Virus record (IMG/VR): IMGVR_UViG_3300025154_000140
Span: 1-49,663 of that record
Reading direction: 5' to 3' (one strand)
DNA length: 49,663 nucleotides
Origin: a virus
Both the position numbers and the translations under genes were made by a program. Shown in pieces: positions 1-49,663 of this stretch (positions are counted from its first letter, which is position 1; every line of letters starts with the position of its first letter). Below the pieces are notes generated by a model. That model worked only from the letters and a program-made list of their open reading frames with translations, ran no database searches and was not told the origin of the DNA.

Positions 1-2
1 GC

Positions 3-155
3 CTCAACTGTCGATATTACAACTGCTTCGAGTGTTTCAATTCTGCAATTGCTGACTTCATTAAGAATGCGGACACAAAGCATCATTCCGAAATGAAAAC
101 CCTTCTTTCTTGGAATTTCCAGAACTTTGATAAAGTAGATATATTAACCGACTAG
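3..155 (+). CDS. C-terminal end of an unidentified protein (5' end outside window)
   Basis: An open frame runs from the window edge to a TAG at 153-155, giving about 50 residues that read like real protein: CRYYNCFECF near the start, then HHSEMKTLLSWNFQNF and a DILTD end. It has two close Cys residues and many aromatics. It lies on the far side of the tRNA-His remnant from the integrase, so it is either a host gene next to the insertion site or the end of a phage gene if the molecule was circular. I do not recognise the family. The coding call rests only on plausible composition. Confidence 0.4.
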   Translation, partial: LNCRYYNCFECFNSAIADFIKNADTKHHSEMKTLLSWNFQNFDKVDILTD

Positions 156-318
156 AGTATAAAAACAAAGAAATAGGTTCGTAGGCTACCAGCCATACAG
201 GAGACTTAAAAAAATGTTCTATTTTTTTTCTTTTTGGCAGCTTTTTGAGGTATGTTGCAGCTTTTGCGGATAAACATTCCGGGAGGTTCATTTTGAGCTT
301 AATTTGAGAGTGAAAAGC

Positions 319-363
319 TGGGGTGGATGAGGGGACTCGAACCCCCGGCCTTCTGGGCCACAA
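319..363 (-). tRNA. 3' half of a tRNA-His gene (remnant)
   Basis: Read on the minus strand this is the 3' half of a tRNA. It starts at the anticodon loop with U32, U33 and a GTG anticodon (361-359), then the 3' anticodon strand CCAGA, a five-base variable loop, the T-stem GGGGG/CCCCT around TTCGAGT, the acceptor strand CATCCAC, C73 and an encoded CCA. The GTG anticodon together with C73 is diagnostic of tRNA-His. The expected 5' anticodon strand TCTGG is absent to the right of 363, so the D-arm and 5' half are missing and this copy cannot be a working tRNA. Confidence 0.85.
319..363 (-). other. Probable phage attachment site core (attL or attP)
   Basis: A tRNA 3' fragment that begins exactly at the anticodon loop and lies 156 bases before a tyrosine integrase gene is the classic footprint of integration into a tRNA gene. 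Crossover is inferred near the anticodon loop (about 357-363), with the 3' half of the tRNA as the identity block. A second copy, completing an intact tRNA-His, should sit at the other prophage end, outside this window. Confidence 0.75.
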
Positions 364-518
364 CAATAAGGGCAAGGGCGTATAAGTGCTTGTTTTGAAC
401 TTATTTTCAGTATATTAAATCTTTCCTAATTTATATTGATTTATGCTAAATGAGGCTGTATTTTTATCAAATCAGTTACCCAATAGTTACCCAAGCACTA
501 TAAAAAGGCATTGAAATC

Positions 519-1676
519 ATGGCGAAAAAGATGAAATTTACTCAGGCCGCAATCAATAAGCTTCCCTATTCCGATCCCCGAATTGATTATCAGGATACCG
601 AGACAAAATATTTATATCTCCGTGCCGGGAAAATATCGAAAACTTACTTCTTCATGCGCCGCGCCAATGGGAAGCTGAACAAGAAAGGTATCGGCAATGC
701 AAGCCAAGTATCGCTTTATGACGCTAGAAAGGCCGCAGACAATGCAAATGCCAGGATTGCCGTCAATGATGCACTGAAGCCTGTTATGGCATCAAAATTG
801 ACGCTTTGCGATGCCTATGAGTTCTATTGCGAAGCAAAAGGTGAATCAAAGGCTCAGGAAAGCTTATGGCGGCTTTATCTGTCCGCGTTAGGTTCTGTAA
901 AGCTTGATGATTTATCACGCGATCAGATTCGTAGATTACTCAAAGAAATCGGAGACAAGGGAATTAAAACCACAGCGAATAGAGTTGCGCAGTTAATTAG
1001 AGCCGTCATTACCTTTGCAATTCACAACGATAAATGGAGCGGCAATAATCCAGCAATGGGGCTGGTTTTGTACAAGGAACATGCTAGAAAACGCTATTTG
1101 TACCCCGATGAAATGACTCGTTTTTTTGATGAAATGATAAAGATCGAGAAGCATGTTATGGCGAAGCAATATCAACCTTCATGCGATGCAATCCGGCTTC
1201 TGCTTCTAACCGGACAACGGAAAGCAAACGTATTGGCCATGCGCTGGGATGAATTAGACTTGACTCATGCGAAATGGACAATCCCCCCGGAAAAGTTTAA
1301 AAGCGATAATGAACAACGGGTTGCCTTGTCTGAGGTTGCAATGGAAATATTGAACCGCCGTAAAGCCGCGTTAGGTCATTCCCGTGAATGGGTATTTCCG
1401 GCACGTACCAAAGGTGCGAAAACTCGGCACTTGGCCGACATTAAAAAAACATTTGCCCGAATCATTGAGAATGCAAAAATTGAAAATCTCACGATTCACG
1501 ACTTGCGGCGAACGTTTGGAAGCTGGCTGGCCGCTGACGGCGTACCTCTTCACATCATCAGCAAAATGCTTGGTCATGCCGATACGCGGATAACCGAAAA
1601 AGTCTATGCCCATCTTGATTTATCACCGCTGAAAAATGCCGCTGAGATTTTCAGCAAAAGATTGCCCGGCAAATAA
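519..1676 (+). CDS. int: Tyrosine recombinase / P4-type phage integrase
   Basis: The 385-residue protein has an N-terminal arm-binding domain of the DUF4102/P4 type (about residues 1-95), a core-binding helical domain (about 95-195) and a C-terminal catalytic domain. The catalytic set is visible: R234 in TGQRKANV, H327-x-x-R330 in HDLRRTF, H353 in LGHAD and nucleophile Y363 in KVYAHL. It would catalyse strand exchange between attP and the host tRNA-His site. The gene stands alone beside the tRNA remnant and is transcribed toward the virion genes, with a separate promoter-like element after it. The start at 519 follows an AAAAAGG stretch 11 bases upstream. Length is normal for the family. Confidence 0.95.
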   Translation: MAKKMKFTQAAINKLPYSDPRIDYQDTETKYLYLRAGKISKTYFFMRRANGKLNKKGIGNASQVSLYDARKAADNANARIAVNDALKPVMASKLTLCDAYEFYCEAKGESKAQESLWRLYLSALGSVKLDDLSRDQIRRLLKEIGDKGIKTTANRVAQLIRAVITFAIHNDKWSGNNPAMGLVLYKEHARKRYLYPDEMTRFFDEMIKIEKHVMAKQYQPSCDAIRLLLLTGQRKANVLAMRWDELDLTHAKWTIPPEKFKSDNEQRVALSEVAMEILNRRKAALGHSREWVFPARTKGAKTRHLADIKKTFARIIENAKIENLTIHDLRRTFGSWLAADGVPLHIISKMLGHADTRITEKVYAHLDLSPLKNAAEIFSKRLPGK

Positions 1677-1700
1677 AAATTCACAGAAAAATTAAAATTC

Positions 1701-1742
1701 AGGTTTTGTTTTTTTGATATTGATAGCACTCCTGTTTATAAT
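1701..1742 (+). promoter_or_regulatory. Candidate late promoter, copy 1 of a four-copy element
   Basis: AGGTTTTGTTTTTTT (1701-1715) runs into TTGATA (1714-1719), then a 17-base spacer and a perfect TATAAT (1737-1742). It lies between the integrase stop and the first virion gene at 1790. The same 15-mer occurs at 4311, 19198 and, on the minus strand, 34056, each in front of a virion or packaging gene group. Confidence 0.7.
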
Positions 1743-1789
1743 CCAGTTAAAAGCCAGGATTACACAAACATAAAACAGGAGTTGTTATC

Positions 1790-2347
1790 ATGTCAGAACT
1801 CGATGGAACTACAAGGGTTTTCAATCAGGATGTTGAAATTGCAGGGAAACTCAAGGGGAAAAATGTTGAAATTACCAGTCTCAAAATCGGCGGTGTTCCT
1901 ATGCCCGCCCCTGCATCAATTCAGCAGCTCGTCGAAAACCTTACCGCCCTCGGACAGATAGCCGACAATGTCGCAAATTTGAGACTGCTTCCCGTATCCG
2001 GCACAATCGCAATCGGTGAAGAAGCCGTCGGCGTAATCAATGCCGCAGTCGCGCTCAAAAACAACGATGATACCGCTATCGCCGCCAAGTCCGGCATCAA
2101 ATTCTATTTCTCCAGCGACTCCGCAGGTGCAACACCCGCAGCATCCGGAACTGTTCTCGCAGTCGGCACAAACGGCGTACTTCTCAAAGACGGCGGCGAT
2201 TCGCTGACCGCCGGAACGCTTATTTCGAACGCAACCGGACTTGTAGACCTCAATATTACCGGCGTTGCGGAAAGTACAGTCTATCTGCATCTGATTATGC
2301 CGGACGGTAAAGTGGTATCAAGCGGAGCTATCACATTCGCGGCGTAA
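1790..2347 (+). CDS. Putative virion protein with Ig-like C-terminal half
   Basis: This 185-residue protein is the first gene of the virion block and starts after a good AGGAG site. Residues 1-75 contain a short beta-type segment and a helix (IQQLVENLTALGQ). Residues 75-185 alternate small and hydrophobic residues in a pattern typical of an Ig-like or beta-sandwich domain (GIKFYFSSD, VLLKDGG, VYLHLIMPDGK). There are no Cys residues. Its place immediately before the portal gene suggests a head decoration or minor structural protein. It was not matched to a named family, so the function is inferred from position and composition only. Confidence 0.6.
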   Translation: MSELDGTTRVFNQDVEIAGKLKGKNVEITSLKIGGVPMPAPASIQQLVENLTALGQIADNVANLRLLPVSGTIAIGEEAVGVINAAVALKNNDDTAIAAKSGIKFYFSSDSAGATPAASGTVLAVGTNGVLLKDGGDSLTAGTLISNATGLVDLNITGVAESTVYLHLIMPDGKVVSSGAITFAA

Positions 2348-2376
2348 TAGGCTCATCCTGAAGGGGGGACAGTCCC

Positions 2377-4296
2377 ATGAATGACGATATAACCGGTTTG
2401 GTGCAACACGTCAATAGGGTTTTCAAGGAATACTCTGAAGATCGCAAGGATATTGAGAAAAAATGGCAGCGCAATATTGACGCATTTCACCGGATCAGTA
2501 CCGGCAAATGGAAAAAGTGCGAAGGTGCAGAGAGCTGGCAGAGCCAGACTTTTATCGGTATCACCAAGCAGAAAATTGTTGCTGCATATTCAATTCTGAT
2601 TGACACATTGCTTCAGCAGGGGAAAATCCCGTTTACGCTCGAACTTTCTCCATTGTGCGGTCAATTGATAGAGGACTTGCCCCCCGAGGAACGCGCCGGC
2701 GTTGAACGTAAAATGGAACTCATGAGCGCCAGAATCAACGAGCAGTATGCTGATTGCAACGCTGATCGCCAACTTATGAAAAATGTACTTTCAGGCGCAA
2801 TTTACGGCGAAACATACGCCCGGCAATCGGTCATTGACGTTGTCAAACAGGGATATCGCGTTGTCGATGGGACTCAGAGCGCAAGCGGTAAGTATGAACG
2901 CTGGGAAAAATTCAAAATTGTCAAAGAATCGCCATCCTGGGAGTATGTAGCTTGTTGGAATATCTTCAGAGACATTGAAAGTTGTGATCTGCAAAAAAGC
3001 GAAGCCGTCATATATCGTGAATATATGTCTCCGAACGAACTCAGGAAACAAAGCGAAAAGCCGTTTTTTATCAAGGATGCAATCGAGTCCGCCATTTCCG
3101 AAAGCTATTCCAGGTCTGCCGATTCTGTTGATACCAGTGATCTTCCTCCAGATAAGCGCAACATCGTCAATCGCAAAAAAAATATAAAAGTTCTGGAATA
3201 TTGGGGACGTGTTCCGCGTAAAGTTGCTGACGAATTCGAAAAAAGTCTTGATGAATTTCAGGACTGGAGTTTGTCTGATGGCGATATTGACGACGGTGAA
3301 AATGAAGGCGATGATGTTGAAGTCATGTGCGTTGTCGCCTGTGATCGAGTAATTCGCTATGTTCGCATTGAAGAGGAAATGCAACGTCCCTTTTATCGCG
3401 CAGTTTTCGAGGACGATATTGACAGTACGACAGGAATAAGCCCAGCAGACAATCTCGAAGATGTACAGGTTATTATGAACGGGGCTGTTCGATCATTCGA
3501 AGACAATAAAAAGCTGGCCTCAAATATTATTCTTGCACTCAAACGCCGTTTGCTTCATACTCAGCCCGGCGAACTTAAGCCCGGCATGATACTTGATGTC
3601 TCTGAAGAATGTGAAGATGTTCGCCAGGCCGTTCAGCAAGTCGTGATTCAGGACGTGGGGGAATCCTTATTGAGCATGATTGAACTTGCTTCTCGATTTG
3701 CCGATGATGACAGCAATATCCCGAAAATTCAACAGGGGCAGAGTATCGGCGGTGAAACAGCTTACGAATTATCACAACGCCTTGAAAAATCAGGGAAATA
3801 TCTTGGTTCGGTAATCCGTAATTATGATGAAGGCCTTATCGAACCTATCACAACTTCCTTCCTTGATTACAACATGGATGATCCCGAAGCCGAAGGAAAA
3901 GGAAACTTCACCGCCAAGGCCAAAGGATTTGCATCGTTCCAGGAAAAAGCAACTCAGCTGGCCGGAATAAGTAAACTTCTTGAACTGGTCATGAGCAACG
4001 AGGCGTTACAGCGAAAAGTCAAGTTTGAAGAAGTCTTCAGAAAGTTTGCCGCCATGCTTGATGTTGATGCCGATACCTGGCTGAAGTCCGATGAGGAAGA
4101 AGCCGCTGAAGCTCAGTCCGAAGCCCAGGCACAGCAAGCCGAAATGCAAATGAATATGGCAAAAGCTCAGGCCGATACCGAATTGACACAGGCTAATGCT
4201 CAGTCAGTTATGGCAAAGACAAAGATTGAAGCCGAACGCTTGAAATTGGATCAATTGAACGCATTAAAACCGGTTCCGCAAAAAGCTATTTCATAA
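2377..4296 (+). CDS. Portal protein (head-to-tail connector)
   Basis: At 639 residues it has the length and layout of podovirus portal proteins. An N-terminal helical region contains a GIT/KQKIVAAYSILIDTLL segment. A core wing region has WNIFRDIES, VLEYWGRVP and RPFYRAVFEDD. A long alpha-helical stem region (IMNGAVRSFEDNKKLASN) follows, with a QGQSIGGETAYELSQRLE stretch like that in portals of phages with N4-gp56 capsids. The C-terminus (about 575-639) is Ala/Gln-rich coiled coil, a likely barrel. It would form the dodecameric DNA gate and dock the terminase. It is followed by promoter copy 2 and then the scaffold and capsid genes. The start has an AGGGGGG ribosome site. Confidence 0.85.
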   Translation: MNDDITGLVQHVNRVFKEYSEDRKDIEKKWQRNIDAFHRISTGKWKKCEGAESWQSQTFIGITKQKIVAAYSILIDTLLQQGKIPFTLELSPLCGQLIEDLPPEERAGVERKMELMSARINEQYADCNADRQLMKNVLSGAIYGETYARQSVIDVVKQGYRVVDGTQSASGKYERWEKFKIVKESPSWEYVACWNIFRDIESCDLQKSEAVIYREYMSPNELRKQSEKPFFIKDAIESAISESYSRSADSVDTSDLPPDKRNIVNRKKNIKVLEYWGRVPRKVADEFEKSLDEFQDWSLSDGDIDDGENEGDDVEVMCVVACDRVIRYVRIEEEMQRPFYRAVFEDDIDSTTGISPADNLEDVQVIMNGAVRSFEDNKKLASNIILALKRRLLHTQPGELKPGMILDVSEECEDVRQAVQQVVIQDVGESLLSMIELASRFADDDSNIPKIQQGQSIGGETAYELSQRLEKSGKYLGSVIRNYDEGLIEPITTSFLDYNMDDPEAEGKGNFTAKAKGFASFQEKATQLAGISKLLELVMSNEALQRKVKFEEVFRKFAAMLDVDADTWLKSDEEEAAEAQSEAQAQQAEMQMNMAKAQADTELTQANAQSVMAKTKIEAERLKLDQLNALKPVPQKAIS

Positions 4297-4310
4297 TTTC
4301 TGTAAAAAAG

Positions 4311-4352
4311 AGGTTTTGTTTTTTTGCCATTTGAAAAAGCCGTTTATAGATT
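4311..4352 (+). promoter_or_regulatory. Candidate late promoter, copy 2 of a four-copy element
   Basis: AGGTTTTGTTTTTTT (4311-4325) overlaps a -35-like TTGCCA (4324-4329). At a 17-base spacing lies TAGATT (4347-4352), inside the AT-rich TTTATAGATT. It sits between the portal stop and the small gene at 4371, ahead of scaffold and capsid. No hairpin precedes the T-run, so it is not a typical terminator. Confidence 0.65.
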
Positions 4353-4370
4353 GAGAGCAAAGGAAAGATT

Positions 4371-4619
4371 ATGAATATAGTTGAATATCTATCAGGTAAT
4401 CAGATTAATGCAATGACCCGAGCAGATGAAGCGGAAAGCGGAATGGTTATTTTGAAAGCCGTTAAGTCATTCAGAGACAAAGAATTAGATGTTGCATTAA
4501 AATTATCTGCAAAGTCCGGAAGCGAAGCTGAAGCAATTAAAAAATTACATACTGTAAACGTCCTGGATTGGGTGTTGTCATTACCCGAGCAGGCAAGAAA
4601 ATACGTTAAAGGAGAATAA
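4371..4619 (+). CDS. Small hypothetical phage protein
   Basis: An 82-residue, mostly helical, soluble protein with no Cys, no membrane segment and no motif I recognise. A SGSEAEAIKKLH stretch separates two predicted helices. It is the first gene after promoter copy 2 and ends 5 bases before the scaffold start, so it belongs to the head morphogenesis operon. An AAAGGAAAG ribosome site lies just upstream. A role in capsid assembly is possible only by position. Confidence 0.6.
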   Translation: MNIVEYLSGNQINAMTRADEAESGMVILKAVKSFRDKELDVALKLSAKSGSEAEAIKKLHTVNVLDWVLSLPEQARKYVKGE

Positions 4620-4624
4620 CAATC

Positions 4625-5626
4625 ATGGCGAATGAATTCGACAAAGAACTTGATCTGGACGAAAACAAAGACCAGTTTAACGGAGACGGAGAAGAATTCG
4701 ATGATGATTTTTCATCCGCGTTCGATGGCGATGACGACGATAACGATAACGCTGGCGAGAAAGCCAATAAAAAGAAAACAGACAAGAAAGAAAAAGACGA
4801 GCAGGACGCAGACGATTCAGGCAATGATGAAGATGGCGAAGATGATTCTGGCGGCAATGACGACAAGGACGGTAAAGGCAAATCAGCCCTTGAACTTGCG
4901 GAGCAACGCGCCACGGAAAAAGACAATCAGCAGACTTCGGAAAAAAATCAGACACTAAAACCGGAAGACACACAGTCTCAGGCAAATCAAACCAAAGCGA
5001 CGGCAGTGAGTCAGGACAAGCAGAAAAGCTCGTTCAATACTATCCTTGAGGGACTTTCCGAAGACCGTCGAAATAAAATAAATGGTGCGCTTGAAGTCAT
5101 TCCCGAACTGCGCGACGTGCTTGACCTTATTTTAGAACAGTCAGGTTCAAATACAAAGCAGGAAAGCCCCGAGGAGCGCAGAACCAGAGAGGACGCAATT
5201 GCCAGAGAAGCAGTTGCCCGCGCAAAAGAAACAGAAGAAAAAGAACGTCTTCGTGAAGATTTGGCTGTTACAAATTTCTGGCTCAACCTGACTCGTAAAA
5301 AATCAAATGCAATGGAAATATCTGACAGCAAAGAATTTCAGGAATGGGTCAAGAAACAGTCTTCCGGAATCAATAAGCTTGCCATGTCCCTTGATCCCGA
5401 AGATGCAATTCTTGTCCTGAATGCTTATGAAGAAAATTGCGCAAAGGAAAAGTCAAAAGAAATCGACAACGACACCGAAGCAAAACGCGATAAAAAGAAA
5501 AGCCTCCAGAAGACAGTTCTGAAGGGTGGAAATAAGAGCCATCATGACAATAAAGGCAAGAATGCCGGTAATGAAGATGATGAATTTGCAAACGGGTTTG
5601 ATGCCGACGATGATAACGAAGAATAA
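4625..5626 (+). CDS. Putative capsid scaffolding protein
   Basis: The 333-residue protein has an extremely acidic, low-complexity N-terminal third (Asp/Glu/Lys/Asn/Gly runs to about residue 95), a Gln/Ser/Thr linker, a helical middle (LEGLSEDRRNKINGALEVIPEL), a charged coiled-coil region (about 180-215) and a basic/acidic C-terminus ending in DADDDNEE. This composition, and its place between portal and major capsid protein, matches phage scaffolding proteins, which guide procapsid assembly and are then removed. The AAGGAG site before the start is strong. Sequence identity to a known scaffold cannot be shown here. Confidence 0.7.
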   Translation: MANEFDKELDLDENKDQFNGDGEEFDDDFSSAFDGDDDDNDNAGEKANKKKTDKKEKDEQDADDSGNDEDGEDDSGGNDDKDGKGKSALELAEQRATEKDNQQTSEKNQTLKPEDTQSQANQTKATAVSQDKQKSSFNTILEGLSEDRRNKINGALEVIPELRDVLDLILEQSGSNTKQESPEERRTREDAIAREAVARAKETEEKERLREDLAVTNFWLNLTRKKSNAMEISDSKEFQEWVKKQSSGINKLAMSLDPEDAILVLNAYEENCAKEKSKEIDNDTEAKRDKKKSLQKTVLKGGNKSHHDNKGKNAGNEDDEFANGFDADDDNEE

Positions 5627-5780
5627 GAAAGGTCTTTTATCCGCTCCGGAAAGCTTTGAAATTATTTTGAGATGTCCGGAATGCGGAAAGCTTCTTGGTC
5701 GAGGAAAACTCGTTGAAGGCAGTCATGTTGAACTTTACTGCCGGAGATGTAAAAAAGAAATTAAAATTCGCGCTATATAA
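5610..5780 (+). CDS. com: Com-like zinc-ribbon protein
   Basis: A short protein with two CxxC knuckles, RCPECGKLLGRG and YCRRCKKEIKI, in the spacing of the Com family named after the phage Mu translational activator of mom. It overlaps the end of the scaffold gene. ATG codons at 5601 and 5610 lie inside that gene without a good ribosome site, so the start is uncertain and translation is probably coupled to scaffold termination. It would bind RNA or DNA through one zinc ion. No mom-like modification gene is seen nearby, so its partner is unknown. Confidence 0.65.
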   Translation: MITKNKKGLLSAPESFEIILRCPECGKLLGRGKLVEGSHVELYCRRCKKEIKIRAI

Positions 5781-5887
5781 ATCGTTCATGGTGAACGGTT
5801 GATATAAAAAGCCAGAGCGCCTCCGAGTGCCAGTGCAAACAACAAACGCCGAACAAAAAAACGGCGTGGCACAAAAGGAGGTTGCAA

Positions 5888-6901
5888 ATGGCAACAAACA
5901 CGTATGGGGATATATCCCCGAAGGTTGCAGGGTCTTCCGCAAAGCGCTTGCTTAAGCGCGGACAGAACTTGTTCGTGACCGAAAGATTCGGTCATTTCGA
6001 TCCGCAGGGTAAAAACAAAACCCTGACTCGCAAATGGAGACGGTACAACTCACTGGCTCCAGCAACTACACCGCTTGCCGAAGGAGTAACTCCGGACGGT
6101 TCCGCAATCAGCTATACGGACTATACCGTAACGCTCGCTCAGTATGGCGACTGGGTTCAGATCACTGATGTTATAAAAGACACTCATGACGATCCCGTTC
6201 TGCAGGAAATGATGGACGTTTGCGGTGAACAGCTGGCTGATACAGTCGAACTTCTCCGCATTGCAGTGCTGAAAGCTGGCACAAACGTTTTCTATGCTGG
6301 TGGCGTTGCCAGCCGTGCGGACGTAAACAGCGCTCCAACTCGTGGGGATTTCAGCAAAATCGTTCGTTCGCTTAAGCGCAACAAGGCGCGCACAATAAGC
6401 AGAATTATCAAGGCAAGTCCCAATATTGCCACCGAGCCAGTAGGCGCGGCATATTTTGCGATGGGGCATACTGATTTGGAACCCGATATCAACAAGATGT
6501 CCGGATTCGTTCCCGTTGCAAAATACGCCAACAGCGACAAGGCGCTTCCGGGAGAAGTAGGGAAGATTGACAGTGTCCGAATCATCCTTACTTCGCTTTT
6601 CTCGCCGTGGGCGGCAGTCGGCGTATCTGGAACCACATTCCTTTCAGGAGGCGTAGAAGTTACCGAGGCTGCTCAGTGTGATGTCTATCCCCTGATAATC
6701 GTTGCCAAGGACGCTTACGGGATAGTTCCTCTCCAGGGGGAAAACGCCGTCAAGCCGATGGTGAAAAATCCTGAACCGGTCAAAGGCGACCCGTTGGCAC
6801 AGACGGGATTTGTTGCCTGGAAAATATACCAGGCAACGGTAATCCTAAACCAGCTCTGGATTGCAAGACTGGAATGCGCGGCAACCGCCGATCCTGAATA
6901 A
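5888..6901 (+). CDS. Major capsid protein, N4-gp56 family
   Basis: The 337-residue protein carries the hallmarks of the N4-gp56 capsid family: an N-terminal TNTYGDISP, a central segment with TPLAEGVTPDG followed by YTDYTVTLAQYGDWVQITD, DDPVLQEMMDVCGEQLADT, and AGTNVFYAGG. It forms the icosahedral HK97-fold shell. The ATG at 5888 has an AAAGGAGG site six bases upstream and is preferred over a TTG two codons earlier. A strong terminator follows directly, as expected for the most highly expressed head gene. Family assignment is by motif recognition. Confidence 0.92.
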   Translation: MATNTYGDISPKVAGSSAKRLLKRGQNLFVTERFGHFDPQGKNKTLTRKWRRYNSLAPATTPLAEGVTPDGSAISYTDYTVTLAQYGDWVQITDVIKDTHDDPVLQEMMDVCGEQLADTVELLRIAVLKAGTNVFYAGGVASRADVNSAPTRGDFSKIVRSLKRNKARTISRIIKASPNIATEPVGAAYFAMGHTDLEPDINKMSGFVPVAKYANSDKALPGEVGKIDSVRIILTSLFSPWAAVGVSGTTFLSGGVEVTEAAQCDVYPLIIVAKDAYGIVPLQGENAVKPMVKNPEPVKGDPLAQTGFVAWKIYQATVILNQLWIARLECAATADPE

Positions 6902-6911
6902 TTCGTAACCC

Positions 6912-6951
6912 AAGGGGATTGAGAAGACAAGTACTTCTCGTCCCCTTTTTT
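6912..6951 (+). terminator. Strong intrinsic terminator after the capsid gene
   Basis: An outer stem AAGGGGA/TCCCCTT encloses an inner stem GAGAAG/CTTCTC with a seven-base loop, followed immediately by a run of T (to 6951). It lies in the 77-base gap between capsid and the next virion gene, so it probably attenuates rather than ends late transcription. Confidence 0.85.
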
Positions 6952-6978
6952 GTATAAACAAAAACAAAAGGAAAAGTC

Positions 6979-7425
6979 ATGAGCGAAGAAGAAGCCAACA
7001 ACAAGACAAATCAGGAAGAAGGAACCACTCGTGGACGCAGAGGAATAAAACAAGCGACTGAAGAAGTTGTCGAAAAAAAACGTAAAGAAAAATTTTATCG
7101 CGTCCAGTTTCAGGCCAAATCACACCCTAACGATGAGGATATGGTAACACTCAGCGTAAACGGCGAAATGCTTGTGATCCAGCGAGAGCACGAAGTGGTT
7201 GTTCCTGAACGTTTTCTCGAAGTTGCCAATCATGCAATTGCTCCTCAGTATCGTCAGCTTCCGGGGGTAACGCGTAAGGTTGTTGGCAAGATTCAGACAT
7301 TTCCTTATACCATTCTCGGTGAGGCAACCGAATCTGAATTCGTCCGCCTGCGCAACGAAGGAAACAAAGCCACCAAGAAACTGATCGCAGAAAATAATCT
7401 CAAGGCCAATCAAAGCGAGGCTTAA
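6979..7425 (+). CDS. Hypothetical head-associated protein
   Basis: A 148-residue protein with a charged, low-complexity N-terminus (about 1-40, rich in Glu, Lys and Arg) and a compact mixed alpha/beta C-terminal part containing FYRVQFQAKSHPNDEDMVTLSVNG and PGVTRKVVGKIQTFPY. There is no signal peptide or Cys. It is the first gene after the capsid terminator, with an AAAAGGAAAAG ribosome site, and ends three bases before the next gene. Its position fits a minor head or completion protein. Family not recognised. Confidence 0.55.
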   Translation: MSEEEANNKTNQEEGTTRGRRGIKQATEEVVEKKRKEKFYRVQFQAKSHPNDEDMVTLSVNGEMLVIQREHEVVVPERFLEVANHAIAPQYRQLPGVTRKVVGKIQTFPYTILGEATESEFVRLRNEGNKATKKLIAENNLKANQSEA

Positions 7426-7428
7426 AAA

Positions 7429-8037
7429 ATGCCGAAGAGCTACAATTCTTTTGATGACGTTGTTTTCGATGTGCAGCTTGAAGTGCCGCAGGTATCGACC
7501 GAGGCGGCCTTGCGTGCCTTGCGTTTTGCCTTGCGTGAATTCTGCATTGATTCAGAGTCATGGGTTGAGGAAATTGACAAGACAATCGATGAAGATGTTT
7601 TATCATATGACTTGACCGAAACTTACGACGCTGATGTTCACAGGCTTAAGAGTGTAAAACTCAGGCAGTTGAGCAGTTCGGAAATCTTCGACAATATTTG
7701 TCCGCTTCGGACAGAGAAGTATTCATTGGTTGAAGACTATCAGCTCACTTTCAAAGAATCAAAAGATTTAACAGCGTATGATGGCGGCACGTTGCGGACA
7801 AAGGTTGTATTCCGTCCGCGTCTGAACTCAGGCAATGCACCAGTGCGGATTATCGAACGTTGTGCTCCCGGCGTGATTGCAAAAGCGGTTCAGGGTTTGT
7901 TCATGCAAGTCGGAAAGCCTTGGAGCAATCCGGAATTGGCAAGCTACTGGCTGCAAAAATATAATTCTGAGATAACCGCCGCACTCGCAAACGTATCCAT
8001 GAATTACACGGATGAAAACGAAGGATTCTCAGCATGA
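7429..8037 (+). CDS. Probable head-tail connector / adaptor protein
   Basis: A 202-residue protein beginning with a helical motif (VSTEAALRALRFALREFCIDSESW), then beta-rich segments (RLKSVKLRQL, TLRTKVVFRPR), and ending with helices (VIAKAVQGLFMQVGKPWSNPELASYWLQKY). This order is seen in tail-tubular or adaptor proteins next to N4-gp56 capsid genes. It overlaps the following adaptor-like gene by an ATGA stop-start. A role at the portal-tail interface is inferred from fold pattern and position. Confidence 0.55.
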   Translation: MPKSYNSFDDVVFDVQLEVPQVSTEAALRALRFALREFCIDSESWVEEIDKTIDEDVLSYDLTETYDADVHRLKSVKLRQLSSSEIFDNICPLRTEKYSLVEDYQLTFKESKDLTAYDGGTLRTKVVFRPRLNSGNAPVRIIERCAPGVIAKAVQGLFMQVGKPWSNPELASYWLQKYNSEITAALANVSMNYTDENEGFSA

Positions 8038-8378
8038 TTGCAAGTGATATCATAACAGCTGCCAGGCACGGACTTGCCGACAGCGTGGCGCCGTATCGAT
8101 GGGAAGACTCCTTAATGCTTTTATATCTCAATGACAGCATAAGGGAAATACGCGAGAAGCGAGCAGATGCGCGAATGAATGACGAAGGAGATGAAGACGG
8201 CGGATTCACCGAGCTTACAGCAATCAGTGAAACAATCCCGATCCGGGATGAGTTCAAATCACCGATGATAGACTTTCTGCTTTTTCGTTGTTTCGAAAAC
8301 GACTCGGACGAAAAACGAGACGAAAATAAATCCGCGGGTTATGGAAAGAGATTTTACGATAAACTCGGAGTTGCTTGA
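8034..8378 (+). CDS. Phage adaptor protein, DUF6682-like
   Basis: A 114-residue helical protein whose core (ITAARHGLADSVAPYRWEDSLMLLYLNDSIREI) matches the pattern of the phage adaptor family in which a WxxxxLLxxLNDxxREI helix follows a short N-terminal helix. It probably forms a ring between portal and tail nozzle. It starts in an ATGA overlap with the previous gene, and its TGA overlaps the ATG of the next (TGATG), so three adjacent genes are translationally coupled. The family name is from memory of the motif. Confidence 0.6.
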   Translation: MIASDIITAARHGLADSVAPYRWEDSLMLLYLNDSIREIREKRADARMNDEGDEDGGFTELTAISETIPIRDEFKSPMIDFLLFRCFENDSDEKRDENKSAGYGKRFYDKLGVA

Positions 8379-9631
8379 TGAGCGAAATCACAATCACCCT
8401 GAACACAACAACAAAGACCGGCCGGGCTTCGGGAATAGCTGTACTACTCGATACGGTCGAGCTTACGCTTTCAGAAATAGGGGATAATGAAGCGGCAAGT
8501 ATTTATGCTTTTGTGCAGTTTCGCGGAGTAACATACGCCGGTTGCCAGTTTGCGGCGGTTGATGGAGATTTGACAAAAGCAATCGGAACGATGTCGCTGA
8601 ATACTGCTACTCTCAAAGCTGCGTTCTCCAATATTCATCCGGACGGCGTGAGGTGTTTTCCGTTGACAGTTATCAACACAGCAAGCGGAAACTCCACTGT
8701 TTGCGTTTGTGATTTCAATATTCGAAATAATCCGGCGACACCGCCGAGTACTGCGGACGAAATAGAAGAAACTTGGCTCCATACTCATGGCAATCTTGCA
8801 ATTCTAAGTGAAATTCTGGATGCCGGAAGCGGAAATATAATTACAGCTGAAGAACGAGCAAATCTTGCCGCTCTCTTGACGCATGGACATACAGTAAGTG
8901 CGATTTCAGACTTTGATGATGAGGTTTCAAACAATACTGACGTGGCCGCAAATACAGATACAAGACATGGACATGTCAATTTTTCACTGCTAGAAACTTA
9001 TGAGCAAACGGAGGCTAACCTGGCCGACGCGGTTACAAAAAAACACGAACACGTTAATTTTTCATTGTTGGAGACATACGAACAGACAGAAGCCAATCTT
9101 GCAGATGCAGTTTCTAAAAAACATGAACACACAAATTCAGCTCCATTGGATAAGATTACAGAAGATGCAGTAACCGGACTGCCGCTTTATGATGGCAATT
9201 CAATCGGAGGGACTGGTAATGTTCGCGCCCCGGTCGAATTGCCATCAGGTAATATTCCGATCTTTGACGATGAAACCGGGGAGCTGCTTGCGGATTCGGG
9301 ATTCGGTAAGGTAGCTCAAGTAACAATTACAGATGACACCACGACAAGCATAAGCCTCGGACTTGTCGCCACATACAGGGCATTCAAGCTTGAATACGTA
9401 CTTGACGATGGAACAAATTATCGCAAAGGAGTGCTTGATATTATTCACGATGGAACAAGCGCAACTCTTGCGCCTGGAGCTTACGTGGACTCCGGCACAA
9501 TAACTGGTATAAGTTTTGATGCGGATATTGATTCCGGAAATGTACGCTTACTCGCTATTGCTGCAAGTGTTGGGAGTAATTTTAAAATGGTTTATCGAAT
9601 CGTCAATGTTTTACCAGTATCAACATCATAA
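8378..9631 (+). CDS. Tail fibre / baseplate-like protein with a tandem repeat
   Basis: The 417-residue protein has a beta-rich N-terminal domain (about 1-125) with a TITLNTTTKTGRASG start, a linker with histidine-punctuated repeats (about 135-255, THGN, THGH, RHGH, KHEH), two near-identical 26-residue units from about residue 199, and a C-terminal beta domain (TITDDTTTSISLGLVATY). Such His-punctuated repeats are common in trimeric phage fibres. The start overlaps the previous stop in TGATG, two bases into a TTGATG. It probably forms part of the adsorption apparatus. The receptor is unknown. Confidence 0.65.
   Translation: MSEITITLNTTTKTGRASGIAVLLDTVELTLSEIGDNEAASIYAFVQFRGVTYAGCQFAAVDGDLTKAIGTMSLNTATLKAAFSNIHPDGVRCFPLTVINTASGNSTVCVCDFNIRNNPATPPSTADEIEETWLHTHGNLAILSEILDAGSGNIITAEERANLAALLTHGHTVSAISDFDDEVSNNTDVAANTDTRHGHVNFSLLETYEQTEANLADAVTKKHEHVNFSLLETYEQTEANLADAVSKKHEHTNSAPLDKITEDAVTGLPLYDGNSIGGTGNVRAPVELPSGNIPIFDDETGELLADSGFGKVAQVTITDDTTTSISLGLVATYRAFKLEYVLDDGTNYRKGVLDIIHDGTSATLAPGAYVDSGTITGISFDADIDSGNVRLLAIAASVGSNFKMVYRIVNVLPVSTS
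8972..9127 (+). repeat. Tandem 26-residue protein repeat with diverged codons
   Basis: Units at 8972-9049 and 9050-9127 encode the same 26 residues (starting HVNFSLLETYEQTEANLADA) except one Thr/Ser change. Codon by codon, only 7 of 26 are identical, 18 differ synonymously and 1 changes the residue. Confidence 0.9.
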
Positions 9632-9642
9632 AAGAGGAAAAT

Positions 9643-10497
9643 ATGAAGAATAGATTTTTAGCAGGAATTTTCATTGGACTTACAATTCTCGGTATAGCCG
9701 CAACCGTCCCTCTTGTATACGAAAATCTTGACATTAAAACCGTCCTGAGAGTCGATACAATCAGCAAATATCTGAATGCCAGTGGCGTCTATGTCGAGAG
9801 TGTTCAGATGCTCAACAATACAATTCGCGCAAGTGCGTTTTATAAGGGCGATATTGAAATTGGATCAGGCGCTGGCTCCGGCGACATGACTGCGGCAGTC
9901 TATGACCCTACGAGCAAGGCCGCAGATGCGTTCGATATGGATAACATGTCTGAGGGTTCAACTAATCTGATTTTGACAGGTACAGAAAGGACGAATATAT
10001 CCACAGCGACAAGCCATGCTTCCAGCACATCAAATCCTCATTCGGTTACGGCCTCGCAAGCGGGGGCTATTACTTCGCCAATATATATAAATATGCTGAC
10101 GAAGGTTCCCGATGCAATCGGCGCTGGTACGTGGGATGTCGTCATACAAACTACTCACTTCTATAATGGCTCCTTCCGAAATACGCTAGCGGCGGCAGAC
10201 GGCGACAATTTTACAGTCAATTTTTCGTGTCCGGCAGGGACATATAGGTTTGATATTAACATCATAAAAAACACGAATGCGGCTAAACTCGACATGTTTG
10301 TTGATGCCGCAAAAATCCTTGATGCTGGCGATTATTATGCAGCCGTAGCATCGGCGATAGAAATTACGTCAATTACCGGCGTAGCGTTGACAGCAGGATC
10401 TCACACGTTAAAATTCGCGATAAATGGCAAAAACGCTTCCTCCAGTGCCTACATCATAAATATGAGCGCAATCCAAATTACAAGAACGGGGGATTAA
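9643..10497 (+). CDS. Tail fibre-like protein with N-terminal hydrophobic segment
   Basis: The 284-residue protein starts with a basic N-terminus and a hydrophobic helix (about residues 5-25, FLAGIFIGLTILGIAATV), which could be a signal anchor. It then has a phage-fibre linker with a DMTAAVYDPTSKAADAFDMDN segment and an NPHSVTASQAGA motif typical of tail fibres. The C-terminal half (about 150-284) is beta-rich and ends near SAIQITRTGD, resembling trimeric receptor-binding heads. A hydrophobic N-terminus is unusual for a fibre. It is linked to the flanking genes by short spacers. Confidence 0.6.
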   Translation: MKNRFLAGIFIGLTILGIAATVPLVYENLDIKTVLRVDTISKYLNASGVYVESVQMLNNTIRASAFYKGDIEIGSGAGSGDMTAAVYDPTSKAADAFDMDNMSEGSTNLILTGTERTNISTATSHASSTSNPHSVTASQAGAITSPIYINMLTKVPDAIGAGTWDVVIQTTHFYNGSFRNTLAAADGDNFTVNFSCPAGTYRFDINIIKNTNAAKLDMFVDAAKILDAGDYYAAVASAIEITSITGVALTAGSHTLKFAINGKNASSSAYIINMSAIQITRTGD

Positions 10498-10499
10498 TT

Positions 10500-10769
10500 A
10501 TGAAAAAAACAGCGTATCAGTCTGACGGTAACGGCGGCGTTATAGCGGTTGAAATTGAGGTTGATGAAAAAACTTTCATATCAAAACTTGTTTTGACAGA
10601 TCGTCTAATTGCGCTCGGCAAACTCTCTGATGCTTTGAACGCTCTCAACTCTGATACTGTTAAGAAAGCTCGGTGGGACGCGTCTACGGAAATAGCCATC
10701 GACGATGCGGACGTTATCGCAGTTTTGACCGCGATAGGAATAACAAATACATCAACGATTTTATATTGA
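10500..10769 (+). CDS. Small hypothetical tail-associated protein
   Basis: An 89-residue soluble protein following the fibre gene by two bases. It contains a predicted helix around LTDRLIALGKLSDALNALNS and a short C-terminal helix (DADVIAVLTAIGI). Its size and place are like small proteins that accompany fibre genes, but no family is recognised. The ribosome site GGGGG lies inside the end of the fibre gene. Confidence 0.5.
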   Translation: MKKTAYQSDGNGGVIAVEIEVDEKTFISKLVLTDRLIALGKLSDALNALNSDTVKKARWDASTEIAIDDADVIAVLTAIGITNTSTILY

Positions 10770-10779
10770 AGAGCAAGAA

Positions 10780-10995
10780 ATGAAAAACACAAGGATTATC
10801 GCAGGAGCGTTGATTGTCATAGTGATTGCAATGCTCCTTGCCGGGTGCATGAACAAGCATATCGCGCAATGGAAGTACGATACTCAGACGATGCGAATAG
10901 CCGAGGCCTATTACCTTGACGATACGTCAATCAAAATATGGTCTGAAGGGACGGGCAAAACAATTGAGATAAGCCCTACAGTCGTAGGGATGTAA
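10780..10995 (+). CDS. Small lipoprotein
   Basis: A 71-residue protein with a basic start, a hydrophobic helix and a lipobox LLAGC with Cys23, so it would be lipidated by Lgt and cut by Lsp. About 48 residues remain after cleavage, with a beta-like SIKIWSEGTGKTIEIS tail. It precedes a second lipoprotein and the caspase-nuclease-holin cassette, so an outer-membrane spanin role or a superinfection role is possible. No partner inner-membrane spanin is recognised. Confidence 0.6.
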   Translation: MKNTRIIAGALIVIVIAMLLAGCMNKHIAQWKYDTQTMRIAEAYYLDDTSIKIWSEGTGKTIEISPTVVGM

Positions 10996-11020
10996 TAAAC
11001 AAAAAACAGAAAGGATTGGA

Positions 11021-11386
11021 ATGAGACTCGCAATGATCGTAATCGCAATGTTCGGCCTCCTGATAGCCTCCGGCTGTCTGACTACCGAACAGCAGGCACA
11101 GGTAACTTCGACAATCGAATCAGTCGTTGACGCGGCTCTGCCCGTGGCGGCTCAGCTCGGCACAGTGGCGGCACAGGCGTATGTGTCTCAGCAGGTATCC
11201 GAGGGGAATCTTACAACCGAACAGGCTCAGGCTATTAATTCTGCCATTGCCTCGGTCGCTTCGGGCATTACAGCGGCGGTTGTCGGAACCGCGACTGCTG
11301 AAACCGCGAAGGATGTAAAATCCCCGTGGCTTTCAACGTCGGTCAGGAACCGCGTTGTTAATGACGCGCTTTCCCGATTGAAATAA
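11021..11386 (+). CDS. Lipoprotein with Ala-rich helical mature domain
   Basis: The 121-residue protein has a signal peptide ending in a lipobox LIASGC (Cys19). The mature part is Ala/Gln/Thr-rich (TTEQQAQVTSTIESVVDAAL, then ALPVAAQLGTVAAQAYVSQQ), predicted helical, with a basic end (VRNRVVNDALSRLK). Ribosome site GAAAGGA is present. A terminator hairpin follows directly. Position before the holin region suggests envelope disruption (spanin-like) or another cell-envelope role. The sequence itself does not decide. Confidence 0.6.
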   Translation: MRLAMIVIAMFGLLIASGCLTTEQQAQVTSTIESVVDAALPVAAQLGTVAAQAYVSQQVSEGNLTTEQAQAINSAIASVASGITAAVVGTATAETAKDVKSPWLSTSVRNRVVNDALSRLK

Positions 11387-11393
11387 TATTCAT

Positions 11394-11422
11394 GCCCCGG
11401 CTCGGGTGGAGTCGGGGCTTTA
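11394..11422 (+). terminator. Intrinsic terminator before the caspase gene
   Basis: GCCCCGGCTC pairs with GAGTCGGGGC (one G-T pair) around a GGGTG loop at 11394-11418 and is followed by TTTAT. The short T-run makes it a moderate terminator. It separates the lipoprotein genes from the caspase-nuclease-holin genes. Confidence 0.7.
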
Positions 11423-11467
11423 TCGAGAGGGTACAATGGTGAACTCCCGATAAGGAAAGGATGAATT

Positions 11468-12232
11468 ATGAAAAGAATATTGCTGCTTGCCGGGACAAAT
11501 TATACTGGAGAATCTCATAAACTTCGTGGATGTGTACAAGACACTTATAAGCTTTCTTCGAAGTTCGGGAAAATAGGTATTGACGATAGACAGATACTCC
11601 GTGAAGATGATATGAGTAAAAAGAACTGGCTTGATTTGCTTCTCAAAGCCGTTCTTGAAGCACAGCCCGGAGATGAAATATATCACGGGCATTCACACCA
11701 CGGCACATGGTATCCTGACCAGTCCGAAGAAGACGGGCGCGGTGAAGCATGGGTTCCGGATGACTGGAACTATGATACCCAATCACTTATTACAGATGAT
11801 GAAATGGATGAAGTTCTCGCACACCTTCACCCGGAAGCATTTTTTATAGACTGGCCGGATTGCTGTCATGCGTCAGGATCACTTCGTTCAATTGCGTTTG
11901 GAAACGAAATTCCGCGTTTTGTGGTTAACCCCGAACTCCCGGAAGATACGGGAATTGTTCGAATCACAAAGACCGTTCTTCCTCTTTATCGCCACAATGT
12001 CGTACAATTGGCGGCTTGCCGCTCCGATCAGACCAGCGCGGACGCTTTTATCGAAGGGGAATGGTGTGGAGCATTCACGCACTATGCGCTTAAGGCATGG
12101 GACGACGCAGGAAATATTTCGTTCGGCAATCTGATAGACAGAGCCGGAAAACTCCTTTCCAGATTCGGATACAGCCAATGCCCGGAATATGTGGGTTCAG
12201 AGTCAAACATGGAAAGGTTTATGTTGTCATGA
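11468..12232 (+). CDS. Caspase-like cysteine protease (metacaspase / peptidase C14)
   Basis: The 254-residue protein has the caspase p20 layout. It begins ILLLAGTNYTGESHKLRGCVQD, as metacaspases do. The catalytic His region is GDEIYHGHSHHGTW (H78 before G79). An acidic linker with DDEMDEVLAHL leads to the Cys region IDWPDCCHASGS, with C133 (or C132) as nucleophile. One extra Ala splits the usual CHSG. No signal peptide and no fused effector domain are seen, so it is a stand-alone cytoplasmic protease, probably cutting after Arg or Lys. Its stop overlaps the start of an EndoG-like nuclease (ATGA), so both are made together. Ribosome site AAGGAAAGG precedes the start. Confidence 0.85.
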   Translation: MKRILLLAGTNYTGESHKLRGCVQDTYKLSSKFGKIGIDDRQILREDDMSKKNWLDLLLKAVLEAQPGDEIYHGHSHHGTWYPDQSEEDGRGEAWVPDDWNYDTQSLITDDEMDEVLAHLHPEAFFIDWPDCCHASGSLRSIAFGNEIPRFVVNPELPEDTGIVRITKTVLPLYRHNVVQLAACRSDQTSADAFIEGEWCGAFTHYALKAWDDAGNISFGNLIDRAGKLLSRFGYSQCPEYVGSESNMERFMLS

Positions 12233-13377
12233 TAACACGCGGAGACATTGAAGAGCGCAAGCCGTTTCTCCCGGAAATGACCGGGGCGAAAGTAACGAGC
12301 CATGAATTTTACGATGTAGCATTCGACTCTTTTCACAAAGTTCCATTCTGGACTCTTCACCGCGTTACGCCTGGACGAACAATGAAGAAATTTCATAGAG
12401 ATGGAACACCAATCGAAATAGGGCGCGGCTGTGGAAACTTCTGTGCCGATCCGATGATTGTCGAATCACCAGCAGGGAGCGCGTACGCTCTTTCAGGTTA
12501 CGATACCGGACACCTCGTCCCGGCAGAGGCCATGCAATTTGATAAACGGGCGCTTGCTGACAGCTTTTACACCAGCAATGCGTGTCCACAGACGGACGAG
12601 CTTAATTGTGGTCCGTGGCGCACTCTGGAGCATAACGCATTCAAGTCTGCAATGAAGGGTAGGGAGCTTGTCGTCATAGCCGGGGCAATCTTCACGGAAG
12701 GAAAGAGATATTTATCGTCCGGAGTTGCTATCCCTGATGAGTTTTTTAAAGTCGTTGTCTGCCAGAAAGAGGGAATATACGATTGCTGGATTATGACCAA
12801 CTCAGAAAAGCCGATTGTCAAGTTCGTTACGCTGTCGGATATCGAATATCGTGCCGGACTGGTTTTCCCGTTCCGGGATTTCAGGCACGTCCCGGACTTT
12901 ATGACCGCCGCGTCTTCACGTGAACTCCGCGCATTGAACGGAATCAAAATCGAGAATCTTCTCAATGGCGAATACACCATGCTTGAGGATTATATGTGGA
13001 ATCCGCACGATGCAGAATATCCCGATGCAAGAATAAAAATACCGAAAGGATTCACTACCGACTTCGGCAGCGTACCGGGAATCGTTCAGAATGTTTTTCC
13101 GCCTATAGGCACGTTCCGCGATCCGGATTTCTTGGGGCATGACTTGCTGTACGGAACGGAATATTTCGAATGGGAAGGGATTGCGTACAAGATAATCAAA
13201 GAACCTTCTAAAAATCGTGCCGAATGCGACTGGCGATTGCTTGAGTCTCTCAAGGCTGACGGCGATTCATGGTTCTCAAGAAATACTATCTGGAGTGCGG
13301 TGAAAGTCGGCGGCGGCTTCGTGTGGGCAAAACATAATCCGGAATCGATCGAGGCAAACAGGAAACTTTTAAAATAA
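12229..13377 (+). CDS. EndoG-like DNA/RNA non-specific nuclease fused to a DUF1353 domain
   Basis: The 382-residue protein starts in an ATGA overlap with the caspase gene. Residues about 25-230 match the DNA/RNA non-specific endonuclease family (EndoG/Serratia nuclease): FYDVAFDSFHKVP, then DTGH (D92-H95, usually DRGH, with general-base His95), FYTSNACPQ (N117) and NCGPWRTLE (metal-ligand region N126-E134). Residues about 245-350 resemble DUF1353, with IPKGFTTDFGS, the FLGHDLLYGT segment and a conserved DWRLLESL helix. DUF1353 genes are common next to phage lysis or tail genes and have no agreed function. There is no signal peptide. The fusion is unusual. Confidence 0.82.
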   Translation: MITRGDIEERKPFLPEMTGAKVTSHEFYDVAFDSFHKVPFWTLHRVTPGRTMKKFHRDGTPIEIGRGCGNFCADPMIVESPAGSAYALSGYDTGHLVPAEAMQFDKRALADSFYTSNACPQTDELNCGPWRTLEHNAFKSAMKGRELVVIAGAIFTEGKRYLSSGVAIPDEFFKVVVCQKEGIYDCWIMTNSEKPIVKFVTLSDIEYRAGLVFPFRDFRHVPDFMTAASSRELRALNGIKIENLLNGEYTMLEDYMWNPHDAEYPDARIKIPKGFTTDFGSVPGIVQNVFPPIGTFRDPDFLGHDLLYGTEYFEWEGIAYKIIKEPSKNRAECDWRLLESLKADGDSWFSRNTIWSAVKVGGGFVWAKHNPESIEANRKLLK

Positions 13378-13391
13378 AGGGAGTCGGGGAA

Positions 13392-13691
13392 GTGAAGGAC
13401 ATATTTCAAAAAGGAGTTGAATTGCTTCCAGTTGTATCGCTGGCGGTATTCGGAGGACTTACGAGGACACTGGTCGGAAAGAACCTCAAAGAGCGTTACA
13501 ACTGGCGCATTGGCATAACCGAAATGGTGATTGCCGGCTTCGCCGGAGTCGTCCTTCATCTGCTGATGTCAGAATACAATATTTCCGAGGGATATAAATC
13601 TGCGGCAATCGCCCTGTCCGGGTACTCTGCCCGTGAAGTTTTGGGACTACTGCGGACGGGACTGCTTAAAAAGATTTCGGGAGGAAAGTAG
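13392..13691 (+). CDS. Holin-like membrane protein
   Basis: A 99-residue protein starting at GTG, with two or three hydrophobic segments (about residues 10-25 VVSLAVFGGLTRTL, 40-58 EMVIAGFAGVVLHLL, 68-85 AAIALSGYSAREVLGLL) and a basic C-terminus. Size, topology and a position directly after the caspase-nuclease pair fit a phage holin that forms holes in the inner membrane. The AGGGAG site is 8 bases before GTG. The stop overlaps the GTG of the next gene. The exact holin family is not certain. Confidence 0.7.
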   Translation: MKDIFQKGVELLPVVSLAVFGGLTRTLVGKNLKERYNWRIGITEMVIAGFAGVVLHLLMSEYNISEGYKSAAIALSGYSAREVLGLLRTGLLKKISGGK

Positions 13692-13945
13692 TGAAACTGG
13701 TACTGGTAGAGTGGGCTGACTCAAAAAGAATGTCTGACGGATGGATATATAATAATGAAGTGAAGCCGTCTGTCTGTGTAAATAAATCTGTTGGATGGAT
13801 TCTTGAATCTACAAAAGACATTCTTGTCATAGCTCCTCACAGGGGAATAAACGAAGAGACAAATTACGGTGCAATATCAATTCCGAAATGTGCCATAAAA
13901 AGAATTTTTAAGGTGGAAAAGAAGAAGGTCAAAAAGGTAAAATGA
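13691..13945 (+). CDS. Small hypothetical phage protein with CxSVGW-type core
   Basis: An 84-residue protein starting at GTG in a TAGTG overlap, with a GGAGGAAA ribosome site. The core VEWADSKRMSDGWIY, then VNKSVGWILES, ILVIAPHRG and ISIPKCAIKRI, has the pattern of a small family common in phage structural and lysis regions, in which a GW pair is followed by an APH strand and an IP-x-AI end. The C-terminus is very basic (KKKVKKVK). Function is unknown. Confidence 0.6.
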   Translation: MKLVLVEWADSKRMSDGWIYNNEVKPSVCVNKSVGWILESTKDILVIAPHRGINEETNYGAISIPKCAIKRIFKVEKKKVKKVK

Positions 13946-14598
13946 AGCGTTCTGGAACAGTTTATTTTCTTGGAAAGGGCAAAGAATCCTGCGTTTCGTT
14001 CAGTCCGCATGCGCGGGTATGGGCATGTAATGATTGGTATGTTTCCTATCCGAGGGTAAAGCCGGAAAGAGTTTATCAGATTCATACAGAAGAAAAAGAA
14101 TGGAGGCTCCCGGCCGGACGCTATGTAAGATGGAAAAAGAATTGTGAAAAAATCAAAGCTCAAATTGTTGTAAGAACTGACGTAGGAGTAAAAAACCAAC
14201 GCTTCTTTGATAGCGCAAGCGCTCGTAAAGAAATGGGGGAAGATTTTTTTGGAGGGTCATTCAGCTTCATGTTCTATGACGCAATAAAAGAAGGTGTTGC
14301 AAAAATTATTCTCAAGGGTTTTTTGCTTCTTCAACACGGCGAATATGAATGGCAGACACCTGCAATACTGATGAATATCAAAATTGCAAGAGAACACGGA
14401 ATAGACGTTCAATGGACATGGGAAAATGACCGTAAGTCTCAACTTGTTTCGGCGGTTAAAATGTTTGGCAAAGTACGTGAGGTCAAAATGAACTATGGAG
14501 ACGAGGACGAATGTGTCAAGAAGATAGATGTCGTTAAGTCCTGTGGACTTGAAAACCTTAAATCAATAACGGAATTGAATAATGAAACTTCAAATTGA
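13942..14598 (+). CDS. Hypothetical phage protein with Rossmann-like N-terminus
   Basis: A 218-residue protein starting in an ATGA overlap. The N-terminal TVYFLGKGKESCVSFSPHARVWACNDW and a later RVYQIHTEEKEW resemble phage proteins in which a GxGxS turn is followed by a GLND-like segment and an F-x-x-H element, possibly nucleotide or sugar-nucleotide binding. The middle has FGGSFSFMFYDAIKEGVAKIILKG, typical of an alpha/beta fold. The C-terminal 17 bases overlap the next gene. No catalytic set can be named. Confidence 0.55.
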   Translation: MKRSGTVYFLGKGKESCVSFSPHARVWACNDWYVSYPRVKPERVYQIHTEEKEWRLPAGRYVRWKKNCEKIKAQIVVRTDVGVKNQRFFDSASARKEMGEDFFGGSFSFMFYDAIKEGVAKIILKGFLLLQHGEYEWQTPAILMNIKIAREHGIDVQWTWENDRKSQLVSAVKMFGKVREVKMNYGDEDECVKKIDVVKSCGLENLKSITELNNETSN

Positions 14599-17029
14599 AA
14601 AATACGGCGGACTTATTCCAAGAACGGAAGCAAAACTTCTTCCCGATACCGCGGCGCAAACAGCGTTGAACTGTAATCTGACTGCCGGAAATCTCAGGGT
14701 ATTCAAACAAACGAGCCTTGAAAGAACAATTGCAGCCGGAGTAAAAACAATCTACCGGAGAGGTTCAATAGGTCGTCCGGGCGCGGTTGTCAGTGGCGCG
14801 GGATATGCAATCTCTGGCGGCGATTATCTTGCAAAAACAAACGCATTTGACGGCGGAACTACGACACAATGGGCTTCTTCTCAAACGACAACAGCGATTG
14901 ACAATACCGCATATATCGGTCAGAATTTCGGGGCTGGTAACAGCAAGAAAATATGCAAAATGCGCTTACGGCTGGCAACGAGCGGCAACGCTCCGACAAC
15001 CGCAATGATTCAGCGTTCGTTGAATGGTTCTACATGGACGGATGTATCCGAAATGGCGATTGATCCGACAAATACGGGCAGCTATCAGGAATTTACATTC
15101 ACGTCCACAACGGCGGCTCAGTACTGGCGGCTCCTGGCTACGTCCGACTGCCAGAATTCAGGTCGCTGGTATGTCGCGGAACTTCAAATGGTGGATTGGG
15201 TAGACGGTGAAGACGCTGCTGAATGGCTTGATTTTGTCACGCTCTGCAATATAGCTAAAGGATGTATCAATGCGGATGAATATAATCGCATTTTGTGGAC
15301 GGGAGATGCTGACGGAGAACTCAAAGTCCGAGGCGATTTCGGGACAGCCGGAGCCGCCGAGACAAGAGATGCTACAATCGCCAAGCCTACTGCGCCGATT
15401 ACCGCCACAGTAACTCCATTCTGGGCGGCAGACAAATCGTCATGGGCCATTATCGCTAATTTTGGACTTCAACCGGGGATTGATTGTCCTATTGATCCAG
15501 TCACCGGAATAACTGTTTCCGAAGACGGCGAGACGCTTACAATCAGAGCGCGTTATCCAGGGAGTTATACCGCGGCTTCAGGAGGCATATGGATTACAGA
15601 TATCCGCGATATTGCAATTAATCTTGCCGGAATTGGGATTATGTCACCTGTAAGTAATTCGATTATTGGCGTTGCACAAGAAATTCGTTATAAAAATGAA
15701 GCGTATTGTACCTTGGCGGGAGGGGGCGTTGCAAACGAAAATGAAGATACCACTTGGATACCGAGAGATTTCGGCTTTACTCCCGCTTATTACCATGCAA
15801 AAATGAATCCATTCGACTTGGTAATCACGCTTTCGCTTGTCTATGCCGTTTCACTTTCATCTCGTTACTACTGTCAGCGGTATGTAACTGATATTGTGGA
15901 AGAGGGCGATCCGGGACAATCTATTTCCACGATGGTTGAAGCGAGGACAGGCGATACCGTTACACTCGCGCTTGGGGCCGCGCCCGGCGGAAATGTGGAG
16001 AATCGAAGAATTTACCGCAGCGCAGGAAGCATCCTTAATAATGGATTTTTATTTCTTGACGAAATAGCCGCGGCTACTGCAAATTATAGCGACACCAAGC
16101 AAGATACTGAACTTGCAGAGTCTATGCCAGCTTATGGCGATCCGCCGAATGAAATGTATGGCCTTATAAGAATGCCCGGCGGAATATTGGCTGCGGCTGG
16201 CTCAAATAAGCATGATATATATTTTAGTGAACCCTTTATTCCTTGCGCTTGGCCTGTGGAATATATGCAGACGGTTGAATATGAGATTGTTGGCTTCGGC
16301 GCTTACGGCAATACCCTTATCGTCTGCACAAATGGAAAGCCTGAGCTGATTATAGGAGATCATCCGGAACTGTTCTGCGTCCGGCAGATACCAGTCAATC
16401 AGGCTTGTGTTTCAGCGCAGGGTATATGTTCATCCAGAGGAGCGGTATTTTATCCTTCACCAGACGGCCTTGTAATGGTATCAAACGGAACCGCGCAACT
16501 CGTTACTGAGAAATTTTTCACGCGTGAGCAATGGCAGGAACTTCAGCCGGACACAATGATCGCAGAGGTTCACGATAACAAGGTATTCATGTTCACCGAT
16601 GTCGGGACATGGGTTTACGATCCTGCCGAAGAAGCGCTTGTTACCACGGACGAAGAGGCTTCCGCTCTCTTCTATGAAATAGAGGACGACTCGCTTTATC
16701 TTGCTCAAACAACTTCATGTGTCAAATGGGAAGGCGGAACAGAAAATAAAACCTCAATATGGAAAAGTAAGAAATTCTCTCTTAACCGGCCGGCAAACTT
16801 CTCATGCGCGAAGATAATCGCCGCGGATTACTCGATAACAACAGGGAATGTAATCCTTCGACTGTATACGAATGATACGCTCGTATACACTGGTACAATT
16901 CCTGCCGCGCAAATAAATCTTTCGTTCCGGCTTCCCGTTATGCGCAAGGAGCGTGACTGGGAAATAGAAGTCGAGACAACAGTCAATATCGATAAACTCA
17001 TTCTTACTCAGAGCATGGGGGAATTTTAA
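14582..17029 (+). CDS. Tail nozzle / stabilisation-like protein with discoidin-like insert
   Basis: At 815 residues, the N-terminal 50 (YGGLIPRTEAKLLPDTAAQ) and the C-terminal half (PGGILAAAGSNKHDIYFSEP, GFGAYGNTLIVCTNGKPELI, GAVFYPSPDGLVMVSNG) match podovirus tail proteins that form a beta-propeller nozzle below the adaptor. Residues about 80-205 look like an inserted F5/8 type C (discoidin) domain: AKTNAFDGGTTTQWAS, QNFG, RSLNGSTWTDV and YWRLLATSD. That domain binds carbohydrate in other proteins, so it may help surface recognition. The start overlaps the previous gene by 17 bases. Confidence 0.72.
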   Translation: MKLQIEKYGGLIPRTEAKLLPDTAAQTALNCNLTAGNLRVFKQTSLERTIAAGVKTIYRRGSIGRPGAVVSGAGYAISGGDYLAKTNAFDGGTTTQWASSQTTTAIDNTAYIGQNFGAGNSKKICKMRLRLATSGNAPTTAMIQRSLNGSTWTDVSEMAIDPTNTGSYQEFTFTSTTAAQYWRLLATSDCQNSGRWYVAELQMVDWVDGEDAAEWLDFVTLCNIAKGCINADEYNRILWTGDADGELKVRGDFGTAGAAETRDATIAKPTAPITATVTPFWAADKSSWAIIANFGLQPGIDCPIDPVTGITVSEDGETLTIRARYPGSYTAASGGIWITDIRDIAINLAGIGIMSPVSNSIIGVAQEIRYKNEAYCTLAGGGVANENEDTTWIPRDFGFTPAYYHAKMNPFDLVITLSLVYAVSLSSRYYCQRYVTDIVEEGDPGQSISTMVEARTGDTVTLALGAAPGGNVENRRIYRSAGSILNNGFLFLDEIAAATANYSDTKQDTELAESMPAYGDPPNEMYGLIRMPGGILAAAGSNKHDIYFSEPFIPCAWPVEYMQTVEYEIVGFGAYGNTLIVCTNGKPELIIGDHPELFCVRQIPVNQACVSAQGICSSRGAVFYPSPDGLVMVSNGTAQLVTEKFFTREQWQELQPDTMIAEVHDNKVFMFTDVGTWVYDPAEEALVTTDEEASALFYEIEDDSLYLAQTTSCVKWEGGTENKTSIWKSKKFSLNRPANFSCAKIIAADYSITTGNVILRLYTNDTLVYTGTIPAAQINLSFRLPVMRKERDWEIEVETTVNIDKLILTQSMGEF

Positions 17030-18231
17030 TGGCACTGAAAGACCTATCAGTCAAAACCATGAAGATTTTTAACATGGACGATGCCTATGAGAATCAGCAG
17101 GTAACAAACGGTGCTTCCGATTCTATCCGGATACTTAACGCCAAGCTCGAAATAGATTCGAGCCTTCCGGTGATTTTTAATCAAATGGATACTGATGAGA
17201 ATCAGCAGGTAACCAATAAACTGGTAGACGCTGTAAAGGAGCTGGAGAAATCATTTGCAACAGCCAGCGGACTCAATGTAAACTTTTCAACGAAAGCTTA
17301 TCCCATTATCAACAAAAACGACAATTACGAGAATATGGACGTTACAAATAGGCTTGTTGCGGTTATTGATGAGATTTCTGTGACTATTGAAAAGTATTTG
17401 GATGATATAGCAAGCAGACGCTCCGGCGAAGGGAAAGCAGTTGAAGCAGAAGACGAGCCGGGTTCTTCATCAATGTCCGACACTGATGCGCTATATGAAT
17501 TTGGTGGATCGTCCGAGCATTGGGATATTGTAGGTCGTTGCATGTGTTCAGATCCGGAATGCCATTATGATTGCTCTTCTGGCGACATTATGGTTATTGC
17601 GTCTGGAACTTATTCAACTGCCTGTGATGAATCGGGAAACCATTTAATTAAACTCGCAGGGCCTTTTGAGTCATACGAGGCCGCGTATACTAATCTCTAC
17701 GCTAATTATGCCGCATACGAAGAGATGCTTCTTGGAGACTGCGAATCACCTTGTGATGGACTCCGCATTCAAGGTTCATTAACAAAAAACTGCTCCGGAG
17801 AATGCTATTTTGATATATGTATCCCAGATGTTACTTCAGATTCTTATATCAGTACAACTATACTCATGCCTGGTACTCACTACGATAATTGCGGCAATCC
17901 ATTTAGTGTTTGGATGCACGTGGGGCACACTCCCGGAACCTCGCTTAGAATAAATACCAATGGGTTATATGGAACCGGCGGTAGTGTTGAAAATTGCTGT
18001 TGGGGCTATGCTGATGGCAGCGCACTTCAAAGCAATCCGGACGGCGAATTTGTTCCTTTGGCATATCCAGCTGGAAGTGTTGGCAGGAATTGGGCGCGTT
18101 TTGGAAGTTTTTATAGATGGAGCGGGGGAACGTATGAATACGCAATTGCCGAAGATGGAAATTGCAAGCAAGTAGATGAAAGCCCTGAAGGATCGTTTCC
18201 GTGGTCGGCAAGTTATAGATTTAGCGAATAA
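17029..18231 (+). CDS. Cys-rich putative tail or receptor-binding protein with three N-terminal repeats
   Basis: The 400-residue protein starts one base inside the preceding TAA (TAATG). Residues 10-125 contain three units built on a YENQQVTN-like core followed by an amphipathic helix (DAYENQQVTN, TDENQQVTN, DNYENMDVTN), which suggests a coiled-coil or trimeric stem. After an acidic linker the C-terminal 240 residues hold 14 Cys (CMCSDPEC, GDCESPC, ENCC) with Gly/Ser/Tyr-rich strands, typical of an extracellular disulphide-bonded head. Position after the nozzle gene supports a tail tip or receptor-binding function. No family is recognised. Confidence 0.6.
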   Translation: MALKDLSVKTMKIFNMDDAYENQQVTNGASDSIRILNAKLEIDSSLPVIFNQMDTDENQQVTNKLVDAVKELEKSFATASGLNVNFSTKAYPIINKNDNYENMDVTNRLVAVIDEISVTIEKYLDDIASRRSGEGKAVEAEDEPGSSSMSDTDALYEFGGSSEHWDIVGRCMCSDPECHYDCSSGDIMVIASGTYSTACDESGNHLIKLAGPFESYEAAYTNLYANYAAYEEMLLGDCESPCDGLRIQGSLTKNCSGECYFDICIPDVTSDSYISTTILMPGTHYDNCGNPFSVWMHVGHTPGTSLRINTNGLYGTGGSVENCCWGYADGSALQSNPDGEFVPLAYPAGSVGRNWARFGSFYRWSGGTYEYAIAEDGNCKQVDESPEGSFPWSASYRFSE

Positions 18232-18239
18232 GGAGAATC

Positions 18240-19172
18240 ATGATTTTTTTAAAACAGATTTTGGATTTTAAGGACGAGATTCTGAGCTATTGCGGCAACA
18301 CAACAATGGATTCGGCAAGAGCAATTCATGTAGGAATACCAGAGGGCAATGTTCTACTTGCTACCTTAATTGAATACTGCAAGGAACAGAAAAGCGTTCC
18401 GCCATTCATGGATAAGGTTCCGGATGAGCTTTATGATAGTATTGGAAGCAGCTTGATGGCGGCGCGTCCGCTGGATGTCGTTCTCGAAGAAGAAAAAGAA
18501 ATCGTTCTTAAAATCGAACCTCAACTTATCGCAAGCTATAACAAAATGAATGCGCCCGGCTGTGTAGGCTGTAATAAAAGAAAACACGCTTTGGCGATAA
18601 AACAATTTCTTCTTCAAAAAGAATTATCGGGGCTTTCTGAGGAGTTGGTTTTTAAGCTGAATTTTGCTCGAAGAACTAAGGCAGAGGCAAAGACAATGCC
18701 GATTAAGATCACGAGACGCGAAATAATTATCAATACTTTTGACTGTATCAATTGCACACTTAAACACGTGTCTAATGCAATCGTTCAAATGGGTGAACTG
18801 CGCAGGGGTTTTTGGGGCACTAATCACGAAACATTTTGTCGGGCAAATATAGATGAAGCATCTCAACAGATTGACGGATATTCAAATGAGATTTCAATGC
18901 AATTACGCGATATAAGAAAATCTGTTTTTGAGGAGAAATTTCTCATTGAAATATCAGATATTGAATCATTGCAATCCATATATTGGGCGGTTGTTCAATT
19001 AGGAATAGACTTGTTGGGACATCCGCCAGCCAGTGAGCGAAACGCCAAGCAACTTGAATTGTTGGGAAAAGGGGGAAATACCGAACAAAAGAGAAGCCCA
19101 TACCATGCGAAAATCATAGAGAATGAAAGCGGGTTCAGCGGGAGCGGGGAAGGGCGGAAAAGTTTTGCTTAA
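18240..19172 (+). CDS. Hypothetical phage protein with CxxC and CxxCxxKH motifs
   Basis: The 310-residue protein has two metal-site-like Cys pairs, GCVGCNKRKH (about residue 105) and FDCINCTLKHVSNA (about 165). The second is of the C-x-x-C-x-x-KH type seen in a family common in gut phage genomes. The rest is mainly helical with a Gly/Ser/Lys-rich C-terminus. A strong AAGGAG site precedes the ATG. It sits between the Cys-rich tail protein and the ejection proteins. Function is not known. Zinc binding is inferred. Confidence 0.55.
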   Translation: MIFLKQILDFKDEILSYCGNTTMDSARAIHVGIPEGNVLLATLIEYCKEQKSVPPFMDKVPDELYDSIGSSLMAARPLDVVLEEEKEIVLKIEPQLIASYNKMNAPGCVGCNKRKHALAIKQFLLQKELSGLSEELVFKLNFARRTKAEAKTMPIKITRREIIINTFDCINCTLKHVSNAIVQMGELRRGFWGTNHETFCRANIDEASQQIDGYSNEISMQLRDIRKSVFEEKFLIEISDIESLQSIYWAVVQLGIDLLGHPPASERNAKQLELLGKGGNTEQKRSPYHAKIIENESGFSGSGEGRKSFA

Positions 19173-19197
19173 AAAATGAGCGTAAAACGGCGTTTTG

Positions 19198-19239
19198 AGG
19201 TTTTGTTTTTTTCACCATATATAAGAAGTTTATTTTATA
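19198..19239 (+). promoter_or_regulatory. Candidate late promoter, copy 3 of a four-copy element
   Basis: AGGTTTTGTTTTTTT (19198-19212) overlaps TTCACC (19211-19216). A 17-base spacer leads to TTTATA (19234-19239) within a longer AT run. It stands in front of the three ejection protein genes and shows that translation of the next gene starts at 19257, not further upstream. Confidence 0.65.
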
Positions 19240-19256
19240 AAAAAAGAGGTGTAATC

Positions 19257-19859
19257 ATGGGACTCCTAACCAAGTACGGAATGAGCGAGCAGGATGCAGT
19301 CAATAAAGCCGCCGTTAATGCAAATCTAGCATATGGGAATGCGGCAGGAAGCCAGCAACGGCAACTTTCAAGAATGGGTGTAAATCCAAACTCGGGAAGA
19401 TTTGCCGGGCTGGTTCAGAAACAACAATATGACCAAGCTGCCGGTACTGCCGGAGCAATGAATGACGCCGCGTCCGACTGGCGGACGTATATGGCCAATC
19501 TGGCCGGGCAGGATGCTTCTATTGAACAAGGAAATAGAAGCCTTGACATGAGGCAGCAGTCGCTCGATAATGAGCAGAATTGGAGTCAATCCGCGTATAA
19601 TGATCAAAGAGCTGAAGAAAGAGCAGCAGCGAGGGCGTATGCGAAAGAACAGAGAAATGGAACTACCGGAACTCCTGGCGCTAATGGAACTACAACCGGA
19701 ACAACGGGCGGTTTACTAAGTCCTTACAGTGGTTCTTCATCAACCAAGAAAACGGGATTAATGTCATCATCGCTGTGGGGTGGGACTTCTTCTCTAGGTA
19801 ATTCTAATCGAACAGTATATAGAAGTTATAAATCGAATTGGAAAGACAGAACTTATTAA
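19257..19859 (+). CDS. Probable internal virion (ejection) protein, small
   Basis: The 200-residue protein starts at the ATG with a GAGGTG ribosome site. An earlier in-frame ATG at 19176 lies upstream of the promoter-like element and would read through it. The N-terminal half has QRQLSRMGVNPNSGRFAGL, a motif seen in podovirus internal proteins, and a Gln/Ala-rich helical stretch (about 40-130). The end is Gly/Thr/Ser-rich and basic. It heads a three-gene group of ejection-type proteins and would be packaged in the head and injected with DNA. Confidence 0.65.
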   Translation: MGLLTKYGMSEQDAVNKAAVNANLAYGNAAGSQQRQLSRMGVNPNSGRFAGLVQKQQYDQAAGTAGAMNDAASDWRTYMANLAGQDASIEQGNRSLDMRQQSLDNEQNWSQSAYNDQRAEERAAARAYAKEQRNGTTGTPGANGTTTGTTGGLLSPYSGSSSTKKTGLMSSSLWGGTSSLGNSNRTVYRSYKSNWKDRTY

Positions 19860-19880
19860 TTTATTATTGGAGATTTCATC

Positions 19881-21092
19881 ATGGGAAGATATGCAGGAAA
19901 ACTAAAAGGACTACGCCTAGCCAAAGAGGATAATTTAAGAACAGCCCAGGACGCAAGACATGCTGAAGCGTATGCAAGGTCGGCAGACGAATATAATTAC
20001 AACAAAGGCCGTCGGGGACTTCTCGCCGAACAAGATAATCTCAATCTTGATTACGCAAAAAAACGCAATGCCGGGCTTGTTCAGAATCAGGAGTGGAGAG
20101 AACAGGACAGAACCCGTCAGGAAAAAATGTATGCGCAACAGGAACAGGAAAGGTCTGACGAGCTTGAAACCAACATGATGAACGAAGGTTATCTTGATAT
20201 TGTTGCAAAAGGCAGTGCCGGCCTTCTGGATCAGTCCGATATTGATGCATTCAATTCAAAAGGCAAAATAAGGATTTCCGGGGCAAATCCCAAGTATGAT
20301 TCAAATAATCGGTTTGCCGGGCTGGAAATTGCCCATGAGGACGGTTCAAAGAAGCTTATTACTCCCGGAATGGCCAGATTTGCCATAAACAGGTATTCCA
20401 AGATCAAAAAAGCCGAAAACGATGCCAGTCTTGCAAATGAAGACCGAGAAATGAAAAAGCGCGAAACTGAATCGCGGATAGCAGTAAACGAAGCTAAGGC
20501 AACAGGGAAAGAAGCCAATCCTGAAAAAGAACAAATGCTCAGATTCAAAACAAGGCCGGGAGACGGTCTTTTTGAATCGCTCCTTCCTAAATTCGGCATA
20601 CAGGCAAATGAGATATATGACGATAAAGGTAAATATAATTCTACCGGCGCTCAATATCTGGATACCGCTCAATACTATTATCAGCAAGGATATGATCCGG
20701 AAGAAGCTGCGCAAATGGCGGCAAAAAACATTCTGCAATCACAGCATGATTCAACGAGAAACAGTTTTCAGGCGTTAAGTGCCAAGCAGAACCGCACTCC
20801 GGAAGAAAATGCGCAATTAGAACAATTGGCAGCCGAATACAGCCAAAGGGCAAAGTCGCTGAATTATCTTAACCAGGGCAATGAGAGAGGCGCTCAGGGA
20901 CGCGGATTGATGTCGAGAGTTCCCGGAAATACTCCACAAAATCAACCCATTACTGGCGGGAATCAGGAAGATCAGGTTGTTTCCACATACATGAAAGCAC
21001 TCGAATGGGCAAAACGGAATCTCAACGATCCCAGAAGCAAGGCAATTTTAGAAAAGCTTAAAAACATTAATACAGCCATGACGCAGAATTAA
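19881..21092 (+). CDS. Probable internal virion (ejection) protein, medium
   Basis: The 403-residue protein is almost entirely helical and charged. An N-terminal coiled-coil-like region runs to about residue 105 (GLVQNQEWREQDRTRQEKMY), then a mixed region (GKIRISGANP, PGMARFAINRYSKIK), a second long helix (ENDASLANEDREMKKRE) and a helical C-terminus with AAQMAAKNI. There is no signal peptide, no Cys and no enzyme motif. Placed between the small ejection protein and the 3067-residue polyvalent protein, with good ribosome sites, it fits an internal core or ejection protein. The family is not certain. Confidence 0.6.
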   Translation: MGRYAGKLKGLRLAKEDNLRTAQDARHAEAYARSADEYNYNKGRRGLLAEQDNLNLDYAKKRNAGLVQNQEWREQDRTRQEKMYAQQEQERSDELETNMMNEGYLDIVAKGSAGLLDQSDIDAFNSKGKIRISGANPKYDSNNRFAGLEIAHEDGSKKLITPGMARFAINRYSKIKKAENDASLANEDREMKKRETESRIAVNEAKATGKEANPEKEQMLRFKTRPGDGLFESLLPKFGIQANEIYDDKGKYNSTGAQYLDTAQYYYQQGYDPEEAAQMAAKNILQSQHDSTRNSFQALSAKQNRTPEENAQLEQLAAEYSQRAKSLNYLNQGNERGAQGRGLMSRVPGNTPQNQPITGGNQEDQVVSTYMKALEWAKRNLNDPRSKAILEKLKNINTAMTQN

Positions 21093-21103
21093 AAAGGTGA
21101 AAC

Positions 21104-24100
21104 ATGAGTTTAAGGCACGTTCCTGTAGATATTTCAGACTTTAATCCGGATGAATTTCTTAAATCAACCGCGTCAAATTCTTCTCAGTCTGCCATGACTG
21201 GAACAATAGATATTTCAGATTTTGATCCTGATTCATTCTTGGGAACAAAAAAAGAAGTATCCCAAGAAGAAATAAGGGCTGCATTTCCCGAGCCGTCCCG
21301 TGTCCGCAGTCCGGAAGAACGAGATTACAGGGAGTTTTTGACACTTCACGGAGTGAACCCTGCAACCGGAGGATACAACGTTGAAACGAAGCTTCCTGAA
21401 ACAATGGCAAATAAGGCCGTCAAGTCGTTTGAATCCGGCACGTTGCAAGCTGGGGCTTCGCTGGCGGCAGTTCCGGGATTCGTGGGGGGAATAGACCGCG
21501 CACTTAGAGCCAGCGCTCTCGAAAAAAGAAAAGCTTTTGGCGATCCGATTGTTGATATAATTCCACAGGAATATAGGGACAGCCTTGAAAAGCGGACAGA
21601 TGGTTCATTCAAGGGCAAGGGATTCTACGGCGAACTCAAGAGGCCGGACGGCGGAGTATCAACGGAACTCAGTTTCGGGACTTCGGACGTTGAACCCGGC
21701 AAGGAAGTTGAAATTCCCGCTCTTGTTCCTGGACTCAGTCAGGAGCAGAAAGATTATCTTCTTTCCACAAAGCCGGAAGAGTCCAGCAAGAAAAATCCAC
21801 AGATGTGGGATTCGATTGTCGGACAGGCTGTCAACTTTGCCAAAGAGCGCAAAGCCAAAGGGCTTCCGTATTTCGCAAGCAATACCGAACAGCCGATTGA
21901 TAAACAGGACTGGATAGATGTTCTTGACGGAACCGCAAAGTTCATGAAAGACAAGGCCGCAAAAAGAATGCAGACCGTTTCCGGGGGACTTGATATTATC
22001 GATACCTTCAAGCAGAAAGGAACCGCGGCAGGGGTTGAACAAATCCTTTACGGGGTTGTCAACCAGGTTCCCAATCTTGCGACACAGATAGCGGCTTTAT
22101 CTCTCACTGGCGGTACGGGTTCACTGGCGTATATGGGGGTTACCTCCGCTGCGGACAAGCGCATTGATATCAAGGATAATCCCAATATGTCGGAGTGGGG
22201 GAAGATAGCGAACGAACTTGGAACTGGCGGTTTTGAAATTTTTGGTGAACGGATCGGCGGACTCCCGATACTGAAAAGAATCATGGGAGATGCGCCGAAG
22301 AAAGCCATTAAAAAGGGTGTAACTAATTTTCTGAAAACCATAGGCTTCGACATGTTTCAGGAAGGAGGTTCAGAAGTTGTAACGCAAATCGGGCAGAACC
22401 TTACGGATATGCTTACCGGAAATACGGACAAGCCGCTTTCCGAAATGACTATAAGGGAAAAAGCTCAAAAACTCGGACAAGGCGCTGTGGACGCCGGGAT
22501 TATCGGTGGCGTAATGGGCGGCGGTATGGGTACAGTCGAGTATGCCGGCAAGCCAAAAATATCAACGGACGAAAGAACAGACCTCCTGAACGATTCGAAA
22601 ACTTCGACAAGTTCAAATGAGCTTGAGAATGTACCTGAATCTCAGGCAATTAATTTCCCGGCATCGGGCGGCATTGATTTTGACTCAATGGGTAAAGACG
22701 AATTGTCCGCATATATTACGGATAAAACCGGGCAAGCGCCGTCTTCGCTTGCAAGGATTGAAGACCTCGCGGAAGACGCAAAAGCAATTCAGAATGCCGA
22801 AGCTATCGAGAATGCGAGTAATGCACAAGCCGCAAGTGAAGCTCAGATGATAGAGCCTCAGCAAGAAATTCAGCAGGAACAAATTTCAGAAGAAGAGCTG
22901 CCAGTTCCAGAAAGCGCGGCGCCGGAAGTAAATTCAGCAATGCAAGCCGGTGTAAAACCCGAAATTCTTCCAGCCGACAATGCAATGGCGCAACCACTAT
23001 TAGGAATTGCCGAAGGCCCCGGCGATATTCCTGTTACATCTTTGAATATCGAAGAAGCTCTGCGGATCATGAAAGAATCAGAAGTTGATTATACTCTTGA
23101 TGCTCCGCAAAGATTGCCAAGTCAGAATATTGAAACAACCGCTAAACTTGATTTGCTTGTTCCTGCACAGGAAAAGGGAAATGTCGCGTTTACACCGACT
23201 CCTGAATTGATTCCCAATATAGCCGAAGAGCAGAAACAGTCCGATGACAACAAATTACCAGAAGCTGACAATCGCCCTGTGAATATCGAAAGCGTCAAAA
23301 CGCCTTCCGGCTGGACAAAAAACTTGTTGAAAGCGCAAGTATATGCCCGGCGTCTGGGACTGCCGGTTCGTCTCAATGATAAAACTCTTGGGCTTGATCA
23401 GCTTGTCAAGAATATAAAGGAGGTTTTGAAAGAGCAAAAAAGGTCAACTTCCCCAAAGGCAGAAACCTTTGATCAGTGGCAAGCGCAGTACGAAAAAGAA
23501 CTCAGAGAAAAGTTCAATAACGAGGAAGATGTGAAAAAGAATCTTGACGCTGTCGAATGGGCGCGTCATAGATGGGGTCTCAAAGGTATAGCATCAAGGG
23601 CAAATTTACTTAAGAAAACAGTGCTGGCAAATGGTAAAAAAACAAAAAACAAAGCTCCAGAACTAATGACTCCTGAAGAAAGATATCATAGCGAATGGGA
23701 ATCTCCTGATTTTCCAGGAAAAGCCAACAAAGCTACTAAACCAAATTATGAAAAAATTAAATTAGAAACTGGTTTAGATTTTGATGTTGTAGGATATCAG
23801 CTTATTCCTAAACAACCAAACAGGTTTCAAAAAAGGCAAATTTTTACATCCAGTGATGTCCAAAATATCCGAGCCGCATTACGAGAACAAGGACATAATA
23901 GTATAGTTAATGATTATTATATTTCCGATGCCGATTCAAAAATAAAAGTAGGCGATGGCCAGATAATAAAATTAGATGGAGGATTGGGAAAAGATTACAG
24001 TCTTCCAACTGCTCCTATTCATTTTAGAGAAATTAAAGATGCGATAGCAAAGCATAATCCTGTTTCTGCTCTTGCTATAGAATCCTTTGAAATAAAACTT

Positions 24101-27100
24101 CCTGAAGACTATGTTCGCGATGGCAATAAGTATGTGTTTAATAAAAATCAACTTCAATCTATTCCCACGACTCGGACAGAATCAAAAAAGCTCGGGTTTA
24201 ACAAAAATACTCCAGTTCAAAAGATTGAAGACTTCGGTGAAAAAATAGGAGGAGCCAAGAAAGATTTGTGGAAAAGCAAATTTGCCGATGCTTTCAATAA
24301 AGATACCAGGCAAGTTCCGCTTTCCGAATCATTTCCCGAACCTGATTACAATGCTCTTCTTGAATCAGGTTTAAGCAAGAAAGCCGTGGCGTTTATTCAT
24401 ACCATAAGAGATACTATACCCTCCAAGCCCAGACGATGGGGACTCGATAAATATGCAAAAGGAGTCGAAGAGTCAAGGGAAACGGCAAGGCTTATAATAG
24501 AAGGTAAAATAAACGATGATTCTATAACTGAAACTCTGCATAAATTACATAAGAATTCTCAAGGGCTTTATGCGTTATATGAAGCAATGGGACATGATCG
24601 GTCTTTGAAAGACTATTCTATAGGCATGCATTATTATGAGCTTTATAATGGGATAAAGCAGAACGTAAATAAATGGGCTATATCGGATACCAATACCCAT
24701 AGAGATATTATACATGCCGACACCGCAGAAGACGCTATTGAGAAATTCAAGAAATATCTTGACGGTCTTTCCGAATCAGGCAAGAACAAGAAAATTGAAT
24801 TCGTTATTTATTCAAAAAGCAACGAAAAGGGGAAGTATTACATCAGCAAAAAAACAGGGTCAAATTACATCGATCTAAAGAGTTTTGATAATGTTGAAGA
24901 TGCGAAAAAATATCGTATCGATAATTACAGTGACCTTGTAAATCTTCTCGAAAAAAGTAAATACATTCCTGAAACAAGAACGGATACAAACCGCGAACGA
25001 GTCGGCAAAGACTATCGGCAAGGGAAAGATGTTACTCCTGAAATGTTTACTTCCGCATTCGGTTTTCGTGGTATCGAATTCGGGAATTGGGTTGCAAAAA
25101 CAGAAGAACGGCAGGCGTCTCTTAACCGGGCGTTTGATGCTCTTCATGATCTCGCTGATATCCTTGGAGTTGCGACACAAGCACTATCCCTCAATGGACA
25201 ACTCGGGCTTGCATTTGGAGCGCGAGGAGCCGGAGGTCGGAATTCCGCAGCGGCTCATTACGAACTGGACAAAGTTGTAATTAACCTGACAAGAAAGAAT
25301 GGCGCCGGATCGCTTGCTCATGAATGGTGGCATGCCTTGGATAATTATTTTCCCAGGATGAGGGACAAGCCGGCCGGACATCTTACTACGATGCCTTTCG
25401 CGTTACGAAATAAAGACGGCAGTGTCAATGATTCTGTTCGTTCTGAAATGATAAATGCTTTCGATGATGTCATGAAAGCCATATATCGCAGTGAAATGAA
25501 AACAAGATCAAAACGGCTTGATTCAACAAGGACAAAAGAATATTGGGCAAAAGATGTTGAAATGTCTGCGAGGGCTTTCGAAAGCTATATTCTCAACAAA
25601 ATAGAAGGAAAAGAATTCAGCAATGATTATCTTGTGAATATAGTCAATGAAGAAGCGTTTCAAAAAGATGCAGAAGAGCATGGCGGAAACTCTTCTTATC
25701 CGTATCCACTCAAGGCCGAACAGCAGGAAATAGATGCAGTTTTTGATAAATTCTTTGATACAATCGAAGAAAAGGAAGAAAACGGCAAGCATGTTCTTTA
25801 CCGCAGCTCTGAATACGGGAATATTCGCGGCGGCGACAAAATCAGGGCGCGGCGGATCATCCGGGAAATGACAGGTTCAATCGACAATGTCCGGTTTGCG
25901 GAAAAACTGTTCAGTAATGATGGTCAAGAGGTATTAGGCAAATACGAAGACGCCTATATCGACATTGCAGAAAACAAAGGAAATATCGAGGACACGGCCA
26001 GGCATGAAGCCTTGCACTATGCCTATGATTTACTTTTAACCGAACGCGAAGCGCAAATATTCAATGAAGCCGCATCTGCCCAGGAACTTAATCACGAACA
26101 AGCGATCGAGGGCATCAATAAATTTGCTCATGATCATTCCGGACTCAGAGGCAAAGCCCGTTTGATTGCCGGGCGCATAATCAGACGCATACGGCAGCTT
26201 TTCGGAGCCGAGCGCATGATTGACCGGATCAATGAGATTTATGACCGGGCATTGTCCAGAAAATATGCAGAGCGTGAACTGACCGGCAAAAGTAATTATG
26301 GCGGCGAAGTTCAGTACATGTCGCAGAACGAACGGAAAAACCTTACCGGACTGATAGAGCAGTTCAAAAAAGAACTTGACAATGTCGAAATGAATAAAGA
26401 GCAAAAGGGTATTTACGATGTTATAACCGGCAATAAACGAATTACTCAAATCAGAAAAAATGATTTAGACAACCTGGCAGGATTTGTAAATCTTGAAAAA
26501 GGGTCGGGAGAATTTGGTGCAACTCATATCATGGCAAAACATTTTGACGGTACATCGGGAAAAGTAACAGCCAGAGAAATTATCAATATCGGTGAAGTTA
26601 TCAGACATGGCAAGATAAGGGGGAATGGTGACAGGCATATTTATACATTATGGGAAAATAATCAAAGATACCGAGCTATTGTTCTCACTGATGGAAAGAA
26701 GCAAAGTGTAATCACATTCTATTCAAATAAAACGGCATATTCACCCGGGGATCATACTGTCCCCGATGGCACTAAGACCAATGATGAATATGCCTTTAGC
26801 AACTCAGGCGGGAGTCATAATGCTCCGCTAGCACAAAAGGCCGTAACCCAAGCTCCTAAAACTATTATACATGAAAATAATGAAAATGTCAAGGAATTGA
26901 ATCAGAATGAAAAAAATGAGCCGGACGACAACTTTTATTCCAACCGCAAGGCAGAAACGCGGGGCAATATGGCCTCGCCGCGTGTTGAATCCGACTCAAA
27001 GGATTTTCCCCACACTCGAATATCCGAATCGGATAATCTAAGGTCAGACTCCACGCAGGAGCAAAAGACCGTGGCGGAGGAAATCCCAGACAGTATAAAT

Positions 27101-30100
27101 GACAAAACCGATAAAAGCAAATACCGGACGCTCGAAGTCGCGGAAATGACTCATGAAAGCGAAATGAAACAGAATGCCCAGCATATAAGTTTTGCCCGTG
27201 AATGGCTCAATACTCTTTTTGAAAAGGATACGAATGCCAAAACGGACGTTCGCTTCCTGAGTCCGTTGCTTCAAACGATTTTCTACTACAGTAAGAAAGT
27301 TCCAGCGCTCGGACGGGTATTTGATTCTGCAATGCGTCTGCGCGACAATAAATATTTCTATGAAAACATGATTTTTAATGCCGATAGCGGCATGGGCGAA
27401 TCGGAGCTTGAGCCGATAGTCAAATTCAGCAAGGCAAACAAAGCGGAGTGGACACGGCTTTCAAAAGATTATCTTTGGAAACGCGATATAGATGCAGTCG
27501 GATACAAAGTCAGGCAGAGCGATGATGGCACAGTTTTCCGGATATACACGCCTGAAAATATACTCATAGATCAATTTTCCAATGAAAACGCCGCATGGGA
27601 AGCCGCGTGGCGTGCCGAAGTCCAAGACATGAAAAAAGCCGGGTGGAGTAACGGGGCTTGTGAAACCGTCCTCAAACTTCGCCGGATCATGGGGCGGCAA
27701 TATGAAATTCTCAAAAACGGCGTTGAACAGCAGAAAAAGGCATTGAAAGAACTCGGCGCCGAAATGCCCGAAATCAGCGGCATTGACATTTTCGAAGAAT
27801 TAAAAAAGATGGGCGACCGGAGGGGATATTATATGCCCAGAATGCGACACGGGAATCATATGCTATGGGCGCATAAAACCGGAGAGAATCCTCGACTCGA
27901 AATATTCGATACAAAACTCATGAGAGCCAAACGCGCATCGGAATTGCGGCGTAATGGTTATACCGCGGAAATGTCGCAAAGCAATACTCCGTCCGAGGAT
28001 GTTTTTGCCGGAAGCGATATTACCGCGATGAATGACCTTATCAATAATGCGATGGATCGGATTCGCAAAAGCGATGAACTGACATTTGAACGGTTCGGGC
28101 TTACGGGAGAATGGATTGATTACCCATTGAAAAACAGCAAAACGGAGCGGCATTTCGTTATTTCCGGAGGCAATACCAGTATTCACCATAATCTATTCAA
28201 GGAATTCGGCGGCAATTATTACGGGGATATGTGGCATTTTAAGGATCGTAAAAAGAGCTTTGAAAAAACGATCCTGAAAGCGATTGCCCATGTTGAAGGC
28301 GCCGCTATTGTTCAGACTGACGCAATAGGCCGTGCGCTGGCTGAACAGATCGCTGCCATAATTCATAGCCATGGTTCGAGATCGCACAAGATCAAACGCG
28401 ATGATCGGACGGGAAAAGATGTTTATCTCGGCTTTGAAGAGGATATTATCCAAGCTGCGACACTCACGGGCAGAGCTATTGCCGGGGGAAGCGCAAAACG
28501 AATTATGGCTAAAGAAATGCTGGAAGCTTTCACAGGTCATGACTTGAAATGGAAAGATTATAAAGCTGAACACATGCCGAAAGACGTTAAGCTTGGCTCT
28601 CCTGAATATTATCAGGCGATGGAAGATACCTGGAATGGTTATCAGGATACCGTCAGAGCGCGCGGTATAGAATCTTCCAAGCAGAAAATAGCTTACCGTG
28701 AAGGTAAGAGCTTCATGAATGATATGCTCCGCAATGAAGAACCTATGGAGCGCGTTTTCGGCATTATCAAAGGAATAGCCGCATTTAAATTCCTTTCCGG
28801 AGTTTCTTCAGGGGTAATAAACCTTACCGCACTGGCAACCAGCGTTCCGGCCGCAATGAAATCATTCGGAAATATCGGATTCGTACGCTCTGGTTTTCTT
28901 CTCATCGCGGCCTCAAACAGATATACCCGCTATATGATGCGGAAAAAATTTGGGATAGGAAAGACTATGTCCGATAATGAAGAATGGCTTTTTGGCGAAA
29001 TTACACGCCGGGGCTGGGATGCCGACTTGCAGAATCAGGAATTGACCGGAGCAACTATGACATGGGGCGATAAAACTTGGAGAAGTATTGTCGATTTGTC
29101 AATGATTGTTTTCAGTACGACTGAACGATTAAACCGCGCTTCAACCATTGCCGCAGCGTATAACGGAATGGCTGAAAAATTTGACGGTGAACTACCCGAA
29201 AGGCAAAGGGACAATCTTCTGCTTAAAGCAAAAGAAATTTCCGATAAAGCGCATGGTGTATATGGAAAAGAAAATTTGCCGTCCTGGGCGCGTGGAGCAT
29301 CTGCCGGGGCTCATGTGGCGCGGTCATTTTACATGTACAAGACATTTACTCATAATTATCTTCAGTTAATGGGGGAAATGTTCAAGGGCAAGAAAGTCTC
29401 ATCATTTGCCTGGATGACGATTGCGCCGGCAATAGTCGGAGGATATTCGGCAAATGCATTAGAACCCATATTGAAAGCGCTGGCGTCCCTGATTCCCGGA
29501 CTCCCCGATGATCCGGAAGAAGCCCTTTATAAATGGCTCCAAAAAACATTTGGTAAAACGGCGGAACGTTTCGGGCGTTCAGGGCTGGCCGGACTTTTAG
29601 GATTGAACCTCAAGGGTTCTATGGCAATCGGTTCATTTGAACTTCCGACAACAATAGATGAAGTGCTTGGCGCTCCTTATGCAATGGGGACAAGCGTCTT
29701 CAATGGAGGGAAGAACATTCTACGTGGCGATTGGATTAAGGGAGCCGAAGAGCTTTCTCCGCGTTTTGCAACCGGCCCTATTAAAGCATATAGGGAATAT
29801 ACCGAAGGTGTTACCAGCAAGAGCAATCAGCCGCTTTACTGGGGCAATGAGCGTTTAAAAGCAGATTATTATGATGCCTTATTGCGCTTTGCCGGATTCA
29901 ACCCGGCTGAGATATCGGAAAAAAGAGAAGCACAGTGGAGTGAAAAACAAGTTGAAGCAAAATACGGCGAAGAGCGCAAGATTATCTATGTAAAAGTGCG
30001 CCGTTTCCTGCTCGATGGCGGCGCAACTGCGGAATGGACAGATATTCTCAGGGAAATAATGGAGTATAATGCCAGAGTCAGAAGCCGCGAGCTTCATAAT

Positions 30101-30307
30101 GTACCCCTGATTACGTCCAGCTCATTAAGAATCCTTCAGCGGAAAATGAATACGCCTGAAAAACGTGAACAATTAAGAGGCGCAGAACCGGAAGAAGACA
30201 GAAAGAGGGAAGATTTATCGACGTTCTCGTTTGAGGATGAACCTGATTCGGAAAACGAGAGAAGGTCAAGATCGAGGCGCGCAAACAGGCGACAGACGAG
30301 AAGGTAA
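21104..30307 (+). CDS. Giant polyvalent internal virion (ejection) protein
   Basis: At 3067 residues this is the last virion gene. Visible parts in order: two DISDF[N/D]PD repeats (residues 8-19, 35-46); a phage domain with FYGELKRPDGG (about 170-250); Gly-rich hydrophobic helices (about 310-490); a helix-rich disordered region; an AT-rich insert (about 840-1020); an LPD1-like domain with metallopeptidase motif HEWWH (1406-1410); a second HEALH (1634-1638); a PBECR-like nuclease domain with ATHIMAKHF (H1808) and a VIRHGKI element; a long helical region; and hydrophobic helices near 2550-2760. Polyvalent proteins are injected with phage DNA and carry counter-host activities. Which domains are active is not shown here. 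Confidence 0.85.
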   Translation: MSLRHVPVDISDFNPDEFLKSTASNSSQSAMTGTIDISDFDPDSFLGTKKEVSQEEIRAAFPEPSRVRSPEERDYREFLTLHGVNPATGGYNVETKLPETMANKAVKSFESGTLQAGASLAAVPGFVGGIDRALRASALEKRKAFGDPIVDIIPQEYRDSLEKRTDGSFKGKGFYGELKRPDGGVSTELSFGTSDVEPGKEVEIPALVPGLSQEQKDYLLSTKPEESSKKNPQMWDSIVGQAVNFAKERKAKGLPYFASNTEQPIDKQDWIDVLDGTAKFMKDKAAKRMQTVSGGLDIIDTFKQKGTAAGVEQILYGVVNQVPNLATQIAALSLTGGTGSLAYMGVTSAADKRIDIKDNPNMSEWGKIANELGTGGFEIFGERIGGLPILKRIMGDAPKKAIKKGVTNFLKTIGFDMFQEGGSEVVTQIGQNLTDMLTGNTDKPLSEMTIREKAQKLGQGAVDAGIIGGVMGGGMGTVEYAGKPKISTDERTDLLNDSKTSTSSNELENVPESQAINFPASGGIDFDSMGKDELSAYITDKTGQAPSSLARIEDLAEDAKAIQNAEAIENASNAQAASEAQMIEPQQEIQQEQISEEELPVPESAAPEVNSAMQAGVKPEILPADNAMAQPLLGIAEGPGDIPVTSLNIEEALRIMKESEVDYTLDAPQRLPSQNIETTAKLDLLVPAQEKGNVAFTPTPELIPNIAEEQKQSDDNKLPEADNRPVNIESVKTPSGWTKNLLKAQVYARRLGLPVRLNDKTLGLDQLVKNIKEVLKEQKRSTSPKAETFDQWQAQYEKELREKFNNEEDVKKNLDAVEWARHRWGLKGIASRANLLKKTVLANGKKTKNKAPELMTPEERYHSEWESPDFPGKANKATKPNYEKIKLETGLDFDVVGYQLIPKQPNRFQKRQIFTSSDVQNIRAALREQGHNSIVNDYYISDADSKIKVGDGQIIKLDGGLGKDYSLPTAPIHFREIKDAIAKHNPVSALAIESFEIKLPEDYVRDGNKYVFNKNQLQSIPTTRTESKKLGFNKNTPVQKIEDFGEKIGGAKKDLWKSKFADAFNKDTRQVPLSESFPEPDYNALLESGLSKKAVAFIHTIRDTIPSKPRRWGLDKYAKGVEESRETARLIIEGKINDDSITETLHKLHKNSQGLYALYEAMGHDRSLKDYSIGMHYYELYNGIKQNVNKWAISDTNTHRDIIHADTAEDAIEKFKKYLDGLSESGKNKKIEFVIYSKSNEKGKYYISKKTGSNYIDLKSFDNVEDAKKYRIDNYSDLVNLLEKSKYIPETRTDTNRERVGKDYRQGKDVTPEMFTSAFGFRGIEFGNWVAKTEERQASLNRAFDALHDLADILGVATQALSLNGQLGLAFGARGAGGRNSAAAHYELDKVVINLTRKNGAGSLAHEWWHALDNYFPRMRDKPAGHLTTMPFALRNKDGSVNDSVRSEMINAFDDVMKAIYRSEMKTRSKRLDSTRTKEYWAKDVEMSARAFESYILNKIEGKEFSNDYLVNIVNEEAFQKDAEEHGGNSSYPYPLKAEQQEIDAVFDKFFDTIEEKEENGKHVLYRSSEYGNIRGGDKIRARRIIREMTGSIDNVRFAEKLFSNDGQEVLGKYEDAYIDIAENKGNIEDTARHEALHYAYDLLLTEREAQIFNEAASAQELNHEQAIEGINKFAHDHSGLRGKARLIAGRIIRRIRQLFGAERMIDRINEIYDRALSRKYAERELTGKSNYGGEVQYMSQNERKNLTGLIEQFKKELDNVEMNKEQKGIYDVITGNKRITQIRKNDLDNLAGFVNLEKGSGEFGATHIMAKHFDGTSGKVTAREIINIGEVIRHGKIRGNGDRHIYTLWENNQRYRAIVLTDGKKQSVITFYSNKTAYSPGDHTVPDGTKTNDEYAFSNSGGSHNAPLAQKAVTQAPKTIIHENNENVKELNQNEKNEPDDNFYSNRKAETRGNMASPRVESDSKDFPHTRISESDNLRSDSTQEQKTVAEEIPDSINDKTDKSKYRTLEVAEMTHESEMKQNAQHISFAREWLNTLFEKDTNAKTDVRFLSPLLQTIFYYSKKVPALGRVFDSAMRLRDNKYFYENMIFNADSGMGESELEPIVKFSKANKAEWTRLSKDYLWKRDIDAVGYKVRQSDDGTVFRIYTPENILIDQFSNENAAWEAAWRAEVQDMKKAGWSNGACETVLKLRRIMGRQYEILKNGVEQQKKALKELGAEMPEISGIDIFEELKKMGDRRGYYMPRMRHGNHMLWAHKTGENPRLEIFDTKLMRAKRASELRRNGYTAEMSQSNTPSEDVFAGSDITAMNDLINNAMDRIRKSDELTFERFGLTGEWIDYPLKNSKTERHFVISGGNTSIHHNLFKEFGGNYYGDMWHFKDRKKSFEKTILKAIAHVEGAAIVQTDAIGRALAEQIAAIIHSHGSRSHKIKRDDRTGKDVYLGFEEDIIQAATLTGRAIAGGSAKRIMAKEMLEAFTGHDLKWKDYKAEHMPKDVKLGSPEYYQAMEDTWNGYQDTVRARGIESSKQKIAYREGKSFMNDMLRNEEPMERVFGIIKGIAAFKFLSGVSSGVINLTALATSVPAAMKSFGNIGFVRSGFLLIAASNRYTRYMMRKKFGIGKTMSDNEEWLFGEITRRGWDADLQNQELTGATMTWGDKTWRSIVDLSMIVFSTTERLNRASTIAAAYNGMAEKFDGELPERQRDNLLLKAKEISDKAHGVYGKENLPSWARGASAGAHVARSFYMYKTFTHNYLQLMGEMFKGKKVSSFAWMTIAPAIVGGYSANALEPILKALASLIPGLPDDPEEALYKWLQKTFGKTAERFGRSGLAGLLGLNLKGSMAIGSFELPTTIDEVLGAPYAMGTSVFNGGKNILRGDWIKGAEELSPRFATGPIKAYREYTEGVTSKSNQPLYWGNERLKADYYDALLRFAGFNPAEISEKREAQWSEKQVEAKYGEERKIIYVKVRRFLLDGGATAEWTDILREIMEYNARVRSRELHNVPLITSSSLRILQRKMNTPEKREQLRGAEPEEDRKREDLSTFSFEDEPDSENERRSRSRRANRRQTRR

Positions 30308-30315
30308 AACTATGG

Positions 30316-30333
30316 GGGATATGATTATATCCC
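30316..30333. terminator. Convergent hairpin, possible bidirectional terminator
   Basis: GGGATAT pairs with ATATCCC around a GATT loop in the 17 bases between the plus-strand block and the end of the minus-strand gene, whose TAA (30327-30325) lies inside it. T-runs are weak on both sides, so termination may be partial. Confidence 0.5.
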
Positions 30334-31254
30334 TCCTCTTTCTGTCCATACACGTTCACGCCAAGCAAATTTAGAATCTTCAACCATTTCAGATATAAAC
30401 CCTGCTTTGGTTTTCTTTAGTTTTTCTCTGGCAACCTTGAACTCCCAAGCGGTTTTTTCCATTCCTTTTAACTTATCTGACAGTTCGGCGGTCTGTTGTT
30501 GTAACTGTTGGATTTTAATATTGAGACCTTTTATTATAGCCCAAGCTCCAGTATTTCTTGTCTGTGAAGTTGTCGTAGCATGAGCATCTATATCTCCAGT
30601 AATTTTAGTAGTGGTAGTTGTGGTTTTTTCATTTAGTTTCATTTGTTCGAAAACCGTAGTCCGCTTTTGTTCTAATTGCGAAATCTCTTGAAGTTTTGAA
30701 TCTATCAATGTTTTGCCATGTTGAATAACATCTTCTATTCTGCGAACTTCACAATTGGGGATAATAAACTCACTAGAAAATAAATTATCATCACCCCCTA
30801 ATCTAAGATATTTATCACCTTGAACCACAATAAGAGATAAATCACTTGAAAGGAAAAGCTCACCAGTCATAAAAATATTCAACATGTCTTGTTTTTGTTT
30901 TATATTTTTTAAATGGTTTTGTTTTCGCTCAAGGTCTAATTTTTTCTCGTATTCTGCAATTTTTTCTTTATTCGCTTGCTCTTTTTTTGCAAGTTGTTGC
31001 TGTGCATCAAGCACCTCTTTTTGGTGAGCTAGTTCTTTTTTAAACGAATATCCCAATTGTTTTTGCGAATCCTCAGACATTTCAATGAACTTCAAGAAGG
31101 CAACGCCTTCGGCATGCTGAATATCAACACCGGACGGAGTTTTATTCAGTACTGTTACATCTTTGAATTCGCGGCCATCAAGCATTTTTATATCGACAGC
31201 TGAGAGCTGGCAAGTTATTCCAATGGCAAGCAGTAGCAAGAAAAGCTTTTTCAT
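30325..31254 (-). CDS. Secreted coiled-coil protein, possible lysogenic cargo gene
   Basis: The 309-residue protein has a clear signal peptide (KKLFLLLLAIGITCQLSA, cut before VDIK). A short domain follows (VDIKMLDGREFKDVTVLNKT, then DIQHAEGVAFLKFIE), of a type I associate with secreted proteins of Verrucomicrobiota and relatives. The rest is charged coiled coil (about 75-120 and 185-300) with a Thr-rich break (EKTTTTTTKI). It is the last gene of the minus-strand block, separated from the gene before it by 74 bases, with a GGGGGA ribosome site. It looks host-derived (a moron). Its role is unknown. Confidence 0.65.
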   Translation of the reverse strand: MKKLFLLLLAIGITCQLSAVDIKMLDGREFKDVTVLNKTPSGVDIQHAEGVAFLKFIEMSEDSQKQLGYSFKKELAHQKEVLDAQQQLAKKEQANKEKIAEYEKKLDLERKQNHLKNIKQKQDMLNIFMTGELFLSSDLSLIVVQGDKYLRLGGDDNLFSSEFIIPNCEVRRIEDVIQHGKTLIDSKLQEISQLEQKRTTVFEQMKLNEKTTTTTTKITGDIDAHATTTSQTRNTGAWAIIKGLNIKIQQLQQQTAELSDKLKGMEKTAWEFKVAREKLKKTKAGFISEMVEDSKFAWRERVWTERGGI

Positions 31255-31328
31255 TATAAATCCCCCGTGTTATTATTGAATGCAAACACAATAATATTAC
31301 ACAAGTTGGGAAAAGTCAAATTTTACGC

Positions 31329-31964
31329 TCAATTCATTATCCTTGCAGGGTAACGGTCATATCCGGAAAGGGCGCATTTCAGGGAATGAAGGGCGGGGTA
31401 AACACCGTCCTGATCGGCATTGTATTCCTGGAGCTGCTGATAGACTTTGCCGTCTTTACTGTATTTGAGCTGCTGAAGAATATCTTTTTCAAATACCGTG
31501 TGCATAGCCTGATTGTCATCGCTCCATTTAATTTCGACAAAATGAGGTTTATTGGCAATCATCGGAGACCGCACGACCTGAAGACGGTATTTCTGACACG
31601 TCTCATGATCCTGGTGAAAATAGAAAGTATCGGCATAGTAGCGAGTCCAGCAATCATTGAACCAGGTAGAGAGACCCTTGAGCTTTATTCCTCCTTTTTC
31701 TCCATCGATCACATGGTCTATAGTGAAGAATTCCCGTTCTTCGAATACGTAAATTACATTGCTGACAAGATTGCGTCCGCACATAACCGCATATCCGGAA
31801 ATACTGCCGTCAACCGGCACGGGAAAGCATATACCGCCGCGCATGTAATAATGGCCTTCAGGAATGGGCGATCCCTCGTTAAAGTAAAGCGCGGAAGTTT
31901 GCCTTTCGGTATTGAAGTGCGCTAGGAACGGTCTGTATAAACTGGTTTCTTCATTCGAATTCAT
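31329..31964 (-). CDS. Hypothetical protein next to the terminase genes
   Basis: A 211-residue mixed alpha/beta protein, start chosen at 31964 because GGGAG lies about 11 bases upstream and the ATG is one base after the terminase stop. It has YFNEGSPIPEGHYYMRGG, then FEEREFFTIDHVIDGEKGG and HFVEIKWSDDNQAMHTVFEK, a few Cys and no membrane segment. It is the next gene after the large terminase subunit in the same operon, so a packaging or head-completion role is possible. Family not recognised. Confidence 0.55.
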   Translation of the reverse strand: MNSNEETSLYRPFLAHFNTERQTSALYFNEGSPIPEGHYYMRGGICFPVPVDGSISGYAVMCGRNLVSNVIYVFEEREFFTIDHVIDGEKGGIKLKGLSTWFNDCWTRYYADTFYFHQDHETCQKYRLQVVRSPMIANKPHFVEIKWSDDNQAMHTVFEKDILQQLKYSKDGKVYQQLQEYNADQDGVYPALHSLKCALSGYDRYPARIMN

Positions 31965-31965
31965 A

Positions 31966-33423
31966 TTATATTGCTCCCTGTCCAAGTTGTCCGCCGCCGA
32001 GACGGCCAAGTTTATTATATCGTTCAATAGCCAGCTGGTAGCCGCCCGTTATTGCATCAACAATGTCATCGTGAATTGCTGCCGGAAATTCTCCAAGCTG
32101 CTCCAGTGCCGCATTGTTCCAATAGGCTTTTCGCATATACACATGCCCGGCATCGAAAAGAGGCTCTACTTCTCCGGCGCGGACAACCTTATCAGAGTTG
32201 ACCTTGCATTTATATACGATTGATTTTCCTTTGAGCAGCTTTTTCAGTGTCGTATATGCGTCCTTGTATCCTGCGACGGCTTCAACCCCCTGCCAGACTG
32301 CCTGCCCGTCAGATTCAGCGGCGGAAGTAATCAGCTTATCGCGTTCCGGGGCTTCGGACTGGCATACTCGAATATCGTCAATGAAAAGGTGATAGAGTCC
32401 ATCAATATTGAGGACGCCGACTTTTGCTCCTGCAGTGTAATCCGGATCGTCTTTGGCACGTTCTTTTTCCGTGCTGGCCAAATCCCAGAAGCGCACCCAT
32501 GCAATATTGTCCGGCATGGTATCCACTATTTTGACATTCTCGACGTTAAGCATATTGCCGCCGCGCAGTGTCGGTTCTCCCTGAAGCAGTGCGGACGCTC
32601 CGTAATCGCCCAGGGTAGCAAATTGCCGCCTATACCATGACTCATCAAAGCGTTCAGTGAATAGATAAGAGCCATCATCTTGACGGGCTTTATAATGGAA
32701 TTTTTTAAATATCGGGAATTCGGGATTATAATCGGCATGTTCAGGATTGTTTCGATTATGGATATTCCCTGAAATATCATCGACATGCCAGCGGGTATTA
32801 AGAACGAGGCAGATATGAACCGGGGCAAGACGGCTGAAAAAGTCCTGTGAAAAGCTTTCCCATCGAGTTTCGCGTATGGTTTTTGCTTCTGCCTCCTTGC
32901 GGTTCTTTAAAAAGTCGTCGATTATGAGGAGATTTGCTCCTTTGCCGGTTGCGCCGCCGTCTGCTCCGACTGCAAAATATTTACCGGTATGCCCCTTGAT
33001 ATGACGCTCGGCAGTGTTATTACTCTGCCCGTCCAATTCCGCGTCGAATATCTCCAGATAAGCATGAGACATCATAATTGTTTTGACATCTTTAGAAAAT
33101 CCTTCTGAAAGAGTAGCTCCATAAGAAGCCTGGATTATTTCATCGTCCGGGAAATGGCCGAGGAAGTAGGCCGGAAGGTAGCGGCTGGAAATATCGCTTT
33201 TTCCATGTCTGAAGGGTACAACAATATCAAGATAGCTGCTGATCCCCTGCCTGTATAACTCAATAGCTTCATCAATGGCCGCACATATTTCCGCAGTGTG
33301 TTTTCCGACAATCAAAGGACTTGACTTCCGCATCCAGCAGTGCCGCATGAATTCAAGGAGACAATCTTTTGCCAGCGACGCCCGGCAAAGCTGTATCATT
33401 TCTGAGAATGAGATTTCAGCCAT
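31966..33423 (-). CDS. terL: Terminase large subunit
   Basis: The 485-residue protein has the ATPase-nuclease layout of phage terminase large subunits: a deviant Walker A PFRHGKS (70-76), a Walker B NLLIIDD (165-171), and a C-terminal RNase H-like nuclease region with VRFWDLASTEKE (first acidic residue) and FIDDIRV. It pumps DNA into the procapsid through the portal and cuts concatemers. It overlaps the small subunit gene by 28 bases, with GGGGAA before its ATG. It is encoded opposite to portal and capsid, which is uncommon. Confidence 0.93.
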   Translation of the reverse strand: MAEISFSEMIQLCRASLAKDCLLEFMRHCWMRKSSPLIVGKHTAEICAAIDEAIELYRQGISSYLDIVVPFRHGKSDISSRYLPAYFLGHFPDDEIIQASYGATLSEGFSKDVKTIMMSHAYLEIFDAELDGQSNNTAERHIKGHTGKYFAVGADGGATGKGANLLIIDDFLKNRKEAEAKTIRETRWESFSQDFFSRLAPVHICLVLNTRWHVDDISGNIHNRNNPEHADYNPEFPIFKKFHYKARQDDGSYLFTERFDESWYRRQFATLGDYGASALLQGEPTLRGGNMLNVENVKIVDTMPDNIAWVRFWDLASTEKERAKDDPDYTAGAKVGVLNIDGLYHLFIDDIRVCQSEAPERDKLITSAAESDGQAVWQGVEAVAGYKDAYTTLKKLLKGKSIVYKCKVNSDKVVRAGEVEPLFDAGHVYMRKAYWNNAALEQLGEFPAAIHDDIVDAITGGYQLAIERYNKLGRLGGGQLGQGAI

Positions 33424-33992
33424 TGTAATTTTTCCCCGGGGGTCATTGTTGCGAACAGCGCTTTGGCTTTTTCGAGTTCGGTCTTGTCAGTGATTTGAGT
33501 TTCTGTTTTGTCGATAAACATTCCAAGATGCTTGGCGATGCTGTCGAGCGCATGTATTTTGTCATGGAGTTCAACCTCGACTTTGTCAACCGGAATCGGT
33601 TTTCTATCTTCGCCAAGCTTCATGACCGTTGTAACCTTGAATTTTTTGATGCAGGCGCGTTGTTCCTGAGTAAGCTTTTCAAAATCCTTCAGCGACATTG
33701 TCCCCTTGCGAAAGTTTACTATTCCCGGCAGATTGGTAAATGCTATTTTTGCATATTCACATAGAACTTTGTCAACCGTGATCCCTGTTCGCATCTGGGC
33801 TTTCCTGCTGTTCTGATCAATAAACTCAGCGACAAGCGGCGTATGAAGAACATCGTGCGCCCGGCGCCGGATTGTGGCGTTATTGGACTTGTTTACGCTG
33901 TAGGCGTAACGGTATGCATCTGCCGCATTTCCGCATTCGAGAAAGCGCAGCGCGAAATTTCTCTGTTTTTGTGTAAGTGATTTTTGACGCAT
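33396..33992 (-). CDS. terS: Terminase small subunit
   Basis: The 198-residue protein begins LTQKQRNFALRFLECGNAAD, matching the Terminase_2 small-subunit pattern of an N-terminal helix-turn-helix that binds the packaging site. It is followed by helices (VDKVLCEYAKIAF) and a C-terminal oligomerisation region. The C-terminal 28 bases overlap the large subunit gene. The ATG is preceded by CAGGAG and by promoter copy 4 right upstream, so the packaging genes can be switched on with the late virion genes. Confidence 0.88.
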   Translation of the reverse strand: MRQKSLTQKQRNFALRFLECGNAADAYRYAYSVNKSNNATIRRRAHDVLHTPLVAEFIDQNSRKAQMRTGITVDKVLCEYAKIAFTNLPGIVNFRKGTMSLKDFEKLTQEQRACIKKFKVTTVMKLGEDRKPIPVDKVEVELHDKIHALDSIAKHLGMFIDKTETQITDKTELEKAKALFATMTPGEKLQWLKSHSQK

Positions 33993-34014
33993 AATATATA
34001 AAACTCCTGAGTCT

Positions 34015-34056
34015 CAAATAAGCCCGAATGCAGCAAAAAGCAAAAAAACAAAACCT
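34015..34056 (-). promoter_or_regulatory. Candidate late promoter, copy 4 of a four-copy element
   Basis: On the minus strand AGGTTTTGTTTTTTT (34056-34042) directly follows the stop of the preceding gene and runs into TTGCTT (34043-34038). A 17-base spacer leads to TATTTG (34020-34015), 22 bases before the small terminase start. It is the only minus-strand copy seen. Confidence 0.7.
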
Positions 34057-34458
34057 CTAAATCAACTCTTGAAATTGAGAAGTATAAAGATTCATGCCGA
34101 AAATTTGTTTCAGCTCTCTTAATGCCGCAACTTGAGCATTAACGCGCCTTGACGCCGATTGCTCGCTTGAAGAAATAACTTGTCTGTCTTTCGATATGCT
34201 CCACTGCCACGAAAAACGCATGTCGTAGCTTACATTAATAGAGTAATCGCCCCTGCATTCGAGAGAACACGAACTTCCAAAATATTCCCACGGAAGCGCA
34301 TCGGCACTTAATTGAATTTTATTCATTTTCCGGGGAATAGGGATTTTTGCTTTCTTCATTTCGGCCTTGCGTTGGCATCCGGGGCATAGTCCGTCTTCTT
34401 CGACTTTGGCATAGTTGATTCCGCAGTCTTTGCATTTGCAATAGAAAATTACTTGCAT
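34057..34458 (-). CDS. Zinc-finger hypothetical protein
   Basis: The 133-residue protein has an N-terminal zinc-ribbon-like motif, CKCKDCGINYAKVEEDGLCPGC (two CxxC pairs about 12 apart). It then has a basic linker and a beta/alpha C-terminal part (SYDMRFSWQWSISKDR, NAQVAALRELKQIF) that resembles a double-stranded RNA-binding-like or small alpha/beta fold. It is the last gene before the late promoter in front of terS, hence the last of the early transcript. A DNA- or RNA-binding role is inferred from the zinc motif only. Confidence 0.55.
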   Translation of the reverse strand: MQVIFYCKCKDCGINYAKVEEDGLCPGCQRKAEMKKAKIPIPRKMNKIQLSADALPWEYFGSSCSLECRGDYSINVSYDMRFSWQWSISKDRQVISSSEQSASRRVNAQVAALRELKQIFGMNLYTSQFQELI

Positions 34459-34511
34459 GTATTATAGCTCCTTAAAGTTCTTTTGTTGTAATTGTGAAAT
34501 TTTTTCATAGT

Positions 34512-34769
34512 TCAAAGTCCATGTATTTCCGCGAATTCCACGCGGCCTTTCAGTATCTTTTCTTCAAGTATATTCGCGCTATCGCCATCGCAATCTTCAT
34601 CGAGTCTGCGCTCTTCGAGGTCATTCGGCGTCGATTCCGCAAAATCATTGACAACATCGACTTTCATATTCAATTCTTCTCGGCAGAACTGACAAATCCA
34701 ACCTTTTGAAGGAGCTTGTTCATATTCCCATTCAACACTGAATCCGCAGCGGGGGCAAGCAACCTTCAT
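34512..34769 (-). CDS. Small zinc-ribbon protein
   Basis: The 85-residue protein carries CPRCGF near the start and CQFC about 20 residues on, which is a rubredoxin/zinc-ribbon spacing. An acidic helical C-terminus follows (NDLEERRLDEDCDGDSA). The start at 34769 has a GGAGGGGG site and lies one base after the previous stop. A longer reading to 34793 would overlap the previous gene without a better site. Function is unknown. Nucleic-acid or protein binding is likely. Confidence 0.6.
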   Translation of the reverse strand: MKVACPRCGFSVEWEYEQAPSKGWICQFCREELNMKVDVVNDFAESTPNDLEERRLDEDCDGDSANILEEKILKGRVEFAEIHGL

Positions 34770-34770
34770 T

Positions 34771-35154
34771 TTACCCCCTCCAGCCTTTAACAACCAATAC
34801 CCAGGTAATGAACATCGCTACAATTGCCCATATTGCGTGTATAAGCACCGCCGTGCCGCAAACCCTTGCGAGTCCAAGGAAAACCTCCATCGGCAACGTT
34901 TTGAGAAATGGCATCTGTGTGCGGAGTTCCAGTTCTTTTATTTTGTTCTCTAAAGCATGAGCTTCTGCCTCTGCCCGTGTGGTATCGAGCTGGCTTTTGA
35001 TTAATACTCCGTCTCCGATTCCGAGTTTTGCAAGTTCAAGTTCGTGTTCTCGTTTGCGTTCAGCTTGAACTGCCTCTTTGGCATGGTAATCGTCTGGCTT
35101 AAGCCCGTATTTCAAAATAAAATCAGCTTCCTGCTGTGGTGTAATCGTGGACAT
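34771..35154 (-). CDS. Small membrane-anchored protein
   Basis: The 127-residue protein starts at 35154 after a perfect AAGGAGA site. The N-terminal two thirds are charged and helical (QQEADFILKYGLKPDDYHAK, then KNKIKELELRTQ-like coiled coil). A single long hydrophobic segment lies near the end (about residues 95-122, VCGTAVLIHAIWAIVAMFITW). It is thus a C-terminally anchored protein with a cytoplasmic coiled coil. It belongs to the early operon. Membrane tethering of replication or exclusion are possibilities, not shown. Confidence 0.6.
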   Translation of the reverse strand: MSTITPQQEADFILKYGLKPDDYHAKEAVQAERKREHELELAKLGIGDGVLIKSQLDTTRAEAEAHALENKIKELELRTQMPFLKTLPMEVFLGLARVCGTAVLIHAIWAIVAMFITWVLVVKGWRG

Positions 35155-35173
35155 TTTAAATCTCCTTTTTAAA

Positions 35174-35332
35174 TTATGCGATCTTTTGTTTAAGTGATTC
35201 TTTGGTAGGAACATTGTAATTTTTGCGGTCTCGGAACTCCTGTAATTTGCCCCGGTTCCAATTCTCTAAAGGCCGAAAATATCCGCAAACACGACTGTAA
35301 ACTTCCGTTTTTGCGCCGCACCTCTTAATCAT
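35174..35332 (-). CDS. 52-residue stand-alone glycyl-radical-domain-like protein (NrdD C-terminus)
   Basis: A short gene reads MIKRCGAKTEVYSRVCGYF, then RPLENWNRGKLQEFRDRKNY. This matches the C-terminal end of class III anaerobic ribonucleotide reductase, where the radical-bearing Gly lies in an RV-x-GY motif (here R14-V15-C16-G17-Y18) followed by an NxGK element (N26-K29). Only Cys5 of the usual four-Cys zinc site remains. There is no reductase core in the window. It overlaps the previous gene by 8 bases within the operon, so it is a real gene rather than a fragment of a decayed one. It may act as a spare radical domain, as GrcA does for pyruvate formate-lyase. Confidence 0.7.
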   Translation of the reverse strand: MIKRCGAKTEVYSRVCGYFRPLENWNRGKLQEFRDRKNYNVPTKESLKQKIA

Positions 35333-35543
35333 GATGAACCTCCTTTAATTCAAATTCAGGGTATTTTGAAATGACTTTTCCCGTTTCCGAATCGGTTTTA
35401 ATTATCTGAATCCCGTATTTTTTTTTACCGCAGTAATTATTCAGGGCATGGAGATTTTCCAATGCTATTGTCCTTTGGTGATAAATTTCACTTACCGCAT
35501 TACGGGTTTTCTTGCTATAAATCCGCCAATGTCTGCGCTTCAT
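35325..35543 (-). CDS. Small basic hypothetical protein
   Basis: A 72-residue basic protein (KRRHWRIYSKKTRNAVSEIY) with a helix (RTIALENLHALNNYC) and a C-terminal beta-like segment. There is no recognised motif. AAGGAGG lies before the ATG, and its end overlaps the glycyl-radical-like gene by 8 bases, which supports coupled translation. Probably a small early phage protein. Confidence 0.5.
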   Translation of the reverse strand: MKRRHWRIYSKKTRNAVSEIYHQRTIALENLHALNNYCGKKKYGIQIIKTDSETGKVISKYPEFELKEVHHD

Positions 35544-35558
35544 AAAACCTCCTTATTT

Positions 35559-35840
35559 TTATATAGTTACATAACCTTTTGTGCTGTATATTCGCTCAAC
35601 ATACTTTTCTGGTGTTTCGCTCAGTTGCCGGCATAATCGCGGGGGCGCTGTTTTGCTCGGACGGGACTGATAATGCCGAATTGCGTCTGACAGTTTTTTT
35701 GTCAGTTCCTCGACTTCGAAAGGGCGTTCCTCAATTTCCTCGAGATACGATTTACAGCAGTGATCGAAATTAGAAAGATTACACGGCAAAACTTTCTGCC
35801 GCTCCCGCAAAATAACTTTTTTAATTTTTTCGATATTCAT
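35559..35840 (-). CDS. Small hypothetical protein coupled to the primase gene
   Basis: A 93-residue protein starting in an ATGA overlap with the primase-helicase gene. It is helical, with CNLSNFDHCCKSYLEEIEER and an LTKKLSDAIRHYQ helix and a basic Pro-containing stretch (RPSKTAPPRLCRQL). Four Cys have no regular spacing. Coupling to the primase suggests a replication accessory role. No family is recognised. Confidence 0.55.
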   Translation of the reverse strand: MNIEKIKKVILRERQKVLPCNLSNFDHCCKSYLEEIEERPFEVEELTKKLSDAIRHYQSRPSKTAPPRLCRQLSETPEKYVERIYSTKGYVTI

Positions 35841-38221
35841 TTGATCAATACCTCTTTGACTTCGTTGTGAACGAAGCCGATTACTTTTATTCCGCCGTCA
35901 AGCTGAGGATTCAGAATAAATCCCCGCCGCGTATCATTCCTGCACGTAAAGCTTTTTCCGAAAATATTTGCAAACCCCTGCTTGATAAGGTTCTTTAAAT
36001 AGCCGAGTTTATTTCCCCTGAACGTTGTAGGAACGGCCTTTTCAAGCCATACTTCCATAACCTCGGAGCGGATGAAATATTTTTCGTCCGTGCATAAGTT
36101 ATGGGCAATTAGCTGCTGCTTGATATAATCCTGAATCCTAGCCGCCATTTCCGGATCAACATTGGATTCCTCGCGGGCGACTGCCAGCTTTGCAAGTACA
36201 TTCTGATAGTTCTCTTCCGTTTGGCAAAACGGCTGAAGAAGCTTTGTTTCAAACTCAGGAAAGCGCGTCTGCGGTTTGAGATTGAAGGCCTTCCAGTTTT
36301 GAACCGCGTCAAGAATTTCCGCAATGATTTTATAGCGGAACTCTTCGACATATTTGATAACTTCGGTTTTCCAGGACGCGGAATAACCGGATGCTGCCTT
36401 GACGTAGATAAAGTATGAACGCTGCGCCGTGTCGTTATCGATCGTGGCACTGTTGGCTGTAATAATGAACGTAAGATTGTTCGGGCGCGTTTCCTCTCCT
36501 CTACCGTATGGTGGCCTTCCACTGATCGAACTTGATGTAACCATGTCGGCGAACTGCGAACAATGAAAAAGCCCCGTAACGTTGTCCAGGAGCAGGATTT
36601 TCTTCTGCCGCCCCGTGACGGAGACAATGCGCTTCGTGATTTCGTCGAATTTGGTTTTTATCTGGTCAACGTTTGTCCGGATTTCTTTTCCTCCGTGAAG
36701 AATGGCGTTGACTTCGGCAAGCGTGGTTTTCCCGGTTCCGGCGCCATCCTCCGAGTCGATGATCCAGCTGGGACGCGGAATTTCAGGCTCATAATAAAGC
36801 GGCGCGGCGAAAAACGAATAGAGCAGGATTTTGTATTCGGGACTTGCAGGATTGAAGAAATCAATCAGCTGGTGAAGATGGGGATGTCCTGAATCGGGAT
36901 TGGGAAGAGCCGGAAACGCCGGATAAGCGTCTTTTCGTTCCGGCCAGCTTGGGGCATAGCTTATTTCTTCATAGCGCAGAGCCGATTGTTCGATGGCGGC
37001 GAAAAATTCTTTTTTCGTCACGTAACCCGTTCCGGCTTTCCAGTTGACCAGCCGTTTGCTTTTGGATTGTATCCAGGAAAAGAATTCATTCTCGTTGCGG
37101 ATGATATTTATGCGGTTCGTTTTTCTGTCATGGTCGAAGAGTGTTTCGCCGACTTTGCGAGGAAAACCCAGAAAGCGGATATGGACTTCATCGACAAGAT
37201 CGTTTATCTGGCGCGGCTTCATGCTCTCTTCGCCGGATTCAGTCTTATATTTGATGTAGTTGCAAAAATCCGCACGATTGGCCTGTTTTGCCTCCTGAAT
37301 CGCATGATAATCATCCTGAGGACGCTTTATATCGGATTTGTTGATAACGGGCTGCTTTTTGATGTACTGAAGGAGCGCCTTTTCTCCATACTTGTTGAAA
37401 TAGTCAGTAACGTCAAAGCCCGATACTTCATTATTGAAACGGACAACCTTTATCATGCCGACGGTCTCGCGGAGTTCCCAGAGCAGAAATCCTTCACGCG
37501 CCCGGCCAGGTATATCATTATCGGTAAAAATAATGACGTCTTTTCCTTTGAGCGCGGTACTGTAGCTGACGTTCCATGTTCCGCAACCACTTGAATTCGT
37601 TGTTGCCAGAACCTTCATATTGCGTAAGGTATCCGCGTCTTTTTCCCCCTCGCAAATGCAGACATTGTTCTGATCCTTCCACTCCGGCCAGCGGTAAAGG
37701 ACTTTTTTAACGTGCTTCACGCTCTCATTGCCGAAAGCGTCGCATTGAACGAATTCTTTCTGCTTTTCCGTGTGTTCCCATCGTTGGACAACCATAATCA
37801 AGCTGCCGTCCTCGTCATGATACGGGTAATCCATTGTTTTTATATATCCGTGTTTCTTGAGGAATTCCGAGCGGCCTTGACGGGCTTCTTTCCGCGTAAA
37901 TTCTTTTGCTTTCAAACTCAGGAGATCACCGAGGAACTGTTGGGCGTCCTGTTTTTTGTCGTAAATATCATCGGCAGCGCCGCCGAACTTCACGCGGCGG
38001 ACGAGTTCTATAACGCCGCCTTTTTCCTGTGTTACGTGATCCGTCCATCCGCTTTCGTTCATAGAAAGGGCGCCGGAATCCGAACCCGGTCTCCACGGGA
38101 TATTGAAGCGGTCGCCTTGTCCGCCGACGGGTTCCAATCCAAGCTGAGACTTGGCGATTTCCAAGCAGTTTGCGTGCGCGTATATGTCTTTGTATTCGTA
38201 GAAACGTTCAATTGTTGACAT
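35837..38221 (-). CDS. Primase-helicase with TOPRIM and AAA+-type ATPase
   Basis: The 794-residue protein has an N-terminal primase-like region (DRFNIPWRPGSDSGALSMNE) without an obvious full zinc finger. A TOPRIM domain follows, with CEGEKDADTL (catalytic Glu, about residue 186) and IIFTDNDIPGR (DxD, about 232). The C-terminal half is an ATPase with Walker A GAGTGKTTLAE (about 495), a Walker B-like ILLLDNV and a sensor-like FIITANSA. It would prime and unwind DNA at the phage replication fork. There is no DNA polymerase in the window, so a host polymerase is probably used. A GGAAT site precedes the ATG. Confidence 0.82.
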   Translation of the reverse strand: MSTIERFYEYKDIYAHANCLEIAKSQLGLEPVGGQGDRFNIPWRPGSDSGALSMNESGWTDHVTQEKGGVIELVRRVKFGGAADDIYDKKQDAQQFLGDLLSLKAKEFTRKEARQGRSEFLKKHGYIKTMDYPYHDEDGSLIMVVQRWEHTEKQKEFVQCDAFGNESVKHVKKVLYRWPEWKDQNNVCICEGEKDADTLRNMKVLATTNSSGCGTWNVSYSTALKGKDVIIFTDNDIPGRAREGFLLWELRETVGMIKVVRFNNEVSGFDVTDYFNKYGEKALLQYIKKQPVINKSDIKRPQDDYHAIQEAKQANRADFCNYIKYKTESGEESMKPRQINDLVDEVHIRFLGFPRKVGETLFDHDRKTNRINIIRNENEFFSWIQSKSKRLVNWKAGTGYVTKKEFFAAIEQSALRYEEISYAPSWPERKDAYPAFPALPNPDSGHPHLHQLIDFFNPASPEYKILLYSFFAAPLYYEPEIPRPSWIIDSEDGAGTGKTTLAEVNAILHGGKEIRTNVDQIKTKFDEITKRIVSVTGRQKKILLLDNVTGLFHCSQFADMVTSSSISGRPPYGRGEETRPNNLTFIITANSATIDNDTAQRSYFIYVKAASGYSASWKTEVIKYVEEFRYKIIAEILDAVQNWKAFNLKPQTRFPEFETKLLQPFCQTEENYQNVLAKLAVAREESNVDPEMAARIQDYIKQQLIAHNLCTDEKYFIRSEVMEVWLEKAVPTTFRGNKLGYLKNLIKQGFANIFGKSFTCRNDTRRGFILNPQLDGGIKVIGFVHNEVKEVLIK

Positions 38222-38276
38222 GATTTTTTATTCCATTTCTCTGAGTTTAAAATCCTTCATTTTCTAACCATTCTTT

Positions 38277-38708
38277 TTATTCAAACGAAACATGATGTTT
38301 CACAAATTTATCCGCCCGTCTTTTAGTTACGCATTTATATTTTGGATAGGAATTGACCAAGCTATATTTTGCTTGCTCTTTAGTGAATATTTCAGCTTTG
38401 CAAATATCCAAAGTGTAGCCGCGTCCGTGTTTTGCGTAAAACAAAAGGCAATTTCCGACATATCCAGTATAAAGGTAATATTTTAATTCATTGTCTTTTT
38501 GTTCGATGGGCAAGCTGTAGTTCGTGTATTCCTGTTCAAAAATGGCTTCATTTTCGAAAATTGCATCTCGAAGCACCAGTGCCGTATCTCCGATATAAGA
38601 ACGAGAATCGAATTGACCCTGTTCTACCTTGTGCCACATATCAAAAAGAATGCGTTTGCAGGAAGCTAGTTTACTACTCAGAATGAGTGTTTCTTTTCGG
38701 AGATTCAT
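38277..38708 (-). CDS. Hypothetical early protein
   Basis: A 143-residue soluble protein, helical at the start (TLILSSKLASCKRILFDMWH), then mixed with a YTGYVGNCLLFYAKHGRGY strand region and a basic end (CVTKRRADKFVKHH). It starts in an ATGA overlap with the previous gene. The middle looks like a small alpha/beta domain. No motif points to an enzyme. It sits between the adenine methyltransferase group and the primase. Confidence 0.5.
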   Translation of the reverse strand: MNLRKETLILSSKLASCKRILFDMWHKVEQGQFDSRSYIGDTALVLRDAIFENEAIFEQEYTNYSLPIEQKDNELKYYLYTGYVGNCLLFYAKHGRGYTLDICKAEIFTKEQAKYSLVNSYPKYKCVTKRRADKFVKHHVSFE

Positions 38709-38902
38709 AATTTTACCTCTTTAAACGTTTCTAAGCACTGTTTCAGCCTCTTTTGTAGCAATTTTTGTCCGGGTAATAGATTCAGTCTGTGAGAACCATT
38801 TTGAAACAAGACGCACCAGCCGTCTTTTCCGGCATGATGACATCTTCCACAAAACTTTTTCTCAGCGTCAATTTCCAGTTGTATTGTTCCTGTGAGTTTC
38901 AT
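38705..38902 (-). CDS. Small Cys-containing hypothetical protein
   Basis: The 65-residue protein starts at 38902, two bases after the methyltransferase stop, with a GAAGGGA site upstream. A longer reading from 38947 would run back into the methyltransferase gene. It has CGRCHHAGKDGWCVLF, a possible zinc-binding cluster of three Cys and two His, and a basic Leu-rich end (KLLQKRLKQCLETF). The stop overlaps the next start in ATGA. Function unknown. Confidence 0.5.
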   Translation of the reverse strand: MKLTGTIQLEIDAEKKFCGRCHHAGKDGWCVLFQNGSHRLNLLPGQKLLQKRLKQCLETFKEVKL

Positions 38903-38904
38903 CT

Positions 38905-39726
38905 TCAAATCCCTTCTTTTAAGCATTCCTGATTGATCCATATACATTCAGTCCGCGCTCCGGATTGATATGTATTGTTCCTGTAAGTTCTTGATTCCTT
39001 TTTCCAACCGGATTTTTCGAGTTCGGTGTAAATCGGATTATCATAGCTCGATATTATGACCATGCCGCGAATTTGCTGAAGAAGGTCAATAAGAAGACGA
39101 TGCTGTTCGTCCGTCAGCTCGTAAGCGTATTTATGTTTATTGGCCTGAGTTCTGGTATCATGCGGATACGGCGGATCAAGATACCAAAGTATGTTCGAAT
39201 CATCCTTGTGCTTTTCAATTAGCGCGAATGCGTCCATATTTTCAATGATTACCCCGGCAAGGCGATCCGCGAATATGTCGATATATCCGGGATAAGATGC
39301 CCAGTTATGAGCAGGTAATGAATGCTTGCGCCTGAAGTCAGTCCTGAACCCGGATTTATAATTTTTAGCAATTACACTGTCCGCATGATACCCCATTCCT
39401 GCGCGAATCAAGAAGCGGCGGGCATTCTCTATTTCGTCATCGGACGGAATGAACGCGTTATCATATTCCATTCTCGCAAATGGCGTGAGGCTTAATTTCT
39501 CCTGAAGGTTTTTCTTTTTTACATCGTCTTGCAGGATACGAAAAAGATTCACAATCTCATGATTCAAATCATTGAAAAGTTCCGCATAACTTTTGGGTTT
39601 CCTAAACAAAACACTTCCGGCGCCGCCGAATGGCTCGATGTAAATCCGGTGTTCCGGAAAGTGCGACACGATCCAGGGTGCAACACGCCATTTGCCGCCG
39701 TAGTAACGAAATAGTGAGCGGGTCAT
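38905..39726 (-). CDS. DNA adenine methyltransferase (D12 class)
   Basis: The 273-residue protein is a Dam-type N6-adenine methyltransferase. The SAM-binding motif is EPFGGAGSVLF (31-41), preceded by the RYYGGKWRVAPWI start typical of D12 enzymes. The catalytic DPPY lies at 184-187 in LWYLDPPYPHD. No restriction endonuclease is seen beside it, so it is an orphan enzyme that may protect phage DNA or affect replication timing. AAGGAGA precedes the ATG. Target sequence cannot be read from the protein, though GATC is common in this class. Confidence 0.9.
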   Translation of the reverse strand: MTRSLFRYYGGKWRVAPWIVSHFPEHRIYIEPFGGAGSVLFRKPKSYAELFNDLNHEIVNLFRILQDDVKKKNLQEKLSLTPFARMEYDNAFIPSDDEIENARRFLIRAGMGYHADSVIAKNYKSGFRTDFRRKHSLPAHNWASYPGYIDIFADRLAGVIIENMDAFALIEKHKDDSNILWYLDPPYPHDTRTQANKHKYAYELTDEQHRLLIDLLQQIRGMVIISSYDNPIYTELEKSGWKKESRTYRNNTYQSGARTECIWINQECLKEGI

Positions 39727-39741
39727 AGTAAAATTATCTCC

Positions 39742-41565
39742 TTATGCCACAATTGCGGCTTTTATTAATGCCTCTGCCAATACTGGCGGAACGGCATTGC
39801 CTATCTGCTTGACTTGATTCGATTTATTTCCGGCAAATTTATAGTTTTTGGGGAAGCTCATCGCGGCAGCAAGTTCGGATGGTTGGAACATTCTGAAAAG
39901 AATATCCAGTTTGAATATGCTTCCTTTCGCATCAATGAAACACCGTCCAGCACAAAGCCCGAATCGTTCTTTGCATGTCACGGTGTCCAGGGGCTCGTTA
40001 ATAGATTCAGCAGTACCGTTTCCATAGTATGTAGATATGAACGGTTCAATTTGAGAAATTGCTCCTTCCGTGGCAATAGTCGGAAGCGGATTGCTGACAG
40101 GTTTTACGCTTCCGCCTCCATGCTGAGGAATAAACATTGCCTCCACAATGGCAATATTGTTTCTGGTTGTAATCGTATTAACTGGATCGTTTGCACTTCT
40201 AATACGTCCCTTACTGTCGGCTGTATGAGTCATATCGACAACCATTGGAGAAACAAGGCAATGCTCAGCTTTTGTTACAATTGTTGATATGGGGTCATTC
40301 ATTCCCGATGCCCTATGTCCTCCAGACGTGTGCCCTGTCGCAAATACGCATGGTTCCACAACTCCTATATGCGTCCCATTTGCTGTAACGGTTGGGCAAG
40401 GATCAGAGGACGGACGGCATGAACTGTTGATATTCGATTTATTTGTTCCCCTTAGTGTAACTATGACAGGCTGAACAACCCCATAGCGATTCGAACAATC
40501 CTGCACCGGAACGGGATCAGCAATTTGGCTGTGTCTGTTATCGCCGCCATTGTATCGGCTAACGAACGGTTCAATGATTGCAACATGATTTCGCGTACTG
40601 ATCGCCGGAACAGCGTCCGAGATTGCCTTGCATGATGGAGTATCCTGTTTTGCGGCGGTTCCGCGCATTATTAGCATGAAAGGGGCTTCGATGCCTTGTG
40701 TTTTGAGTTTGGGTAAAGAATATAAATACATCAATGGACATTTACGGTGACACTGACAACTTCTGATAATCTCCTGTCTTACAAGTGGCGTATACAGATT
40801 TGCAGCAGCCCCCCAATATTTGACAATGCCGCTGTAAATTCTGCGTAAGGTATTCGGGACAAGTGGTTTTTTGCGGTCAAAGATTGATTTCCCCGGAATA
40901 TCCCAATCGATAATATCACGGGCAGGAACCCAAGATTTATAAAGCCCTTCTAATAATCCTGGGTCTTTTACGTGAGTCGGTTCAGGCCAGCAGATTTTTT
41001 CTTTTCCTCGGGCGGCCTGAATAATGAGGCGTTTCCTGCATGTCGGAGCACCAAAATCAGCGGCATTGAGAATCCGATATTCTACACGGTACCCGAATGC
41101 TTTAATCATGCCGATAAATTTTTTAAAAATTTCGCCTTTCTTCGACTTTATGATATTTCCTTTATCATCGACCGGCCCCCATGCAAGAAATTCCTCAACA
41201 TTCTCAATATAAACACGGTCAATAATAAGCTCCTGAATCCATTTCAATACATGCCATGCGGTTGACCTGCTCTGATCATCGCGGGGACGGCCTCCTTTTG
41301 CCCTTGAGTGGTTGGTGCATTCCGGGGATGCCCATAAAAAATTTAAACGTCCTCCCGGGACAAGATCGCGCGGCGATATATTTTCAACCGAGTCACGATA
41401 ATACCGGGCTTTTTCATGATTAAGCTTATTTGTGTCAATGGCGATTTGCCAATGATTGACTCCAACCAATTCATATTCAATGCCCTGCTTCACAAAGGCG
41501 TTGATCATTCCGGTCGAAGTTCCCCCGCCGCCGCAAAACAAATCTGCCGCATAGAATGTTTTCAT
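39742..41565 (-). CDS. DNA cytosine-5 methyltransferase with a repeat-rich target region
   Basis: Starts at 41565 (607 residues) because the ATG lies in an ATGA overlap with the gene before. Motif I is AADLFCGGGGTSTG (6-19). The catalytic Cys is C83 in SPECTNHS, where standard enzymes have a PCQ loop. ENV lies at 121-123. The C-terminal motif is KQIGNAVPP. Between about 300 and 550 are seven degenerate units of 30-40 residues, each ending in a P-x-x-T-x-x-x followed by hydrophobic-EP pattern (for example NPLPTIATEG, EPLDTVTCKE). They form the variable target-recognition part of this phage-type subfamily. No cognate endonuclease is adjacent. Confidence 0.88.
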   Translation of the reverse strand: MKTFYAADLFCGGGGTSTGMINAFVKQGIEYELVGVNHWQIAIDTNKLNHEKARYYRDSVENISPRDLVPGGRLNFLWASPECTNHSRAKGGRPRDDQSRSTAWHVLKWIQELIIDRVYIENVEEFLAWGPVDDKGNIIKSKKGEIFKKFIGMIKAFGYRVEYRILNAADFGAPTCRKRLIIQAARGKEKICWPEPTHVKDPGLLEGLYKSWVPARDIIDWDIPGKSIFDRKKPLVPNTLRRIYSGIVKYWGAAANLYTPLVRQEIIRSCQCHRKCPLMYLYSLPKLKTQGIEAPFMLIMRGTAAKQDTPSCKAISDAVPAISTRNHVAIIEPFVSRYNGGDNRHSQIADPVPVQDCSNRYGVVQPVIVTLRGTNKSNINSSCRPSSDPCPTVTANGTHIGVVEPCVFATGHTSGGHRASGMNDPISTIVTKAEHCLVSPMVVDMTHTADSKGRIRSANDPVNTITTRNNIAIVEAMFIPQHGGGSVKPVSNPLPTIATEGAISQIEPFISTYYGNGTAESINEPLDTVTCKERFGLCAGRCFIDAKGSIFKLDILFRMFQPSELAAAMSFPKNYKFAGNKSNQVKQIGNAVPPVLAEALIKAAIVA

Positions 41566-41993
41566 TTTGTCACCTGGGTGATGTCCCCTTCTACAAAACT
41601 TTTGATTATATTTCCCTGCTTGTCGTAGTAAATGGTTTTCCAATAAGGATGGCAATTTTCGCTATAGGGATTTCCGTCAAAACAGACTGCCAAATTTAGG
41701 CCGCACGTACCACAGATTGTTCCCATTTTTCCACAGACTGAAACGCGCATGCCTTGATAAGCAAACTCAATGCCGCGTTGAGTAATCATATGTGTAAAAC
41801 GTTCTGGATCGCCGAACAAATCCGCAACGCGGAATTTATGAAGGAGGTGAACAGAATCAACTCCATGTAGATAGTTTTGAAATGTGTCAACTACTTCGCG
41901 CAACTCGCAAAAATGACGATATTTTGCCTGTCCGGGACTCTTTGCGACAATTTGTTCTGGATTACTTGCCCATATAATTTCGTATGTATTCAT
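41562..41993 (-). CDS. Hypothetical protein coupled to the cytosine methyltransferase
   Basis: A 143-residue protein with a compact N-terminal part (MNTYEIIWASNPEQIVAKSP) that could be a strand-helix pair, a helical middle (FCELREVVDTFQNYL) and a Cys-bearing C-terminal part (GTICGTCGLNLAVCFDG and a late NCHPYW). The Cys spacing does not match a standard zinc ribbon. It overlaps the methyltransferase start (ATGA), so the two are probably made together. Function unknown. Confidence 0.5.
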   Translation of the reverse strand: MNTYEIIWASNPEQIVAKSPGQAKYRHFCELREVVDTFQNYLHGVDSVHLLHKFRVADLFGDPERFTHMITQRGIEFAYQGMRVSVCGKMGTICGTCGLNLAVCFDGNPYSENCHPYWKTIYYDKQGNIIKSFVEGDITQVTK

Positions 41994-41997
41994 GGCC

Positions 41998-42477
41998 TTA
42001 AAACTCCCTTGGAATAATCGGATGAGAGCTTGTTGATAATTTAGGAAATTCAGCTTCTTTCAACGCTTCAATAACCTCATCCATCGAGCAGCAAATATGG
42101 TCAAACATTTTAACCATAAGCTCAGGCTCCATATGCTCAATCAAATAAAAGATAGTCAACTTTTTGTTTCCTGCCGCCCATCCCATTTCCATTGATGCGG
42201 ATCGTCCGAACGGCATAACGCCGACAAAAGCGTCAGCCCATTGCATGGCGGCAAAATCTGAATCATACCCGGCTTGGGCAATGTCATGATTGAGGGCGGC
42301 TTTGTATTGTTTGTTATTCCATTTCTGCCAATCAGGATCGATTTCAGACCATTTGAAGCCATAATTCCCAAGAGCCGGATGTCGGAAGTCATAGACCTCG
42401 TGTCCGGCCTTGCGCAATGCACCTACAGCTATTGGCTGCAGTGCGTTTCTCCATGATGATGCGACGTATATTTTCAT
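41998..42477 (-). CDS. Nucleoside 2-deoxyribosyltransferase-like protein
   Basis: The 159-residue protein begins KIYVASSWRNALQPIAVGAL, with an AGHEVYDFRHP turn, and has a late AFVGVMPFGRSASMEMGWAAG. This is the fold pattern of nucleoside 2-deoxyribosyltransferase-like proteins, with the nucleophilic Glu in the S-x-x-M-E-x-G-W loop. Such enzymes swap or hydrolyse the base of deoxynucleosides. In phages they may feed modified-base or salvage pathways. GGAAGGAAA precedes the ATG. It neighbours other nucleotide and DNA-modification genes. Activity is inferred from the motif alone. Confidence 0.7.
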   Translation of the reverse strand: MKIYVASSWRNALQPIAVGALRKAGHEVYDFRHPALGNYGFKWSEIDPDWQKWNNKQYKAALNHDIAQAGYDSDFAAMQWADAFVGVMPFGRSASMEMGWAAGNKKLTIFYLIEHMEPELMVKMFDHICCSMDEVIEALKEAEFPKLSTSSHPIIPREF

Positions 42478-42479
42478 GA

Positions 42480-42794
42480 TTAGTTTCCTTCCACTTTATT
42501 GATAAGTTTTAAAATAGCCTGTGCCTCTTTTGCGCAGATTGTAATTTCGAGAGGATAGTCCTCGCTAAGGCCGTCAAGGTTCTTTCCGTTATGCAATTCG
42601 GGATAATTGCGCCGGTTTAAAATTTCTTTTCCAATAGACACAAGAGCCTCAAGCATTTTTCTGTTTTCCTCGGAAATTTCGGCAATGAGTTCATCCCGTT
42701 TGTATAAATGCCGGAATGCGGCCTTTAGACTTCTCTCGTCTATATTGGGATTAAATGATGCAAGTTCTTCAAGACTGATTAATTTGCGCTCCAT
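42480..42794 (-). CDS. Small helical hypothetical protein
   Basis: A 104-residue, mainly helical, soluble protein (LEELASFNPNIDERSLKAAF, then ELIAEISEENRKMLEALVS) with a C-terminal helix (AKEAQAILKLINKVEG). No Cys and no recognised motif. It ends two bases before the deoxyribosyltransferase-like gene. A 13-codon open frame with a good ribosome site lies immediately upstream. Confidence 0.5.
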   Translation of the reverse strand: MERKLISLEELASFNPNIDERSLKAAFRHLYKRDELIAEISEENRKMLEALVSIGKEILNRRNYPELHNGKNLDGLSEDYPLEITICAKEAQAILKLINKVEGN

Positions 42795-42795
42795 C

Positions 42796-42837
42796 TTATT
42801 TTTCTTCCGCTTTCATTTCTTGTTCATTTGCTGACAT
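42796..42837 (-). CDS. Possible 13-residue mini-ORF
   Basis: An ATG with a well-placed AAGGGGA site encodes MSANEQEMKAEEK and stops one base before the next start. It fills much of the only sizeable gap here. It may be a leader that couples translation, or chance. Confidence 0.25.
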   Translation of the reverse strand: MSANEQEMKAEEK

Positions 42838-42891
42838 TTTGATTTTCCCCTTGTTTTAAAGCTGTTTTAGACTCAAATTTTCATTTGACGG

Positions 42892-43314
42892 CTATTTGAT
42901 TATTTCATTGTACAGGGGGTCAATCCATTTCCCTTTAGCGGTCAAGGGATCACCTTTTATGATTTCGCCTTCGGAAAGTATAAACATAAATGATTTAGGT
43001 TTTTCAGTTACCCTCAATCCTTCTAGAAAATACGCATTTGCAAGAATAAGGTTTGTGCAAGGAAGTCCCGAATCTTTATCAATGGCATTGAGATCAATTG
43101 TTCCATCATTACGTTGAAGATCATCATAGTGCCTTTTGAGAGCTGAGAAATACCGCTCTGGCGCATTCGGAACTGTTTGCCATGAGTGAGGCGCATACTT
43201 AGCGGCTCCGTGTTCCAAAGCCCGTACAAGCCCCGTTAAGAACCGTTGAATTACCAAGCTCCATTTTGGTTTCCCTGCGTCAAACTTCATACCAAGCTTG
43301 TCATTATTATCCAT
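42892..43314 (-). CDS. dATP/dGTP diphosphohydrolase-like protein (DUF5664 type)
   Basis: A 140-residue protein whose start at 43314 follows a GGCGGTGA site and overlaps the previous gene by 8 bases. The core DAGKPKWSLVIQRFLTGLVR, then GAAKYAPHSWQ and a RYFSALKRHYDDL helix, matches the family annotated as dATP/dGTP diphosphohydrolase, N-terminal (DUF5664), common in phages. The late acidic-plus-LPCTNLILANAYFL segment fits its second helix. It would hydrolyse purine deoxynucleotides and alter the dNTP pool. Whether this copy is active on dATP or dGTP is not readable from the sequence. Confidence 0.75.
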   Translation of the reverse strand: MDNNDKLGMKFDAGKPKWSLVIQRFLTGLVRALEHGAAKYAPHSWQTVPNAPERYFSALKRHYDDLQRNDGTIDLNAIDKDSGLPCTNLILANAYFLEGLRVTEKPKSFMFILSEGEIIKGDPLTAKGKWIDPLYNEIIK

Positions 43315-43846
43315 TCTGTTCACCGCCTTTTCCGTCTTTAAGCGCCATAAATTCAGAAGCAAGTATTTCCTGCGCAAATTGAGGCGGCGTCCACATAGGG
43401 CGTGTGTCGGTCAGGTATTGGTCAGGGAACTTGAATATGAGAGCTGTATCGTTGTCCACAAGCTTCCAGAAAAGGCCGTAAAGGTAACCCCGTTCACTGG
43501 CTATAAACGTGATTTTACGGATGCCGCTTTCAGGAAAATTCAGCATTTCCATAAGCTTATTATGGGAAACCCTGGTGTCGTTGATTTTGTGCCAGTCTTC
43601 ACGATTCCCGAACTTTGGAAGAGCAAGGCCGTCTTTGTTCTTTTTCCAGCCTTTGGGTGCGGCGTCTTTGAATTTGACCCCGGCAAAACCGAGAAGTTCG
43701 CCCCTGAAATCGATCCCCGGATAAGTGTGAACTTCGCCTTTGAGCTCTTTGCCAAGTTCATTCAATGCGGCGTGGCGGATTTTTACTTTTTCATTGATTG
43801 ATTTTGCTTCATCGAGAACTGCTTTTTCCGTTACTTTGAAATACAT
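43307..43846 (-). CDS. Hypothetical early protein
   Basis: The 179-residue protein has an alpha/beta pattern, with YFKVTEKAVLDEAKSINEKV at the start, GELLGFAGVKFKDAAPKGWK, then a basic stretch and a TALIFKFPDQYLTDTRPMW region. AAGGAG is right before the ATG. No recognised family, no membrane segment. It sits between the coiled-coil protein and the diphosphohydrolase in the early operon. Confidence 0.5.
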   Translation of the reverse strand: MYFKVTEKAVLDEAKSINEKVKIRHAALNELGKELKGEVHTYPGIDFRGELLGFAGVKFKDAAPKGWKKNKDGLALPKFGNREDWHKINDTRVSHNKLMEMLNFPESGIRKITFIASERGYLYGLFWKLVDNDTALIFKFPDQYLTDTRPMWTPPQFAQEILASEFMALKDGKGGEQNG

Positions 43847-43859
43847 TTTTGAAGGCTCC

Positions 43860-44381
43860 TTATTTTATTTGTCTGTTAAATCGATCAATTGCACCAATGA
43901 GAAAATTGGCATATACATCGTCTGCCATTTCGCCCAGGTGCTGAACATTGTAGCATTCATATTTTTCCAGCTCAGACGCTCTTTCCTGTCCGAGACTTTC
44001 AATTCTTGCCGCTTCCAGCCGCTCAAAATGAGTTTCTATTTCCTGGAGCTTTGTTTCTTTTTCGACAACGGCGAACTTGAGAATATTTGCCACTCCGTCA
44101 ATGGCTTTCCCTGCTCGGAGATATTCCTCTTTCTGGGCGATACGAAGCTTTTCAGTAGCGAACCTTACTTTTGCAATATCAAGCCTGAGTCTTTTTGCCC
44201 TTGCGCTGGTTTCCTTTGATGGTTCGAGCTGTGTTACTTCGTTGTATTGAGTTTCGAACTCTTCCAGCATATTAGCCATTGGAATAAAGATTGCTCTTAT
44301 CTGCTCCGCTCTTGAAGGTTCGATGTTATATTCTTCGACTTTTAAAACTAATTCATTCATTTTCTCTATATCCCTTTTCAT
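43860..44381 (-). CDS. Coiled-coil early protein
   Basis: A 173-residue protein that is mostly long charged helices (VEEYNIEPSRAEQIRAIF, then YNEVTQLEPSKETSARAKRL), so a coiled coil. It resembles phage coiled-coil proteins near recombination genes, which I cannot name with confidence. The start at 44381 overlaps a stop in ATGA at the end of a chain of two seven-codon frames. A second ATG at 44360 with an upstream AAAGGG is an alternative. Confidence 0.55.
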   Translation of the reverse strand: MKRDIEKMNELVLKVEEYNIEPSRAEQIRAIFIPMANMLEEFETQYNEVTQLEPSKETSARAKRLRLDIAKVRFATEKLRIAQKEEYLRAGKAIDGVANILKFAVVEKETKLQEIETHFERLEAARIESLGQERASELEKYECYNVQHLGEMADDVYANFLIGAIDRFNRQIK

Positions 44382-44417
44382 TTTTGACTTAAATTTTTCA
44401 TTTCAGGCGGTTATTTT

Positions 44418-45602
44418 TCATTTTGAACTAATTTTCTGCCGTCTCGCAAGCTCCTGAAGCACTGTCCATTTACTGGCGACTTTATTAATTCCATTCCTGA
44501 ACGCCGCGATATTCCCGATTACATGGCATTCCTTCTTTGCGCGAGTAATCGCCGTGTAGACCAGAGCGCGATGAACAAAGGGACCGCCCTGAATCGCCGC
44601 GAAGAAAACCTTGCGATACTGGCTCCCTTGCGACTTATGAACAGTCAAAGAGTAGGCATGTTGAGATTCCTGAAGGATTGCTTTTCCCCAGACTGCTTCC
44701 TGAACATATTCGCCTTTTTCCGCATCCCAGAACGGGATATCACCTTTCACCCATGCGCGGCCTTGCGTATCGATTGCGGAGATGGTTCCAGTTGTACCAT
44801 TCCAAATATCAGAAGAGGCAAAATTCTTCAGGCAGATAATCCGATCCCCGATTGCCCATTTCGCATCATCGGCAGTACGTCCGAACTTGGCGACCATCCG
44901 CTTGTTGATTTCCTGAACATGGTCATTTTTACAGCAGACAACAATATCTTTCTGAAAATCGATTTCCCCGGCATCAATAAGAGTCTCGAGGTATTTCCAA
45001 GTTGCGTCCATGTCGCCAGTACCGCGCATTTCGAACCATTCGTTTTCCGACTGTGCGGTTTCTGGCTGAAGCCCCTCGCGGACTGCGGCTCCAGCTTTGT
45101 AGATTGCTTCCGAAGCTCGATAACAGATTGTGAGTTTTGCTGTCAGATCGGGACGAAGGTTGACCATATCATGAAAAGGCTGACCGTTCCCAACCGGCGG
45201 CAGCTGCGCGGCGTCTCCGATCAACGTAAGCCGATCCGGATTCCTGCGAATGATTTCGGCCATCAATGAGCTATCGACCATCGAGGCCTCGTCTATAATG
45301 AGATGGAGACCTGAAAGGGATTTTACGCTGAAACTTCTGCCATTATAGCCAAGAAGCCTGTGTATTGTCGATGTGTCGCGTTCAGTAGCTTCACGGAGCC
45401 GCGCAGCAGCTTTTCCAGTCGGACAACATAGTGCAAGCTGGCTTTTACCGTTTTTTGTCTGCTCGATAATCTCCTTGACGAGTGTCGTTTTTCCAGTTCC
45501 GGCGCCGCCTGTTACGATACTCAAAGATTTGTTGACGGAATAATCGACGGCCTTTGTCTGGTCAGGATTAAGCTTTATTTCCGTATTGCTTTCATTATTC
45601 AT
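44418..45602 (-). CDS. RecD2-like helicase, motor half (split gene)
   Basis: The 394-residue protein is a superfamily 1B helicase core: Walker A TGGAGTGKTTL (31-41), a Walker B LIIDEAS (101-107), a GDAAQLPPVG motif, a QESQHAYSLTVHKSQGSQY motif and a C-terminal VYTAITRAKKECHV. This is the motor half of RecD2. The N-terminal RecD2 domains are encoded by the gene just before it, with which it overlaps by ATGA (45602-45599), so the helicase is split into two co-translated polypeptides. It would unwind DNA 5' to 3' in recombination or repair. Confidence 0.85.
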   Translation of the reverse strand: MNNESNTEIKLNPDQTKAVDYSVNKSLSIVTGGAGTGKTTLVKEIIEQTKNGKSQLALCCPTGKAAARLREATERDTSTIHRLLGYNGRSFSVKSLSGLHLIIDEASMVDSSLMAEIIRRNPDRLTLIGDAAQLPPVGNGQPFHDMVNLRPDLTAKLTICYRASEAIYKAGAAVREGLQPETAQSENEWFEMRGTGDMDATWKYLETLIDAGEIDFQKDIVVCCKNDHVQEINKRMVAKFGRTADDAKWAIGDRIICLKNFASSDIWNGTTGTISAIDTQGRAWVKGDIPFWDAEKGEYVQEAVWGKAILQESQHAYSLTVHKSQGSQYRKVFFAAIQGGPFVHRALVYTAITRAKKECHVIGNIAAFRNGINKVASKWTVLQELARRQKISSK

Positions 45603-46498
45603 GATGCAACCGCCGTTTCCGCCAATCCATCAGACGCAAAATCCCAAATAACTTTTTCAGCATTATAATCAGAGGTCAAGGCCAGTACGTTTTTGTTTTC
45701 TACTGCAAAAAATATCAAGCGGTTATCACCAATCAGTCTAGTGATTATATCACAGACCAAGTCGGAATTACCTACACCTAAAAGCTGTACGGCCTTGCAG
45801 ATTACCGGGGGAACGTCTATCAATGTACTACCGTCATCCTGCGCCTGGCGGACTGCGTATTCAACGCCGGCAAGCAGACGCCGCCGATCATCAACTGCGA
45901 CATTGAATGCTTCCCGATGCCGGTCAACAGCGGCAAAGCCGTATCCATAAAGTTCTGTCATGCGGTAGGGATTTTCTTGAACGACTCCAAGCGTTTCAGT
46001 TTCCCACTTTTCCCATGCGGCTTCGGCCATTTTCTGGCTGCATCCTTTTCCGATCAGCCATGCAATAGCCTGATACTGCTCGTCATGGAGTTTGATTTCT
46101 GCATATTGCTTATGGAATTCAGCAACAATATCGTTATTCATTCGCGGAACGTCGCCGGGTTTGAGTTCCGTCCACTTTTCGCCGACCGTTTCCCAAATCT
46201 TCTCTTCCAGCTTCGGGCCGATGCCGGGAGTACGTGAGCAAACATAGTGGAGGAGTGTTTTCGCTTCCTGGGGAATATCGGGACGCGCATTTGTAAACTT
46301 GAACTGCTTTTCTCCCCGGTATTCGCTCCAAGTACCGGAAAGGATGAGTTTTTCACCGGGAACAGGCTGCCATGACAGGACACCAGATAAATTGCCCTGA
46401 TTTGACGCCAGAACATACCAGGCGGACTTGCCATCATCGTTAAGCTTCCGTCTCGCCACAAAGCGGACTTCCGCCGTTATCGTTGCTATTTCTTTCAT
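45599..46498 (-). CDS. RecD2-like N-terminal half (OB and helix-hairpin-helix domains)
   Basis: The 299-residue protein matches the part of RecD2 that precedes the motor: an OB-like start (ITAEVRFVARRKL), GEKLILSGTWSEYRGEKQF, then SRTPGIGPKLEEKIWETVG, a helix-hairpin-helix, and further helical repeats to EKVIWDFASDG. It contains no Walker motif of its own. The gene starts 59 bases inside the ERCC4 nuclease gene and ends in ATGA over the motor-half gene. The two products probably reassemble. AAGGCGA lies before the ATG. Confidence 0.8.
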   Translation of the reverse strand: MKEIATITAEVRFVARRKLNDDGKSAWYVLASNQGNLSGVLSWQPVPGEKLILSGTWSEYRGEKQFKFTNARPDIPQEAKTLLHYVCSRTPGIGPKLEEKIWETVGEKWTELKPGDVPRMNNDIVAEFHKQYAEIKLHDEQYQAIAWLIGKGCSQKMAEAAWEKWETETLGVVQENPYRMTELYGYGFAAVDRHREAFNVAVDDRRRLLAGVEYAVRQAQDDGSTLIDVPPVICKAVQLLGVGNSDLVCDIITRLIGDNRLIFFAVENKNVLALTSDYNAEKVIWDFASDGLAETAVAS

Positions 46499-46976
46499 TT
46501 TGATTTATCGCCTTTTCAATTTCGAGTTGTCTTTGCCGATGTCGGAAGATCGTTATTGCCATGCCGGACGCGAGAATGTGATTATTGGCAAACAAGACCG
46601 ATACGCCGCGCAATGTCAGATCTGCTATTCTGGCCACTACGAACGAGGGTTTGATACCAGGGTGATTGTGTTGAGGACTGATTAATTTGCCATCTTTTTC
46701 CTGAAAACAGCATTCGATAAAATCAGCCTCGATAATCATTACTTTTGCGATATGCCCGGCTTCGTCCATCCTGTCAAGTTCGCGGTTAAAACGCTCCCAT
46801 CCCGTGGAAATTGTGCCAAGAAAGTCATCAAGAGATTTGCGCTCGATTGCAAACTTGTCATCCCCAGCCAGCGCGTAATCACCGGCGGAGAGGGTTCCCC
46901 GGACAGCGGTAACTTCGTCATCCGGGAAACCCCAGGGGGTCTGTTCTCGCGTATCAATTATGATTTGCAAGGGCAT
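46440..46976 (-). CDS. ERCC4/XPF-type nuclease
   Basis: The 178-residue protein shows the XPF nuclease motif: IIIDTREQTPW at the start (D8, R10, E11), SAGDYAL (GDY 32-34) and IERKSLDDF (ERK 45-47, D50-D51). These are the metal-binding GD-x-n-ERK-x3-D residues of structure-specific nucleases. The usual helix-hairpin-helix dimer domain is absent, so this is a minimal phage form. It lies next to the SSB-like and RecT-like genes and probably trims branched or recombination intermediates. Confidence 0.85.
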   Translation of the reverse strand: MPLQIIIDTREQTPWGFPDDEVTAVRGTLSAGDYALAGDDKFAIERKSLDDFLGTISTGWERFNRELDRMDEAGHIAKVMIIEADFIECCFQEKDGKLISPQHNHPGIKPSFVVARIADLTLRGVSVLFANNHILASGMAITIFRHRQRQLEIEKAINQNERNSNDNGGSPLCGETEA

Positions 46977-46978
46977 GT

Positions 46979-47497
46979 TCAGAACGGAATATCTTCGCCG
47001 TGGACATCATCGGCATCGTTATTCTGAAACAAATTCGTCGCGGCTGACTGCAATGGCGGTTGCGACTGCGGCATTGACGTTCCGCCGAGCAGAGCGGCAA
47101 GTCGCTGTTGGGCATCGTTGAGATTTACTTTTTTCTCGAAGCTGAAGCGATAGTAGACAATATCTTTTTTGCCAGCTTTTTTACCGTAAATCTGGACATG
47201 CTTGCCCTTGAGTGTTCCGATTTTTGCAATTTCGGAGCCGATTCCGAGACTTTTAAGAGTGTCCAGAGACATGTCAATGCTTCTTTTTCCGGTGTCGCCG
47301 ACATATTCCGTGGACATATCCAGATAAATATCGGCGATTTTATTGTCGGCAGTGAGAAGTTCAAATTTAATTTTCAACTTCGGCTCTTCTCCGGCTTTCG
47401 CGCCGAATTCCACGGGATATGCGTCTGTTATCACTGCGCCGAAATTTCCTTCATCTGTCAGTCTGACAACTTCGTTCTGGGTCGTAGCTTCTGTCAT
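46979..47497 (-). CDS. Single-strand-binding-like protein with acidic C-terminal tail
   Basis: The 172-residue protein has a beta-rich N-terminal domain (DEGNFGAVITDAYPVEFGAK, then EPKLKIKFELLTADNK and MSTEYVGD), as an OB-fold would. A Gln/Pro-rich linker follows (SMPQSQPPLQSAA), then an acidic end in DDVHGEDIPF. That end is the SSB-type tail that recruits other DNA proteins. Position between the RecT-like and ERCC4 genes agrees. The start has AAGGAA upstream. Core homology to SSB is not certain; it could be a DUF669-like binding protein. Confidence 0.65.
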   Translation of the reverse strand: MTEATTQNEVVRLTDEGNFGAVITDAYPVEFGAKAGEEPKLKIKFELLTADNKIADIYLDMSTEYVGDTGKRSIDMSLDTLKSLGIGSEIAKIGTLKGKHVQIYGKKAGKKDIVYYRFSFEKKVNLNDAQQRLAALLGGTSMPQSQPPLQSAATNLFQNNDADDVHGEDIPF

Positions 47498-47528
47498 GAT
47501 ATAATTCCTTATTATTTATTGGATTGGA

Positions 47529-48491
47529 TTACTGGTTATTGGTTTCTGTATTATTTGCGGCGGCGGCTCTTTCATTCAATATTACCTGAATGACTTCACC
47601 GTGTTTCGGCGTCAATTCGGGATATTTTCCGGCCATGATTGCGGACATCGCGCTTTGCAATGTTTTGTCGTTGGCTTCAGACCACAATTTCCCCCGCAAT
47701 TTTTCCGGGAGATTGAGAGAATCCGGGCAATGGTTATAGTCCGGTTCTGCGGCTGGCTGAACCGCTGGCGGTTGAGTTGGCGGGGTAACCGGGGTATCCT
47801 GAGCTGGAACATCGGGAACAATCTCAGCATCCTTTATTTTCGGCTCAGGCTTGCCAGCCGCCTGATTCATGCGTTCCTGGGCGGCTGTAATATCGATTGC
47901 CGTTTCAACGGGCTTTTCCTGGCGCGGGGAGTCCGAAAAATCGGATATTTCTTCGGGCGTGTATGTCCCTTTTACAACCTGGGGGCAGAATGCGCGAACT
48001 GAATCCGAAACAAGACGAGCCCAGAGCATCTGCATCCGGCGCCGGGGCGTACTCCAGTTGTTTTTGAGAGTTTTGCCATCCTTGCCATAGCAGTATTCTT
48101 CGTCCTGAGCCTCTTTCCACGTAAAAGCTGCTGAAAACTCTTTTCCTGCACAAATGAGTTTAATTTCAACTCGTTCCGGAGTTCGTTCGATAATGTCATA
48201 TTCACCATCGTATTTACTGCAAAAATCAGCGAGTATTGCGTCCGCCCTCATTGAAGGGCTTCCCTCTATAATGTGATAAGTTTTTTTGAATTCCAAAAAA
48301 CTCATTTTCTCCTGAATGCATGTAGCGGCCAGAACTATTCCGGCGCCTTCGGTCTTTACTCCAAACATCCCTGATTGAGCTATTGCTAGTCCGAGGACTC
48401 TTAGATCATCCATTGACACAACCGGAAGATCGGCGGTTGCTACTCGTTTTGCCACTGCGGTTGTTGTTGAAGTTTTTGCTGTTGGAGGCAT
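47529..48491 (-). CDS. recT: RecT-like single-strand annealing recombinase
   Basis: The 320-residue protein fits RecT-type annealing proteins: a helical opening (DLRVLGLAIAQSGMFGVK), a central IIEGSPSMRADAILADFCSK, a beta region with PERVEIKLICAG and FSAAFTWKEAQD, then NWSTPRRRMQMLWARLVSD and VKGTYTPEEISD, the last a common RecT-family ending. A Pro-rich, Gln-rich tail follows (about 225-290). It pairs complementary single strands for recombination. The exonuclease and SSB-like neighbours complete a recombination module. AAGGAAAA precedes the ATG. Confidence 0.7.
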   Translation of the reverse strand: MPPTAKTSTTTAVAKRVATADLPVVSMDDLRVLGLAIAQSGMFGVKTEGAGIVLAATCIQEKMSFLEFKKTYHIIEGSPSMRADAILADFCSKYDGEYDIIERTPERVEIKLICAGKEFSAAFTWKEAQDEEYCYGKDGKTLKNNWSTPRRRMQMLWARLVSDSVRAFCPQVVKGTYTPEEISDFSDSPRQEKPVETAIDITAAQERMNQAAGKPEPKIKDAEIVPDVPAQDTPVTPPTQPPAVQPAAEPDYNHCPDSLNLPEKLRGKLWSEANDKTLQSAMSAIMAGKYPELTPKHGEVIQVILNERAAAANNTETNNQ

Positions 48492-48522
48492 AATGATTTT
48501 CCTTATATTATTGGTGTTGAAT

Positions 48523-49176
48523 TTATTCGAACAGAACGCCCTTGAAGCGTTTATATAATTCGAAAGTGAGCCGGACGTCCTTCTCGCAGTATTCGAGAAG
48601 CTTGATGCGGCCGGCTTCGGACTTGATAAGTTCAGGGAATTTGGTTACATCAATCTCTATTTTTTTGTTATCGAGAACGGCATCGGAAACATCATCGAGT
48701 TTTGCGTACTGCCCGTATCCTGCCCAGGACTGCATCAGATCGATATGATAGGTGTCATCATAACGGGAAGTCATGAGCGAAAGAGGAAGTGTAATCTTTG
48801 AAGTCAATCCGAGCATAATCGCCCGCTTATATATAAACGGAAGGTCAAATTCCTTTCCGTTCCATGTTACAAGCTGAACGCCTTTTTCAATGATGTTGAA
48901 AACTTCCAGGATTATGCCTGCTTCGTCAAGGTCGGAATCGGAAACTATCACTTTTTTATTTGTGATGTTTTCGCCGATCAGGACAGCGGCGCAAATTCTT
49001 CCGTAAAGCGGACTCAACGCCATTTTGCTGATCTGCTCTGACTTTGCCTCGGTTTTTTTTGCGGCAATTTTTACCGGATCAACGAGATTTCCAAACTTGA
49101 CTTCCGGTTCCGGGAGCCGGTCGATCATTTCGGAATTCGGCATTGTTTCAATATCGAAGGCAAGTACTGTACTCAT
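48523..49176 (-). CDS. PolB-like 3'-5' exonuclease (DEDD family)
   Basis: The 217-residue protein has the DEDD exonuclease set: FDIETMPN (D8, E10), WNGKEFDLPF (second Asp) and a C-terminal YCEKDVRLTFELY (Tyr/Asp of DEDDy). It resembles the stand-alone exonuclease domain of PolB-like proteins. The start at 49176 follows an AAAGGA site, and an upstream in-frame ATG would overlap the previous gene. It probably supplies 3' single strands or proofreading to the recombination module. Confidence 0.78.
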   Translation of the reverse strand: MSTVLAFDIETMPNSEMIDRLPEPEVKFGNLVDPVKIAAKKTEAKSEQISKMALSPLYGRICAAVLIGENITNKKVIVSDSDLDEAGIILEVFNIIEKGVQLVTWNGKEFDLPFIYKRAIMLGLTSKITLPLSLMTSRYDDTYHIDLMQSWAGYGQYAKLDDVSDAVLDNKKIEIDVTKFPELIKSEAGRIKLLEYCEKDVRLTFELYKRFKGVLFE

Positions 49177-49178
49177 GA

Positions 49179-49601
49179 TTATTTGATTCCTTTCGCGCAA
49201 AACTGTTTGAATCCTTCGATCATCTGGATTGCATCGCCCTTGCCGAGGTAAAGCGCATCCATGATCCGGCGAATTTCAGAGAGAAATTTTTCTCTGATTA
49301 CAGCAGTTCTTTTCTTTATGGCTTGGGTCGATTTTTCTGCGGTCGCAATTTTGGCTTGATACTCAGGCATATTCAGCAATGCGGTTTCTATGGATGCCGA
49401 ATCGTAGGAGCGTTTGCCTTCGGAGTATGCCTCCATTGCTTTCTGTGTGAAAATTGCTGGTTTTCTTTTTGCCTCTTTAATGGCATCTTCTATTTCAGGC
49501 TTGGGAATGGCGGTTGCTTCGATTTTTTTAAGACTTTCCACCATTATTTCAGCGAGGGAGCTTTCAACACGGTTCAGTTGCATTTTATCAAGTTTGCTCA
49601 T
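49179..49601 (-). CDS. Helical hypothetical early protein
   Basis: A 140-residue, highly charged helical protein (LNRVESSLAEIMVESLKKIE, then IPKPEIEDAIKEAKRKPAIF and YQAKIATAEKSTQAIKKRTA) ending ALYLGKGDAIQMIEGF. It lacks Cys and membrane segments. It precedes the exonuclease gene with a 2-base gap. No family is recognised; a helper of the recombination module is possible from position only. Confidence 0.5.
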   Translation of the reverse strand: MSKLDKMQLNRVESSLAEIMVESLKKIEATAIPKPEIEDAIKEAKRKPAIFTQKAMEAYSEGKRSYDSASIETALLNMPEYQAKIATAEKSTQAIKKRTAVIREKFLSEIRRIMDALYLGKGDAIQMIEGFKQFCAKGIK

Positions 49602-49603
49602 GA

Positions 49604-49663
49604 TTAAAACCTTACATCGTTATCGTCATTGTTTTTGTCGGCGGCGGGTGCGGCAGATTTTTT
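49604..49663 (-). CDS. C-terminal end of an acidic-tailed early protein (truncated by window)
   Basis: The minus strand reads KKSAAPAADKNNDDNDVRF and a TAA at 49606-49604, entering from the window edge. An Ala/Pro linker followed by an Asp/Asn tail ending in Phe resembles the C-terminus of a single-strand DNA-binding protein. Only 19 residues are visible, so the identity is open. Confidence 0.5.
   Translation of the reverse strand, partial: KKSAAPAADKNNDDNDVRF

Follow-up and report, generated by a model that had tools for sequence, protein, structure and literature searches.

A prophage caspase-type protease gene overlapping a nuclease–DUF1353 fusion gene beside a holin gene: a candidate endolysin-less lysis cassette

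An apparently intact prophage of a Lentisphaeria-like bacterium carries, one after the other on the same strand, genes for a caspase-type cysteine protease, for an EndoG-like nuclease fused to a DUF1353 domain, and for a holin. The module is real and unusual, and we favor a lysis reading: the three genes probably form a cassette with which a temperate phage, late in infection, lyses and demolishes its host cell without an endolysin. The caspase, nuclease, DUF1353, and holin assignments come from sequence comparison, with E-values too low for chance. Coordinates refer to the window, by which we mean the whole stretch of 49,663 nucleotides that was analyzed and which belongs to a 107,840-bp contig (genome G000). 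Its features are as follows.

315..364, strand not assigned (.): left attachment repeat, 50 bp, the 3' part of tRNA-His
10780..10995, + strand: small lipoprotein-like gene, 71 aa, with an N-terminal hydrophobic segment ending LLAGC (by eye)
11021..11386, + strand: lipoprotein-like gene, 121 aa, with an N-terminal hydrophobic segment ending IASGC (by eye)
11394..11418, + strand: hairpin, 10-bp stem, -22.1 kcal/mol, between the 121-aa lipoprotein-like gene and the caspase gene
11468..12232, + strand: caspase/metacaspase-type cysteine protease, P0001, 254 aa (Pfam, PDB, PADLOC, residues, tree)
12229..13377, + strand: fusion protein P0002, 382 aa, Endonuclease_NS plus linker plus DUF1353 (Pfam, structures, PHROG)
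12280..12867, + strand: Endonuclease_NS domain of P0002, residues 18-213, with H95, N117, N126, and E134 (Pfam, 8.1e-30)
12868..13023, + strand: linker of P0002, residues 214-265, with R216, R219, R231, R234, and K240 as candidate protease sites
13024..13302, + strand: DUF1353 domain of P0002, residues 266-358, with H304, D305, and D334 (PF07087, 3.8e-10)
13392..13691, + strand: holin, LydA/holin superfamily III, 99 aa, GTG start (PF16083, 8.7e-14; PHROG holin, 1.4e-11)
13942..14598, + strand: 218-aa protein of unknown function, with a relative in locus L142

Results

The protease

P0001 contains a complete Peptidase_C14 domain (PF00656, 6e-11; residues 4-243 on profile positions 4-225 of 233). 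Its best PDB matches are metacaspases, with both parts of the domain matched and 4f6o, Metacaspase-1 (yeast Yca1), at 3.6e-16; the PADLOC model "caspase" also matches (4e-6). By alignment, the catalytic pair is H78 in HSHHG and C133 in DCCHA, and both residues are invariant across the five-row alignment of the clade described below. The stand-alone caspase fold proposed in the first-pass annotation, with these same two residues, is thus borne out. P0001 shares with type I metacaspases and bacterial orthocaspases both parts of the domain, the His/Cys pair, and the aspartates conserved in GCxxD and DxC, with which its D25 and D131 align. In metacaspases, the GCxxD and DxC aspartates form an acidic S1 pocket that confers Arg/Lys specificity, and D25 and D131 may do so in P0001. 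Unlike those enzymes, P0001 has no prodomain and carries the HSHHG and DCCHA motifs, which recur in the caspases of loci L028 and L077; other viral rows commonly read SGHG and D-x-CHS.

The nuclease–DUF1353 fusion

The caspase and fusion genes share the ATGA at 12229-12232, an overlap already seen in the first-pass annotation. Among solved structures, the nuclease part of P0002 is closest to EndoG and EXOG (best 9.3e-12), and the EndoG-like nuclease of that annotation holds up, with its DTGH, N117, N126, and E134. In Endonuclease_NS enzymes, the D-R-G-H-like motif, a Mg-binding Asn, and a subsequent Glu have functional roles; at the sequence level all are present in P0002, where H95 lies within DTGH and D92, H95, N117, N126, and E134 are identical in the L077 nuclease. 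This protein had also been described as having two domains. It does, and the second, then left unnamed, is DUF1353. PHROG likewise matches P0002 with a nuclease family and with phrog_1158; the latter covers the DUF1353 part and carries the label "tail assembly chaperone."

According to the available text of PMC11525133, TtaP, the founding DUF1353 member, is a proven phospholipase A2 whose activity is abolished by changing the dyad Asp, and its authors expect phospholipase A2 activity in other DUF1353 members. H304, D305, and D334 of P0002 align with the DUF1353 domains of loci L136 and L137; the TtaP residues are those described in that text, TtaP itself not being in the alignment. P0002 belongs to the same Pfam family as TtaP and keeps the His/Asp dyad as well as the Asp that follows the His. 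Because TtaP activity is proven and the dyad is kept, the DUF1353 part of P0002 is a predicted phospholipase A2. TtaP, as described there, consists of one 125-aa domain, whereas the DUF1353 of the window is prophage-encoded and has a nuclease attached; in P0002 the two dyad residues are also about 15 residues further apart than in L136 and L137. The same text reports, from CDART, that DUF1353 is also found with endonuclease, lysozyme, and protease domains. The AlphaFold model of P0002 (alignment A8) has a mean pLDDT of 33.7 and is unusable.

The holin and its surroundings

The next gene is holin-like, as annotated, and its product has two hydrophobic segments. Upstream of the protease, the 71-aa lipoprotein-like protein has a possible spanin-like role, its PHROG Rz-spanin matches being weak (best 0.061), and a 51-residue stretch of the 121-aa protein matches PHROG holin family 526 (1.9e-4). 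The first-pass annotation had placed the genes in a virion/lysis block behind a terminator. The late block stands, with the caspase, fusion, and holin genes among virion genes on one strand. The proposed terminator is the hairpin at 11394..11418, which has a weak T tail (just TTTAT) and is not reported by the terminator scan. Rfam gave no match in 9000-18500.

No endolysin family was recognized in Pfam scans of 52 window ORFs or in PHROG scans of 29, with the ORFs at 61-375, 5637-5942, and 10517-10792 and some short ones beyond the window end lying outside these scans. The earlier remark that the pair sits where an endolysin would be expected agrees with this, and by Pfam and PHROG the endolysin of a canonical holin–endolysin–spanin cassette is missing from the scanned ORFs. 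We infer that no other protein of the prophage acts as an endolysin; an unrecognized one could hide.

The prophage and its relatives

The attachment repeat has a perfect 50-bp right copy outside the window, at 53857-53906 in window numbering. Between the repeats are genes for an integrase, a head-tail adaptor/portal, a major head protein, virion proteins, a terminase, a primase-helicase, and methyltransferases. Past the right repeat are host-like genes, including a methionyl-tRNA-synthetase-like gene (by eye) whose six best named-genome matches are Victivallaceae and other Lentisphaeria assemblies (64-67% identity). From the flanking repeats, the phage genes between them, and the host-like genes outside, this is apparently an intact prophage of a temperate phage with a Lentisphaeria-like bacterial host. 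An 815-aa protein encoded 0.9 kb downstream of the holin gene matches an "internal virion protein" family of PHROG (1.3e-114).

The only close phage relative found, L011, has a tail protein 74% identical to that of the window and a homologue of the 815-aa protein, without caspase, fusion, or holin genes nearby; a tblastn search of 22,448 of its 56,973 contig bases found no such caspase, nuclease, DUF1353, or holin. Its slot holds a different gene set, including a 159-aa protein with a GAGP...HD pattern, for whose YNGAGP...HD domain the AlphaFold model (A9) is unusable (mean pLDDT 53.2). In the stretches examined of seven distant portal relatives (L021-L027), none of these genes was found either. 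The caspase–nuclease pair is therefore not conserved in this phage lineage. The first-pass annotation had proposed looking for conserved pairing in related phages: the pairing does recur in one other phage contig, L077, but it is absent from the examined parts of L011 and L021-L027.

Caspase relatives and their neighbors

Two short patterns retrieved 48 viral caspase loci from IMG/VR, so metacaspase-type genes are not rare among viral contigs. Removal of two repeats (L030 and L040) and of four loci without a called caspase ORF (L053, L058, L065, and L067) left 42. Their neighbors comprise 161 ORFs, 140 of them on the caspase strand, of which 126 were scanned and 14 omitted (13 long ones and one from L056). 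The caspase tree has 43 rows, is rooted at its midpoint only, and omits caspase ORFs shorter than 200 or longer than 400 aa as well as L072 and L075; L003, L144, and L145, which are metacaspases among chromosomal-looking genes (by eye), were used in the tree only.

In this tree, P0001, L028, and L077 group together at 100/98, and L029 and then L136 join them at 99/96 each, the placement of L136, on a long branch, being unsure. The partners within this five-member clade are DUF1353 in two cases, a patatin in one, a nuclease fused to a putative phospholipase in one, and none in one. A nuclease thus accompanies two of the five caspases (window and L077), and, judged by sequence, a lipid-hydrolase-type protein appears to be the commoner partner, as DUF1353 in the window and L136, as patatin in L028, and putatively in L077.

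In L136, an 8.2-kb contig from the host's order, the DUF1353 and caspase genes overlap by ATGA, with an alternative caspase start 6 nt on. In L028, the caspase gene is followed by a lipoprotein-like gene and then by a patatin gene (5.8e-15). The L077 caspase is 41% identical to P0001, and its gene has a 1-nt overlap (TGATG) with that of an Endonuclease_NS protein. The C-terminal domain of this nuclease protein is homologous to stand-alone proteins of L011 and L083 and carries the GAGP...HD pattern; Pfam gives nothing for it and the AlphaFold model of the L011 domain is unusable, so we call it a putative phospholipase and not an established one. L029 has no phospholipase or nuclease partner; a one-segment membrane protein gene and a lipoprotein-like gene lie upstream of its caspase gene, and a tail-collar protein gene lies downstream.

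Outside the clade, in the mutually related L062 and L066, the caspase gene lies downstream of a DUF1353 gene, 15 nt away in L066 and beyond an intervening short ORF of about 60 codons (by eye) in L062. Among the best 25 of 57 Pfam families, DUF1353 or patatin occurs near the caspase in three of the 42 viral loci (L028, L062, and L066); this neighborhood is not general among viral caspases. Other neighbors, among the best 25 Pfam families (of 57) and the best 25 PHROGs (of 175), include Amidase_2, with 2 of the 126 scanned proteins, and an M15-type peptidase, with one; both may again point to lysis blocks.

Neither P0001 nor P0002 used singly, nor the DUF1353 alignment (A10), retrieved a relative from viral contigs; the nuclease alignment (A4) retrieved solely the L077 contig again, and alignment A2 found no relatives among genome contigs. 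MT838156 (H3/L080), a nuclease match among "phages," was dropped; an mnmE-like gene lies beside its nuclease gene (by eye), and it looks chromosomal.

DUF1353 in Lentisphaeria-class genomes

Of 195 Lentisphaeria-class genomes, 52 contain DUF1353, at 62 places in all. The open frame is at most 212 aa at 59 of these places, the exceptions being the window (427), G008 (315), and G059 (357). For a count of neighbors, we took 30 loci, one per genome, of which the 24 with the motif were scored and six (L152, L153, L155, L159, L166, and L173) were not. A small membrane-protein ORF lies 3' of DUF1353 on the same strand in 20 of the 24, compared with 30 of 145 control ORFs from the same loci, which include spurious frames (Fisher p 5e-9; p 1e-5 for 16/24, with four positive frames removed that are doubtful by eye, L157, L163, L167, and L174); the scored loci are not independent, since a single genus contributes 11 of the 24.

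In locus L142, from the host's own family, DUF1353 comes after a lipoprotein-like gene and before the gene of a 92-aa protein that begins with a hydrophobic stretch (by eye); next is a relative of the 218-aa protein of the window (29% identity, 1e-14). This order marks the same genomic slot as in the window. Across its 9.5 kb, L142 has no caspase or nuclease match. This locus, and the small membrane-protein ORF that repeatedly comes after DUF1353, suggest that the slot serves lysis, with DUF1353 plus a holin-like protein as its probable core and the caspase and nuclease as probable additions. A profile of the caspase clade, built with the window and L136 rows, matches in four of 197 class genomes: the window, L136, the L003 metacaspase among its chromosomal-looking genes, and one 1092-aa frame. 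In both the window and L136, the caspase gene overlaps a DUF1353-containing gene. A phylum-wide search with P0002 matched 129 of 387 genomes, mostly via the nuclease half alone, with few places inspected.

Discussion

The lysis reading draws on the domains and their residues, the gene overlap, the position among virion genes, the recurrence of DUF1353 with a membrane-protein ORF, and the caspase and phospholipase-type neighborhoods. In what we infer of enzyme activities, timing, and any cleavage of the fusion, the holin would determine timing and open the membrane late in infection. The DUF1353 domain, as a predicted phospholipase A2, would attack membranes or phospholipids in the slot where an endolysin is expected, and the fused nuclease domain would cut host nucleic acid. 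The co-translated caspase would either cleave the Arg-containing linker, freeing or activating the domains of the fusion, or digest host proteins. Several observations count against a lysis cassette: a cytoplasmic nuclease would also endanger unpackaged phage DNA, PHROG 1158 carries a tail label, L011 is without these genes in the examined stretch, only three of 42 viral caspase loci show such a neighborhood among the Pfam families listed, and L029 is partnerless. A stricter form of the same idea, in which the linker is cut after the holin fires, active nuclease and phospholipase are released, and the cell bursts without an endolysin under caspase control, seems to us unlikely. If true, the phage would have its own analogue of pyroptosis, with a caspase unleashing a membrane-attacking effector.

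The same proteins could instead make up an abortive-infection module carried by the prophage, with which a lysogen kills its cell upon infection by another phage. Caspases, nucleases, and phospholipases are known effector types in bacterial immunity, the PADLOC caspase model matches P0001 (4e-6), and the genes are missing from the L011 stretch examined, as expected of cargo. The available text of PMC9612521 describes bacterial caspase-like proteases that adjoin and activate membrane-killing gasdermins in phage defense. However, no sensor or NTPase domain is found, Pfam matches above cut-off being only caspase in P0001 and nuclease and DUF1353 in P0002, and PADLOC, run on three proteins, matched the caspase alone. 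Moreover, the genes share strand and block with virion genes and adjoin the holin, and the 7 promoter-like sites in 10700-14600 are no excess over chance (mean of 5.2 in shuffles). We therefore regard a defense role as improbable.

The block could also supply enzymes packaged with the internal virion proteins and acting at injection, or a protease that matures the virion, as the 815-aa protein just past the holin and the tail label of the DUF1353 PHROG would suggest. Yet the very next gene is the holin, a small membrane-protein ORF follows DUF1353 in 20 of 24 scored loci, and L011 keeps its 815-aa homologue without these genes nearby, all of which make a virion role very unlikely. Equally hard to credit is host takeover or competition, where the nuclease would degrade host or rival phage DNA for nucleotides, the caspase would remove host proteins, and DUF1353 would be incidental. 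Genes matching the nuclease half do occur in several large phages (about 145-350 kb), but here the genes sit beside a holin, and what recurs in the slot in related genomes is DUF1353, not the nuclease. The parallel drawn in the first-pass annotation with the eukaryotic pathway shared by caspases and EndoG fails as well: we reject a shared death pathway because just two fold families are in common and the nuclease is not a constant caspase partner.

For the lysis cassette that we favor, the closest known system is the putative patatin–holin cassette of phage WO, and the closest in logic are bacterial gasdermin–caspase pairs. The available text of PMC9203015 reports that phage WO has no endolysin–holin–spanin system and proposes a cassette of a patatin-like phospholipase A2 and a holin-like protein, some copies of which include an endonuclease. 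The window resembles it, as described there, in combining phospholipase-type and holin-like genes next to the tail module and an endonuclease (in some WO variants) with no canonical endolysin. Unlike the DUF1353 of the window, the WO phospholipase is a patatin, which is absent from the window though present in L028. The same text gives WO a PLD-family endonuclease as a separate gene and an ankyrin protein, with no caspase mentioned in it, and a host inside eukaryotic cells.

In gasdermin systems, according to the available text of PMC9612521, a neighboring caspase-like protease cleaves and unleashes a membrane-attacking effector, and in the window, too, a caspase-like protease gene adjoins the gene of a candidate membrane-attacking effector. 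There is no gasdermin among the Pfam matches of P0001 or P0002, and gasdermins, as described there, form pores and defend bacteria, whereas the module of the window is phage-encoded. No described cassette of this kind was found in the literature searched, which covered few subscription journals and preprints and is weak evidence of novelty.

If the lysis reading is true, a group of phages lyses its hosts without the textbook endolysin, using a protease, a nuclease, and a phospholipase instead, and caspases would gain a role in bacterial viruses beyond host immunity. The DUF1353 family would acquire a testable lysis function, against its current PHROG label of tail assembly chaperone, and the three genes together would make caspase-activated membrane attack accessible to study.

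Other genes of the window and related viral loci

Three further genes of the window, two with assigned domains, are listed here.

Further genes of the window
14582-17029; 815-aa protein related to a family of internal virion proteins; residues 80-194 match an F5/8 type C domain
21104-30307; 3067-aa polyvalent protein; LPD5 and LPD1 domains
30325-31254; 309-aa protein; -; flanked by the gene for the 3067-aa protein and by the terminase genes

Pfam and PHROG searches returned no match for the 309-aa protein, whose N-terminus, judged by eye, resembles a signal peptide; its gene is possibly one of lysogenic conversion.

A protein family sharing the pattern YNGAGP...HD was represented at three loci, adjoined by tail-type genes.

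Members of the YNGAGP...HD family
L011 (the close relative of the window phage), 8787-9266; stand-alone
L083 (a second phage), 5977-6381; stand-alone
L077 (a caspase-clade locus), 1699-2215; fused to a nuclease

For the L011 and L077 members, a Pfam search gave no match. In IMG/VR, metacaspase-type genes were found at 48 loci (L028-L075). Some of these loci adjoin lipoprotein-like or small membrane proteins, as assigned by an uncontrolled hydrophobicity rule.

DUF1353 in Lentisphaeria-class genomes

The host genome, G000, carries two more DUF1353 genes on separate contigs, L137 (C92) and L150 (C97). By eye, the former adjoins a lipoprotein-like gene and has an integrase-like ORF close by. At another locus, L155 of genome G008, a 311-aa ORF (1003-1938, minus strand) holds a DUF1353 match (1.4e-21) and has a start that looks lipoprotein-like on inspection.

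Across the class, DUF1353 genes occur at 62 places, spread over 52 of 195 genomes, and a small membrane-protein ORF follows DUF1353 in 20 of the 24 scored loci (drawn from L150-L179). Among prophages of the Lentisphaeria-class group, DUF1353 is a candidate family of lysis enzymes.
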